Assembly: GCF_027579695.1 (NCBI RefSeq)
Contig: NC_083586.1
Span: 1,527,001 to 1,591,000, forward strand
Length of the DNA stretch: 64,000 nucleotides
DNA from: Neoarius graeffei
Taxonomy: Eukaryota; Chordata; Actinopteri; Siluriformes; Ariidae
Direction of reading: 5' to 3'
Shown one piece after another: positions 1 through 64,000 of this stretch. Below the pieces are notes generated by a model, which made no database searches, was not told the origin of the DNA, and was given only the letters and a program-made list of their open reading frames with translations. The stretch's first letter is position 1, and every line of letters starts with the position of its first letter. Both the position numbers and the translations under genes were made by a program.

Positions 1-95
1 GAAGGTTACACAATTCCGGATGATATAATACCAATGATATAATCAGTTAAAAATAAATAAATGGATGGTTTGAGAGGTCAATAAAAATATACACT
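1..95 (+). repeat. Paralogous copy of V-gene 3' flank
   Basis: This stretch aligns by eye with 13402-13440 plus 13829-13884, the DNA just downstream of the V segment RSS. Shared words include the ATTCC..GATGATATAAT block, AATGATATAAT, AAATAAATAAATG and GGTCAATAAAA. The downstream copy is split by a SINE; this one is not. It is most simply the 3' flank of another duplicated V-gene unit whose coding part would lie just left of the window. The last 10 bases (86-95) are also one copy of a target-site duplication. Confidence 0.65.
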
Positions 96-243
96 AGGGT
101 TATAACTTTTTGAACTTTTTTTCCAAAATCAAAGTCCTGCATCATGATTGGATGAACTTTTTGATATAATTGAAGAAACCAAACTCCATTTTCAACACTC
201 TTTTAAAAAAGTCCCCCCGAAACAAAAAAGTATTAAATACACA
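96..243 (+). repeat. Left terminal inverted repeat of the 1.3-kb transposon
   Basis: Its outer part matches the reverse complement of 6213-6342. Terminal word AGGGTTATAAC; inner anchor AAAAAAGTCCCCCC. Confidence 0.6.
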
Positions 244-354
244 TTACAGCCAATGATATGAAATCCGAAACCATGCTAAGTTATCACAAGGGCCATTACA
301 AGTCAATTTGACTGAAAATGGATCAATGATATGTTGTACTGCCATCATAATATA

Positions 355-443
355 CTGGAGTTTCAGTTTCTATTCTTGCTTTCACTTTATAAGCCATGTA
401 AATTTGGGGAAATCTGTCTCGTTTAGTAGTGATATATTGTAGC
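355..443 (+). repeat. Tandem repeat copy 1 (~100 bp), cut by LTR insertion
   Basis: It starts CTGGAGTTTCAGTTTC and contains TATAAGCCATGTA, GGGGAAATCTGT and GTGATATATTGTAG. The gypsy element inserted into this copy, and the remainder resumes at 5390. Confidence 0.6.
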
Positions 444-759
444 TGTGGCAGTGGGGGCGTGGTCAAGCACCGGTCTGTGACAGGAGGGCGGAGTCAGGGA
501 AGGTAAGTGGCAGAATCACTACACCTGATGGCAATTAACCTGTGTTTGTGTGTCTCCCCAGTGACCGAGCCCTATTTAAGGAGAGAGAGCGAGAGCAGAG
601 GGAGCTCTCTCCACAACCAGATGACTGGAATGTGTGTGCGTGCGTGTGTGGCTGAGAGAGAAAGATATTTCCACTGAAAAGTGAAAATAAAAGAGTTTTG
701 CGAACTCAGTCTCTGTCCTGCTGTCCTCTGTGCTCCACCCACACCTAGTGAACCTTACA
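444..759 (+). repeat. 5' LTR
   Basis: It runs from TGTGGCAG to CTTACA. A TATA-like CTATTTAAG lies near 570 and an AATAAA signal at 686-691, as expected for an LTR promoter and polyadenylation site. Confidence 0.92.
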
Positions 760-760
760 G

Positions 761-778
761 TGGTGCTGAAACCCGGGA
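761..778 (+). other. Primer binding site, tRNA-Phe type
   Basis: TGGTGCTGAAACCCGGGA begins one base after the LTR. It matches the complement of the 3' end of eukaryotic tRNA-Phe (CCA end included) with one mismatch at the seventh base. Confidence 0.7.
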
Positions 779-808
779 TTCAGAGTGGAGCACCAGCCGA
801 TCAGCCCC

Positions 809-1679
809 ATGGAGTCCTCCCCGTTCGCCGACCTGGTCCATGCCCTCGCCACGGCCCAGCAAAGCCAGCACCAGACGCTCGTCACCCTCCGCAAGGAACA
901 GGAGCGCCGCTTCGAAGCCCTGGTGCTGGCCCAGCAGGAAGACCGCGAGGCGTTCCGGCACCTCCTCACGTCGGTGGGGTCCACCAGCGCTCCGGCCAAG
1001 GGGCCCGTCTCCCCTCACCGTTACCAAGATGGGTCCGCAGGACGACCCTGAGGCTTTCATCACGCTATTCGAACAAGTCGCAGAAGCCTCGGGGTGGCCG
1101 ATGGAGCAGTGCGTGGCGCCCCTTCTCCCCCTCCTAACGGGAGAGGCGCAGCTGGCTGCGCTACAGCTCCCTGCTGACCGCCGGCTGGCCTACGTGGACC
1201 TCTGCCGGGCTGTCCTCCAGCGTGTGGGGCACACGCCAGAGCAACAGCGCCAGCACTTCCGCGCTTTGCGCTTGGAGGAAGTTGGCCGGCCGTTCGCGTT
1301 TGGCCAGCAGCTCCGGGACGCCTGCTGGCGGTGGTTGAGGGCCGACAACCGCAACGCCGAGGGGATCATCGACCAGGTGGTGCTGGAACAATTCGTCGCT
1401 CACTTACCAGCAGGAACCGCGGAGTGGGTCCGGTGCCACCGCCCGGCGTCGCTGGATCAGGCAGTCGAGCTGGCGGAGGATCATTTGGCAGCTGTTCTGG
1501 CGGCAGGACAGCAGACAGCGTCTTCTCTTCTCTCCTCTTCTCTCTCCCCCTTCTTCTGTGTCTCGTCCTCGCCCCATTCCCCCACCGCGGAGACGGGGGC
1601 CGGCTCCACCCCAGCCGACCCGCCGCACCCGCGGTGCCCTCCCGTTTCTCCCTTCTGTGTCTGTCTCTCCCCCACCTGA
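809..1679 (+). pseudogene. gag: gag: N-terminal region and SCAN-like capsid, frameshifted
   Basis: This is the structural protein of the gypsy element. The reading begins at the ATG at 809 (MESSPFADLV), runs to a stop at 1049-1051, and continues in another frame from about 1010-1030, so there is one frameshift. The second part (to 1679) has the SCAN signature: a HFRALRLEEVGRPF-like helix, then CWRWLRADN, then VVLEQFVAHLP and W near 1425. The SCAN domain of vertebrate zinc-finger proteins is known to derive from Gmr1-like capsid. A further frameshift between about 1500 and 1600 separates it from the nucleocapsid knuckle, which lies in a third frame. It is not expected to give a functional capsid. 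Confidence 0.85.
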
Positions 1680-1680
1680 G

Positions 1681-2220
1681 GTGAGTGAGCCCCAGAACAC
1701 CGGTGCAGAGGGAAAGCCCGGGCCGGTTTGCTGGTGCTGCGGGGAGCCGGGCCATCTTCAACAGCAGTGCACGGCAATGGAAGTGGGCTCGGTGATTCGG
1801 ATCCCCGACGCGCCAGAGGCCGCCCTCGATCGGGCCAGAGCATATCGCATACCAGTGAGTGTCCAAGGGGCTACATATCAGGCGTTGGTGGATTCTGGTT
1901 GTAATCAGACCTCAATTCGCCAAAGCCTGGTTCAAAACGAGACATTGGGGGGAGCACAGGGGGTGAAGGTGTTGTGTGTGCACGGGGATGTTCACAGCTA
2001 CCCTTTGGTGTCGGTCCACATTTTTTTCAGAGGGGAAAAAGCCATAGTGAAGGCGGCGGTTAATCCTCGCCTTACCCACTCTTTAATTTTGGGGACTGAT
2101 TGGCCGGGATTTCGGGATTTAATGACACATTTAGTAAAGAGTGGGTCCTGCCATTTGACAGGGGGAGGTCCCGGTGTCACTTTGGCGGGAGCAGCTGTCA
2201 CAGAGCCGTCTACGTCATCT
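1681..2220 (+). pseudogene. pol: Nucleocapsid zinc knuckle and retropepsin-like protease
   Basis: The CCHC knuckle (CX2CX4HX4C) is at 1729-1770 and would bind RNA. It is followed in the same frame by an aspartic protease core with DSG at 1891-1899 (context ALVDSGCNQTS) and a downstream LILGTDW segment, the second flap/ILG motif of retropepsins. This frame stays open from 1558 to 2859, so knuckle, protease and the first half of integrase are joined. Fusion of knuckle and protease in one frame fits gypsy elements read as a gag-pol polyprotein. The catalytic residues are intact, but the surrounding element is broken. Confidence 0.85.
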
Positions 2221-2269
2221 CCGCATCAGAGTGAGGAGCCGCCGGCTCCTCCTCTCTCTATTGGGGAAT

Positions 2270-3540
2270 CCCTCGCAGATTTCCCATTAGAACAGTCGCG
2301 AGACGAGACTCTGTGGCATGCGTTTGGCCAAGTGAGAGTAATCGATGGTCAAATGCTCCCGCCAAATGCCACCATGTCCTTCCCCTACTTCGCAATTATG
2401 AAGGATAGGTTATACCGAGTGACGCAGGACACTCAAACTAAAGAGCGAGTCATGCAGCTTTTAATTGCGAAGAGCTGCCGGGAATTGGTATTCCAGGCGG
2501 CTCACTTTAATCCCATGGCTGGACACTTAGGGCAGGATAAAACACTAGCCCGAATAATGGCCCGGTTCTATTGGCCGGGGATTCGCGGAGATGTCCGTAG
2601 GTGGTGTACAGCATGCCGCGAATGCCAGTTAGTAAATCCAGCGGCCATTCCAAAAGTGCCTTTGTGCCCTCTACCGTTAATCGAGACCCCATTCGAAAGA
2701 ATTGGGATGGATCTCGTCGGCCCATTAGATCGGTCAACACGAGGGTACTGCTTTATATTAGTTCTGGTGGACTATGCAACGCGATACCCAGAAGCAGTGC
2801 CTCTTCGCAATATCTCAGCATGCAGTATTGCGGAGGCGCTCTTCCGCATTATCTCCTGAGTTGGAATCCCGAAAGAGATTCTGACTGACCAAGGCACCTC
2901 GTTTATGTCACGTACACTGAACGAACTGTATGGGTTATTGGGTATTAAGCCGATCCGCACCAGCGTGTATCACCCACAAACAGACGGTTTAGTTGAACAG
3001 TTCAACCGCACCCTCAAGAACATAATTAAAAAATTCGTAAGTGAGGACGCACGTAATTGGGATAAATGGCTCGAACCCTTGCTCTTTGCAGTGCGAGAGG
3101 TCCCCCAAGCCTCCACGGGGTTCTCCCTGTTCGAATTGTTATACGGGCGTAAGCCGCGCGGCATTCTAGACGTGCTGCCGGAAAATTGGGAGGAGGGACC
3201 TTCACCAAGTAAAAACGAAATCTAATACGTTATTGACCTGCACACAAAACTCCACACGCTCACGCACCTAACTCAGGAGAATTTGCGGCAGGCCCAAGAA
3301 CGACAAGCCCGCCTGTACGACAAGGGTACGTGCCTTAGGGAGTTCGCACCAGGAGCGAAAGTGCTCATACTGTTGCCCACATTGAGCTCCAAATTAGTCG
3401 CCAAGTGGCAAGGACCCTTTGAGGTCACGCGGCAAGTCGGGGACGTTGACTATGAGGTGAGGTTAACGGATAGGGGCGGGGCGCTACAGATTTACCACCT
3501 CAACCTACTCAAACTCTGGAACAAGGAGGTCCCTGTGGCG
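2270..3540 (+). pseudogene. pol: Integrase, placed upstream of reverse transcriptase, two in-frame stops
   Basis: The zinc-binding H..H..C..C region lies at about 2500-2630 (HFNPMAGH, then CTACREC). The DDE core follows: GMDLVGPL near 2705, TDQGTSF near 2885 and DGLVEQFNRT near 2984. A C-terminal GPFEV-type barrel follows near 3410. The reading stays in one frame but is broken by TGA at 2857-2859 and TAA at 3223-3225. No chromodomain is evident. Its position before the reverse transcriptase is the key oddity and places the element in the Gmr1-like lineage rather than canonical Ty3/gypsy. Confidence 0.87.
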
Positions 3541-3609
3541 TTGGTGTCGGTGGTTCCGGAGAAGGTGGACCTGGGGCCAGAGGTGCAAAAGGGAACATTG
3601 GCATCGCGT

Positions 3610-4616
3610 ACCTCTCCGGTCCCCTGTGGAGACCACTTCTCCCCGACCCAACTCACGGAGGTTGCCCAGTTGCAGACCGAGTTTTCGGACGTGTTCTCGC
3701 CCCTGCCCGGCCGCACTGACCTCATAGAGCACCACATTGAGACGCCCCTGGGGGTGGTAGTGCATAGCCACCCTTACAGGTTACCTGAGCACAAGAAAAA
3801 AGTGGTTCGGGAAGAACTCGAGGCCATGCTCGAAATGGGCATCGTCGAGGAGTCCCACAGTGACTGGAGCAGCCCGGTGGTCTTGGTACCCAAGGCCGAC
3901 GGGTTGGTCCGGTTCTGTGTGGACTATAGAAAAGTCAACGCGGTGTCTAAATTTGATGCGTACCCAATGCCTCGTATTGATGAGTTGCTCGATCGGCTAG
4001 GCACGGCTTGTTTTTACTCGACGCTGGATTTAACAAAGGGTTATTGGCAGATCCCCTTGACTCCATTATCCCGGGAAAAAATGGTCTTTTCCACACCGTT
4101 CGGCTTGCACCAATTCGTCACACTTCCGTTTGGGCTCTGTGGGGTGCCTGCTACGTTTCAGCGGCTGATGGACAGGGTCCTCCGACCCCACACCACCTAT
4201 GCAGCCGCATACCTCGACGATATCATGATTTATAGTAATGACTGGCAGCAGCACTTACAACACCTGAGGGCCGTCCTTAAGTCGCTGAGGCGAGCGGGTC
4301 TCACAGCCAACCCAAAGAAGTGTGTGATTGGGCGGGTGGAAGTACGGTATCTGGGCTTCCACGTGGGCAATGGGCAGGTGCGTCCACAAATTAACAAGAC
4401 AGCAGCAATTGCAGCCTGCCGGAGGCCCAAGACCAAAAAGGGGGTGAGACAGTTCCTGGGGCTGGCTGGCTACTACCGTAGGTTTATACCTAATTATTCG
4501 GACATCACCAGCCCACTGACTGATCTCACTAAAAAGGGGGCACCACATCCGGTCCAGTGGACGGAGCAATGCCAGCGGGCTTTCTCTGAGGTAAAGGCTG
4601 TACTGTGTGGGGGGGG
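3610..4616 (+). pseudogene. pol: Reverse transcriptase domain
   Basis: Continuous with the integrase C-terminus in frame 1. Motifs in order: WSSPVVLVPKADG (about 3865), VRFCVDYRKVNAVS, YSTLDLTKGYWQIPL (about 4015), FGLHQFVTLPFGL and the catalytic YLDD at 4210-4221, then a GLAGYYRRFIPNYS connection. It would copy element RNA to cDNA in virus-like particles. A run of eight G at 4609-4616 breaks the frame. RNase H continues in a different frame immediately after, so this homopolymer is where a base was gained or lost. Confidence 0.92.
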
Positions 4617-5020
4617 CCACTATTACACTCCCCTGACTTTTCTCTCCCTTTTATGTTGCAGACCGATGCGTCGGACAGAGGGCTGGGGGCGGCTTTGTCC
4701 CAGGAGGTGGAGGGGGAGGACCGCCCCGTCCTGTACATTAGCAGGAAGCTGTCAGTGCATGAGGGGCGCTACAGCACTATCGAGAAAGAGTGTCTGGCGA
4801 TTAAGTGGGCGGTCCTCGCCCTCCGCTACTACCTGCTGGGGCGCCCTTTCACCCTCTGTTCGGACCATGCACCCCTCCAGTGGCTCCACCGCATGAAGGA
4901 TGCCAACGTGCGGATCACCCGTTGGTATCTGGCACTCCAACCCTTCAATTTTAAGGTGGTCCACAGGCCGGGGCGCAGATGGTCGTGGCGGACTTCCTCT
5001 CCCGTCAAGGGGGGGGGAGT
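4617..5020 (+). pseudogene. pol: RNase H domain, two frame breaks
   Basis: It reads in frame 3 after the G-run slip: LQTDASDRGLGAALSQ (first catalytic Asp), then YSTIEKECLAIKWAV (catalytic Glu), then LCSDHAPLQWL (Asp). It degrades the RNA strand of the hybrid. The frame is lost again around 4970-4975, where the conserved tail (VVADFLSR) resumes one frame away. Just after it come short G-rich runs and the 3' LTR. Confidence 0.85.
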
Positions 5021-5054
5021 CGGCTGCAGGCCGGATGGCCGCCCGGCCTGAGTC

Positions 5055-5068
5055 GGGCGGTGGGGGTA
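5055..5068 (+). other. Polypurine tract
   Basis: A G-rich run (GGGCGGTGGGGGTA) lies directly against the 3' LTR, where plus-strand priming occurs in LTR elements. It is not a perfect purine run. Confidence 0.5.
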
Positions 5069-5384
5069 TGTGGCAGTGGGGGCGTGGTCAAGCGCCGGTC
5101 TGTGACAGGAGGGCGGAGTCAGGGAAGGTAAGTGGCAGAATCACTACACCTGACGGCAATTAACCTGTGTTTGTGTGTCTTCCCAGTGACTGCGCCCTAT
5201 TTAAGGAGAGAGAGCGAGAGCAGAGGGAGCTCTCTCCACAACCAGATGACTGGAATGTGTGTGCGTGCGTGTGTGGCTGAGAGAGAAAGATATTTCCACT
5301 GAAAAGTGAAAATAAAAGAGCTTTGCGAACTCAGTCTCTGTCCTGCCGTCCTCTGTGCTCCACCCACACCTAGTGAAGCTTACA
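5069..5384 (+). repeat. 3' LTR
   Basis: Same length as the 5' LTR (316 bp), about eight substitutions apart. It ends CTTACA before the GTAGC duplication. Confidence 0.92.
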
Positions 5385-5389
5385 GTAGC

Positions 5390-5585
5390 CTACAGCTTTC
5401 CCAGAATCCTGGAGTTTCAGTTTTCACTGTATAAGCCATGTAGAGTTGGGGAAATCTGTTTTGTTCAACTAGTGATATGTTGTAGGCCTAAAGCCATCCC
5501 AGAGTTCTGGAGTTTCAGTTTCTGTTCTCACTTTCATACATGCACTACCATGTCGAATTGGTGAAGTTTGTGTTGTTCAAGCTGT
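5390..5585 (+). repeat. Tandem repeat copies 2 and 3 (~98-bp period)
   Basis: CTGGAGTTTCAGTTT recurs at 5409 and 5507, a period of 98. Each copy holds variants of the CCATGTNNAATTGG and TTGTTCAA blocks found in 355-443. This is a degenerate internal minisatellite of the DNA transposon. Confidence 0.6.
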
Positions 5586-5669
5586 TCCATAGTGAATGGT
5601 TGGCTCAGAATGTCACACAGAAAGAGTTACAGCGAAGTTGAGAGGAACAAGAAGATTTGAAAAAAGAAT

Positions 5670-6044
5670 GTGATTGACTTCAAGAAATCCACGATGGTGA
5701 GAGGGCCTATCCCATTAGTGCAAACCCCATTAATGGACAGAACAAGAATGCCACTAAAGAGAGACATAATTGGCTGCTTTAAACACATGGCACCAGACAT
5801 CAAAGGCCGGAAAGATAGACTGAAGAAAATTTCCAAGGAGGTGAAGCTTTTGTGGACTGAACAACTGAACTTTCCAATAATCTCTGATCAAGCAGTAAGT
5901 GCAAAGTTGGAGAAAGTGGTGCAAGTGTTTGATGAATGCACCAGACGGGGAGATTATGGATGTTTAGATGATGTATTTGATGTCACAAAGTTGGATGGGG
6001 AATTGCTGAATGCTGAGGACAAAGAACTGTACAAGGTACAACAG
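5670..6044 (+). pseudogene. Unknown helical-domain exon inside the inverted-repeat transposon
   Basis: The frame from 5670 is open for 194 codons, but a strong splice donor (CAG|GTGAGT at 6042-6050) suggests the exon ends at 6044. The readable part is charged and helix-like: DII at residues 32-34, a KGRKDRLKK cluster, LLW at 58-60, then FPIIS and a KLEKV helix, ending in an acidic FDVTKLDGE segment. I do not recognise the family. It resembles in pattern the protein at 16609-16941, which also sits inside an inverted-repeat element. It may be element-encoded or captured. The true start is uncertain; ATGs at 5670 and 5694 are possible. Listed as a pseudogene because no acceptor, second exon or transposase is visible. 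Confidence 0.4.
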
Positions 6045-6212
6045 GTGAGTAGGGGACAATTGGGCTACTCCACTAGAAAATGCGCTGACATTAAAACGAT
6101 ACATCCATCCAAAAGACTGAAAGCCAGCACACCTGCTAGCATGTCAGCTCCTTCATTTGACGCTGTGCAGGAGACTGCAGGTATTATTCTGGTTGTTGGT
6201 AGGCTTTATAAA

Positions 6213-6342
6213 AACTTCATTTTGAGTCCGGGGGGACTTTTTTCAAAAATATGACCAAATGAAGGTCAATTCCTTTCATTACTAGCAAAAGTTCATCAAA
6301 ATATGATACAGGGTATAGAGGTTGTAAAAAAGTTATAACCCT
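6213..6342 (-). repeat. Right terminal inverted repeat of the 1.3-kb transposon
   Basis: Inverse partner of 96-243. It ends GTTATAACCCT and is followed by the AATATACACT target duplication. Confidence 0.6.
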
Positions 6343-6348
6343 AATATA

Positions 6349-6520
6349 CACTCACTTGCCAGTGTAATCGGAACTTGTTCTTGATTTGACGATTCCTGTT
6401 CTTGGCTGCAGGAGTGGAACCCAATGTGGTCTTCTGCTGTTGATTGCTGAGCTGCTTTTCTGCTCACCGTGGTTGTAAAGAGTTGCTATGAGTTGCTATA
6501 TCCTTGCTAAAAGCACTAAA
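6349..6520 (-). mobile_element. Tc1-like transposon relic
   Basis: The word CACTCACTTGCCAGTGTAAT after TATA resembles the terminal repeat of a common fish Tc1 family. Downstream, the reverse strand carries a piece of its transposase region (GTGAGCAGAAAAG.., GGGTTCCACTCCTG..GCCAAGAACAGG). The two parts are fused by internal deletion and the copy is very short. The inverted-repeat transposon 96-6342 apparently inserted at this element's left tip. Confidence 0.55.
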
Positions 6521-8450
6521 CAAGTTTTCAATAAATTCATATACATCCCACTTTCTAAAGTCAAGATCCTGCAGAGTCTGAATTTTACAATGATATTTGT
6601 GTGTTAGCTTTTTGTAATCCACAGTGCTTTTACACAGTGAGGTGTGTTTTAGTGAAATGAAGTCATTATTGAGAATTTCTGATATATATTGGCCTGGTGG
6701 ATACACAAGTACAAATAGGAACAGCTATTACACATAATATAAAATTATACCTTTTATATATTTCCTTAAAAATGAGAAAATTGTCATGCTTGTGTGCAAT
6801 TTACTTTCAATGTTTCCTCTTTTTATAATAAACTGTTTATTTGTGAATTATTCTTAAATGCTTCAATATGTCTCAAGGCTTGTAAAAATACTTCTGCGAA
6901 CAAAGACTAAACAATGGGAGAAAAATCTTTCAGCAACATTGGTAACAGCCGAACATTGGCACCAGTTACCAGTTCTGTTCATACGAACTTTCATTTCTGA
7001 GAGGATCCATAAGCAAAACTCTTCTTTAACATAATGAGAGCATGAAAACTGATTGCATCATTGTCTTGATTCTTGGATTTTAAGTCATCCTTTTAATGTA
7101 CTACTTATATTTAATGAAAGTTTTTCAATGAAAAAATACTGTTTCACAAAAATGTTCAGTGATTCCTTGATGACTTCTGTTGAACGCGAGTTTGGATATT
7201 TGGGGTTTATATGCTTTTTTTCAGGGTTTTTTTTCATAATCTTTTTTTTATTATACCAACACAAAAGCTATACACTACAACAAAACAAAGACAAGAGACA
7301 AAGACAACAGTGCACAAACAATGAACACAAGATGTGCAATGAACCAAATGAATAGGTAGATTTTCAAAAGTACAAATTAAATCCTTAAGTGATTTATACA
7401 GTATCAGTGATTTGTATCAGGTTTTTTTTCTATTACAATTTTCTACACTGCAGAACAATACTGGAGACACCAAAACTTTGAAAAAAACATATGGAACACA
7501 CACAGAACTATGTGACATACAGTACAAAAAAGTTAAAAAAAAATTCCCACAGGAGTGACAGACTGCAGAAGAAACAAGGGGAAACAAAAATTAGAACAAC
7601 AGGGACAATAGAAAGAAAAGAGCAATGACAAAACCTACACAACACCTACACAACAATCGCAATACAAAAGAACAGTAAAAGATTGTGCAAAAACCCCATC
7701 ATCCCACCAGCCACCAGCAAAGCAGGCAGGGGCCCGATACAGACACAGCAACCACCGATGGGCCACATCACCGCCTCCAGGACCCCAGACAGACCAAACA
7801 CAGGGCAGCAAACGGGAGAGTAGAGCCGACACCAGTGTGCAGCTTTGTCCTCGAACTGCACTGCAACGACCTCATGCCATCTCTCCTGCACATCTAACAT
7901 TGTGTGTGTGAGAGAGAGAGACAAAGATTTTGATCATATAATCAAAATCTCCCTATTCTTTATTCAGTTTTTTATTTCACAATCTATTTTATACACTACA
8001 CACAGATCAAAACCTCTCTCTCTCTGTGTGTGTGTGTGTGTGTGTGTGTGCACTTATAAGGGAGATCATTATCCACTTGACACTGTGGATAACAGTTGAA
8101 ATAATCAAGACTGCATGATTGGGGGGTAACAGTGAAATGAGCGAGCACAGAGAACACATTTACCTCATTATTTAGCTTATTATTTGCTCATTCTTTCATG
8201 TGAACATTTGTTCATTTAATTAAAAACATGCTTGGAATAAAACAAATTGCCAACAACATAAAAGAGTTTCATTAATCAATTAGCACATTAGATATGTAAT
8301 GCTTCCAGATGATACTATCTATTATTTTAAACACTTTATATTTCATTAGATTTTGGTTCAAAAGGAACACCATGTGACCTTACCGACTGGATTTAGCAAC
8401 TACCATTGTTTATATCGGCAATGTGACTGCTCAGCTGGTGGCATGCTCTT
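6521..8450. other. AT-rich DNA, no gene recognised
   Basis: Open frames are short and show no conserved motif. The 80-codon reverse frame 6464-6706 runs into the Tc1 relic and I do not recognise it. 7240-7420 and 7640-7890 have skewed A/C-rich composition like repeat UTR sequence, unidentified. A dinucleotide tract lies at 8014-8050. Confidence 0.5.
8014..8050. repeat. (CT)n(GT)n microsatellite
   Basis: CT repeats to 8024, then GT repeats to 8050. Confidence 0.95.
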
Positions 8451-8523
8451 GCTGAAATAGCTCAGTAGGGAGAGCGTTAGACTGAAGATCTAAAGGTCCC
8501 TGGTTTAATCCTGGGTTTTGGCA
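8451..8523 (+). tRNA. tRNA-Phe (GAA), probably decayed
   Basis: A 73-nt cloverleaf. The D arm TAGCTCAGTAGGGAGAGC, the anticodon arm with GAA and the variable loop match eukaryotic tRNA-Phe almost base for base. The acceptor stem pairs (with G.T at two steps). The T loop reads TTTAATC instead of TTCGATC, so the near-invariant C of box B is lost. No CCA or clear T-run terminator follows (T-runs start only near 8575). The gene identity is sure; activity is doubtful. Confidence 0.75.
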
Positions 8524-8636
8524 CTGAGGAGCATGGTGTGTGTTCATCTAAACCTTTAACCAAGTTCTTCTTTGATTTTTTGCCAGGTCGCTGTCAGTAT
8601 ATGCCAGTAATTTGGTGGTGAAAGCAATCTGACCTC

Positions 8637-8708
8637 TGTTCCATGATGTAATAGTTAGCACTGTGGACTTTGATTCCAGTGATCTGAGTTCAAATCTCTG
8701 TAGAGCTT
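8637..8708 (+). pseudogene. tRNA-Gln (TTG) pseudogene
   Basis: A 72-nt match to tRNA-Gln: TTCCATGATGTAATAGTTAGCAC D-arm region, anticodon arm with TTG, and an intact GAGTTCAAATCTC T arm. The acceptor stem is damaged (TGTTCCA against TAGAGCT, with a first-pair and a sixth-pair mismatch). It lies 113 bases after the tRNA-Phe copy in the same direction, like a fragment of a fish tRNA cluster. Confidence 0.65.
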
Positions 8709-9097
8709 TTGTTTGCAGATTGTCTCAACTACAGGGTCCTTTTGGTCAAGCAAGCTGTCATGTCCCAAACCCTTTGTTTCCGTTAAAGTGCTAGTCTTAC
8801 GAAAATTACATTACCACTGGAAATTATACCTTATAATACTAGACATGTTAAATAGTTTACTGTCTAAATTGTATTTTAATATGAGACTGGGAACACGTTC
8901 TGTTTAGTTGGTAAAGTTTGGCTCTTTGAGTCTGCCATTACACGAACGCGTTCCTGGTAAGTTACTGTTCATTCAAAGAAGTGAAGTCATATGCAAAATG
9001 CTTGAAAGTTCGTGGCATTTCTGGCTTCGTCTGCTTTGCAAAGTGTAGCACATTTTAAACTTTTTTTTAAATTCCGCAACAAAACTAAAACCAAAGC
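8709..9097. other. No feature recognised
   Basis: No motif or open frame of note, apart from a weak D-arm-like word near 8905 that does not fold further. Confidence 0.5.
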
Positions 9098-9403
9098 ATG
9101 CCTCCTAAGGGGTGTGTCCTTCAAGGCTGTTCAAGTGTAGCCAATGAAAAAAGTAGAGTTTTGATCCATTGTAGCCCAAAGTCAGCAGGACACTTGCATA
9201 ATGAATGGGTTTGATTTGTACCAACAAAGAGAGGTAACTTCAAGCCGACAGGATGGTTTGGTGTCTGCTCCATACATTTTGCAAAAGATAAATTTGTGAG
9301 GCAGATTCACATAGAAGGATTTGATTGATGTCTGGTACGCGGAACAGTTCCTACGATCTGGAAACAAAAGTCAGAAGCGCCATCCCAAAGAGCTCACCGC
9401 ACA
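9098..9403 (+). pseudogene. THAP-type zinc-finger exon, two stops
   Basis: From the ATG at 9098 the frame reads MPPKGCVLQGCSS (two spaced Cys), then about 50 residues later GVCSIHFAKDKF (the Cys and His of the C2CH finger), then a GTVPTIW element matching the AVPTIF motif that closes THAP domains. TGA codons at 9212-9214 and 9326-9328 interrupt it. A GTAAGT donor follows at 9404, placed where a first THAP exon would end. THAP domains bind DNA and occur in P-element-type transposases and host regulators. With two stops this is a relic, and its parent gene is unknown. Confidence 0.7.
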
Positions 9404-9446
9404 GTAAGTGTCAAGCTTGCCTTTAACCTGTTGCTTGAATTTATGA

Positions 9447-9499
9447 GTTGTCCATCGACGTCACCAGACCCATTTTACTGGGGCACATGCCCCAGTATA
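9447..9499 (+). mobile_element. End of an hAT-like element, cut by a Tc1 insertion
   Basis: CATCGACGTCACCAGACCCATTTTA nearly matches the left end of the hAT element at 18393 (CATAGACGTCGCCAGACCCATTTTA). It is followed by the inverted words ACTGGGGC and GCCCCAGT. The Tc1 element sits at TA 9498-9499; similar sequence resumes at 11154. The far end was not located. Confidence 0.5.
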
Positions 9500-11153
9500 C
9501 AGTTAGGTCCATATATATTTGGACACTGACACAAATTTTGTTTTTTTACCTGTTTACTGAAACATATTCAAGTTATAGTTATATAATGGACATGGACATA
9601 AAGTCCAGACTTTCAGCTTTCATTTGAGGGTATCCACATTAAAATTGGATGAAGGGTTTAGGAGTTTCAGCTCCTTAACCTGTGCCACCCTGTTTTTAAA
9701 GGGACCAAAAGTAATTGGACAATTGACTCAAAGGCTATTTCATGGGCAGGTGTGGGCAATTCCTTCGTTATGTCATTCTCAATTAAGCAGATAAAAGGCC
9801 TGGAGTTGATCTGAGGTGTGGTGCTTGCATTTGGAAGATTTTGCTGTGAAGAAAACATGCGGTCAAAGGAGCTCTCCATGCAAGTGAAACAAGCCATCCT
9901 TAAGCTGCGAAAACAAGAAAAAAAAACATCTGAGAAATTGCTACAATATTAGGAGTGGCAAAATCTACAGTTTGATACAGCCTGAGAAAGAAAGAAAGCA
10001 CTGGTGAACTCATCAATGCAAAAAGACCTGGACGCCCACAGAAGACAACAGTGGTGGATGATCGCAGAATAATTTCCATGGTGAAGAGAAACCCCTTCAC
10101 AACAGCCAACCAAGTGAACAACACTCTCCAGGAGGTAGGTGTATCAATATCCAAATCTACCATAAAGAGAAGACTGCATGAAAGTAAATACAGAGGGTTC
10201 ACTGCACGGTACAAGCCACTCATAAGCCTCAAGAATAAAAAGGCTAGATTGGACTCTGCTAAAAAAAAAACATCTAAAAAAGCCAGCACAGTTCTGGAAG
10301 AACATTCTTTGGACAGATGAAACCAAGATCAACCTCTACCAGAATGATGGCAAGAAAAAAGTATGGCGAAGGCATGGTACAGCTCATGATCCAAAGCATA
10401 CCACATCATCTGTAAAACACGGCGGAGGCAGTGTGATGGCTTGGGCATGCATGGCTGCTAGTGGCACTGGGTCAATAGTGTTTATTGATGATGTGACACA
10501 GGACAGAAGCAACCGGATGAATTCTGAGGTATTCAGAGACATACTGTGTGCTCAAATCCAGCCAAATGCAGCCAAACTGATTGGTCGGCGTTTCATAATA
10601 CAGATGGACAATGACCCAAAACATAAAGCCAAAGCAACCCAGAAGTTTGTTAAAGCAAAGAAGTGGAATATTCTTGAATGGCCAAGTCAGTCACCTGATC
10701 TCAACCCAATTGAGCATGCATTTCACTTGTTAAAGACTAAACTTCAGACAGAAAGGCCCACAAACAAACAGCAACTGAAAACTGCTGCAGTAAAGGCCTG
10801 GCAGAGCATTAAAAAGGAGGAAACACAGCATCTGGTGATGTCCATGAGTTCAAGACTTCAGGCAGTCATTGCCAACAAAGGGTTTTCAACCAAGTATTAG
10901 AAATGAACATTTTATTTACAATTATTTAATTTGTCCAATTACTTTTGAGCCCCTGAAATGAAGGGATTATGTTTAAAAAATGCTTTAGTTCCTCACATTT
11001 TTATGCAATCATTTTGTTCAACCCACTGAATTAAAGCTGAAAGTCTGAACTTCAACTGCATCTGAATTGTTTTGTTCACAATTCATTGTGGTAATGTACA
11101 GAACCAAAATTAGAAAAATGTTGTCTCTGTCCAAATATTTATGGACCTAACTG
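9500..11153 (+). mobile_element. Tc1/mariner transposon, full length but dead
   Basis: Ends CAGTTAGGTCC and GGACCTAACTG are inverted and flanked by TA (9498-9499, 11154-11155). The inverted repeats extend through TTTGGACA / TGTCCAAA. Length 1654 bp. It carries one transposase gene with frame breaks. Confidence 0.93.
9858..10900 (+). pseudogene. Tc1-type DD34E transposase, frameshifted
   Basis: Cut-and-paste transposase. The N-terminal helix-turn-helix starts MRSKELS at 9858 and shifts frame in the A-run near 9910-9950 (stop at 9942-9950). A GRPRK-like hook lies around 10030. The second paired-type helix region runs from 10051 (VDDRRIISMVK..VSISKSTIKRRLHES). Another slip occurs in the A-run at 10261-10270. 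Catalytic residues are all readable: WTDETK near 10311, MDNDPKH near 10603 and LNPIEH near 10704, ending at the stop at 10898-10900. At least two frameshifts prevent expression. Both lie in A homopolymers. Confidence 0.9.
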
Positions 11154-11234
11154 TATATCTGCTGTGATCCAGTAAAATTTCCTGATCACATTTCAGAAAC
11201 AGTAATGTATTTGGCACTGCGGAATAACTGTATA

Positions 11235-11618
11235 CACTGTAAAAAATTGCAGCCTCATTTAGTCATGTCCACTTACTACCTCTCTTTAGCACAAAGAGCT
11301 CTGACAATTTTTGGATTTTGAACTCAACTTTATGAGTTTTAGAAAGTAAAACTTTTTGCTATCCATTGTGTTGACTATTTGAGAATTTCACAGATTTGTA
11401 TGTGTTGATTGAACTTGGGTTTGTAAGTCATCAGTTGAAAAAAAAGGAGAGGAAAAAAGGCAGGAAATTAAAACAGAGTTATTCATTGTGTTGACTATTT
11501 GGGAATTTGTCAGATTTGATTGAACTTGGGTTTGTAAGTCATCAGTTGGAAAAAAGGAGAGGAAAATAAGGCGGGAATGGGGGATGGGAGCTACAGAAAA
11601 AAACAACTATTTGCAGTG
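11235..11618. mobile_element. Possible MITE with internal 120-bp duplication
   Basis: CACTGTAAAAAATTG at the left and the inverse of CACTGCAAATAGTTG at the right match at 12 of 15 bases. No coding capacity and no clear target duplication. Confidence 0.35.
11361..11595 (+). repeat. Two tandem copies, 120-bp period
   Basis: ATNCATTGTGTTGACTATTT starts at 11361 and 11481. Both copies continue through TTGAACTTGGGTTTGTAAGT and GGAGAGGAAAA. Confidence 0.8.
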
Positions 11619-12497
11619 TCTTTAAGGCAACATTGAAGAATGGGAATACATTGCAGATAAGTCATCTTTCGAATTCTATCCAAAATATACACATTTTGCA
11701 GTAAACAAGAAGGGACTTCTTCCACCGGTGGAAGAAGACTATTTCCCTAACAATGGCCTGTTAAAATAAGCGGAGCAATACAACACTGTCTGAGTGCAAC
11801 TGGAAAACCGGATTGTCGAGAGACGCGTGAGTTTTTCATGCAGCATCAGTGCCAGATGAGTTTAATAATCTTTAATTCACTATTTTTCCATTAACCGTCG
11901 GTGCAGTAATGTAATAACAGTTACTATGTAGGTTGTGTTTTTTATTAGCAGGGAAAAGCTAAATTCGAGCCTTTGATTATAACCTAATGGCTTGGTGGCA
12001 TCTTTCATAATATTACCAAGAGCAGCAGTTGGTTTGTTCCTCACCTCAGTGAAATAACAGGCTTCATTATTACAAAGTCAATAAATCAATCACATTATAA
12101 TAATAGTAATAATAGCTTTTATACTAAATTATTTATCATGACTTATTCACAGCAATTTCTGATAAGACCAAAGCCCCTAATGCAGCAAAACCACTTATAA
12201 AACAAATGCAACATGAAATTTAAAGATTTAATGATTTATTTATTCGATTATATTTTTACAGACCAGAATGATTGATTTTTCATAATTCCATGAATTCTGC
12301 TGACAGTCTGAGTTGAAGACAGGTTCCCCATGTGAGGCTGAATGTAAAGCCAGGATGCTTCAGTAAGAATCAACAATCTGTCAGTAACAATGGTGACACT
12401 GTCATGTGGTGCTGTGGGCTGGAGCTTCATGAACCTTTATGATGTGAACATATCATAGTACAGAAAGAATACTTTCACTCAGCTGAGACCATTCATC
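11619..12497. other. V-gene upstream region, no other gene
   Basis: AT-rich. Contains a perfect 22-bp palindrome at 11716-11737 (half-site CTTCTTCCACC). The V-gene promoter should lie within the last few hundred bases; I see no certain TATA or conserved decamer. Confidence 0.5.
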
Positions 12498-12954
12498 ATG
12501 TTCACTGTTATATTCATGTGTCTGTGGCTTTCATTCGGTGAGTTAACTTTGACTTTTTGTTCTTGCAGAAATATTAAGCATTGAATTAGTGATTTATTCA
12601 TCTGTGTGGTGGGAAGAAAAATGAGAATGTGCATGCTCTCTTCTCCATGACAAGTGACTCCATGGCAGCTTCAATCAAGCCACTTTTCACTCATACAATT
12701 ATAGATGAAGGCAGTGATGTTACTCTGTCCTGCAGCTATAAATCAAGTGGTACAGGAAACTACCTGCACTGGTACAGACAATATCCAAAATCTAAACCTG
12801 ACTTCCTTCTTTTTATATCACAAAGTGGATATAAAAGTGACTCAATCCCACCACGTCTCTCTGCTGAAGTTGATGAAAAGAATAACCAAGTGGATCTGCT
12901 CATCTCCTCTGCTGCTGTATCAGACTCTGCACTATACTACTGTGCTCTGGAGCC
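12498..12954 (+). CDS. T-cell receptor V segment (TRAV/TRDV type), apparently intact
   Basis: Germline V segment. Exon 1 (12498-12537) encodes a hydrophobic leader starting MFTVIFMCLWLSF and ends in a phase-1 intron with donor GTGAGT. Exon 2 starts at 12669 after a CTCTCTTCTCC tract and AG; this acceptor restores frame (the AG at 12653-12654 does not). The V domain has Cys at 12731 (VTLSC), Trp at 12770 (LHWYRQYP) and a final DSALYYC with Cys at 12941. It ends CALEP before a recombination signal. No stop or frameshift is seen. After joining to J (or D-J) segments it would give the antigen-binding domain of an alpha or delta chain at the T-cell surface. The 23-type RSS fits both alpha and delta, so the locus name stays open. 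Confidence 0.85.
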
Positions 12955-12992
12955 CACAGTGACAGGAAATCCAACTGCACTGTACAAAAACT
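12955..12992 (+). promoter_or_regulatory. V(D)J recombination signal, 22-bp spacer
   Basis: Heptamer CACAGTG (12955-12961) is perfect. The spacer is 22 bp. Nonamer ACAAAAACT (12984-12992) differs from the consensus at the last base. It is the 23-type RSS read by RAG. Confidence 0.85.
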
Positions 12993-13013
12993 TTCACAAA
13001 GTTATGTTATACT

Positions 13014-13380
13014 AAGGCGGCACGGTGGTGTAGTGGTTAGCGCTGTCGCCTCACAGCAAGAAGGTCCTGGGTTCGAGCCCCGGGGCCGGCGAGGGCCTTT
13101 CTGTGTGGAGTTTGCATGTTCTCCCCGTGTCCGCGTGGGTTTCCTCCGGGTGCTCCGGTTTCCCCCACAGTCCAAAGACATGCAGGTTAGGTTAAATGGT
13201 GACTCTAAATTGACCGTAGGTGTGAGTGTGAATGGTTGCCTGTGTCTATGTGTCAGCCCTGTGATGACCTGGCGACTTGTCCAGGGTGTACCCCGCCTTT
13301 CGCCCGTAGTCAGCTGGGATAGGCTCCAGCTTGCCTGCGACCCTGTAGAAGGATAAAGCGGCTAGAGATAATGAGATGAG
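13014..13380 (+). mobile_element. tRNA-headed SINE, copy 1
   Basis: The head has box A (TGGTGTAGTGG) and box B (GGTTCGAGCCC). The body runs through TCCTCCGGGTGCTCCGG to a tail ending in GATAATGAGATGAG. Target duplication ATGTTATACT at 13004-13013 and 13381-13390. It landed 21 bases beyond the V-segment nonamer. The family name is uncertain; it resembles the V-SINE type common in fish. Confidence 0.9.
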
Positions 13381-13440
13381 ATGTTATACTGATCACTTGT
13401 CAAAGTTACATAATTCCAGATGATATAATATCAATGATAT

Positions 13441-13814
13441 CTCATCTCATTATCTCTAGCCGCTTTATCCTTCTACAGGGTCGCAGGCAAGCTGGAGCCT
13501 ATCCCAGCTGACTACGGGCGAAAGGCGGGGTACACCCTGGACAAGTCGCCAGGTCATCACAGGGCTGACACATAGACACAGACAACCATTCACACCTACA
13601 GTCAATTTAGAGTCACCAGTTAACCTAACCTGCATGTCTTTGGACTGTGGGGGAAACCGGAGCACCCGGAGGAAACCCACGCGGACACGGGGAGAACATG
13701 CAAACTCCACACAGAAAGGCCCTCGCCGGCCCCAGGGCTCGGCCCCAGGGCTCGAACCCAGGACCTTCTTGCTGTGAGGCGACAGCGCTAACCACTACAC
13801 CACCGTGCCGCCCC
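13441..13814 (-). mobile_element. tRNA-headed SINE, copy 2, opposite orientation
   Basis: Near-identical to 13014-13380 on the other strand. Target duplication AATATCAATGATAT at 13427-13440 and 13815-13828. It has a roughly 15-bp internal duplication just after box B (GGGCTCGGCCCC region, 13733-13757). Confidence 0.9.
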
Positions 13815-13828
13815 AATATCAATGATAT

Positions 13829-14003
13829 AATGAGTTAAAATAAATAAATGAGGAGTTAGATCGGTCAATAAAATATATATTCAGTGTGTCTTGGCTCGGT
13901 CTCCTGCTCCAGATTTATGTTCACACTCAGGATCACACTTTTTGGTTGCTAAGTACAATGATTTCGTAGATTTTTGTTGTTGTTGTTGTCAATGGCTTCA
14001 TTC

Positions 14004-14045
<42 letters not shown>

Positions 14046-14193
14046 TACTTTCAAGACTCATAATGGGTATTTTAGACTTTCCTTGCCAGTTACTGAGCTA
14101 TAGATTTAATAAACTCTACAAAGATCAACATACACTTGCATTTGTTGTCCTGCCTTAACCTGACCATAGTTTTCATTGATATCACTGTTTAAA
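13829..14193. other. V-gene 3' flank with (CA)n
   Basis: The first part is the paralogue of the window start. An (AC)n microsatellite fills 14007-14042. No gene. Confidence 0.6.
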
Positions 14194-14569
14194 GATCGTG
14201 ATGGCCAAATGAGACTTCGAAGCGCATATCAAGAATAAGGGGGCAGATGAAGCCCCGCTTTGAGGCTTTGCATCGTTGAGCAGAAAACCACATGAACCAT
14301 GATAAACAAGGCCTCGGTTGTGATTCCCTAAAAGGTTCATTACTCAGACTCTCATTCAGCAGACTTCACTAGCGACCTACTGCTAAGAGAAATGTACAGC
14401 ATGTTTAATTTCTACCACACGTCAATGTTCTGCCACTTTATATTATTATTTGCATGTACAGTAATTTGCACAATGTTCCATTTTAAAATAACTTATGTCA
14501 TCAGATTTTTTTTTTTTTGCTTGTTTGCTTTACTTGTTTGCCTGTATGTTATTTGGTATTGACCCTCTG

Positions 14570-14625
<56 letters not shown>

Positions 14626-14995
14626 TGTCTCTTTCTATGGATTTATGGTCAGTATAATTTTGTCTGCACAATAAAAAGGTGTACATAAACATTAAGGGAG
14701 TAAGCTTTGTGTTCAGTGCTTGTGTGATGGGACTGTGAGTGCTACTGCAGCCGTGCAGTGCACAGAGTAACTTTTAGGGGAACCTTTATTGATTTTTGTT
14801 GAGGAACAGATTTTTTTTCACTGTGTTTGGATTGAGGCGATTCCTTTTCTTAGAAATTCCCTCCCCAGCCTCACGTGGTTCCCTCACGTGGTTTTCTTCC
14901 GAACGAGCCATGCCTCGAGGCGGGGCTTCATCTGCCACGCCCCCTTATACTCGGCACGCCCTTCGGAGCCTCGGCTTCAGACGGCCATCACTATC
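14194..14995. mobile_element. Non-autonomous inverted-repeat element (~800 bp)
   Basis: GATCGTGATGGCC at the left pairs with GATAGTGATGGCC on the reverse strand at the right. Both continue through ATAAGGGGGC, CAGATGAAGCCCCGC and AGAAAACCAC for about 100 bases. An (AC)n tract lies at 14581-14622. No transposase; the 71-codon frames inside are not recognisable. No clean target duplication. Possibly hAT-related. Confidence 0.65.
14581..14622. repeat. (CA)n microsatellite
   Basis: Uninterrupted CA repeat of about 21 units. Confidence 0.97.
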
Positions 14996-15320
14996 GACCA
15001 ATAATTGCTGATTATTGTCTGTCTGTATTTTGTCACAGCATTAAATCATAATGTATTTTGTGTGTGTGAGCAGTTTAAGGACAGTTCCCCCATTTCCCCC
15101 TGATGAAGCGATCAGCCAGGATGTGCTTCTATCTGACACTTAAAGACATTGATTTGAATTAAAAAGTCTGCAAAGGGAATAAATCTGAATTAATAGTACA
15201 GATCTTTGGACGGATAATGAGAAAAGGTGTCATGAATTCAGTTATACTGTAGGTGTTTACATTTTTCCTAAACCTTTGTTTGTTAAAATTGCATTTTATA
15301 TACTCTATGTTAATATTTAT
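14996..15320. other. No feature recognised
   Basis: AT-rich single-copy-looking sequence without frames or motifs. Confidence 0.5.
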
Positions 15321-15640
15321 TTTTAAACCTTTATTTGTCATATGCACACTTCAAGCACAGTGAAATTCATCCTCTGCATTGAACCCATCTGAAGCAGTGA
15401 ACACATGCACACACACCCAGTGAGCAGCACCTTGCTCAATGGCACCTCAGCCCAAGGCCACCCCACATCAACCGAACTGCATGTCTTTGGATTGTGGGGG
15501 AAACCGGAGCACCCAGAGGAAACCCACACAGACAGAACATGCAAATTCCACACAGAAAGGCCCTCACCAGCTGCTGGGTTCAACCCAGAACCTTCTTGCT
15601 GTGAGGCAACCATGCTAACCACTACAACGCCATGCAGCCC
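15321..15640 (-). mobile_element. Third SINE, different tail subfamily, minus strand
   Basis: On the reverse strand it has the same tRNA head and GTGCTCCGGTTTCCCCCAC core as the 13-kb copies. After GACATGCAG the body differs, ending in TGACAAATAAAGG. Box B is eroded (GGTTGAACCC). No clear target duplication. Confidence 0.75.
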
Positions 15641-15655
15641 AAAGGGGCAAACATG

Positions 15656-15737
15656 CGACGAGGGTGGGATTCAAACCCATGCATGCACAGCACAATGGAT
15701 TAGTAGCCCATCGCCTTAACCTCTCGGCCACCTCGCC
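15656..15737 (-). tRNA. tRNA-Ser-like gene with ACT anticodon
   Basis: The reverse strand folds as an 82-nt serine tRNA: acceptor GGCGAGG with CCTCGTC, D arm GCCGAGAGGTTAAGGC, long variable arm, and T arm TGGGTTTGAATCCCA. It closely follows tRNA-Ser-GCT, but the anticodon (15702-15704 on the plus strand, AGT) is ACT. The T loop has T in place of the conserved C. Probably a relic or SINE-mobilised copy, since a SINE head ends only 16 bases away. Confidence 0.6.
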
Positions 15738-16019
15738 CACATTTACATGTGTGTTTATTCATTTTGTATGATGCAATGATCTTTGGTGTGTTAGTAACTC
15801 TGTCAAAGTCAAAACTCAGACTCATTAAAATATTTGTTGGAACATTATTGCTGTATATTTATTTAATAAGCCTGTTATGAAAATGTGAAAACTACATATT
15901 CAAAAATAAATCCGTCTAAAATGCTCATCTGAAGTCTGACTGAAAATGAAACTATAATCATTTGAAACCAATAGCAGTAAATTTTGTGCTCCTTTTCCTG
16001 ATCAGAGGCTAATTATAGG
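15738..16019. other. Spacer with a segment repeated at 17.35 kb
   Basis: 15958-16003 (TTGAAACCAATAGCAGTAAA and onward) recurs with few changes at 17347-17392. No gene. Confidence 0.6.
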
Positions 16020-16020
16020 T

Positions 16021-16046
<26 letters not shown>

Positions 16047-16051
<5 letters not shown>

Positions 16052-17191
16052 TGTTATTTTAAGAATTTTGACTTTTCCATGTTTTACCCCCCTAGAAATA
16101 TGGAGACGGTCCATCTATGTGGGAAAATGTCAAATTTTATTAAATTGAACCTTGCTAACCCCCCTGTACATACCCTCTGAAAGTTTCCATTCTTACAATA
16201 TGACAAAATACATTACAGTGCTGTTTGATATTAGAATGCTGCTTTTTTTTTAATGTGTTTTAAAGTTACTGATGAATGTGAACCTCTTCAGGTATGCCAC
16301 TAAGTACGACTACAACATTTTCAGTGCAGATGATCATTATTTTAAGGTAATAAGCTTAGTGGTAAGTAACCTTACATTCAAGTAAATTAAACATATGGTA
16401 ATTCTGCTCTTTTTCAGCAAGTTTTAAAGTTATTGATGAATGTCACACTCTTCGGTAATACCTCAAATATGAACTATTTTTAAGCACAGAGGATCATTAC
16501 TTAAGGTTACTAATTTAGTTTTAAGAACCAGTATGCACAAATGATTCATATCTGAATTATATCTCCCAATGTATAAATAGTCATTATTTGTATTCTTGCA
16601 GGTAAATAATGGCTTCTGTTGCAACATGGTCAAAAGCTAAGAAGATACTAGGTGTAGTAGAGTACATAGAGCAGGCTGAGTTCCCTTCTGGGATGCTTCC
16701 AACAGGGAAGGACATCATTCAGAATATGCTCTATCTGCTGCGGCCGAAGCATGCTGGTCAAGCACAGAGATCCAGGGATGCTGCTGCTCAGTTGCTGGCA
16801 CAACTTGTTCAAGAGCACTGGTTATTTTGTAACTTATACACCATCCACACCAGACATATAAAGAAGCGTCTCTTGAAACTTTATGGAGAATTTTTTACTC
16901 TGATTCAAACCTGTAAACAGAGACAAAATAAGGGTTTCTAACAACTCTTTTTGTGAGAAATAAATGTTATTACTGTGATTTTTGATGTTATATTAAGAGT
17001 TATTTCCGTTAAGGAATGCTTATATTAGTGAAAAAGGCGTTTTTTGACTATTTGGAGGGGTTATTAACTCCAGAGGGTATGTACAGGGGGTTAGCATTTT
17101 TCAGTTGGTCAAATATTGGTATTTCCATACTTAGATAGATCATCTCCATATTTTGGAGGGGGTAGAAAAAATTTTTGGTCTAACACCCCCT
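16047..17191. mobile_element. Inverted-repeat transposon (~1.15 kb) with its own small gene
   Basis: Left GGGGGTGTTA and right TAACACCCCC are inverted. The match continues through ACCCCCCTA/TACCCCCTC, ATATGGAGA and GCTAACCCCCCTGTACATACCCTCTG, about 145 bases in each arm. ATTATAGG (16012-16019) and ATGATAGG (17193-17200) may be an 8-bp target duplication, with a GT/G run between. Internally a 164-bp tandem pair starts at 16257 and 16421. One ORF (16609-16941) and an AATAAA at 16959 give it a compact gene. No DDE transposase. Confidence 0.65.
16609..16941 (+). CDS. Unknown 110-residue protein of an inverted-repeat element
   Basis: The ATG lies just after a TTCTTGCAG splice-acceptor-like word. 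The stop is followed 18 bases later by AATAAA. The protein is basic and helix-rich: MLPTGKDII at residues 29-37, a Q/A/L-rich helix (AAAQLLAQLVQEHW), then IHTRHIKKRLLKLYGEFF. I recognise no named domain and see no catalytic motif or membrane span. The order of DII, a basic turn, an L/H-W helix and a final K(L/R)LxK helix parallels the exon at 5670-6044. It may be a DNA-binding or accessory protein of the transposon; this is inference. It could be one exon of a longer gene, given the acceptor. Confidence 0.45.
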   Translation: MASVATWSKAKKILGVVEYIEQAEFPSGMLPTGKDIIQNMLYLLRPKHAGQAQRSRDAAAQLLAQLVQEHWLFCNLYTIHTRHIKKRLLKLYGEFFTLIQTCKQRQNKGF

Positions 17192-17199
17192 CATGATAG

Positions 17200-17670
17200 G
17201 ATTGGATCAAAACACAGTAAATGAATCATTACATAATGCTGGTTTGGGCCATAAACCTGTGTTTTGTACAAATCTTTTATTTCACTCCTTTTGAAGAAAA
17301 GTCCAACTTTATTCACGGATAATAATCCACAAACCACAACAAAATGCATTTGAAACCAATCGCAGTAAATTCTGTGCTGCTTTTCCTGATGGTAGAATAA
17401 TTATTGGACTCGGACTGATGGGTTCGGAACCAAACAAAACCGCTTCCTCATAAAGCAACGCGGTGGAACAGAAAGACTTCACCGGCCAATCAGGCGGCAC
17501 TTTCCTCATGAATATTCATGATTTCCCCGCCCACCTCGCTGAAATTGAAAGGTGTTTGTGTTTAAATGTTCGGAAATCCCCACAAAACGGTCATTTGTAG
17601 AAGCGGCGAGATCAGGATCCCAGCAGCGACTCTGACACCACTGGGTTTATTCCCGCACCGGCAGCAATGA
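17200..17670 (+). promoter_or_regulatory. Promoter-like region with CCAAT boxes
   Basis: CCAAT at 17356-17360 and 17486-17490, a palindromic ATGAATATTCAT near 17510 and moderately GC-rich sequence resemble a vertebrate promoter. The segment with the first CCAAT box is repeated at 15958-16003. What it drives is unclear; downstream lies the LINE reading frame. Confidence 0.25.
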
Positions 17671-18392
17671 ACTCTCAGTTTTCCTTTTCACTGCAACAAC
17701 AAGCGCTTTAAACACCTCATTATTACAAAAAGGGTCAAAAATAGCAGTGAACAGGCGGAAACGCTTTCAGGAATAGAGTTAACGCTCATTTGTGAGCGGG
17801 ACAGGCAAAGTGCAGCCAGGTACTCTTTCTTTATTTCTTCCTGTGCTGACGACAATGTTAGTGAGCTGACCAGTGACGATGAATCTTTGTCAGAGGATTC
17901 TACATCTACTGATTACCTTAAGGATCAATTGGACTTTTCTAACGACGATAGTTTATATGACGAGCAATACTTCGACCTTGGTCTTGGATAAAAGGGATTG
18001 CGTTTCGGATCACGGAATGTCGATGGGCTCACACTAGCAAAATTTGAATAGATTCGATTGTTCATGCTGGACAAATTCCATCGTCCTCAGATCGATATTT
18101 TATCGATAAACGAATCCGCTTTGAAGCCTAAGATTCCTGATTCGCTTTACACTGTGCCAGGATTCGACATTCATCGCAGAGATCGCAAGGGGATCAAGAA
18201 AAAGGGCGGAGTTCTGGTGTATGTGAATCGAGAGTTGAAACACAGAGATTTAGAGGATTCAAATGTTGAAGCTGTCTGGTTGGAAGTGTATCCCTTCAAG
18301 TCAAAGCGACCACTTTTATTTGGGGGTGTTTATCGACCACCATCTTATTTAAGGGAAGATGACGAACGCCTCGAAAAGAACATTGCGTGCGC
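17671..18392 (+). pseudogene. LINE N-terminal acidic region and endonuclease, first part
   Basis: Frame 1 is open from 17671 to TAA at 17989, includes the satellite-unit peptide, then a strongly acidic stretch (SDDESLSEDS near 17875, DLGLG at its end). After the TAA the same frame enters the endonuclease: GLRFGSRNVDGL (N motif), TAG at 18049-18051, then ILSINESALKP (the catalytic Glu), IHRRDRKGIKKKGGVLVYV and LLFGGVYRPPS. APE-type endonucleases nick target DNA to prime reverse transcription. The ORF is cut at 18392 by the hAT insertion. The acidic composition suggests real coding sequence rather than chance. Confidence 0.75.
17792..17838 (+). repeat. Isolated copy of the 60-bp satellite unit
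   Basis: GTGAGCGGGACAGGCAAAGT then GCAGCCAGGTACTCTTTCTTT is essentially identical to the core of the array that starts at 23081, over about 45 bases. It stands alone 5.2 kb upstream, between an unrelated left flank and LINE coding sequence. In frame 1 it reads ERDRQSAARYSFF, the frame of the following acidic region and endonuclease. Confidence 0.85.
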
Positions 18393-19268
18393 CATAGACG
18401 TCGCCAGACCCATTTTAGGGTAGCTCCAGCCACCCTATCTTATGGCAAAGCCACCCTATATTTTTTGCCCTTTTTTAAATTATTTATATTTTTATTTTTT
18501 TTCCCCCCAAAAAAAAACAAAGGCAGTAAAGCACTGAACATGAGCCATCAAGAACGCAAGTTAATCCGAACAACAGTTTCTGCTTGCTTATTTATTGTTT
18601 AATGCAATATTATTAATATCGTTATGATTCCTCCTCATTGGCTCTGTGTCAAGCGTCACGTCGAGTGGTAGGCTAGTAGGACTTAAAAAACTACGCGGGC
18701 ATTCTGCAGCAGGCGCGGTGCGGGCTTCCATTGAGTTGGGTTTGCAGAGAGTCAGAATTCTATGCTTTCATTTGCAGACACACACGGTGAGATTGTAATT
18801 TAATGTCAGTGGTTCGCATTTGCTTAACTTTACCTAGGCTATATTGAGCAATGGGTAGTGAGGAAAGGCGATATTGTAGCTTTTCTATTTCAACTGTAAA
18901 TCTGGCACGTTAGCATGGTGAACAAACTTACTAAGCTGTGTGGGTTGTAGCCTACTAGCATTAGTTTTGGCATGGGAAAAGATTATCTGTCTGTCTATCC
19001 TTTGGCTAGATGGATATACGAAGATTTTTTAAGAAAGGGAGTCTGGTGAAGTTGCTTCAGCAAGCAATTAAATGATGAAAGCAATTTTAAAATAGAATAG
19101 AAATGGTGGGAAGTGTGTCCCCAAGGTGTGATGCTCTTGAAATAATGAATTGATTGACAGCCTTAGTAGGTGCTCTGAAAAATGTTCGGCGCGCGCTGCG
19201 CGCGCACAATACCTTTTCTCCTCTGGGTGCTAAGCTACCCCTGTCTCTCAAACCTAGTGACGTCCCTG
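18393..19268. mobile_element. Non-autonomous hAT element in the LINE endonuclease
   Basis: Ends CATAGACGTCGCCAG and, on the reverse strand, CAGGGACGTCACTAG. An exact 8-bp duplication GCGTGCGC lies at 18385-18392 and 19269-19276. The 876-bp interior has no transposase. Joining the flanks restores the endonuclease frame order. Confidence 0.85.
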
Positions 19269-19276
19269 GCGTGCGC

Positions 19277-19708
19277 TAATCTTCTAAATCTAGAGACGAT
19301 TCTTACTGGGGATACCAACATGAATTATCTCGCTTCTTCGTCTTTCAAGAAACATTGTTTGGTTCGTACTTTGACGAGTATGAATTTTAAGCAACTAGTC
19401 ACTATGGTAACAAGGCCAATTAGCAAAACCTGTCTGGACCATATCTTCACTAATTACTCTCAGCGAATCAGCTCCGTCGTTGTACACACGTGTGGCCTTT
19501 CGGACCACCTTCCGGTATTTGCTGTGAGAAAGTATGCATGCAAAAATCCAAGTCCATACAAGAGCTTTCAAACAATACGGTACCGTGACATGAAGCGACT
19601 TGATGAGGAAAAGTTTAAACAATCAATTCGAGAAGCCCCTTTGGGACGCTGCATTTGTATTTGAAGACATTGATGATGTAGTTCATGTATGGGAACAAAC
19701 CTTCAACT
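19277..19708 (+). pseudogene. LINE endonuclease, second part
   Basis: It resumes after the hAT duplication: LETILTGDTNMNYL (the GD.N motif), SKTCLDHIFTN, then GLSDHLPVFAV with the catalytic SDH motif near 19500. A frame slip around 19640 is followed by a stop. Reading is then broken by the element at 19709. Confidence 0.8.
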
Positions 19709-20814
19709 AGGGTGACCATTTCCATAACACCAAAAAGGAGGACATTATTAGGACGGGGGGTCTGGGGGCCCTCCCCCAGAAAATTTTGTATTTCTTAGAT
19801 GCAATTTCCTGCATTCTAATCAATTTTAGGGTGAATAATGGCAAATCCCATCTGATTCATAGCCCTCAAATTTTTATGTAAACCACAGTGGCAAGATTGA
19901 GACTGGATTATTTTTATGCAAGTCACTCAAGTTTGGTGAAATCAACATCGCAATTTTGTAGGGTTAAAGATTATGATTGTGGGGGAAAAAAGAGTAAGGT
20001 CAAAGCATTCATAATATTTATTATAATTCATATATTAGCTCTTAATTGGCTAGAACACACAGTATTTATATTTATTAAAAACATTGTGGAGTTAACAAAC
20101 CACTGAAATTAAACTTAAGGTGCTGAGTACCAAAAAGCACATTTGTAGATTCTCAAAGAACAAATAGGCAACATAACCAGCAACATTATAAAACGTTTTA
20201 AAGCATTCACAGTATTTATTATAATTCATGTATTAGCTCTTAATTGGCTAGAACACTGTATTTGTATTTATTAAAAACATTGTGGAGTAACAAACCACTG
20301 AAATTAAACTTAAGGTGCTGAGTACCAAAAAGCACATTTGTAGATTCTCAAAGAACAAATAGGCAACATAACCAGCAACATTATAAAACGTTTTAAAACA
20401 GTATATCATGCTTCAGTCTTTCAGTGTCTTCAGAATCCGTAGGTGTCTTTGTGTGTGTGAGAGAGAGAGAGAGAACAGTCAGACTCTTTGAAGTAGCCAA
20501 CAAGGCACTCGCCAGGAAGATCATCAAAGGATAGAGCACAACGCAACGCCTCGCGGTGCGGAGTTCGCATTGCATGCCAAAAAACATCGAGCCATAGACT
20601 CTTTATTGTAGATTACTAGTGTGCTGCACAGATCTGCAGTTTCCCTACAAAACGTTATTCTAGAACTCTGCTCTTCCTGTCTGGCAAGTCGATATTATAT
20701 AATTCCGCTCATCGTCTCTAAAAGGAGGACAAATGTGCGTCCGGCTTGATGCTACGCTGGACAAGACATTGAAAAGACGGACGGTCCAGCCTAAAGCCGG
20801 ACATCTGGCCACCC
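19709..20814. mobile_element. Second DNA element inside the LINE (~1.1 kb)
   Basis: TAGGGTGACCA at the left and the inverse of TAGGGTGGCCA at the right. The arms share GGAGGAC words. LINE reading continues beyond both ends. Flanks ACCTTC are shared, but a full target duplication is not exact. It contains a 198-bp tandem duplication and no transposase. Confidence 0.65.
20002..20397 (+). repeat. 198-bp tandem duplication
   Basis: AAAGCATTC starts at 20002 and 20200. The copies agree through TTAAAAACATTGTGGAGT and GCAACATTATAAAACG with only a few differences. Confidence 0.92.
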
Positions 20815-21190
20815 TACCTTCTTGAATCTCATTGTCCTTGGCGCAAAAAACGGGTCAAGCGTGAAACGCAGCCCTCCTGGATTACCAAGGCAGTTCTAAA
20901 AGAGCTACACTCTAGGGATCACTTATTGAAGGTGGCACGGCACACGGACAATCCAAATGGTTGGGCGAATTATCATCTAGCCAGGAACAAAGCAGTATTC
21001 ACTCTATGGGAAGCCAAGCGTGAGTTCTATTTGAAGTCATTCAAGGAAAACAGGAACATTACAAGTGCAATCTGGAAATGTATTAAAACTCTGACAGGCG
21101 CTAACAAGAACAATTGTGGGATAATAAAGCTTGAAATTGGCGAGAGTACTGTGAAAACTCTAAGGACATCTCGGAGCAGTTCAACGTGTA
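20815..21190 (+). pseudogene. LINE linker between endonuclease and RT
   Basis: Frame 1 reads KKRVKRETQPSWITKAVLKEL, then YHLARNKAVFTLWEAKREFY and NITSAIWKCIKTLTG, typical of the region before the RT in Jockey-superfamily LINEs. The frame shifts near 21150-21160. Confidence 0.75.
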
Positions 21191-22798
21191 TTTCTCAACG
21201 ATCGCCGACACATTGAGAGGTACTATGGCTCAGGCGCCATTTTGTCTTTCTAAACTTCTGAGCTATGTGAAATCATGGAAAGACCCGGATGTTTTATTCT
21301 CGGTTCCTGCTATAACAAGTACACAGGTTGCCCATATAATAATGATCAATCCAAACAAGGCCTCTGGTATTGACAAAATCAGTTCTCGTGTATTGCGAAT
21401 TGCTGCTCCTGCTATTGCACCGAGTATAGCAAAGCTGATTAATCTATCATTTTCTAGTGGAACATTCCCCCAAAGGTGGAAATTAGCCAAGGTTACCCCA
21501 CTATTTAAGAAAGGTGATCGTACTGATCCAAGCAACTTCCGTCCCATCTCGGTTCTTCCTGTCTTGTCCAAGGTCATTGAGCGGTATATGCATGATTCTT
21601 TGTATACCTATCTCAATGACAACAACCTTCTCTACTCCAGGCAGTCTGGTTTTAGGAAACATCATAGTACTGAAATAGCTTTAATCAAGATAGTGGACGA
21701 ACTCCTATTTAATCTTGACAATAATATGGTGTCGAGTTTGGTACTCGTGGACTACACCAAGGCATTTGACATGGTGGACCATGAACTGCTGCTACAGAAG
21801 TTGAAGGTGTACGGGGTTGTTGACAAAGAGCTGGCGTGGTGTTGTTCATATCTGTCTAACAGGCGACAGGTGGTACAAGTGGACGGTGAAGTTTCTTCGG
21901 AAATGCATATGGATTACGGAGTTCCTCAAGGATCTATACTAGGGCCGCTATTCTTCTTATTATTCATAAACGATTTGCCATTGCATGTTTCAACTCAAGT
22001 GGACCTTTATGCCGACGCCACCATTGTCTCTGCTGCAGCTGACGTCACCAATCTGCACCTTCTGAATGACTCTTTCAATATGTCATTAAGAGAGATTGAG
22101 TCATGGGCTAATGACAATAAGCTCTTCCTAAATGAGAAGAAGACAAAGGTCCTGACGATCACAGGCAAGCACCTTGCTTCGAAGACAAGTGTAGAACTGT
22201 GTGTTAAGGTGGGCAATAACGCCACAGCACTAGATAATGTCTCAAGTGCAACATTACTTAGACTTGATATAGATAGTGAACTTTCGTTTCACGAACATGT
22301 AGAAAAAATATGTAAAGTGGCCTCCCGTATTGCAATTCTAAGAAAAATAAGATCATTTTTGCTGTTAGCACAACGTAAACAATACTATAATGCCTTAATT
22401 CAACCAATCATTAATTATGGTAGTGCAGTATGGTCTGAGTGCGATAAAGAATGTCTAAATTGGATTCTTAAATTACAGAAGCGCGCTGCCAGAGTTATTC
22501 TTTTCGCAGAACCGCGAGCATCATCTGTGGAACTGTTTAATAGACATGGATGGATTCCAGTACACGAACAGTTTAAGATAAACAAATGCGATCTCGTTCA
22601 TAAGGGGATTTATGGTAACGTTCCTACCTTTTTAAGAGAGCAACTTGTTCTAAATAGCTACACCAACAAAAGATGCACGCGCTATGCTGATCAATCTACG
22701 CTGCCCAAAATACAGAAGGGAGACAAAAGGAGGGCGCACTTTTTCTGTTTCTGCTACCCGCCTTTGGAATACTCTCCCTCTCTCGACAAGGTGAATTG
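21156..22798 (+). pseudogene. LINE reverse transcriptase
   Basis: Motifs in order: NPNKASGIDKISSRVL, WKLAKVTPLFKKGD, NFRPISVLPVLSKV, GFRKHHSTE, VDYTKAFDMVDH (catalytic Asp), GVPQGSILGPLFFLLFINDLP and LYADATIV near 22005, then the thumb and a cysteine-poor C-terminus. The catalytic YADD box reads YADA, either a substitution or loss of one Asp codon. The last ~25 residues are out of frame with the conserved ending (frame slip near 22740). It is the enzyme for target-primed reverse transcription, inactive here. Confidence 0.9.
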
Positions 22799-23044
22799 AA
22801 CAGCTTATGCCCTTTAAGGAATCTCTCAGAGAGCGGGCGTTTTCTGAGCAGTGTCTTTTATATCATTTTGTAATATAATTTTATAATAATTTGTTTCTTA
22901 TTTATATATATTAATATGATTATCGTATTGTTTTTATTGTAATTTAGTGTAAAAAGTTTTTATAGTTTATATTGTATACATTTATTTTAGGGAGGGCCAC
23001 AAGTTTATTAGCATTGCTATTTAGTGTTACCCTCATTATAAATA

Positions 23045-23047
<3 letters not shown>

Positions 23048-23075
<28 letters not shown>
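23048..23075 (+). repeat. (CT)n tail of the LINE
   Basis: CT repeats follow AATAAAGT. The satellite begins a few bases later at CAGGCAAGCG (23081). Confidence 0.9.
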
Positions 23076-23076
<1 letters not shown>

Positions 23077-23080
23077 CACA

Positions 23081-26000
23081 CAGGCAAGCGAACGTGAGTG
23101 GGACAGGCAAAGTGCAGCCAGGTACTCTCTTACTTTTACAGGCAAGCGAACGTGAGTGGGACAGGCAAAGTGCCGAAAGGTACTCTTTCTTTTACAGACA
23201 AGTGAACGTGAGTGGGACAGGCAAAGTGCAGCCAGGTACTATTTTCTTTCTTCTACAGACAAGTGAACGTGAGCGGGACAGGCAAAGTGCAGTGAGGTAC
23301 TCTTTCTTTCTTTAACAGACAAGCGAACGTGAGTGGCACAGGCAAAGTGGAGCGAGGTACTCTTTCTTTGACAGACAAGCGAATGTGAGTGGGACAGGCA
23401 AAGTGCAGCAAGGTATTCTTTCTTTGACAGACAAGCGAACGTGAGTGGGACTGGCAAAGTGCAGCGAGGTACTCTTTCTTTCTTTTACAGACAAGCGAAC
23501 ATGAGTGGGGCAGGCAAAGTGCAGCCAGGTACTCTTTCTTTTACAGACAAGCGAACGTGACTGGGACAGGCAAAGTGCAGCGAGGTACTCTTTCTTTCTT
23601 TTACAGACAAGCGAACATGAGTGGGACAGGAAAAGTGCAGCCAGGTACTCTTTCTTTTACAGGCAAGCGAAAGTGAGTGGGAGAGGCAAAGTGCAGCGAG
23701 GTATTCTTTCTTTCTTTTACAGACAAGCGAATGTGAGTGAGACAGGCAAAGTGCTGCTGGGTACTCATTCTTTCTTTTACAGACAAGCGAACGTGAGTGG
23801 GACAGGCAAAGTGCAGCCAGGTACTCTTTCTTTCTTTTAAAGACAAGTGAACATGAGTGGGACTGGCAAAGTGCTGCGAGGTACTCTTTCTTCTATAGAC
23901 AAGCGTACATGAGTGGGACAGGCAAAGTGCAGTGAGGTACTCTTTCTTTGATGGACAAGCGAACGTGAGTGGGACAGGCAAAGTGCTGCGAGGTACTCTT
24001 TATTTCTTTTTCAGACAAGCGAACATGAGTGGGACAGGCAAAGTGCTGGGAGGTACTCTTTCTTTCTTTTACAGACAAGCGAACGTGAGAGGGAAAGGCA
24101 AAGTGCAGCGAGGTATTCTTTCTTTTACAGACAAGCGAATGTGAGTGGGACAGGCAAAGTGCAGCTAGGTACTCTTTCTTTTACAGACAAGCGAATGTGA
24201 GTGGGACAGGCAAAGTGCAGCGAGTTACTCTTTCTTTATTTTTCAGATCAGCGAACGTGAGTGGGAAAGGCAAAGTGCTGCAAGGTACTCTTTCTTTTAC
24301 AGACAAGTGAACGTGAGTGGGACAGGCAAAGTGCAGCAAGGTACTCACTCTTTCTTTTACAGACAAGCGAACGTGAGTGGGACAGGCAAAGTGCAGCCAG
24401 GTACTCTTTCGTTTACAGACAAGCGAATGTGAGTGGGACAGGCAAAGTGCAGCGAGGTACTCTTTCTATCTTTTACAGACAAGCGAACGTGAGTGGGAAA
24501 GGCAAAGTGCAGCCAAGTACTCTTTCTTTCTTTTACAGACAAGTGAACGTGAGTGGGACAGGCAAAGTGCAGCAAGGTACTCACTCTTTCTTTTACAGAC
24601 AAGCGAACGTGAGTGGGACAGGCAAAGTGCAGCCAGGTACTCTTTCTTTTACAGACAAGCGAATGTGAGTGGGACAGGCAAAGTGCAGCGAGGTACTCTT
24701 TCTTTCTTTTACAGACAAGCGAACGTGAGTGGGAAAGGCAAAGTGCAGCCAGGTACTCTTTCTTTTACAGGCAAGCGAACATGAGCAGGACAGGCAAAGT
24801 GCAGCCAGGTGCTCTTTCTTTCTTTCTTTTACAGGCAAGCGAACGTGAGTGGGACAGGCAAAGTGCAGCGAGGTACTCTTTCTTTCTTTTACAGGCAAGC
24901 GAATGTGAGTGGGACAGGCAAAGTGCTGCGAGGTACTTTGTTTTATGGACAAGTGAACGTGAGCGGGACAGGCAAAGTGCAGCGAGGTACTCTTTCTTTC
25001 TTGTACAGACAAGCGAACGTGAGTGGGACAGGCCAACTGCTGCGAGGTACTCTTTCTTTTACAGACAAGCGAATGTGAGTGGGACAGGCAAAGTGCAGCC
25101 AGGTATTCATTCTTTCTTTTACAGGCAAGCGAACGTGAGTGGGACAGGCAAAGTGCAGCCAGGTATTCTTTATTTCTTTTACAGACAAGCGAACATGAGT
25201 GGGACTGGCAAAGTGCAGCGAGGTACTCTTTCTTTCTTGTACAGACAAGCGAACGTGAGTGGGACAGGCCAACTGCTGCGAGGTACTCTTTCTTTTACAG
25301 ACAAGCGAACGTGAGTGGGACAGGCCAAGTGCAGCGAGGCACTCTTTCTATCTTTTACAGACAAGCGAACGTGAGTGGTACAGGCCAAGTGCAGCCAGGT
25401 ACTCTTTCTTTTACAGACAAACGAACGTGAGCGGGACAGGCAAAGTGCAGCGAGGTACTCTTTCTATCTTTTACAGACAAGCGAACGTGAGGGGGACAGG
25501 CAAAGTTGAGCGAGGTACTCTTTCTTTGACAGACAAGCGAATGTGAGTGGGACAGGCAAAGTGCAGCGAGGTACTCTTTCATTCTTTTACAGACAAGCGA
25601 ACATGAGTGGGACAGGCAAAGTGCAGCAAGGTACTCTTTCCTTTACAGACAAGCGAACGTGAGCGGGACAGGCAAAGTGCAGCGAGGTACTCTTTCTTCC
25701 TTTTGCAGACAAGCGAACGTGAGCGGGAGAGGCAAAGTGCAGCAAGGTACTCTTTCTTTCTTTTACAGACAAGCGAACGTGAGCGGGACAGGCAAAGTGC
25801 AGCCAGGAACTCTTTCTTTCTTTTACAGACAAGCGAACGTGAGCGGGACAGGCAAAGTGCAGCCAGTTACTCTTTCTTTCTTTTACAGACAAGCGAACGT
25901 GAGCGGGACAGACAAAGTGCAGCGAAGTACTCTTTCTTTTACAGACAAGTGAACGTGAGTGGCACAGGCAAAGTGGAGCGAGGTACTCTTTCTTTGACAG

Positions 26001-29000
26001 ACAAGCGAACGTGAGCGGGACAGGCAAAGTGCAGCGAGGTACTCTTTCTTTCTTTTACAGACAAGCGAACGTGAGCGGGACAGGCAAAGTGCAGCCAGGA
26101 ACTCTTTCTTTCTTTTACAGACAAGCGAACGTGAGCGGGACAGGCAAAGTGCAGCCAGTTACTCTTTCTTTCTTTTACAGACAAGCGAACGTGAGCGGGA
26201 CAGACAAAGTGCAGCGAAGTACTCTTTCTTTTACAGACAAGCGAACGTGAGTGGCACAGGCAAAGTGGAGCGAGGTACTCTTTCTTTGACAGACAAGCAA
26301 ATGTGAGTGGGACAGGCAAAGTGCAGAGAGGTATTCTTTCTTTGACAGACAAGCAAACGTGAGCGGGACAGGCAAAGTGTAGCCAGTTACTCTTTCTTTC
26401 TTTTACAGACAATCGAACGTGAGCGGGATAGACAAAGTGCAGCGAAGTACTCTTTCTTTGACAGACAAGCGAAAGTGAGTGGGAGAGGCAAAGTGCAGCG
26501 AGGTACTCTTTCTTTCTTTTACAGACAAGCGAATGTGAGTGAGACAGGCAAAGTGCTGCTGGGTACTCATTCTTTCTTTTACAGACAAGCGAACGTGAGT
26601 GGGACAGGCAAAGTTCAGCCAGGTACTCTTTCCTTTACAAACAAGCGAACGTGAGTGGGACAGGCAAAGTGCTGCGAGGTACTCTTTATTTCTTTTTCAG
26701 ACAAGCGAACATGAGTGGGACAGGCAAAGTGCTGGGAGGTACTCTTTATTTCTTTTACAGACAAGCGAACGTGAGAGGGAAAGGCAAAGTGCAGCGAGGT
26801 ACTCTTTCTTTTACAGACAAGCGAATGTGAGTGGGACAGGCAAAGTGCAGCGAGTTACTCTTTCTTTCTTTGACAGACAAGCGAACATGAGTGGGACTGG
26901 CAAAGTGCAGCGAGGTACTCTTTCTTTCTTGTACAGACAAGCGAACGTGAGTGGGACAGGCCAACTGCTGCGAGGTACTCTTTCTTTTACAGACAAGCGA
27001 ATGTGAGTGGGACAGGCAAAGTGCATCCAGGTACTCTTTCTTTCTTTCTTTTACAGACAAGCGAACGTGAGTGGGACAGGCAAAGTGCTGCGAGGTACTC
27101 TTTCTTTCTTTTACAGGCAAGCAAACGTGAGCCCGACAGGCAAAGTGCATCCAGGTACTCTTTCTTTCTTTATTTTACAGACAAGCGAACGTGAATGGGA
27201 CAGGCGAAGTGCAGCGAGGTACTCTTTCTTTCTTTTACAGACAAGTGAACGTGAGTGGGACAGGCAAAGTGGAGCAAGGTACTCTTTCTTTCTTTTACAG
27301 TCAAGCGAACGTGAGTGGGATGGGTCAAGTGCCGCCAGGTACTCTTTCTTTTACAGGCAAGCGACAGTGAGTGGGAGAGGCAAAGTGCAGCGAGGTACTC
27401 TGTCTTTCTTTTACAGACAAACGAACGTGAGTGGGACAGGCAAAGTACAGCGAGGTACTCTTTCACTGACAGACAAGCGAACGTGAGCGGGACAGGCAAA
27501 GTGCAGCCAGGAACTCTTTCTTTCTTTTACAGACAAGCGAACGTGAGCGGGACAGGCAAAGTGCAGCTAGGTACTCTTTCTTTTACAGACAAGCGAACGT
27601 GAGGGGGACAGGCAAAGTTGAGCGAGGTACTCTTTCTTTGACAGACAAGCGAATGTGAGTGGGACAGGCAAAGTGCAGCGAGGTATTCTTTCTTTGACAG
27701 ACAAGCGAACGTGAGTGGGACAGGCAAAGTGCTGCGAGGTACTCTTTCTTTCTTTTACAGGCAAGCAAACGTGAGCCCGACAGGCAAAGTGCAGCCAGGT
27801 ACTCTTTCTTTTACAGACAAGCGAACGTGAGCGGGACAGACAAAGTGCAGCGAGGTAGTCTTTCTTTTACAGACAAGCGAATGTGAGTGGCACAGGCAAA
27901 GTGGAGCGAGGCACTCTTTCTTTGACAGACAAGCGAACGTGACTGGGACAGGCAAAGTGCAGCGAGGTACTCTTTCTTTCTTTTACAGACAAGCGAACAT
28001 GAGTGGGACAGGCCAAGTGCCACCAGGTACTCTTTCTTTTACAGGCAAGCGAAAGTGAGTGGGAGAGGCAAAGTGCAGCGAGGTACTCTTTCTTTCTTTT
28101 ACAGACAAGCGAACGTGAGTGGGACAGGCAAAGTGCAGCGAGGTAGTCTTTCATTGACAGACAAGCGAACGTGACTGGGACTGGCAAAGTGCAGCGAGGT
28201 ACTCTTTCTTTTACAGACAAGCGAACATGAGTGGGACAGGCCAAGTGCCGCCAGGTACTCTTTTTTTTACAGGTAAGCGAAAGTGAGTGGGAGAGGCAAA
28301 GTGCAGCGAGGTACTCTTTCTTTCTTTTACAGACAAGCGAACGTGAGTGGGACAGGCAAAGTGCAGCGAGGTACTCTTTCTTTTACAGACAAGCGAATGT
28401 GAGCGGGACAGGCAAAGTGCAGCGAGGTATTCTTTCTTTGACAGACAAGCGAACGTGAGTGGGACTGGCAAAGTGCAGCGAGGTACTCTTTCTTTCTTTT
28501 ACAGACAAGCGAACATGAGTGGGACAGGAAAGGTGCAGCCAGGTACTCTTTCTTTTACAGACAAGCGAACGTGAGCGGGACAGGCCAAGTGCAGCGAGGT
28601 ACTCTTTCTTTCTTTCTTTTACAGACAAGCGAACGTGAGCGGGACAGGCAAAGTGGAGCGAGGTACTCTTTCTTTTACAGACAAGCGAACGTGAGTGGGA
28701 CAGGCAAAGTGTAGCGAGGTACTCTTTCTTTCTTTGACAGGCAAGCAAACGTGAGCCCGACAGGCAAAGTGCAGCCAGGTACTCTTTCTTTCTTTCTTTT
28801 ACAGACAAGCGAACGTGAGTGGGACAGGCCCAGTGCCGCCAGGTACTGTTTATTTTACAGGCAAGCGAAAGTGAGTGGGAGAGGCAAAGTGCAGCGAGGT
28901 ACTCTTTCTTTCTTTTACAGACAAGAGAACATGCGTGGGACAGGCCAAGTGCCGCCAGGTACTCTTTATTTTACAGGCAAGCGAAAGTGAGTGGGAGAGG

Positions 29001-32000
29001 CAAAGTGCAGCGAGGTACTCTTTCTTTCTGTTACAGACAAGCGAACGTGAGTGAGACAGGCAAAGTGCAGCCGGGTACTCTTTCTTTCCTTTACAGGCAA
29101 GCGAATGTGAGTGGGACAGGCAAACTGCAGCGAGGTATTCTTTCTTTGACAGACAAGCGAACATGAGTGGGACAGGCAAAGTGCAGCGAGGTGCTCTTTC
29201 TTTCTTTTACAGACAAGCGAACGTGAGGGGGACAGGCAAAGTTGAGCGAGGTACTCTTTCTTTGACAGACAAGCGAATGTGAGTGGGACAGGCAAAGTGC
29301 AGCGAGGTATTCTTTCTTTGACAGACAAGCAAACGTGAGTGGGACTGGCAAAGTGCAGCTAGGTACTCTTTCATTGTTTTACAGACAAGCGAACATGAGT
29401 GGGACAGGCAAAGTGCAGCCAGGTACTCTTTCCTTTACAGACAAGCGAACGTGAGCGGGACAGGCAAAGTGCAGCGAGGTACTCTTTCTTCCTTTTGCAG
29501 ACAAGCGAACGTGAGCGGGACAGGCAAAGTGCAGCGAGGTACTCTTTCTTTCTTTTACAGACAAGCGAACGTGAGCGGGACAGACAAAGTGCAGCCAGGA
29601 ACTCTTTCTTTCTTTTACAGACAAGCGAACATGAGCGGGACACGCAAAGTGCAGCCAGGTACTCTTTCCTTTACAGACAAGCGAACGTGAGCGGGACAGG
29701 CAAAGTGCAGCGAGGTACTCTTTCTTCCTTTTGCAGACAAGCGAACGTGAGCGGGACAGGCAAAGTGCAGCGAGGTACTCTTTCTTTCTTTTACAGACAA
29801 GCGAACGTGAGCGGGACAGACAAAGTGCAGCCAGGAACTCTTTCTTTCTTTTACAGACAAGCGAACATGAGCGGGACAGGCAAAGTGCAGCCAGTTACTC
29901 TTTCTTTCTTTTACAGAAAAGCGAACGTGAGCGGGACAGACAAAGTGCAGCTAAGTACTCTTTCTTTTACAGACAAGCCAACGTGAGTGGCACAGGCAAA
30001 GTGGAGCGAGGTACTCTTTCTTTGACAGACAAGCGAACGTGAGCAGGACAGGCAAAGTGCAGCGAGGTACTCTTTCTTTCTTTTACAGACAAGCGAACGT
30101 GAGCGGGACAGGCAAAGTGCAGCCAGGAACTCTTTCTTTCTTTTACAGACAAGCGAACGTGAGCGGGACAGGCAAAGTGCATCCAGTTACTCTTTCTTTC
30201 TTTTACAGACAAGCGAACGTGAGCGGGACAGACAAAGTGCAGCGAAGTAGTCTTTCTTTGACAGACAAGCGAATGTCAGTGGGACACGCAAAGTGCAGAG
30301 AGGTATTCTTTCTTTGACAGACAAGCAAACGTGAGTGGGACTGGCAAAGTGCAGCGAGGTACTCTTTCTTTCACAGACAAGCGAACGTGAGTGGGACAGG
30401 CCATGTGCAGCGAGGTACTCTTTCTTTCTTTTACAGACAAGAGAACGTGAGTGGGACAGGCAAAGTGGAGCAAGGTACTCTTTCTTTCTTTTACAGACAA
30501 GCGAACGTGAGTGGGACGGGTCAAGTGCCGCCAGGTACTCTTTCTTTTACAGACAAGCGAACGTGAGTGGGACAGGCAAAGTACAGCGAGGTACTCTTTC
30601 ATTGACAGACAAGCGAACGTGAGCGGGACAGGCAAAGTGCAGCCAGGAACTCTTTCTTTCTTTTACAGACAAGCGAACGTGAGCGGGACAGGCAAAGTGC
30701 AGCTAGGTACTCTTTCTTTTACAGACAAGCGAACGTGAGTGGGACAGGCTAAGTGCAGCGAGTTACTCTTTCTTTATTTTTCAGATAAGCGAACGTGAGT
30801 GGGACAGGCAATGTGCTGCAAGGTACTCTTTCTTTTACAGACAAGCGAACGTGAGTGGGACAGGCAAAGTGCTGCGAGGTACTCTTTCTTTCTTTTACAG
30901 GCAAGCAAACTTGAGCCCGACAGGCAAAGTGCAGCCAGTTACTCTTTCTTTATTTATTTTACAGACAAGCGAACGTGATTGGGACAGGCGAAGTGCAGCG
31001 AGGTACTCTTTCTTTCTTTTACAGACAAGCGAACGTGTGTGGGAAAGGCAAAGTGGAGCGAGGTACTCTTTCTTTCTTTTACAGACAAGCGAACGTGAGC
31101 GGGACGGTCCAAATGCCGCCAGGTACTCTTTCTTTTACAGGCAAGCGACAGTGAGTGGGAGAGGCAAAGTGCAGCGAGGTACTCTTTCTTTCTTTTACAG
31201 ACAAGCGAACGTGAGTGGGACAGGCAAAGTGCAGCGAGGTACTCTTTCTTTGACAGACAAGCGAACGTGAGTGGGACCGGCAAAGTGCAGCGAGGTACTC
31301 TTTATTTTACAGACAAGCGAACGTGAGTGGGACTGGCAAAGTGCAGCAAGGTACTCTTTTTCTTTCTTTTACAGACAAGCGAACGTGAGTGGGACAGGCA
31401 AAGTACAGCGAGGTACTCTTTCATTGACAGACAAGCGAACGTGAGTGGGACTGGCAAAGTGCAGCGAGGTACTCTTTCTTTCTTTTACAGACAAGCGAAC
31501 GTGAGTGGGACAGGCAAAGTATAGCGAGGTACTCTTTCTTTGACAGACAAGCGAATGTGAGTGGGACAGGCAAAGTGCAGCGAGGTATTCTTTCTTTGAC
31601 AGACAAGCGAACATGAGTGGGACAGGCAAAGTGCAGCCAGGTACTCTTTCTTTTATAGACAAGTGAACGTGAGCGGGACAGGCAAAGTGCAGCGAGGTAC
31701 TCTTTCTTTCTTTTACAGACAAGCGAACGTGAGCGGGACAGGCAAAGTGCAGCGAGGTACTCTTTCTTTCTTTTACAGGCAAGCGAACGTGAGCCCGACA
31801 GGCAAAGTGCATCCAGGTACTCTTTCTTTCTTTCTTTTACAGACAAGCGAACGTGAGTGGGACAGGCAAAGTGCTGCGAGGTACTCTTTCTTTCTTTTAC
31901 AGGCAAGCAAACGTGAGCCCGACAGGCAAAGTGCATCCAGGTACTCTTTCTTTCTTTATTTTACAGACAAGCGAACGTGAATGGTACAGGCGAAGTGCAG

Positions 32001-35000
32001 CGAGGTACTCTTTCTTTCTTTTACAGACAAGTGAACGTGAGTGGGACAGGCAAAGTGGAACAAGGTACTCTTTCTTTCTTTTACAGTCAAGCGAACGTGA
32101 GTGGGATGGATCAAGTGCCGCCAGGTACTCTTTCTTTTACAGGCAAGCGACAGTGAGTGGGAGAGGCAAAGTGCAGCGAGGTACTCTGTCTTTCTTTTAC
32201 AGACAAACGAACGTGAGTGGGACAGGCAAAGTACAGCGAGGTACTCTTTCATTGACAGACAAGCGAACGTGAGCGGGACAGGCAAAGTGCAGCCAGGAAC
32301 TCTTTCTTTCTTTTACAGACAAGCGAACGTGAGCGGGACAGGCAAAGTGCAGCTAGGTACTCTTTCTTTTACAGACAAGCGAACGTGAGTGGGACAGGCA
32401 AATTGCAGCGAGTTACTCTTTCTTTATTTTTCATATAAGCGAACGTGAGTGGGAAAGGCAAAGTGCTGCAAGGTACTCTTTCTTTTACAGACAAGCGAAC
32501 GTGAGTGGGACAGGCAAAGTGCTGCGAGGTACTCTTTCTTTCTTTTACAGGCAAGCAAACGTGAGCCCGACAGGCAAAGTGCAGCCAGGTACTCTTTCTT
32601 TTACAGACAAGCGAACGTGAGCGGGACAGACAAAGTGCAGCGAGGTAGTCTTTCTTTTACAGACAAGCGAATGTGAGTGGCACAGGCAAAGTGGAGCGAG
32701 GCACTCTTTCTTTGACAGACAAGCGAACGTGACTGGGACAGGCAAAGTGCAGCGAGGTACTCTTTCTTTCTTTTACAGACAAGCGAACATGAGTGGGACA
32801 GGCCAAGTGCCACCAGGTACTCTTTCTTTTACAGGCAAGCGAAAGTGAGTGGGAGAGGCAAAGTGCAGCGAGGTACTCTTTCTTTCTTTTACAGACAAGC
32901 GAACGTGAGTGGGACAGGCAAAGTGCAGCGAGGTAGTCTTTCATTGACAGACAAGCGAACGTGACTGGGACTGGCAAAGTGCAGCGAGGTACTCTTTCTT
33001 TTACAGACAAGCGAACATGAGTGGGACAGGCCAAGTGCCGCCAGGTACTCTTTTTTTTACAGGCAAGCGAAAGTGAGTGGGAGAGGCAAAGTGCAGCCAG
33101 GTACTCTTTCTTTCTTTTACAGACAAGCGAACGTGAGTGGTACAGGCAAAGTGCAGCGAGGTACTCTTTCTTTTACAGACAAGCGAATGTGAACGGGACA
33201 GGCAAAGTGCAGCGAGGTATTCTTTCTTTGACAGACAAGCGACCGTGAGTGGGACTGGCAAAGTGCAGCGAGGTACTCTTTCTTTCTTTTACAGACAAGC
33301 GAACATGAGTGGGACAGGCAAGGTGCAGCCAGGTACTCTTTCTTTTACAGACAAGCGAACGTGAGCGGGACAGGCCAAGTGCAGCGAGGTACTCTTTCTT
33401 TCTTTCTTTTACAGACAAGCGAACGTGAGCGGGACAGGCAAAGTGGAGCGAGGTACTCTTTCTTTTACAGACAAGCGAACGTGAGTGGGACAGGCAAAGT
33501 GTAGCGAGGTACTCTTTCTTTCTTTGACAGGCAAGCAAACGTGAGCCCGACAGGCAAAGTGCAGCCAGGTACTCTTTCTTTCTTTCTTTTACAGACAAGC
33601 GAACGTGAGTGGGACAGGCCCAGTGCCGCCAGGTACTCTTTATTTTACAGGCAAGCGAAAGTGAGTGGGAGAGGCAAAGTGCAGCGAGGTACTCTTTCTT
33701 TCTTTTACAGACAAGAGAACATGCGTGGGACAGGCCAAGTGCCGCCAGGTACTCTTTATTTTACAGGCAAGCGAAAGTGAGTGGGAGAGGCAAAGTGCAG
33801 CGAGGTACTCTTTCTTTCTGTTACAGACAAGCGAACGTGAGTGAGACAGGCAAAGTGCAGCCGGGTACTCTTTCTTTCCTTTACAGGCAAGCGAATGTGA
33901 GTGGGACAGGCAAAGTGCAGCGAGGTATTCTTTCTTTGACAGACAAGCGAACATGAGTGGGACAGGCAAAGTGCAGCCAGGTACTCTTTCTTTTATAGAC
34001 AAGTGAACGTGAGCGGGACAGGCAAAGTGAAGCGAGGTACTCTTTCTTTCTTTTACAGACAAGCGCACGTGAGCGGGACAGGCAAAGTAGAGCGAGGTAC
34101 TCTTTCTTTGACAGACAATCGAACGTGAGTGGGACTGGCAAAGTGCAGCGAGATACTCTTTCTTTCTTTTACAGACAAGCGAATGTGAGCGGGACAGGCA
34201 AAGTGCAGCGAGGTATTCTTTCTTTGACAGACAATCGAACGTGAGTGGGACTGGCAAAGTGCAGCGAGGTACTCTTTCTTTCTTTTACAGTCAAGCGAAC
34301 ATGAGTGGGACAGGCAAAGTGCAGCCAGGTACTCTTTCTTTTACAGAGAAGTGAACGTGAGCGGGACAGGCCAAGTGCAGCGAGGTACTCTTTCTTTCTT
34401 TTACAGACAAGCGAACATGAGCAGGACAGGCAAAGTGGAGCGAGGTACTCTTTCTTTTACAGACAAGCGAACGTGAGTGGCACAGGCAAAGTGGAGCGAG
34501 GTACTCTTTCTTTGACAGACAAGCGAATGTGAGTGGGACAGGCAAAGTGCAGCGAGGTATTCTTTCTTTCTTTTACAGACAAGAGAACATGAGCGGGACA
34601 GGCAAAGTGCCGCCAGGTACTCTTTATTTTACAGGCAAGCGAAAGTGAGTGGGAGAGGCAAAGTGCAGCGATTTACTCTTTCTTTCTTTTACAGGCAAGG
34701 GAACATGAGTGGGACAGGCAAAGTGCAGCCAGGTACTCTTTCTTTTACAGACAAGCGAACGTGAGCGGGACAGGCCAAGTGCAGCTAGGTACTCTTTCTT
34801 TCTTTTACAGACAAGCGAACATGAGCGGGACAGGCAAAGTGCAGCCAGGTACTCTTTCTTTCTTTCTTTTACAGACAAGCGAACGTGAGTAGGACTGTCG
34901 AAGTGCAGCGAGGTACTCTTTCTTTCTTTTACAGGCAAGCGAACGTGAGCCCGACAGGCAAAGTGCAGCCAGGTACTCTTTCTTTCTTTTAGAGACAAGC

Positions 35001-38000
35001 GAACGTGAGCGGGACAGGCAAAGTGCAGCCAGGTACTCTTTCTTTGTTTTACAGGTAAGCGAACGTGAGCGGGACAGGCAAAATGACGCCAGGTACTCTT
35101 TCTGTCTTTTACAGGTAAGCGAACGTGAGTGGGACAGGCAAAGTGCAGCCAGGTACTCTTTCTTTCTTGTACAGGTAAGCGAACATCAGCTGGACAGGCA
35201 AAGTGCAGCCAGGTACTCTTTCTTTCTTTTACAGACAAGCGAACATGAGCAGGACAGGCAAAGTGGAGCGAGGTACTCTTTCTTTTACAGACAAGCGAAC
35301 GCGAGTGGGACAGGCAAAGTGCAGCGAGGTACTCTTTCATTGACAGACAAGAGAACGTGAGTGGGACTGGCAAAGTGCAGCGAGGTACTCTTTCTTTCTT
35401 TTACAGACAAGCGAACGTGAGTGGGACAGGCAAAGTGGAGCTAGGTACTCTTTCTTTTACAGACAAGCGAACGTGAGTGGCACAGGCCAAGTGGAGCGAG
35501 GTACTCTTTCTTTGACAGACAAGCAAATGTGAGAGGGAAAGGCAAAGTGCAGCGAGGTATTCTTTCTTTTACAGACAAGCGAATGTGATTGGGACTGGCA
35601 AAGTGCAGCGAGGTACTCTTTCATTGACAGACAAGCGAACGTGAGTGGGACTGGCAAAGTGCAGCGAGGTACTCTTTCTTTCTTTTACAGACAAGCGAAC
35701 ACGAGTGGGACAGGCAAAGTGCAGCGAGGTACTCTTTCATTGACAGACAAGAGAACGTGAGTGGGACTGGCAAAGTGCAGCGAGGTACTCTTTCTTTCTT
35801 TTACAAACAAGCAAACGTGAGTGGGACAGGCAACGTGCAGCGAGGTACTCTTTCTTTTACAGACAAGCGAACGTGAGTGGGACAGGCAAAGTGTAGCGAG
35901 GTACTCTTTCTTTCTTTTACAGGCAAGCAAACGTGAGCCCGACAGGCAAAGTGCAGCCAGGTACTCTTTCTTTCTTTCTTTTACAGACAAGCGAACATGA
36001 GTAGGACTGTCGAAGTGCAGCGAGGCACTCTTTCTTTCTGTTACAGGCAAGCGAACGTGAGCCCGACAGGCAAAGTGCAACCAGGTACTCTTTCTTTCTT
36101 TCTTTTACAGACAACCAAACTTGAGTAGCACAGACAAAGTGCTGCGAGGTACTCTTTCTTTCTTTTACAGGCAAGCAAACGTGAGCCCGACAGACAAAGT
36201 GCAGCCAGGTACTTTTTCTTTCTTTCTTTTACAGACAAGTGAACGTGAGTGTGACACGCAAAGTGCAGCGAGGTACTCTTTCTTTCTTTTACAGACAAGC
36301 GAAAGTGAGTGGCGCTGGCAAAGTGGAGGGAGGTTCTCTTTCTTTGATAGACAAGCGAATGTGAGTGGGACAGGCAAATTGGAGCGAGGTATTCTTTCTT
36401 TGACAGACAAGCGAACGTGAGTGGGACTGGCAAAGTGCAGCGAGGTACTCTTTCTTTCGTTTACATACAAGCGAACATGAGTGGGACAGGCAAAGTGCAG
36501 CCAGGTACTCTTTCTTTTACAGACAAGCGAACGTGACTGGGACAGGCAAAGTGCAGCCAGGTACTCTTTCTTTCTTTCTTTTATAGACAACCAAACTTGA
36601 GTAGCACAGACAAAGTGCTGCGAGGTACTCTTTCTTTCTTTTACAGGCAAGCAAACGTGAGCCCGACAGACAAAGTGCAGCCAGGTACTTTTTCTTTCTT
36701 TCTTTTACAGACAAGTGAACGTGAGTGTGACACGCACAGTGCAGCGAGGTACTCTTTCTTTCTTTTACAGACAAGCGAATTTGAGTGGCACAGGCAAAGT
36801 GGAGGGAGGTTCTCTTTCTTTGATAGACAAGCGAATGTGAGTGGGACAGGCAAATTGGAGCGAGGTATTCTTTCTTTGACAGACAAGCGAACGTGAGTGG
36901 GACTGGCAAAGTGCAGCGAGGTACTCTTTCTTTCATTTACATACAAGCGAACATGAGTGGGACAGGCAAAGTGCAGCCAGGTACTCTTTCTTTTACAGAC
37001 AAGCGAACGTGACTGGGACAGGCAAAGTGCAGCAAGGTACTCTTTCTTTCTTTTACAGACAAGCGAACATGAGTGGGACAGGCCAAGTGCCGCCAGGTAC
37101 TCTTTTTTTTTTTTTACAGGCAAGCAATAGTGAGTGGGAGAGGCAAAGTGCAGCGAGGTACTCTTTGTTTCTTTTACAGACAAGCGAACATGAGTGGGAC
37201 AGGCCAAGTGCCGCCAGGTACTCTTTCTTTTACAGGCAAGCTAAAGTGAGTGGGAGAGGCAAAGTGCAGCGAGGTACTCTTTCTTTCTTTTACAGACACG
37301 CGAACGTGAGTGAGACAGGCAAAGTGCAGCAAGGTACTCTTTCTTTCTTTTACAGACACGCGAACGTGAGCTGGACAGGCAAAGTGCAGCCATGTAATCT
37401 TTCTTTCTTTTACAGACAAGCAAACGTGAGTGGCACAGGCAAAGTCCAGCATGGTACTCTTTTACAGAAAAGCGAACGTGAGTGGGACAGGCAAAGTTTA
37501 GCGAGGTACTCTTTCTTTTACAGACACGCGAACGTGAGCGGGACAGGCAAAGTGCTGCGAGGTACTCTTTCTTTCTTTTACAGACAAGCAAACGTGAGTG
37601 GCACAGGCAAAGTGCAGCGAGGTACTCTTTCTTTGTTTTACAGACAAGTGAACGTGAGTGGCACAGGCAAAGTGCAGCCAGGTAATCGTTCTTTGTTATA
37701 CCGACAAGTGAACGTGAGTGGGACAGGCAAAGTGCAGCGAGGTACTCTTTCTTTCTTTTACAGACAGGCGAACGTGAGTGGGACAGGCAAAGTGCAGCGA
37801 GGTACTCTTTCTTTCTTTTACAGACAAGTGAACGTGAGTGGCAAAGGCAAAGTGCAGAGAAGGTCCTCTTTCTTTTACAGACAAGCGAACGTGAGTGGGA
37901 CAGGCAAAGTACAGCGAGGTACTCTTTCTTTCTTTTCCAGATAAGCGAACGTGAGTGGGACAGGCAAAGTGCAGCGAGGTACTCTTTCTTTTACAGACAA

Positions 38001-40800
38001 GCGAACTTGAGTGGGACAGGCAAAGTGCAGCGAGGTACTCTTTCTTTTACAGGCAAGCGAACGTGAGTGGGTCAGGCAAAGTGCAGCGAGGTACTCTGTC
38101 TTTTCCAGATAAGTGAACATGAGTGGGACCGGCAAAGTGCAGGGAGGTACTCTTTCTTTTACAGGCAAGCGAACTTGAGTGGGACAGGCAAAGTGCAGCC
38201 AGGTACTCTTTCTTTCTTTTACAGACAAGCGAACGTGAGCGGGACAGGCAAAGTAGAGCGAGGTACTCTTTCTTTGACAGACAAGCGAATGTGAGTGGGA
38301 CTGGCAAAGTGCAGCAAGATACTCTTTTTTTTCTTTTACAGACAAGCGAACGTGAGCGGGACAGGCAAAGTGCTGCGAGGTATTCTTTCTTTGACAGACA
38401 ATCGAACGTGAGTGGGACTGGCAATGTGCAGCGAGGTACTCTTTCTTTCTTTTACAGTCAAGCGAACATGAGTGGGACAGGCAAAGTGCAGCCAGGTACT
38501 CTTTCTTTTACAGACAAGCGAACGTGATCGGGACAGGCCAAGTGCAGCGAGGTACTCTTTCTTTCTTTTACAGACAAGCGAACATGAGCGGGACAGGCAA
38601 AGTGGAGCGAGGTACTCTTTCTTTTACAGACAAGCGAACGTGAGTGGCACAGGCAAAGTGGAGCGAGGTACTCTTTCTTTGACAGACAAGCGAATGTGAG
38701 TGGGACAGGCAAAGTGCAGCGAGGTATTCTTTCTTTTACAGACAAGCGAACGTGACTGGGACAGGCAAAGTGCAGCGAGGTACTCTTTCTTTCTTTTACA
38801 GACAAGCGAACATGAGTGGGACAGGCCAAGTGCAGCGAGGTATTCTTTCTTTTACAGGCAAGTTAAAGTGAGTGGGAGAGGCAAAGTGCAGCGAGGTACT
38901 CTTTCTTTCTTTTACAGACAAGCGAACGTGAGTGGGACAGGCAAAGTGCAGTGAGGTACTCTTTATTTGACAGACAAGCGAACGTGATTGGGACTGGCAA
39001 AGTGCAGCGAGGTACTCTTTCATTGACAGACAAGCGAACGTGAGTGGGACTGGCAAAGTGCAGCGAGGTACTCTTTCTTTCTTTTACAGACAAGCGAACG
39101 CGAGTGGGACAGGCAAAGTGCAGCGAGGTACTCTTTCATTGACAGACAAGCGAACGTGAGTGGGACTGGCAAAGTGCAGTGAGGTACTCTTTCTTTCTTT
39201 TACAGACAAGCGAACGTGAGTGGGACAGGCAAAGTGCAGCGAGGTACTCTTTCTTTTACAGACAAGCGAGCGTGAGTGGGACAGGCAAAGTGTAGCGAGG
39301 TACTCTTTCTTTCTTTTACAGGCAAGCAAACGTGAGCCCGACAGGCAAAGTGCAGCCAGGTACTCTTTCTTTCTTTCTTTTACAGACAAGCGAACATGAG
39401 TAGGACTGGCGAAGTGCAGCGAGGTACTCTTTCTTTCTTTTACAGGCAAGCGAACGTGAGCCCGACAGGCAAAGTGCTGCGAGGTACTCTTTCTTTCTTT
39501 TACAGGCAAGCAAACGTGAGCCCGACAGACAAAGTGCAGCCAGGTACTTTTTCTTTCTTTCTTTCTTTTACAGACAAGTGAACATGAGTGTGACACGCAA
39601 AGTGCAGCGAGGTACTCTTTCTTTCTTTTACAGACAAGCGAACGTGAGTGGCACAGGCAAAGTGGAGGGAGGTTCTCTTTCTTTGATAGACAAGCGAATG
39701 TGAGTGGGACAGGCAAATTGGAGCGAGGTATTCTTTCTTTGACAGACAAGCGAACGTGAGTGGGACTGGCAAAGTGCAGCGAGGTACTCTTTCTTTCGTT
39801 TACATACAAGCGAACATGAGTGGGACAGGCAAAGTGCAGCCAGGTACTCTTTCTTTTACAGACAAGCGAACGTGACTGGGACAGGCAAAGTGCAGCAAGG
39901 TACTCTTTTTCTTTCTTTTACAGACAAGCGAACATGAGTGGGACAGGCCAAGTGCCGCCAGGTACTCTTTTTTTTTTTTACAGGCAAGCAATAGTGAGTG
40001 GGAGAGGCAAAGTGCAGCGAGGTACTCTTTGTTTCTTTTACAGACAAGCGAACATGAGTGGGACAGGCCAAGTGCCGCCAGGTACTCTTTCTTTTACAGG
40101 CAAGCGAAAGTGAGTGGGAGAGGCAACGTGCAGCGAGGTACTCTTTCTTTCTTTTACAGACACGCGAACGTGAGTGAGACAGGCAAAGTGCAGCGAGGTA
40201 CTCTTTCTTTCTTTTACAGACACGCTAACGTGAGCTGGACAGGCAAAGTGCAGCCATGTAATCTTTCTTTGTTTTACAGACAAGCGAACGTGAGTGGCAT
40301 AGGCAAAGTCCAGCGAGGTACTCTTTTACAGAAAAGCGAACGTGAGTGGGACAGGCAAAGTTTAGCGAGGTACTATTTCTTTTACAGACACGCGAACGTG
40401 AGCTGGACAGGCAAAGTGCTGCGAGGTACTCTTTCTTTCTTTTACAGGCAAGCTAACGTGAGTGGCACTGGCAAAGTGCAGCGAGGTACTCTTTCTTTGT
40501 TTTACAGACAAGTGAACGTGAGTGGCACAGGCAAAGTGCAGCCAGGTAATCTTTCTTTGTTATACAGACAAGTGAACGTGAGTGGGACAGGCAAAGTGCA
40601 GCCAAGTACTCTTTCTTTCTTTTACAGACAGGCGAACGTGAGTGGGACAGGAAAAGTGCAGCGAGGTACTCTTTCTTTCTTTTACAGACAAGTGAACGTG
40701 AGTGGCAAAGGCAAAGTGCAGAGAAGGTCCTCTTTCTTTTACGGACAAGCGAACGTGAGTGGGACAGGCAAAGTGCTGCGAGGGACTCTTTCTTTTACAG
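23081..40800 (+). repeat. Left array domain: diverse units
   Basis: Units mostly begin ACAAGCG and often carry CGAGG, TTGACAG or GAATGTG variants, and the CTTT count stays at one to four. Longer-range copies exist: about 27.0-29.2 kb recurs at +4790 (31.8-34.0 kb), 25.6 kb at +3792 (29.4 kb), 36.1 kb at +476, and 37.0-37.9 kb at about +2864 (39.9-40.8 kb). Confidence 0.85.
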
Positions 40801-41318
40801 GTAAGCGAACGCGAGTCTGACAGGCAAAGTGCAGCCAGGTACTCTTTCTTTCTTTTACAGGTAAGCGAACGTGAGTGGGACAGGCAAAGTGCATCCAGGT
40901 ACTCTTTCTTTCTTTTACAGGTAAGCGAACGCGAGTGGGACAGGCAAAGTGCATCCAGGTACTCTTTCTTTCTTTTACAGGTAAGCGAACGTGAGTGGGA
41001 CAGGCAAAGTGCATCCAGGTACTCTTTCTTTCTTTTACAGGCAAGCGAACGTGAGTGGGACAGGCAAAGTGCAGCCAGGTACTCTTTCTTTCTTTTACAG
41101 GCAAGCGAACGTGAGTTGGACAGGCAAAGTGCATCCAGGTACTCTTTCTTTTACAGGTAAGCGAACGCGATTCTGACAGGCAAAGTGCAGCCAGGTACTC
41201 TTTCTTTCTTTTACAGGCAAGCGAACGTGAGTTGGACAGGCAAAGTGCATCCAGTTACTCTTTCTTTCTTTTACAGGCAAGCGAACATGAGTGGGACTAG
41301 AAAAGTGCAGCCAGGTAC

Positions 41319-41362
<44 letters not shown>

Positions 41363-43078
41363 TTACAGGCAAGCTAATGTGAGTGGGACTGGCAAAGTGC
41401 AGCGAGGTACTCTTTCTTTCTTTTACAGGCAAGCGAACGTGAGTGGGAAAGGCAAAGTGCAGCCAGGTACTCTTTCTTTCTTTTACAGGCAAGCGAACGT
41501 GAGTGGGATGGGCAAAGTGCAGCCAGGTACTCTTTCTTTCTTGTACAGACAAGCGAACATGAGTGGGACAGGCAAAGTGCAGCCAGGTACTCTTTCTTGT
41601 ACAGACAAGCGAACGTGAGTGGGACAGGCAAGGTGCAGCCAGGTACTCTTTCTTTTACAGGCAAGCGAACGTGAGTGGGACAGGCAAAGTGCAGCGATGT
41701 ACTCTTCTTGCTTTTACAGACAAGCGAACGTGAGTGGGACAGGCCAAGTGCAGCGAGGTACTCTTTCTTTCTTTTACTGACAAGCGAACGTGAGTGGCAC
41801 AGGCCAAGTGCAGCCAGGTACTCTTTCTTTTTTTTTACAGACAAGCGAAAGTGAGTGGGACGGGCAAAGTGCAGCCAGGTACTCTTTCTTTCTTTTTCAG
41901 GTAAGCGAATTTGAGTGGGACAGGCAAAGTGCATCCAGGTACTCTTCCCTTCTTTTACAGACCAGCGAACGTGAGTGGGACAGGCAAAGTGCAGCCAGGT
42001 ACTCTTTCTTTCTTTTACAGTTAAGCGAACGCGAGTGGGACAGGCAAAGTGCAGCCAGGTACTCTTTCTTTCTTTTACAGGCAAGCGAACGTGAGTGGGA
42101 CAGGCAAAGTGCAGCCAGGTACTCTTTCTTTCTTTTAGAGGCAAGCGAACGTGAGTGGGACAGGCAAAGTGCAGCGAGGTACTCTTTCTTTCTTTTACAG
42201 GCAAGCGAACATGAGTGGGACAGGCAAAGTGCAGCGAGGTACTCTTTCTTTCTTTTACAGGCAAGCGAACGTGAGTGGGACAGGCAAAGTTCATCCAGGT
42301 ACTCTTTCTTTCTTTTACAGGTAAACGAACTTGAGTGGGACAGGCCAAGTGCAGCTAGGTACTCTTTCTTTATTTTACAGGTAAGCGAATGTGAGTGGGA
42401 CAGGCAAAGTGCAGCGAGGTACTCTTTCTGTCTTTTACAGGCAAGCGAGCGTGAGTGGGCCGGGCAAAGTGCAGGCAGGTACTCTTTCTTTCTTTTACAG
42501 GTAAGCGAACGTGACTGGGACAGGAAAAGTGCAGCCGGGTACTCTTCCCTTCTTTTACAGACCAGCGAATGTGAGTGGGACAGGCGAAGTGCAGCCGGGT
42601 ACTCTTCCCTTCTTTTACAGACCAGCGAACATGAGTGGGACAGGTAAAGTGCAGCCAGGTACTCTTTCTTTCTTTTACAGACAAGCGAACGTGAGTGGGA
42701 CAGGCAAAGTGCAGCCAGGTACTCTTTCTTTCTTTCTTTTACAGGCAAGCGAACGTGAGTGGGACTGGAAAAGTGCAGCCAGGTACTCTTTCTTTCTTTT
42801 ACAGGCAAGCAAACGTGAGTGGGACGGGCAAAGTGCAGCCAGGTACTCTTTCTTTCTTTTACAGGCAAGCAAACGTGAGTGGGACGGGCAAAGTGTAGCC
42901 AGGTACTCTTTCTTTCTTGTACAGACAAGCGAACGTGAGTGGGACAGGCAAAGTGCAGCCAGGTACTCTTTCTTGTACAGACAAGCGAACGTGAGTGGGA
43001 CAGGCAAGGTGCAGCCAGGTACTCTTTCTTTTACAGGGAAGCAAACGTGAGTGGGACGGGCAAAGTGTAGCCAGGTGC

Positions 43079-43114
<36 letters not shown>

Positions 43115-43334
43115 TTACAGGCAAGCGAACGTGAGTGGGATGGGCAAAGTGCAGCCAGGTACTCTTTCTTTCTTGTACAGACAAGCGAACGTGAGTGGGA
43201 CAGGCAAAGTGCAGCCAGGTACTCTTTCTTGTACAGACAAGCGAACGTGAGTGGGACAGGCAAGGTGCAGCCAGGTACTCTTTCTTTTACAGGCAAGCAA
43301 ACGTGAGTGGGACGGGCAAAGTGTAGCCAGGTGC

Positions 43335-43370
<36 letters not shown>

Positions 43371-44374
43371 TTACAGACAAGCGAACGTGAGTGGGATGGG
43401 CAAAGTGCAGCCAGGTACTCTTTCTTTATTTTACAGGCAAGTGAACGTGAGTGGGACAGACAAAGTGCAGCCAGGTACTCTTTCTTTCTTTTACAGGTAA
43501 ACGAATGTGAGTGGGACAGGCCAAGTGCAGCGAGGTACTCTTTCTTTATTTTACAGGTAAGCGAATGTGAGTGGGACAGGCAAAGTGCAGCCAGGTACTC
43601 TTTCTTTCTTTTACAGGTAAACGAATGTGAGTGGGACAGGCCAAGTGCAGCGAGGTACTCTTTCTTTATTTTACAGGTAAGCGAATGTGAGTGGGACAGG
43701 CAAAGTGCAGCGAGGTACTCTTTCTGTCTTTTACAGGCAAGCGAGCGTGAGTGGGTCGGGCAAATTGCAGGCAGGTACTCTTTCTTTCTTTTACAGGTAA
43801 GCGAACGTGAGTGGGACAGGGAAAGTGCAGCCGGGTACTCTTCCCTTCTTTTACAGACCAGCGAATGTGAGTGGGACAGGCGAAGTGCAGCCGGGTACTC
43901 TTCCCTTCTTTTACAGACCAGCGAACATGAGTGGGACAGGTAAAGTGCAGCCAGGTACTCTTTCTTTCTTTTACAGACAAGCGAACGTGAGTGGGACAGG
44001 CAAAGTGCAGCCAGGTACTCTTTCTTTCTTTCTTTTACAGGCAAGCGAACGTGAGTGGGACTCGAAAAGTGCAGCCAGGTACTCTTTCTTTCTTTTACAG
44101 GCAAGCAAACGTGAGTGGGACGGGCAAAGTGCAGCCAGGTACTCTTTCTTTCTTTTACAGGCAAGCAAACGTGAGTGGGACGGGCAAAGTGTAGCCAGGT
44201 ACTCTTTCTTTCTTGTACAGACAAGCGAACGTGAGTGGGACAGGCAAAGTGCAGCCAGGTACTCTTTCTTGTACAGACAAGCGAACGTGAGTGGGACAGG
44301 CAAGGTGCAGCCAGGTACTCTTTCTTTTACAGGCAAGCAAACGTGAGTGGGACGGGCAAAGTGTAGCCAGGTGC

Positions 44375-44414
<40 letters not shown>

Positions 44415-44830
44415 TTACAGGCAAGCGAACGTGAGTGGGATGGGCAAAGTGCAGCCAGGTACTCTTTCTTTCTTGTACAGACAAGCGAACGTGAGTGGGA
44501 CAGGCAAAGTGCAGCCAGGTACTCTTTCTTGTACAGACAAGCGAACGTGAGTGGGACAGGCAAGGTGCAGCCTGGTACTCTTTCTTTTACAGGCAAGCAA
44601 ACGTGAGTGGGACGGGCAAAGTGTAGCCAGGTGCTCTTTCTTTCTTTCTTTCTTTCTTTCTTTTACAGGCAAGCGAACGTGAGTGGGATGGGCAAAGTGC
44701 AGCCAGGTACTCTTTCTTTCTTTTACAGGAAAGCGAACGTGAGTTGGACAGGCAAAGTGCATCCAGTTACTCTTTCTTTCTTTTACAGGCAAGCGAACAT
44801 GAGTGAGACTGGAAAAGTGCAGCCAGGTAC

Positions 44831-44898
<68 letters not shown>

Positions 44899-44900
44899 TT
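44831..44900 (+). repeat. (CTTT)n expansion inside a unit
   Basis: About 70 bp of uninterrupted CTTT between GGTACT and TTACAG of one unit. Confidence 0.95.
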
Positions 44901-45004
44901 ACAGGCAAGCTAATGTGAGTGGGACTGGCAAAGTGCAGCGAGGTACTCTTTTTTCTTTTACAGGCAAGCAAACGTGAGTGGGACGAGCAAAGTGCAGCCA
45001 GGTG

Positions 45005-45005
45005 C

Positions 45006-45077
<72 letters not shown>

Positions 45078-45080
45078 TTA
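45005..45080 (+). repeat. (CTTT)n expansion inside a unit
   Basis: About 75 bp of CTTT, only one and a half units after the previous expansion. Confidence 0.95.
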
Positions 45081-46184
45081 CAGGCAAGCGAACGTGAGTG
45101 GGATGGGCAAAGTGCAGCCAGGTACTCTTTCTTTCTTGTACAGACAAGTGAACGTGAGTGGGACAGGCAAGGTGCAGCCAGGTACTCTTTCTTGTACAGG
45201 CAAGCGAACGTGAGTGGGACAGGCAAAGTGCAGCGAGGTACTCTTCTTGCTTTTACAGACAAGTGAACGTGAGTGGGACAGGCCAAGTGCAGCCAGGTAC
45301 TCTTTCTTTCTTTTACAGGCAAGCGAACGTGAGTGGGACAGGCAAAGTGCAGCCAGGTACTCTTTCTTTTACAGGTAAGCGACCGTGAGTGGGACAGGCA
45401 AAGTGCAGCCAGGTACTCTTTCTTTTACAGGTAAGCAAACGCGAGTGGGACAGGCAAAGTGCATCCAGGTACTCTTTCCTTCTTTTACAGGTAAGCGAAC
45501 GCGAGTGGGACAGGCAAAGTGCAGCCAGGTACTCTTTCTTTCTTTTACAGGCAAGCGAACGTGAGTGGGACAGGCAAAGTGCAGCCAGGTACTCTTTCTT
45601 TCGTTTACAGACAAGCGAACATGAGTGGGACAGGCAAAGTGCATCCAGGTACTCTTTCTTTTACAGGTAAGCGAACGCGAGTCTGACAGGCAAAGTGCAG
45701 CCAGGTACTCTTTCTTTCTTTTACAGGTAAGCGAACGTGAATGGGACAGGCAAAGTGCATCCAGGTACTCTTTCTTTCTTTTACAGGTAAGCGAACGCGA
45801 GTGGGACAGGCAAAGTGCATCCAGGTACTCTTTCTTTCTTTTACAGGTAAGCGAACGTGAGTGGGACAGGCAAAGTGCATCCAGGTACTCTTTCTTTCTT
45901 TTACAGGCAAGCGAACGTGAGTGGGACAGGCAAAGTGCAGCCAGGTACTCTTTCTTTCTTTTACAGGCAAGCGAACGTGAGTTGGACAGGCAAAGTGCAT
46001 CCAGGTACTCTTTCTTTTACAGGTAAGCGAACGCGAGTCTGACAGGCAAAGTGCAGCCAGGTACTCTTTCTTTCTTTTACAGGAAAGCGAACGTGAGTTG
46101 GACAGGCAAAGTGCATCCAGTTACTCTTTCTTTCTTTTACAGGCAAGCGAACATGAGTGGGACTAGAAAAGTGCAGCCAGGTAC

Positions 46185-46232
<48 letters not shown>

Positions 46233-48191
46233 TTACAGGCAAGCTAATGTGAGTGGGACTGGCAAAGTGCAGCGAGGTACTCTTTCTTTCTTTTACAGGC
46301 AAGCGAACGTGAGTGGGAAAGGCAAAGTGCAGACAGGTACTCTTTCTTTCTTTTACAGGCAAGCGAACGTGAGTGGGATGGGCAAAGTGCAGCCAGGTAC
46401 TCTTTCTTTCTTGTACAGACAAGCGAACATGAGTGGGACAGGCAAAGTGCAGCCAGGTACTCTTTCTTGTACAGACAAGCGAACGTGAGTGGGACAGGCA
46501 AGGTGCAGCCAGGTACTCTTTCTTTTACAGGCAAGCGAACGTGAGTGGGACAGGCAAAGTGCAGCGATGTACTCTTCTTGCTTGTACAGACAAGCGAACG
46601 TGAGTGGGACAGGCCAAGTGCAGCGAGGTACTCTTTCTTTCTTTTACTGACAAGCGAACGTGAGTGGCACAGGCCAAGTGCAGCCAGGTACTCTTTCTTT
46701 TTTTTTACAGACAAGCGAAAGTGAGTGGGACGGGCAAAGTGCAGCCAGGTACTCTTTCTTTCTTTTTCAGGTAAGCGAATTTGAGTGGGACAGGCAAAGT
46801 GCATCCAGGTACTCTTCCCTTCTTTTACAGACTAGCGAACGTGAGTGGGACAGGCAAAGTGCAGCCAGGTACTCTTTCTTTCTTTTACAGTTAAGCGAAC
46901 GCGAGTGGGACAGGCAAAGTGCAGCCAGGTACTCTTTCTTTCTTTTACAGGCAAGCGAACGTGAGTGGGACAGGCAAAGTGCGGCCAGGTACTCTTTCTT
47001 TCTTTTAGAGGCAAGCGAACGTGAGTGGGACAGGCAAAGTGCATCCAGGTACTCTTCCCTTCTTTTACAGACCAGCGAACGTGAGTGGGACAGGCAAAGT
47101 GCAGCCAGGTACTCTTTCTTTATTTTACAGGCAAGCGAACGTGAGTGGGACAGGCAAAGTGCGGCCAGGTACTCTTTCTTTCTTTTAGAGGCAAGCGAAC
47201 GTGAGTGGGACAGGCAAAGTGCAGCGAGGTACTCTTTCTTTCTTTTACAGGCAAGCGAACATGAGTGGGACAGGCAAAGTGCAGCGAGGTACTCTTTCTT
47301 TCTTTTACAGACAAGCGAACATTTTGGGTCAGGCAAAGTGCAGCCAGGTACTCTTTCTTTCTTTTACAGGCAAGCGAACGTGAGTGGGACAGGCAAAGTT
47401 CATCCAGGTACTCTTTCTTTCTTTTACAGGTAAACGAACTTGAGTGGGACAGGCCAAGTGCAGCTAGGTACTCTTTCTTTATTTTACAGGCAAGTGAACG
47501 TGAGTGGGACAGGCAAAGTGCAGCCAGGTACTCTTTCTTTCTTTTACAGGTAAACGAATGTGAGTGGGACAGGCCAAGTGCAGCGAGGTACTCTTTCTTT
47601 ATTTTACAGGTAAGCGAATGTGAGTGGGACAGGCCAAGTGCAGCGAGGTACTCTTTCTTTCTTTTACAGGTAAGCGAACGTGAGTGGGACAGGAAAAGTG
47701 CAGCCGGGTACTCTTCCCTTCTTTTACAGACCAGCGAACATGAGTGGGACAGGTAAAGTGCAGCCAGGTACTCTTTCTTTCTTTTACAGACAAGCGAACG
47801 TGAGTGGGACAGGCAAAGTGCAGCCAGGTACTCTTTCTTTCTTTCTTTTACAGGCAAGCGAACGTGAGTGGGACTGGAAAAGTGCAGCCAGGTACTCTTT
47901 CTTTCTTTTACAGGCAAGCAAACGTGAGTGGGACGGGCAAAGTGCAGCCAGGTACTCTTTCTTTCTTTTACAGGCAAGCAAACGTGAGTGGGACGGGCAA
48001 AGTGTAGCCAGGTACTCTTTCTTTCTTGTACAGACAAGCGAACGTGAGTGGGACTGGAAAAGTGCAGCCAGGTACTCTTTCTTTCTTTTACAGGCAAGCA
48101 AACGTGAGTGGGACAGGCAAGGTGCAGCCAGGTACTCTTTCTTTTACAGGCAAGCAAACGTGAGTGGGACGGGCAAAGTGTAGCCAGGTGC

Positions 48192-48247
<56 letters not shown>

Positions 48248-49251
48248 TTACAGACAAGCGAACGTGAGTGGGATGGGCAAAGTGCAGCCAGGTACTCTTT
48301 CTTTATTTTACAGGCAAGTGAACGTGAGTGGGACAGACAAAGTGCAGCCAGGTACTCTTTCTTTCTTTTACAGGTAAACGAATGTGAGTGGGACAGGCCA
48401 AGTGCAGCGAGGTACTCTTTCTTTATTTTACAGGTAAGCGAATGTGAGTTGGACAGGCAAAGTGCAGCCAGGTACTCTTTCTTTCTTTTACAGGTAAACG
48501 AATGTGAGTGGGACAGGCCAAGTGCAGCGAGGTACTCTTTCTTTATTTTACAGGTAAGCGAATGTGAGTGGGACAGGCAAAGTGCAGCGAGGTACTCTTT
48601 CTGTCTTTTACAGGCAAGCGAGCGTGAGTGGGTCAGGCAAATTGCAGGCAGGTACTCTTTCTTTCTTTTACAGGTAAGCGAACGTGAGTGGGACAGGAAA
48701 AGTGCACCCGGGTACTCTTCCCTTCTTTTACAGACCAGCGAATGTGAGTGGGACAGGCGAAGTGCAGCCGGGTACTCTTCCCTTCTTTTACAGACCAGCG
48801 AATGTGAGTGGGACAGGTAAAGTGCAGCCAGGTACTCTTTCTTTCTTTTACAGACAAGCGAACGTGAGTGGGACAGGCAAAGTGCAGCCAGGTACTCTTT
48901 CTTTCTTTCTTTTACAGGCAAGCGAACGTGAGTGGGACTGGAAAAGTGCAGCCAGGTACTCTTTCTTTCTTTTACAGGCAAGCAAACGTGAGTGGGACGG
49001 GCAAAGTGCAGCCAGGTACTCTTTCTTTCTTTTACAGGCAAGCAAACGTGAGTGGGACGGGCAAAGTGTAGCCAGGTACTCTTTCTTTCTTGTACAGACA
49101 AGCGAACGTGAGTGGGACAGGCAAAGTGCAGCCAGGTACTCTTTCTTGTACAGACAAGCGAACGTGAGTGGGACAGGCAAGGTGCAGCCAGGTACTCTTT
49201 CTTTTACAGGCAAGCAAACGTGAGTGGGACGGGCAAAGTGTAGCCAGGTGC

Positions 49252-49283
<32 letters not shown>

Positions 49284-49447
49284 TTCCAGGCAAGCGAACG
49301 TGAGTGGGTTGGGCAAAGTGCAGCCAGGTACTCTTTCTTTCTTGTACAGACAAGCGAACGTGAGTGGGACAGGCAAGGTGCAGCCAGGTACTCTTTCTTT
49401 TACAGGCAAGCAAACGTGAGTGGGACGGGCAAAGTGTAGCCAGGTGC

Positions 49448-49491
<44 letters not shown>

Positions 49492-49907
49492 TTACAGGCA
49501 AGCGAACGTGAGTGGGATGGGCAAAGTGCAGCCAGGTACTCTTTCTTTCTTGTACAGACAAGCGAACGTGAGTGGGACAGGCAAAGTGCAGCCAGGTACT
49601 CTTTCTTGTACAGACAAGCGAACGTGAGTGGGACAGGCAAGGTGCAGCCTGGTACTCTTTCTTTTACAGGCAAGCAAACGTGAGTGGGACGGGCAAAGTG
49701 TAGCCAGGTGCTCTTTCTTTCTTTCTTTCTTTCTTTCTTTTACAGGCAAGCGAACGTGAGTGGGATGGGCAAAGTGCAGCCAGGTACTCTTTCTTTCTTT
49801 TACAGGAAAGCGAACGTGAGTTGGACAGGCAAAGTGCATCCAGTTACTCTTTCTTTCTTTTACAGGCAAGCGAACATGAGTGGGACTGGAAAAGTGCAGC
49901 CAGGTAC

Positions 49908-49947
<40 letters not shown>

Positions 49948-50054
49948 TTACAGGCAAGCTAATGTGAGTGGGACTGGCAAAGTGCAGCGAGGTACTCTTT
50001 TTTCTTTTACAGGCAAGCAAACGTGAGTGGGACGAGCAAAGTGCAGCCAGGTGC

Positions 50055-50098
<44 letters not shown>

Positions 50099-51204
50099 TT
50101 ACAGGCAAGCGAACGTGAGTGGGATGGGCAAAGTGCAGCCAGGTACTCTTTCTTTCTTGTACAGACAAGTGAACGTGAGTGGGACAGGCAAGGTGCAGCC
50201 AGGTACTCTTTCTTGTACAGGCAAGCGAACGTGAGTGGGACAGGCAAAGTGCAGCGAGGTACTCTTCTTGCTTTTACAGACAAGTGAACGTGAGTGGGAC
50301 AGGCCAAGTGCAGCCAGGTACTCTTTCTTTCTTTTACAGGCAAGCGAACGTGAGTGGGACAGGCAAAGTGCAGCCAGGTACTCTTTCTTTTACAGGTAAG
50401 CGACCGTGAGTGGGACAGGCAAAGTGCAGCCAGGTACTCTTTCTTTTACAGGTAAGCAAACGCGAGTGGGACAGGCAAAGTGCATCCAGGTACTCTTTCT
50501 TTCTTTTACAGGTAAGCGAACGCGAGTGGGACAGGCAAAGTGCAGCCAGGTACTCTTTCTTTCTTTTACAGGCAAGCGAACGTGAGTGGGACAGGCAAAG
50601 TGCAGCCAGGTACTCTTTCTTTCGTTTACAGACAAGCGAACATGAGTGGGACAGGCAAAGTGCATCCAGGTACTCTTTCTTTTACAGGTAAGCGAACGCG
50701 AGTCTGACAGGCAAAGTGCAGCCAGGTACTCTTTCTTTCTTTTACAGGTAAGCGAACGTGAGTGGGACAGGCAAAGTGCATCCAGGTACTCTTTCTTTCT
50801 TTTACAGGTAAGCGAACGCGAGTGGGACAGGCAAAGTGCATCCAGGTACTCTTTCTTTCTTTTACAGGTAAGCGAACGTGAGTGGGACAGGCAAAGTGCA
50901 TCCAGGTACTCTTTCTTTCTTTTACAGGCAAGCGAACGTGAGTGGGACAGGCAAAGTGCAGCCAGGTACTCTTTCTTTCTTTTACAGGCAAGCGAACGTG
51001 AGTTGGACAGGCAAAGTGCATCCAGGTACTCTTTCTTTTACAGGTAAGCGAACGCGAGTCTGACAGGCAAAGTGCAGCCAGGTACTCTTTCTTTCTTTTA
51101 CAGGAAAGCGAACGTGAGTTGGACAGGCAAAGTGCATCCAGTTACTCTTTCTTTCTTTTACAGGCAAGCGAACATGAGTGGGACTAGAAAAGTGCAGCCA
51201 GGTA

Positions 51205-51205
51205 C

Positions 51206-51269
<64 letters not shown>

Positions 51270-51271
51270 TT
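51205..51271 (+). repeat. (CTTT)n expansion inside a unit
   Basis: Corresponds in higher-order position to the shorter tracts at 41319-41365 and 46185-46235. Confidence 0.95.
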
Positions 51272-53284
51272 ACAGGCAAGCTAATGTGAGTGGGACTGGC
51301 AAAGTGCAGCGAGGTACTCTTTCTTTCTTTTACAGGCAAGCGAACGTGAGTGGGAAAGGCAAAGTGCAGCCAGGTACTCTTTCTTTCTTTTACAGGCAAG
51401 CGAACGTGAGTGGGACAGGCAAAGTGCAGCCAAGTACTCTTTCTTTCTTGTACAGACAAGCGAACATGAGTGGGACAGGCAAAGTGCAGCCAGGTACTCT
51501 TTCTTGTACAGACAAGCGAACGTGAGTGGGACAGGCAAGGTGCAGCCAGGTACTCTTTCTTTTACAGGCAAGCGAACGTGAGTGGGACAGGCAAAGTGCA
51601 GCGATGTACTCTTCTTGCTTGTACAGACAAGCGAACGTGAGTGGGACAGGCCAAGTGCAGCGAGGTACTCTTTCTTTCTTTTACTGACAAGCGAACGTGA
51701 GTGGCACAGGCCAAGTGCAGCCAGGTACTCTTTCTTTTTTTTTACAGACAAGCGAAAGTGAGTGGGACGGGCAAAGTGCAGCCAGGTACTCTTTCTTTCT
51801 TTTTCAGGTAAGCGAATTTGAGTGGGACAGGCAAAGTGCATCCAGGTACTCTTCCCTTCTTTTACAGACCAGCGAACGTGAGTGGGACAGGCAAAGTGCA
51901 GCCAGGTACTCTTTCTTTCTTTTACAGTTAAGCGAACGCGAGTGGGACAGGCAAAGTGCAGCCAGGTACTCTTTCTTTCTTTTACAGGCAAGCGAACGTG
52001 AGTGGGACAGGCAAAGTGCGGCCAGGTACTCTTTCTTTCTTTTAGAGGCAAGCGAACGTGAGTGGGACAGGCAAAGTGCATCCAGGTACTCTTCCCTTCT
52101 TTTACAGACCAGCGAACGTGAGTGGGACAGGCAAAGTGCAGCCAGGTACTCTTTCTTTATTTTACAGGCAAGCGAACGTGAGTGGGACAGGCAAAGTGCG
52201 GCCAGGTACTCTTTCTTTCTTTTAGAGGCAAGCGAACGTGAGTGGGACAGGCAAAGTGCAGCGAGGTACTCTTTCTTTCTTTTACAGGCAAGCGAACATG
52301 AGTGGGACAGGCAAAGTGCAGCGAGGTACTCTTTCTTTCTTTTACAGACAAGCGAACATTTTGGGTCAGGCAAAGTGCAGCCAGGTACTCTTTCTTTCTT
52401 TTACAGGCAAGCGAACGTGAGTGGGACAGGCAAAGTTCATCCAGGTACTCTTTCTTTCTTTTACAGGTAAACGAACTTGAGTGGGACAGGCCAAGTGCAG
52501 CTAGGTACTCTTTCTTTATTTTACAGGCAAGTGAACGTGAGTGGGACAGGCAAAGTGCAGCCAGGTACTCTTTCTTTCTTTTACAGGTAAACGAATGTGA
52601 GTGGGACAGGCCAAGTGCAGCGAGGTACTCTTTCTTTATTTTACAGGTAAGCGAATGTGAGTGGGACAGGCCAAGTGCAGCGAGGTACTCTTTCTTTCTT
52701 TTACAGGTAAGCGAACGTGAGTGGGACAGGAAAAGTGCAGCCGGGTACTCTTCCCTTCTTTTACAGACCAGCGAATGTGAGTGGGACAGGCGAAGTGCAG
52801 CCGGGTACTCTTCCCTTCTTTTACAGACCAGCGAACATGAGTGGGACAGGTAAAGTGCAGCCAGGTACTCTTTCTTTCTTTTACAGACAAGCGAACGTGA
52901 GTGGGACAGGCAAAGTGCAGCCAGGTACTCTTTCTTTCTTTCTTTTACAGGCAAGCGAACGTGAGTGGGACTGGAAAAGTGCAGCCAGGTACTCTTTCTT
53001 TCTTTTACAGGCAAGCAAACGTGAGTGGGACGGGCAAAGTGCAGCCAGGTACTCTTTCTTTCTTTTACAGGCAAGCAAACGTGAGTGGGACGGGCAAAGT
53101 GTAGCCAGGTACTCTTTCTTTCTTGTACAGACAAGCGAACGTGAGTGGGACAGGCAAAGTGCAGCCAGGTACTCTTTCTTGTACAGACAAGCGAACGTGA
53201 GTGGGACAGGCAAGGTGCAGCCAGGTACTCTTTCTTTTACAGGCAAGCAAACGTGAGTGGGACGGGCAAAGTGTAGCCAGCTGC

Positions 53285-53320
<36 letters not shown>

Positions 53321-54200
53321 TTACAGGCAAGCGAACGTGAGTGGGATGGGCAAAGTGCAGCCAGGTACTCTTTCTTTCTTGTACAGACAAGCGAACGTGA
53401 GTGGGACAGGCAAAGTGCAGCCAGGTACTCTTTCTTGTACAGACAAGCGAACGTGAGTGGGACAGGCAAGGTGCAGCCAGGTACTCTTTCTTTTACAGGC
53501 AAGCAAACGTGAGTGGGACGGGCAAAGTGCAGCGAGGTACTCTTTCTGTCTTTTACAGGCAAGCGAGCGTGAGTGGGCCGGGCAAAGTGCAGGCAGGTAC
53601 TCTTTCTTTCTTTTACAGGTAAGCGAACGTGAGTGGGACAGGAAAAGTGCAGCCGGGTACTCTTCCCTTCTTTTACAGACCAGCGAATGTGAGTGGGACA
53701 GGCGAAGTGCAGCCGGGTACTCTTCCCTTCTTTTACAGACCAGCGAACATGAGTGGGACAGGTAAAGTGCAGCCAGGTACTCTTTCTTTCTTTTACAGAC
53801 AAGCGAACGTGAGTGGGACAGGCAAAGTGCAGCCAGGTACTCTTTCTTTCTTTCTTTTACAGGCAAGCGAACGTGAGTGGGACTGGAAAAGTGCAGCCAG
53901 GTACTCTTTCTTTCTTTTACAGGCAAGCAAACGTGAGTGGGACGGGCAAAGTGCAGCCAGGTACTCTTTCTTTCTTTTACAGGCAAGGAAACGTGAGTGG
54001 GACGGGCAAAGTGTAGCCAGGTACTCTTTCTTTCTTGTACAGACAAGCGAACGTGAGTGGGACTGGAAAAGTGCAGCCAGGTACTCTTTCTTTCTTTTAC
54101 AGGCAAGCAAACGTGAGTGGGACAGGCAAGGTGCAGCCAGGTACTCTTTCTGTTACAGGCAAGCAAACGTGAGTGGGACGGGCAAAGTGTAGCCAGGTGC

Positions 54201-54252
<52 letters not shown>

Positions 54253-55256
54253 TTACAGACAAGCGAACGTGAGTGGGATGGGCATAGTGCAGCCAGGTAC
54301 TCTTTCTTTATTTTACAGGCAAGTGAACGTGAGTGGGACAGACAAAGTGCAGCCAGGTACTCTTTCTTTCTTTTACAGGTAAACGAATGTGAGTGGGACA
54401 GGCCAAGTGCAGCGAGGTACTCTTTCTTTATTTTACAGGTAAGCGAATGTGAGTGGGACAGGCAAAGTGCAGCCAGGTACTCTTTCTTTCTTTTACAGGT
54501 AAACGAATGTGAGTGGGACAGGCCAAGTGCAGCGAGGTACTCTTTCTTTATTTTACAGGTAAGCGAATGTGAGTGGGACAGGCAAAGTGCAGCGAGGTAC
54601 TCTTTCTGTCTTTTACAGGCAAGCGAGCGTGAGTGGGTCGGGCAAATTGCAGGCAGGTACTCTTTGTTTCTTTTACAGGTAAGCGAACGTGAGTGGGACA
54701 GGAAAAGTGCAGCCGGGTACTCTTCCCTTCTTTTACAGACCAGCGAATGTGAGTGGGACAGGCGAAGTGCAGCCGGGTACTCTTCCCTTCTTTTACAGAC
54801 CAGCGAACATGAGTGGGACAGGTAAAGTGCAGCCAGGTACTCTTTCTTTCTTTTACAGACAAGCGAACGTGAGTGGGACAGGCAAAGTGCAGCCAGGTAC
54901 TCTTTCTTTCTTTCTTTTACAGGCAAGCGAACGTGAGTGGGACTGGAAAAGTGCAGCCAGGTACTCTTTCTTTCTTTTACAGGCAAGCAAACGTGAGTGG
55001 GACGGGCAAAGTGCAGCCAGGTACTCTTTCTTTCTTTTACAGGCAAGCAAACGTGAGTGGGACGGGCAAAGTGTAGCCAGGTACTCTTTCTTTCTTGTAC
55101 AGACAAGCGAACGTGAGTGGGACAGGCAAAGTGCAGCCAGGTACTCTTTCTTGTACAGACAAGCGAACGTGAGTGGGACAGGCAAGGTGCAGCCAGGTAC
55201 TCTTTCTTTTACAGGCAAGCAAACGTGAGTGGGACGGGCAAAGTGTAGCCAGGTGC

Positions 55257-55312
<56 letters not shown>

Positions 55313-55532
55313 TTACAGGCAAGCGAACGTGAGTGGGATGGGCAAAGTGCAGCCAGGTACTCTTTCTTTCTTGTACAGACAAGCGAACGTGAGTGGGACA
55401 GGCAAAGTGCAGCCAGGTACTCTTTCTTGTACAGACAAGCGAACGTGAGTGGGACAGGCAAGGTGCAGCCAGGTACTCTTTCTTTTACAGGCAAGCAAAC
55501 GTGAGTGGGACGGGCAAAGTGTAGCCAGGTGC

Positions 55533-55572
<40 letters not shown>

Positions 55573-55740
55573 TTACAGGCAAGCGAACGTGAGTGGGATG
55601 GGCAAAGTGCAGCCAGGTACTCTTTCTTTCTTTTACAGGAAAGCGAACGTGAGTTGGACAGGCAAAGTGCATCCAGTTACTCTTTCTTTCTTTTACAGGC
55701 AAGCGAACATGAGTGGGACTGGAAAAGTGCAGCCAGGTAC

Positions 55741-55800
<60 letters not shown>

Positions 55801-55848
55801 TTACAGGCAAGCTAATGTGAGTGGGACTGGCAAAGTGCAGCCAGGTGC

Positions 55849-55892
<44 letters not shown>

Positions 55893-57611
55893 TCATTCTT
55901 TTACAGGCAAGCGAACGTGAGTGGGATGGGCAAAGTGCAGCCAGGTACTCTTTCTTTCTTGTACAGACAAGTGAACGTGAGTGGGACAGGCAAGGTGCAG
56001 CCAGGTACTCTTTCTTGTACAGGCAAGCGAACGTGAGTGGGACAGGCAAAGTGCAGCGAGGTACTCTTCTTGCTTTTACAGACAAGTGAACGTGAGTGGG
56101 ACAGGCCAAGTGCAGCCAGGTACTCTTTCTTTCTTTTACAGGCAAGCGAACATGAGTGGGACAGGCAAAGTGCAGCCAGGTACTCTTTCTTTTACAGGTA
56201 AGCGAACGTGAGTGGGACAGGCAAAGTGCAGCCAGGTACTCTTTCTTTTACAGGTAAGCAAACGCGAGTGGGACAGGCAAAGTGCATCCAGGTACTCTTT
56301 CTTTCTTTTACAGGTAAGCGAACGCGAGTGGGACAGGCAAAGTGCAGCCAGGTACTCTTTCTTTCTTTTACAGGCAAGCGAACGTGAGTGGGACAGGCAA
56401 AGTGCAGCCAGGTACTCTTTCTTTCGTTTACAGACAAGCGAACATGAGTGGGACAGGCAAAGTGCAGCGAGGTACTCTTTCTTTCTTTTACAGGCAAGCG
56501 AACGTGAGTTGGACAGGCAAAGTGCATCCAGGTACTCTTTCTTTTACAGGTAAGCGAACGCGAGTCTGACAGGCAAAGTGCAGCCAGGTACTCTTTCTTT
56601 CTTTTACAGGAAAGCGAACGTGAGTTGGACAGGCAAAGTGCATCCAGTTACTCTTTCTTTCTTTTACAGGCAAGCGAACATGAGTGGGACTAGAAAAGTG
56701 CAGCCAGGTACTCTTTCTTTCTTTCTTTCTTTCTTTCTTTTACAGGCAAGCTAATGTGAGTGGGACTGGCAAAGTGCAGCGAGGTACTCTTTCTTTCTTT
56801 TACAGGCAAGCGAACGTGAGTGGGAAAGGCAAAGTGCAGCCAGGTACTCTTTCTTTCTTTTACAGGCAAGCGAACGTGAGTGGGATGGGCAAAGTGCATC
56901 CAGGTACTCTTTCTTTCTTGTACAGACAAGCGAACATGAGTGGGACAGGCAAAGTGCAGCCAGGTACTCTTTCTTGTACAGACAAGCGAACGTGAGTGGG
57001 ACAGGCAAGGTGCAGCCAGGTACTCTTTCTTTTACAGGCAAGCGAACGTGAGTGGGACAGGCAAAGTGCAGCGATGTACTCTTCTTGCTTGTACAGACAA
57101 GCGAACGTGAGTGGGACAGGCCAAGTGCAGCGAGGTACTCTTTCTTTCTTTTACTGACAAGCGAACGTGAGTGGCACAGGCCAAGTGCAGCCAGGTACTC
57201 TTTCTTTTTTTTTACAGACAAGCGAAAGTGAGTGGGACGGGCAAAGTGCAGCCAGGTACTCTTTCTTTCTTTTTCAGGTAAGCGAATTTGAGTGGGACAG
57301 GCAAAGTGCATCCAGGTACTCTTCCCTTCTTTTACAGACCAGCAAACGTGAGTGGGACAGGCAAAGTGCAGCCAGTTACTCTTTCTTTCTTTTACAGGCA
57401 AGCAAACGTGAGTGGGACGGGCAAAGTGTAGCCAGGTACTCTTTCTTTCTTGTACAGACAAGCGAACGTGAGTGGGACAGGCAAAGTGCAGCCAGGTACT
57501 CTTTCTTGTACAGACAAGCGAACGTGAGTGGGACAGGCAAGGTGCAGCCAGGTACTCTTTCTTTTACAGGCAAGCAAACGTGAGTGGGACGGGCAAAGTG
57601 TAGCCAGCTGC

Positions 57612-57651
<40 letters not shown>

Positions 57652-58531
57652 TTACAGGCAAGCGAACGTGAGTGGGATGGGCAAAGTGCAGCCAGGTACT
57701 CTTTCTTTCTTGTACAGACAAGCGAACGTGAGTGGGACAGGCAAAGTGCAGCCAGGTACTCTTTCTTGTACAGACAAGCGAACGTGAGTGGGACAGGCAA
57801 GGTGCAGCCAGGTACTCTTTCTTTTACAGGCAAGCAAACGTGAGTGGGACGGGCAAAGTGCAGCGAGGTACTCTTTCTGTCTTTTACAGGCAAGCGAGCG
57901 TGAGTGGGCCGGGCAAAGTGCAGGCAGGTACTCTTTCTTTCTTTTACAGGTAAGCGAACGTGAGTGGGACAGGAAAAGTGCAGCCGGGTACTCTTCCCTT
58001 CTTTTACAGACCAGCGAATGTGAGTGGGACAGGCGAAGTGCAGCCGGGTACTCTTCCCTTCTTTTACAGACCAGCGAACATGAGTGGGACAGGTAAAGTG
58101 CAGCCAGGTACTCTTTCTTTCTTTTACAGACAAGCGAACGTGAGTGGGACAGGCAAAGTGCAGCCAGGTACTCTTTCTTTCTTTCTTTTACAGGCAAGCG
58201 AACGTGAGTGGGACTGGAAAAGTGCAGCCAGGTACTCTTTCTTTCTTTTACAGGCAAGCAAACGTGAGTGGGACGGGCAAAGTGCAGCCAGGTACTCTTT
58301 CTTTCTTTTACAGGCAAGGAAACGTGAGTGGGACGGGCAAAGTGTAGCCAGGTACTCTTTCTTTCTTGTACAGACAAGCGAACGTGAGTGGGACTGGAAA
58401 AGTGCAGCCAGGTACTCTTTCTTTCTTTTACAGGCAAGCAAACGTGAGTGGGACAGGCAAGGTGCAGCCAGGTACTCTTTCTGTTACAGGCAAGCAAACG
58501 TGAGTGGGACGGGCAAAGTGTAGCCAGGTGC

Positions 58532-58583
<52 letters not shown>

Positions 58584-59587
58584 TTACAGACAAGCGAACG
58601 TGAGTGGGATGGGCATAGTGCAGCCAGGTACTCTTTCTTTATTTTACAGGCAAGTGAACGTGAGTGGGACAGACAAAGTGCAGCCAGGTACTCTTTCTTT
58701 CTTTTACAGGTAAACGAATGTGAGTGGGACAGGCCAAGTGCAGCGAGGTACTCTTTCTTTATTTTACAGGTAAGCGAATGTGAGTGGGACAGGCAAAGTG
58801 CAGCCAGGTACTCTTTCTTTCTTTTACAGGTAAACGAATGTGAGTGGGACAGGCCAAGTGCAGCGAGGTACTCTTTCTTTATTTTACAGGTAAGCGAATG
58901 TGAGTGGGACAGGCAAAGTGCAGCGAGGTACTCTTTCTGTCTTTTACAGGCAAGCGAGCGTGAGTGGGTCGGGCAAATTGCAGGCAGGTACTCTTTGTTT
59001 CTTTTACAGGTAAGCGAACGTGAGTGGGACAGGAAAAGTGCAGCCGGGTACTCTTCCCTTCTTTTACAGACCAGCGAATGTGAGTGGGACAGGCGAAGTG
59101 CAGCCGGGTACTCTTCCCTTCTTTTACAGACCAGCGAACATGAGTGGGACAGGTAAAGTGCAGCCAGGTACTCTTTCTTTCTTTTACAGACAAGCGAACG
59201 TGAGTGGGACAGGCAAAGTGCAGCCAGGTACTCTTTCTTTCTTTCTTTTACAGGCAAGCGAACGTGAGTGGGACTGGAAAAGTGCAGCCAGGTACTCTTT
59301 CTTTCTTTTACAGGCAAGCAAACGTGAGTGGGACGGGCAAAGTGCAGCCAGGTACTCTTTCTTTCTTTTACAGGCAAGCAAACGTGAGTGGGACGGGCAA
59401 AGTGTAGCCAGGTACTCTTTCTTTCTTGTACAGACAAGCGAACGTGAGTGGGACAGGCAAAGTGCAGCCAGGTACTCTTTCTTGTACAGACAAGCGAACG
59501 TGAGTGGGACAGGCAAGGTGCAGCCAGGTACTCTTTCTTTTACAGGCAAGCAAACGTGAGTGGGACGGGCAAAGTGTAGCCAGGTGC

Positions 59588-59627
<40 letters not shown>

Positions 59628-60043
59628 TTACAGGCAAGCGAACGTGAGTGGGATGGGCAAAGTGCAGCCAGGTACTCTTTCTTTCTTGTACAGACAAGCG
59701 AACGTGAGTGGGACAGGCAAAGTGCAGCCAGGTACTCTTTCTTGTACAGACAAGCGAACGTGAGTGGGACAGGCAAGGTGCAGCCAGGTACTCTTTCTTT
59801 TACAGGCAAGCAAACGTGAGTGGGACGGGCAAAGTGTAGCCAGGTGCTCTTTCTTTCTTTCTTTCTTTCTTTCTTTTACAGGCAAGCGAACGTGAGTGGG
59901 ATGGGCAAAGTGCAGCCAGGTACTCTTTCTTTCTTTTACAGGAAAGCGAACGTGAGTTGGACAGGCAAAGTGCATCCAGTTACTCTTTCTTTCTTTTACA
60001 GGCAAGCGAACATGAGTGGGACTGGAAAAGTGCAGCCAGGTAC

Positions 60044-60075
<32 letters not shown>

Positions 60076-60122
60076 TTACAGGCAAGCTAATGTGAGTGGG
60101 ACTGGCAAAGTGCAGCCAGGTG

Positions 60123-60123
60123 C

Positions 60124-60199
<76 letters not shown>

Positions 60200-60201
60200 T
60201 T
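60123..60201 (+). repeat. (CTTT)n expansion inside a unit, longest complete tract
   Basis: Almost 80 bp of CTTT repeats within one unit. Confidence 0.95.
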
Positions 60202-61010
60202 ACAGGCAAGCGAACGTGAGTGGGATGGGCAAAGTGCAGCCAGGTACTCTTTCTTTCTTGTACAGACAAGTGAACGTGAGTGGGACAGGCAAGGTGCAGC
60301 CAGGTACTCTTTCTTGTACAGGCAAGCGAACGTGAGTGGGACAGGCAAAGTGCAGCGAGGTACTCTTCTTGCTTTTACAGACAAGTGAACGTGAGTGGGA
60401 CAGGCCAAGTGCAGCCAGGTACTCTTTCTTTCTTTTACAGGCAAGCGAACATGAGTGGGACAGGCAAAGTGCAGCCAGGTACTCTTTCTTTTACAGGTAA
60501 GCGAACGTGAGTGGGACAGGCAAAGTGCAGCCAGGTACTCTTTCTTTTACAGGTAAGCAAACGCGAGTGGGACAGGCAAAGTGCATCCAGGTACTCTTTC
60601 TTTCTTTTACAGGTAAGCGAACGCGAGTGGGACAGGCAAAGTGCAGCCAGGTACTCTTTCTTTCTTTTACAGGCAAGCGAACGTGAGTGGGACAGGCAAA
60701 GTGCAGCCAGGTACTCTTTCTTTCGTTTACAGACAAGCGAACATGAGTGGGACAGGCAAAGTGCAGCGAGGTACTCTTTCTTTCTTTTACAGGCAAGCGA
60801 ACGTGAGTTGGACAGGCAAAGTGCATCCAGGTACTCTTTCTTTTACAGGTAAGCGAACGCGAGTCTGACAGGCAAAGTGCAGCCAGGTACTCTTTCTTTC
60901 TTTTACAGGAAAGCGAACGTGAGTTGGACAGGCAAAGTGCATCCAGTTACTCTTTCTTTCTTTTACAGGCAAGCGAACATGAGTGGGACTAGAAAAGTGC
61001 AGCCAGGTAC

Positions 61011-61050
<40 letters not shown>

Positions 61051-63932
61051 TTACAGGCAAGCTAATGTGAGTGGGACTGGCAAAGTGCAGCCAGGTACTC
61101 TTTCTTTCTTTTACAGGCAAGCGAACGTGAGTGGGATGGGCAAAGTGCATCCAGGTACTCTTTCTTTCTTGTACAGACAAGCGAACATGAGTGGGACAGG
61201 CAAAGTGCAGCCAGGTACTCTTTCTTGTACAGACAAGCGAACGTGAGTGGGACAGGCAAGGTGCAGCCAGGTACTCTTTCTTTTACAGGCAAGCGAACGT
61301 GAGTGGGACAGGCAAAGTGCAGCGATGTACTCTTCTTGCTTGTACAGACAAGCGAACGTGAGTGGGACAGGCCAAGTGCAGCGAGGTACTCTTTCTTTCT
61401 TTTACTGACAAGCGAACGTGAGTGGCACAGGCCAAGTGCAGCCAGGTACTCTTTCTTTTTTTTTACAGACAAGCGAAAGTGAGTGGGACGGGCAAAGTGC
61501 AGCCAGGTACTCTTTCTTTCTTTTTCAGGTAAGCGAATTTGAGTGGGACAGGCAAAGTGCATCCAGGTACTCTTCCCTTCTTTTACAGACCAGCAAACGT
61601 GAGTGGGACAGGCAAAGTGCAGCCAGTTACTCTTTCTTTCTTTTACAGTTAAGCGAACGCGAGTGGGACAGGCAAAGTGCAGCCAGGTACTCTTTCTTTC
61701 TTTTACAGGCAAGCGAACGTGAGTGGGACAGGCAAAGTGCGGCCAGGTACTCTTTCTTTCTTTTAGAGGCAAGCGAACGTGAGTGGGACAGGCAAAGTGC
61801 AGCGAGGTACTCTTTCTTTCTTTTACAGGCAAGCTAACATGAGTGGGACAGGCAAAGTGCAGCGAGGTACTCTTTCTTTCTTTTACAGACAAGCGAACAT
61901 TTTGGGACAGGCAAAGTGCAGCCAGGTACTCTTTCTTTCTTTTACAGGCAAGCGAACGTGAGTGGGACAGGCAAAGTTCATCCAGGTACTCTTTCTTTCT
62001 TTTACAGGTAAACGAACTTGAGTGGGACAGGCCAAGTGCAGCTAGGTACTCTTTCTTTATTTTACAGGCAAGTGAACGTGAGTGGGACAGGCAAAGTGCA
62101 GCCAGGTACTCTTTCTTTCTTTTACAGGTAAACGAACTTGAGTGGGACAGGCAAAGTGCAGCGAGGTACTCTTTCTTTATTTTACAGGTAAGCGAATGTG
62201 AGTGGGACAGGCAAAGTGCAGCGAGGTACTCTTTCTGTCTTTTACAGGCAAGCGAGCGTGAGTGGGCCGGGCAAAGTGCAGGCAGGTACTCTTTCTTTCT
62301 TTTACAGGTAAGCGAACGTGAGTGGGACAGGAAAAGTGCAGCCGGGTACTCTTCCCTTCTTTTACAGACCAGCGAATGTGAGTGGGACAGGCGAAGTGCA
62401 GCCGGGTACTCTTCCCTTCTTTTACAGACCAGCGAACATGAGTGGGACAGGTAAAGTGCAGCCAGGTACTCTTTCTTTCTTTTACAGACAAGCGAACGTG
62501 AGTGGGACAGGCAAAGTGCAGCCAGGTACTCTTTCTTTCTTTCTTTTACAGGCAAGGGAACGTGAGTGGGACTGGAAAAGTGCAGCCAGGTACTCTTTCT
62601 TTCTTTTACAGGCAAGCAAACGTGAGTGGGACGGGCAAAGTGCAGCCAGGTACTCTTTCTTTCTTTTACAGGCAAGCAAACGTGAGTGGGACGGGCAAAG
62701 TGTAGCCAGGTACTCTTTCTTTCTTGTACAGACAAGCGAACGTGAGTGGGACTGGAAAAGTGCAGCCAGGTACTCTTTCTTTCTTTTACAGGCAAGCAAA
62801 CGTGAGTGGGACAGGCAAGGTGCAGCCAGGTACTCTTTCTTTTACAGGCAAGCAAACGTGAGTGGGACGGGCAAAGTGTAGCCAGGTGCTCTTTCTTTTT
62901 TTCTTTCTTTCTTTCTTTCTTTCTTTCTTTTACAGACAAGCGAACGTGAGTGGGATGGGCAAAGTGCAGCCAGGTACTCTTTCTTTATTTTACAGGCAAG
63001 TGAACGTGAGTGGGACAGACAAAGTGCAGCCAGGTACTCTTTCTTTCTTTTACAGGTAAACGAATGTGAGTGGGACAGGCCAAGTGCAGCGAGGTACTCT
63101 TTCTTTATTTTACAGGTAAGCGAATGTGAGTGGGACAGGCAAAGTGCAGCCAGGTACTCTTTCTTTCTTTTACAGGTAAACGAATGTGAGTGGGACAGGC
63201 CAAGTGCAGCGAGGTACTCTTTCTTTATTTTACAGGTAAGCGAATGTGAGTGGGACAGGCAAAGTGCAGCGAGGTACTCTTTCTGTCTTTTACAGGCAAG
63301 CGAGCGTGAGTGGGTCGGGCAAATTGCAGGCAGGTACTCTTTCTTTCTTTTACAGGTAAGCGAACGTGAGTGGGACAGGATAAGTGCAGCCGGGTACTCT
63401 TCCCTTCTTTTACAGACCAGCGAATGTGAGTGGGACAGGCAAAGTGCAGCCGGGTACTCTTCCCTTCTTTTACAGACCAGCGAATGTGAGTGGGACAGGT
63501 AAAGTGCAGCCAGGTACTCTTTCTTTCTTTTACAGACAAGCGAACGTGAGTGGGACAGGCAAAGTGCAGCCAGGTACTCTTTCTTTCTTTCTTTTACAGG
63601 CAAGCGAATGTGAGTGGGACTGGAAAAGTGCAGCCAGGTACTCTTTCTTTCTTTTACAGGCAAGCAAACGTGAGTGGGACGGGCAAAGTGCAGCCAGGTA
63701 CTCTTTCTTTCTTTTACAGGCAAGCAAACGTGAGTGGGACGGGCAAAGTGTAGCCAGGTACTCTTTCTTTCTTGTACAGACAAGCGAACGTGAGTGGGAC
63801 AGGCAAAGTGCAGCCAGGTACTCTTTCTTGTACAGACAAGCGAACGTGAGTGGGACAGGCAAGGTGCAGCCAGGTACTCTTTCTTTTACAGGCAAGCAAA
63901 CGTGAGTGGGACGGGCAAAGTGTAGCCAGGTG

Positions 63933-63933
63933 C

Positions 63934-64000
<67 letters not shown>
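63933..64000 (+). repeat. (CTTT)n expansion at the window edge
   Basis: The window ends inside this tract, so the array continues beyond it. Confidence 0.95.

Follow-up and report, generated by a model that had tools for sequence, protein, structure and literature searches.

The insertion of 5′-truncated LINE elements into tandem repeats is a known general phenomenon. The locus described here shares with such insertions a truncated 5′ end, a simple-repeat tail, a pyrimidine-rich target and later nested insertions, and it differs from them in nothing essential, a target-site duplication not being recognisable in this case. Satellites can also be built from transposon parts, as exemplified by Tetris in Drosophila virilis (PMC4079207, in the part of the article considered here). 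As in Tetris-type satellites so described, a transposon borders directly on a satellite at the present locus; unlike in those satellites, the repeated unit is not part of the transposon. A third comparison concerns the TRA/TRD loci of teleosts. In the portions of the two reports drawn upon, the channel catfish locus measures 1,285 kb and contains 140 V genes of uniform orientation (PMC8656973), and the Atlantic salmon locus measures 1.14 Mb and contains 239 TRAV (PMC8559430). Like these loci, the sequences discussed below comprise V-set exons with a 23-type recombination signal (RSS), near-identical duplicates and a uniform orientation of the copies listed on C1. Unlike the catfish and salmon loci as presented in these portions, the V-like segments here extend across about 13 Mb of C1, many of the repeated blocks carry a satellite, and neither a J nor a C segment was found by searches with PF09291 and a 12-RSS J pattern.

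The window, that is the whole stretch of 64,000 nucleotides of Neoarius graeffei DNA under analysis (C18:1527001-1591000), was compared with the 2.34-Gb genome assembly. We conclude, with a probability of about 95%, that a pre-existing satellite array linked to a repeated genomic module received a LINE insertion in its first unit, and that two other elements entered the LINE later. The features involved are the following:

14847-17791, + strand: left flank in two pieces (14847-16019 and 16058-17775), a module repeated in the genome; from blastn to its paralogues, the longer pieces being mostly 89-97% identical
17716-17755, + strand: conserved 40-mer of the module
17792-17838, + strand: first satellite unit, GTGAGC...GGTACTCTTTCTTTATTTCT, forming the left side of the LINE target; from the core scan, with position and CTTTATTT variant common to L028-L033
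17839-23075, + strand: LINE (non-LTR retrotransposon), 5′-truncated, with its own (CT)n tail; from genome comparison and a domain match
17839-18392, 19277-19708 and 20819-23075, + strand: pieces of the LINE between the nested insertions
18393-19268, no strand assigned: hAT-like DNA element inside the LINE, 876 bp, with 8-bp repeats GCGTGCGC at 18385-18392 and 19269-19276
19709-20818, no strand assigned: second element inserted in the LINE, about 1.1 kb, with AGGGTGACCA...TGGCCACCCT ends and an internal 195-bp duplication; from comparison of LINE copies
23080-64000, + strand, going on past the window on C18: satellite array with a 60-bp unit, from Tandem Repeats Finder and the core scan

Reading of positions 17000-24500 confirmed the observation from which the original prediction started, namely a unit placed before the LINE and an array beginning right after its tail. 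The adjacency holds, with a gap of 4 bases in place of the "about 6" first given. The length of 41 kb attributed to the array proved too short: the array passes position 64000, reaches the end of the next stretch read at C18:1601000 (L034) and is gone in C18:1611001-1621000 (L035), so that it spans about 51-61 kb, the range being set by the 10 kb between C18:1601000 and 1611001 that lie outside the stretches read.

The element itself, now decayed, carries a reverse transcriptase domain, as expected of a non-LTR retrotransposon, here putatively of the APE type (PF00078 at 21135-22796, E 7.6e-27, 94.8 bits, the cut-off being 29.6). For the apurinic-type endonuclease expected upstream, an Exo_endo_phos_2 match in one open piece at 19179-19661, in a region split by insertions, scores 26.1 bits against a cut-off of 27.4 (E 8.4e-06). 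The 3′ end of the LINE gives 43 matches at about 34 counted places (40 of 44 candidates scored) and its 5′ region occurs at five, the window being included in both counts; 3′ ends thus outnumber 5′ ends, the pattern of a family of truncated copies. A (TC)14 tail closes the element at 23048-23075 (Tandem Repeats Finder). Among the 12 LINE 3′ ends read, six bear a (CT)n tail (the window, L041-L044 and L051) and the remaining six have tails of other kinds. Since five of the 11 ends outside the window bear (CT)n, the tail belongs to the LINE and not to the array.

The point of truncation is evident from the other copies. In all four that contain the 5′ region, homology to the window's LINE (95.6-96.3% identity) starts abruptly at 17839, and in all four LINE sequence goes on upstream of that position without a satellite unit. 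Specifically, the other copies are 97-100% alike over the 60-120 bases upstream of it, and 98-100% over 60 bases (five pairs compared), and the window's 60 bases match those of L010-L012 at 22-23% only. The window's LINE is therefore 5′-truncated and the unit that precedes it is target DNA. L011 and L012 stay alike for about 320 bases further upstream and then diverge, which suggests that the true 5′ end of the LINE would lie there; L010 and L013 diverge from these two earlier. The satellite unit was found at none of the 15 other LINE loci (L010-L013 and L041-L051, representing 13 LINE copies), each read with about 1.5 kb on both sides of the match. The satellite module was found on C1, at C4:36.1-36.4 Mb and at C18:5.38 Mb, and none of the 42 other LINE 3′ matches (about 33 places, 40 of 44 candidates scored) falls in these regions.

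At the junction, the left copy of the unit ends with CTTTCTTTATTT(CT) and the right side resumes at ACAGGCAAGCG, the two being consecutive parts of the repeating unit. The 32-base unit core is present at 17792 with one mismatch (GTGAGC for GTGAGT) and next occurs at 23094. With up to nine mismatches allowed, no core appears in positions 1-17700 or in the reversed window, so that the lone left unit is no chance match. No target-site duplication of the LINE is recognisable at the junction; about two bases on the left (CT) and four on the right (CCAC) can be assigned neither to the LINE nor to the unit, and a small deletion or filler is possible. As for the elements nested in the LINE, the 8-bp duplication GCGTGCGC flanking 18393-19268 is of the kind expected for a hAT-like insertion, and the corresponding empty site is present in the LINE copies L010, L011 and L013, copies lacking the element reading GAGTGCGC, one base off from GCGTGCGC. 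This 876-bp element, presumably non-autonomous, has 39 other scored places (of 374 candidates) with 97-100% identity over about 18391-19000.

When up to three mismatches are allowed, the module 40-mer has 43 genome copies, of which 38 are exact. By location, C1:18.49-30.39 Mb holds 38 copies, every one on the + strand, C4 three and C18 two. A search with the flank at 17500-17800 gave 40 scored matches of 123 candidates, 30 of them on C1, and was the only one to return diverged flank copies on C17, C18 and C20. Nineteen flank loci outside the window were read (L015-L033). In ten (L015-L018 and L028-L033) an uninterrupted array follows the flank immediately and a LINE is absent; in three (L019, L022 and L023) a different sequence is interposed between flank and array; the other six (L020, L021 and L024-L027) have no array at that spot, with units further along in L020, L021 and L026 and none in the stretch read of L024, L025 and L027. 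Six of the ten LINE-less junctions (L028-L033) share the window's CTTTATTT variant in the first unit; hence this unit was interrupted by the LINE downstream of that tract. These empty sites are paralogous loci on C1, and not alleles at C18:1.54 Mb.

The satellite is mostly anchored to the module and not to the LINE. In particular, the lone unit at 17792 starts 76 bp after the start of the 40-mer at 17716, and among the first 100 listed places of the core, nine of the 12 clusters on C1 start 76-196 bp after a 40-mer, seven of the 12 at exactly 76 bp; it is this recurrence of the 76-bp spacing, in the listed C1 clusters and in the window, that indicates the anchoring. It is not universal, as three of the 12 listed clusters lack an upstream 40-mer (17647740 on +, 18379923 on - and 18740575 on -) and nine of the 19 flanks do not lead straight into an array.

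The array is a long head-to-tail repeat, as satellite DNA is defined, with 677 unit cores in the window (mismatch scan, up to nine mismatches) and 838 units in the window and L034 together. Of the 837 spacings between these, 479 are of 60, 235 of 56 and 31 of 64 bases, and 793 are multiples of four, because the CTTT tract varies stepwise. Genome-wide, the exact core occurs 1856 times in forward and 26 times in reverse orientation. Duplicated blocks lie within the array at distances of 3.8 kb (99.4%), 5.0 kb (98.0%) and 4.4 kb (97.4%), the duplications spanning distances of 3.8-20.9 kb, and subfamilies shift along the array. Both observations fit unequal exchange, as expected, and such exchange would be the cause of array growth. 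It could be asked if a LINE at the edge aided this growth, for instance because its (CT)n tract would favour slippage or exchange. The array is indeed long here, and the LINE tail resembles the CTTT tract of the unit; however, an array at C1:22362962, with no LINE match listed, has at least 18.8 kb of core hits, and the best-matching long duplication lies at 63958-71479 (window coordinates), more than 40 kb from the LINE. A contribution of the LINE to array growth is consequently very unlikely.

Equally unlikely is the unit as a splice-site cassette (pyrimidine tract and CAG, about 10 bases, then GTGAGT) that selection maintains within an intron of the module. The order of the motifs would suit a 3′ followed by a 5′ splice site, but the donor G, conserved in 85% of the 838 units, belongs to the more variable positions, as CpG decay would produce, and no coding exon was recognised beside the module in the stretches read. 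With no constraint across the units, a selected splice cassette was rejected. Weakest of all, and almost certainly wrong, is the first model of the original prediction, by which the unit would be a 5′ promoter monomer of the LINE and the monomers of a head-to-tail second LINE would have been amplified into the array: it accounts for a unit directly before the first base of the LINE and an array directly after its tail, but it fails on the four of four other copies reaching 17839 that have LINE sequence and no unit there, on the zero units at the 15 other LINE loci read and on the occurrence of the satellite at module loci without a LINE.

The alternative model of the same prediction, in which the LINE entered an edge unit at its CTTT tract, is borne out by the common start at 17839 in the four copies and by the ten LINE-less junctions among 19. 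As to two of the checks proposed with it, the array copy without a LINE was found at those ten paralogous flank loci, and a unit at the 5′ end of other LINE copies was absent in four of four. The general claim that a LINE and a large satellite are linked stands for this one insertion and goes no further, given that none of the 15 other LINE loci contains the unit. In other words, the landing of the LINE in the satellite is a chance insertion and, as a link between LINE and satellite, an ordinary one. As we reconstruct the insertion of the LINE into the module-linked array, the satellite predates the LINE and typically begins 76 bp after the 40-mer of a module with 43 or more copies, most of them amid TCR-alpha-type V segments on C1. 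LINE RNA would have been copied into the pyrimidine tract of the array's first unit, probably by target-primed reverse transcription, yielding a 5′-truncated element, which two others entered afterwards; the length of the array changes locally as blocks of units are duplicated.

The upstream neighbour of the module has the features of a V segment:

12593-12958, + strand: TCR-alpha/delta-type V exon (V-set domain; Pfam V-set E 1.2e-16 over 12593-13012)
12955-12991, + strand: recombination signal, composed of CACAGTG, a 22-base spacer and ACAAAAAC, the heptamer starting at +15 from the Cys codon

The window thus holds a V-set exon with a 23-type RSS (spacer 22 as counted to ACAAAAAC), 4.8 kb upstream of the module 40-mer. 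According to the part of PMC10322711 considered, nearly every V element expressed in zebrafish tra assemblies belongs to the class with position 15. The signal was present in six of six further V segments fetched, hence in seven of seven with that of the window; in one of the six (L070) the Tyr-Tyr-Cys codons were not found as searched. A search with the V exon scored 150 places of 1510 candidates, of which 136 lie on C1:17.66-30.99 Mb, all on the + strand. For 26 of the 43 modules, a listed V on the same strand lies 3.3-13.0 kb upstream (within 15 kb being required), and for the other 17 the nearest listed V is at least 37 kb away, one having none. On C1 alone, 23 of 38 modules are near a listed V, a share that may differ, as the listed V are the 150 scored of 1510 candidates; when the placement was randomised 1000 times, 5.3 were near a listed V on average and 14 at most. 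A general signal pattern matched 475 times in forward and 273 times in reverse orientation; the reversed pattern gave 111 and 117. Every one of the first 100 matches listed lies on the + strand of C1:17.59-21.80 Mb; many of the 748 must be chance or belong to other receptor loci.

Among the best 60 of 9741 PDB sequences the V exon matched mostly antibody fragments, a search that does not separate TCR from antibody V domains. The TCR alpha constant domain PF09291 gave no match, its control also matching nowhere, and the 12-RSS J pattern had no exact match on C1 among the first 100 of 461 places, exact ones being listed first. In a 9-kb stretch between two C1 modules (L066) no cellular gene was recognised. 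The longer open frames of that stretch resemble, by eye, transposon remnants. Two other gene families were considered as owners of the module and rejected. Relatives of C2H2 zinc-finger genes cluster elsewhere (150 of 371 candidates scored, listings examined by eye); one such gene lies at C18:1.64 Mb, and among the listed relatives one is near the C1 module region (C1:30.55 Mb). Of the NACHT/NLR genes, only those at C1:17.98 and C1:21.21 Mb are near, both on the opposite strand (99 scored of 248 candidates, by eye).

These findings settle a false link, as the satellite was not made from the LINE, and they shift attention to the module, a block repeated next to TCR-type V segments and often containing a 60-bp satellite that starts at a fixed base. 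The window, on C18, has the appearance of an orphon block belonging to the C1 V cluster. Tentatively, and with more doubt than confidence, C1:17.6-31.0 Mb might be read as one giant TCR alpha/delta V locus that grows by copying a block of V segment and satellite seed, the satellite, expandable to tens of kb, supplying homology for unequal exchange and travelling with V orphons to C4 and C18. If true, the locus would be about ten times the length of the catfish and salmon loci compared. It is possible that C1 is a working TRA/TRD locus and, if so, the cluster would be well suited to asking if immune V genes are duplicated under the influence of satellites.

The window carries several further elements, as well as a V segment of the TCR-alpha type:

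444-5385 (approximate): Gypsy-like LTR retrotransposon, with the same sequence at both ends, as read by eye
8451-8523, + strand: tRNA-like match (Rfam)
8637-8708, + strand: tRNA-like match (Rfam)
9500-11160 (approximate): Tc1-like DNA transposon; 10226-10897 contains its DDE_3 domain
12593-12991: TCR-alpha-type V segment
15656-15737, - strand: tRNA-like match (Rfam)

On another contig, C4, a different tandem repeat from the 60-bp-unit satellite is found in the stretch 36323000-36332999; across about 6 kb, several of its reading frames on both strands are open. It adjoins a diverged array of the satellite, which sits in turn downstream of a copy of the module, the satellite's repeated left flank.

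Outside the window, a C2H2 zinc-finger gene lies on the - strand of C18 at 1638924-1640174 (L036:7924-9174). Among the relatives of its N-terminal part, scored at the best 150 of 371 candidate places, many are clustered close to contig ends. NACHT-domain genes form big clusters at C23:3.5-23.1 Mb, C2:118-126 Mb and C16:3.7-5.3 Mb (99 scored of 248 candidates).

Relatives of the window's V segment extend over about 13 Mb of C1 (17.59-30.99 Mb) on a single strand, accounting for 136 of the 150 scored places, the best of 1510 candidates. This spread is roughly tenfold longer than the TRA/TRD locus of either channel catfish (1,285 kb; PMC8656973) or Atlantic salmon (1.14 Mb; PMC8559430). A cluster of 91 exact 12-type recombination-signal matches, among the matches listed, occupies one strand of C2:102.67-103.86 Mb; almost identical to each other and spaced about 4-51 kb apart, they probably mark a cluster of the immunoglobulin type.
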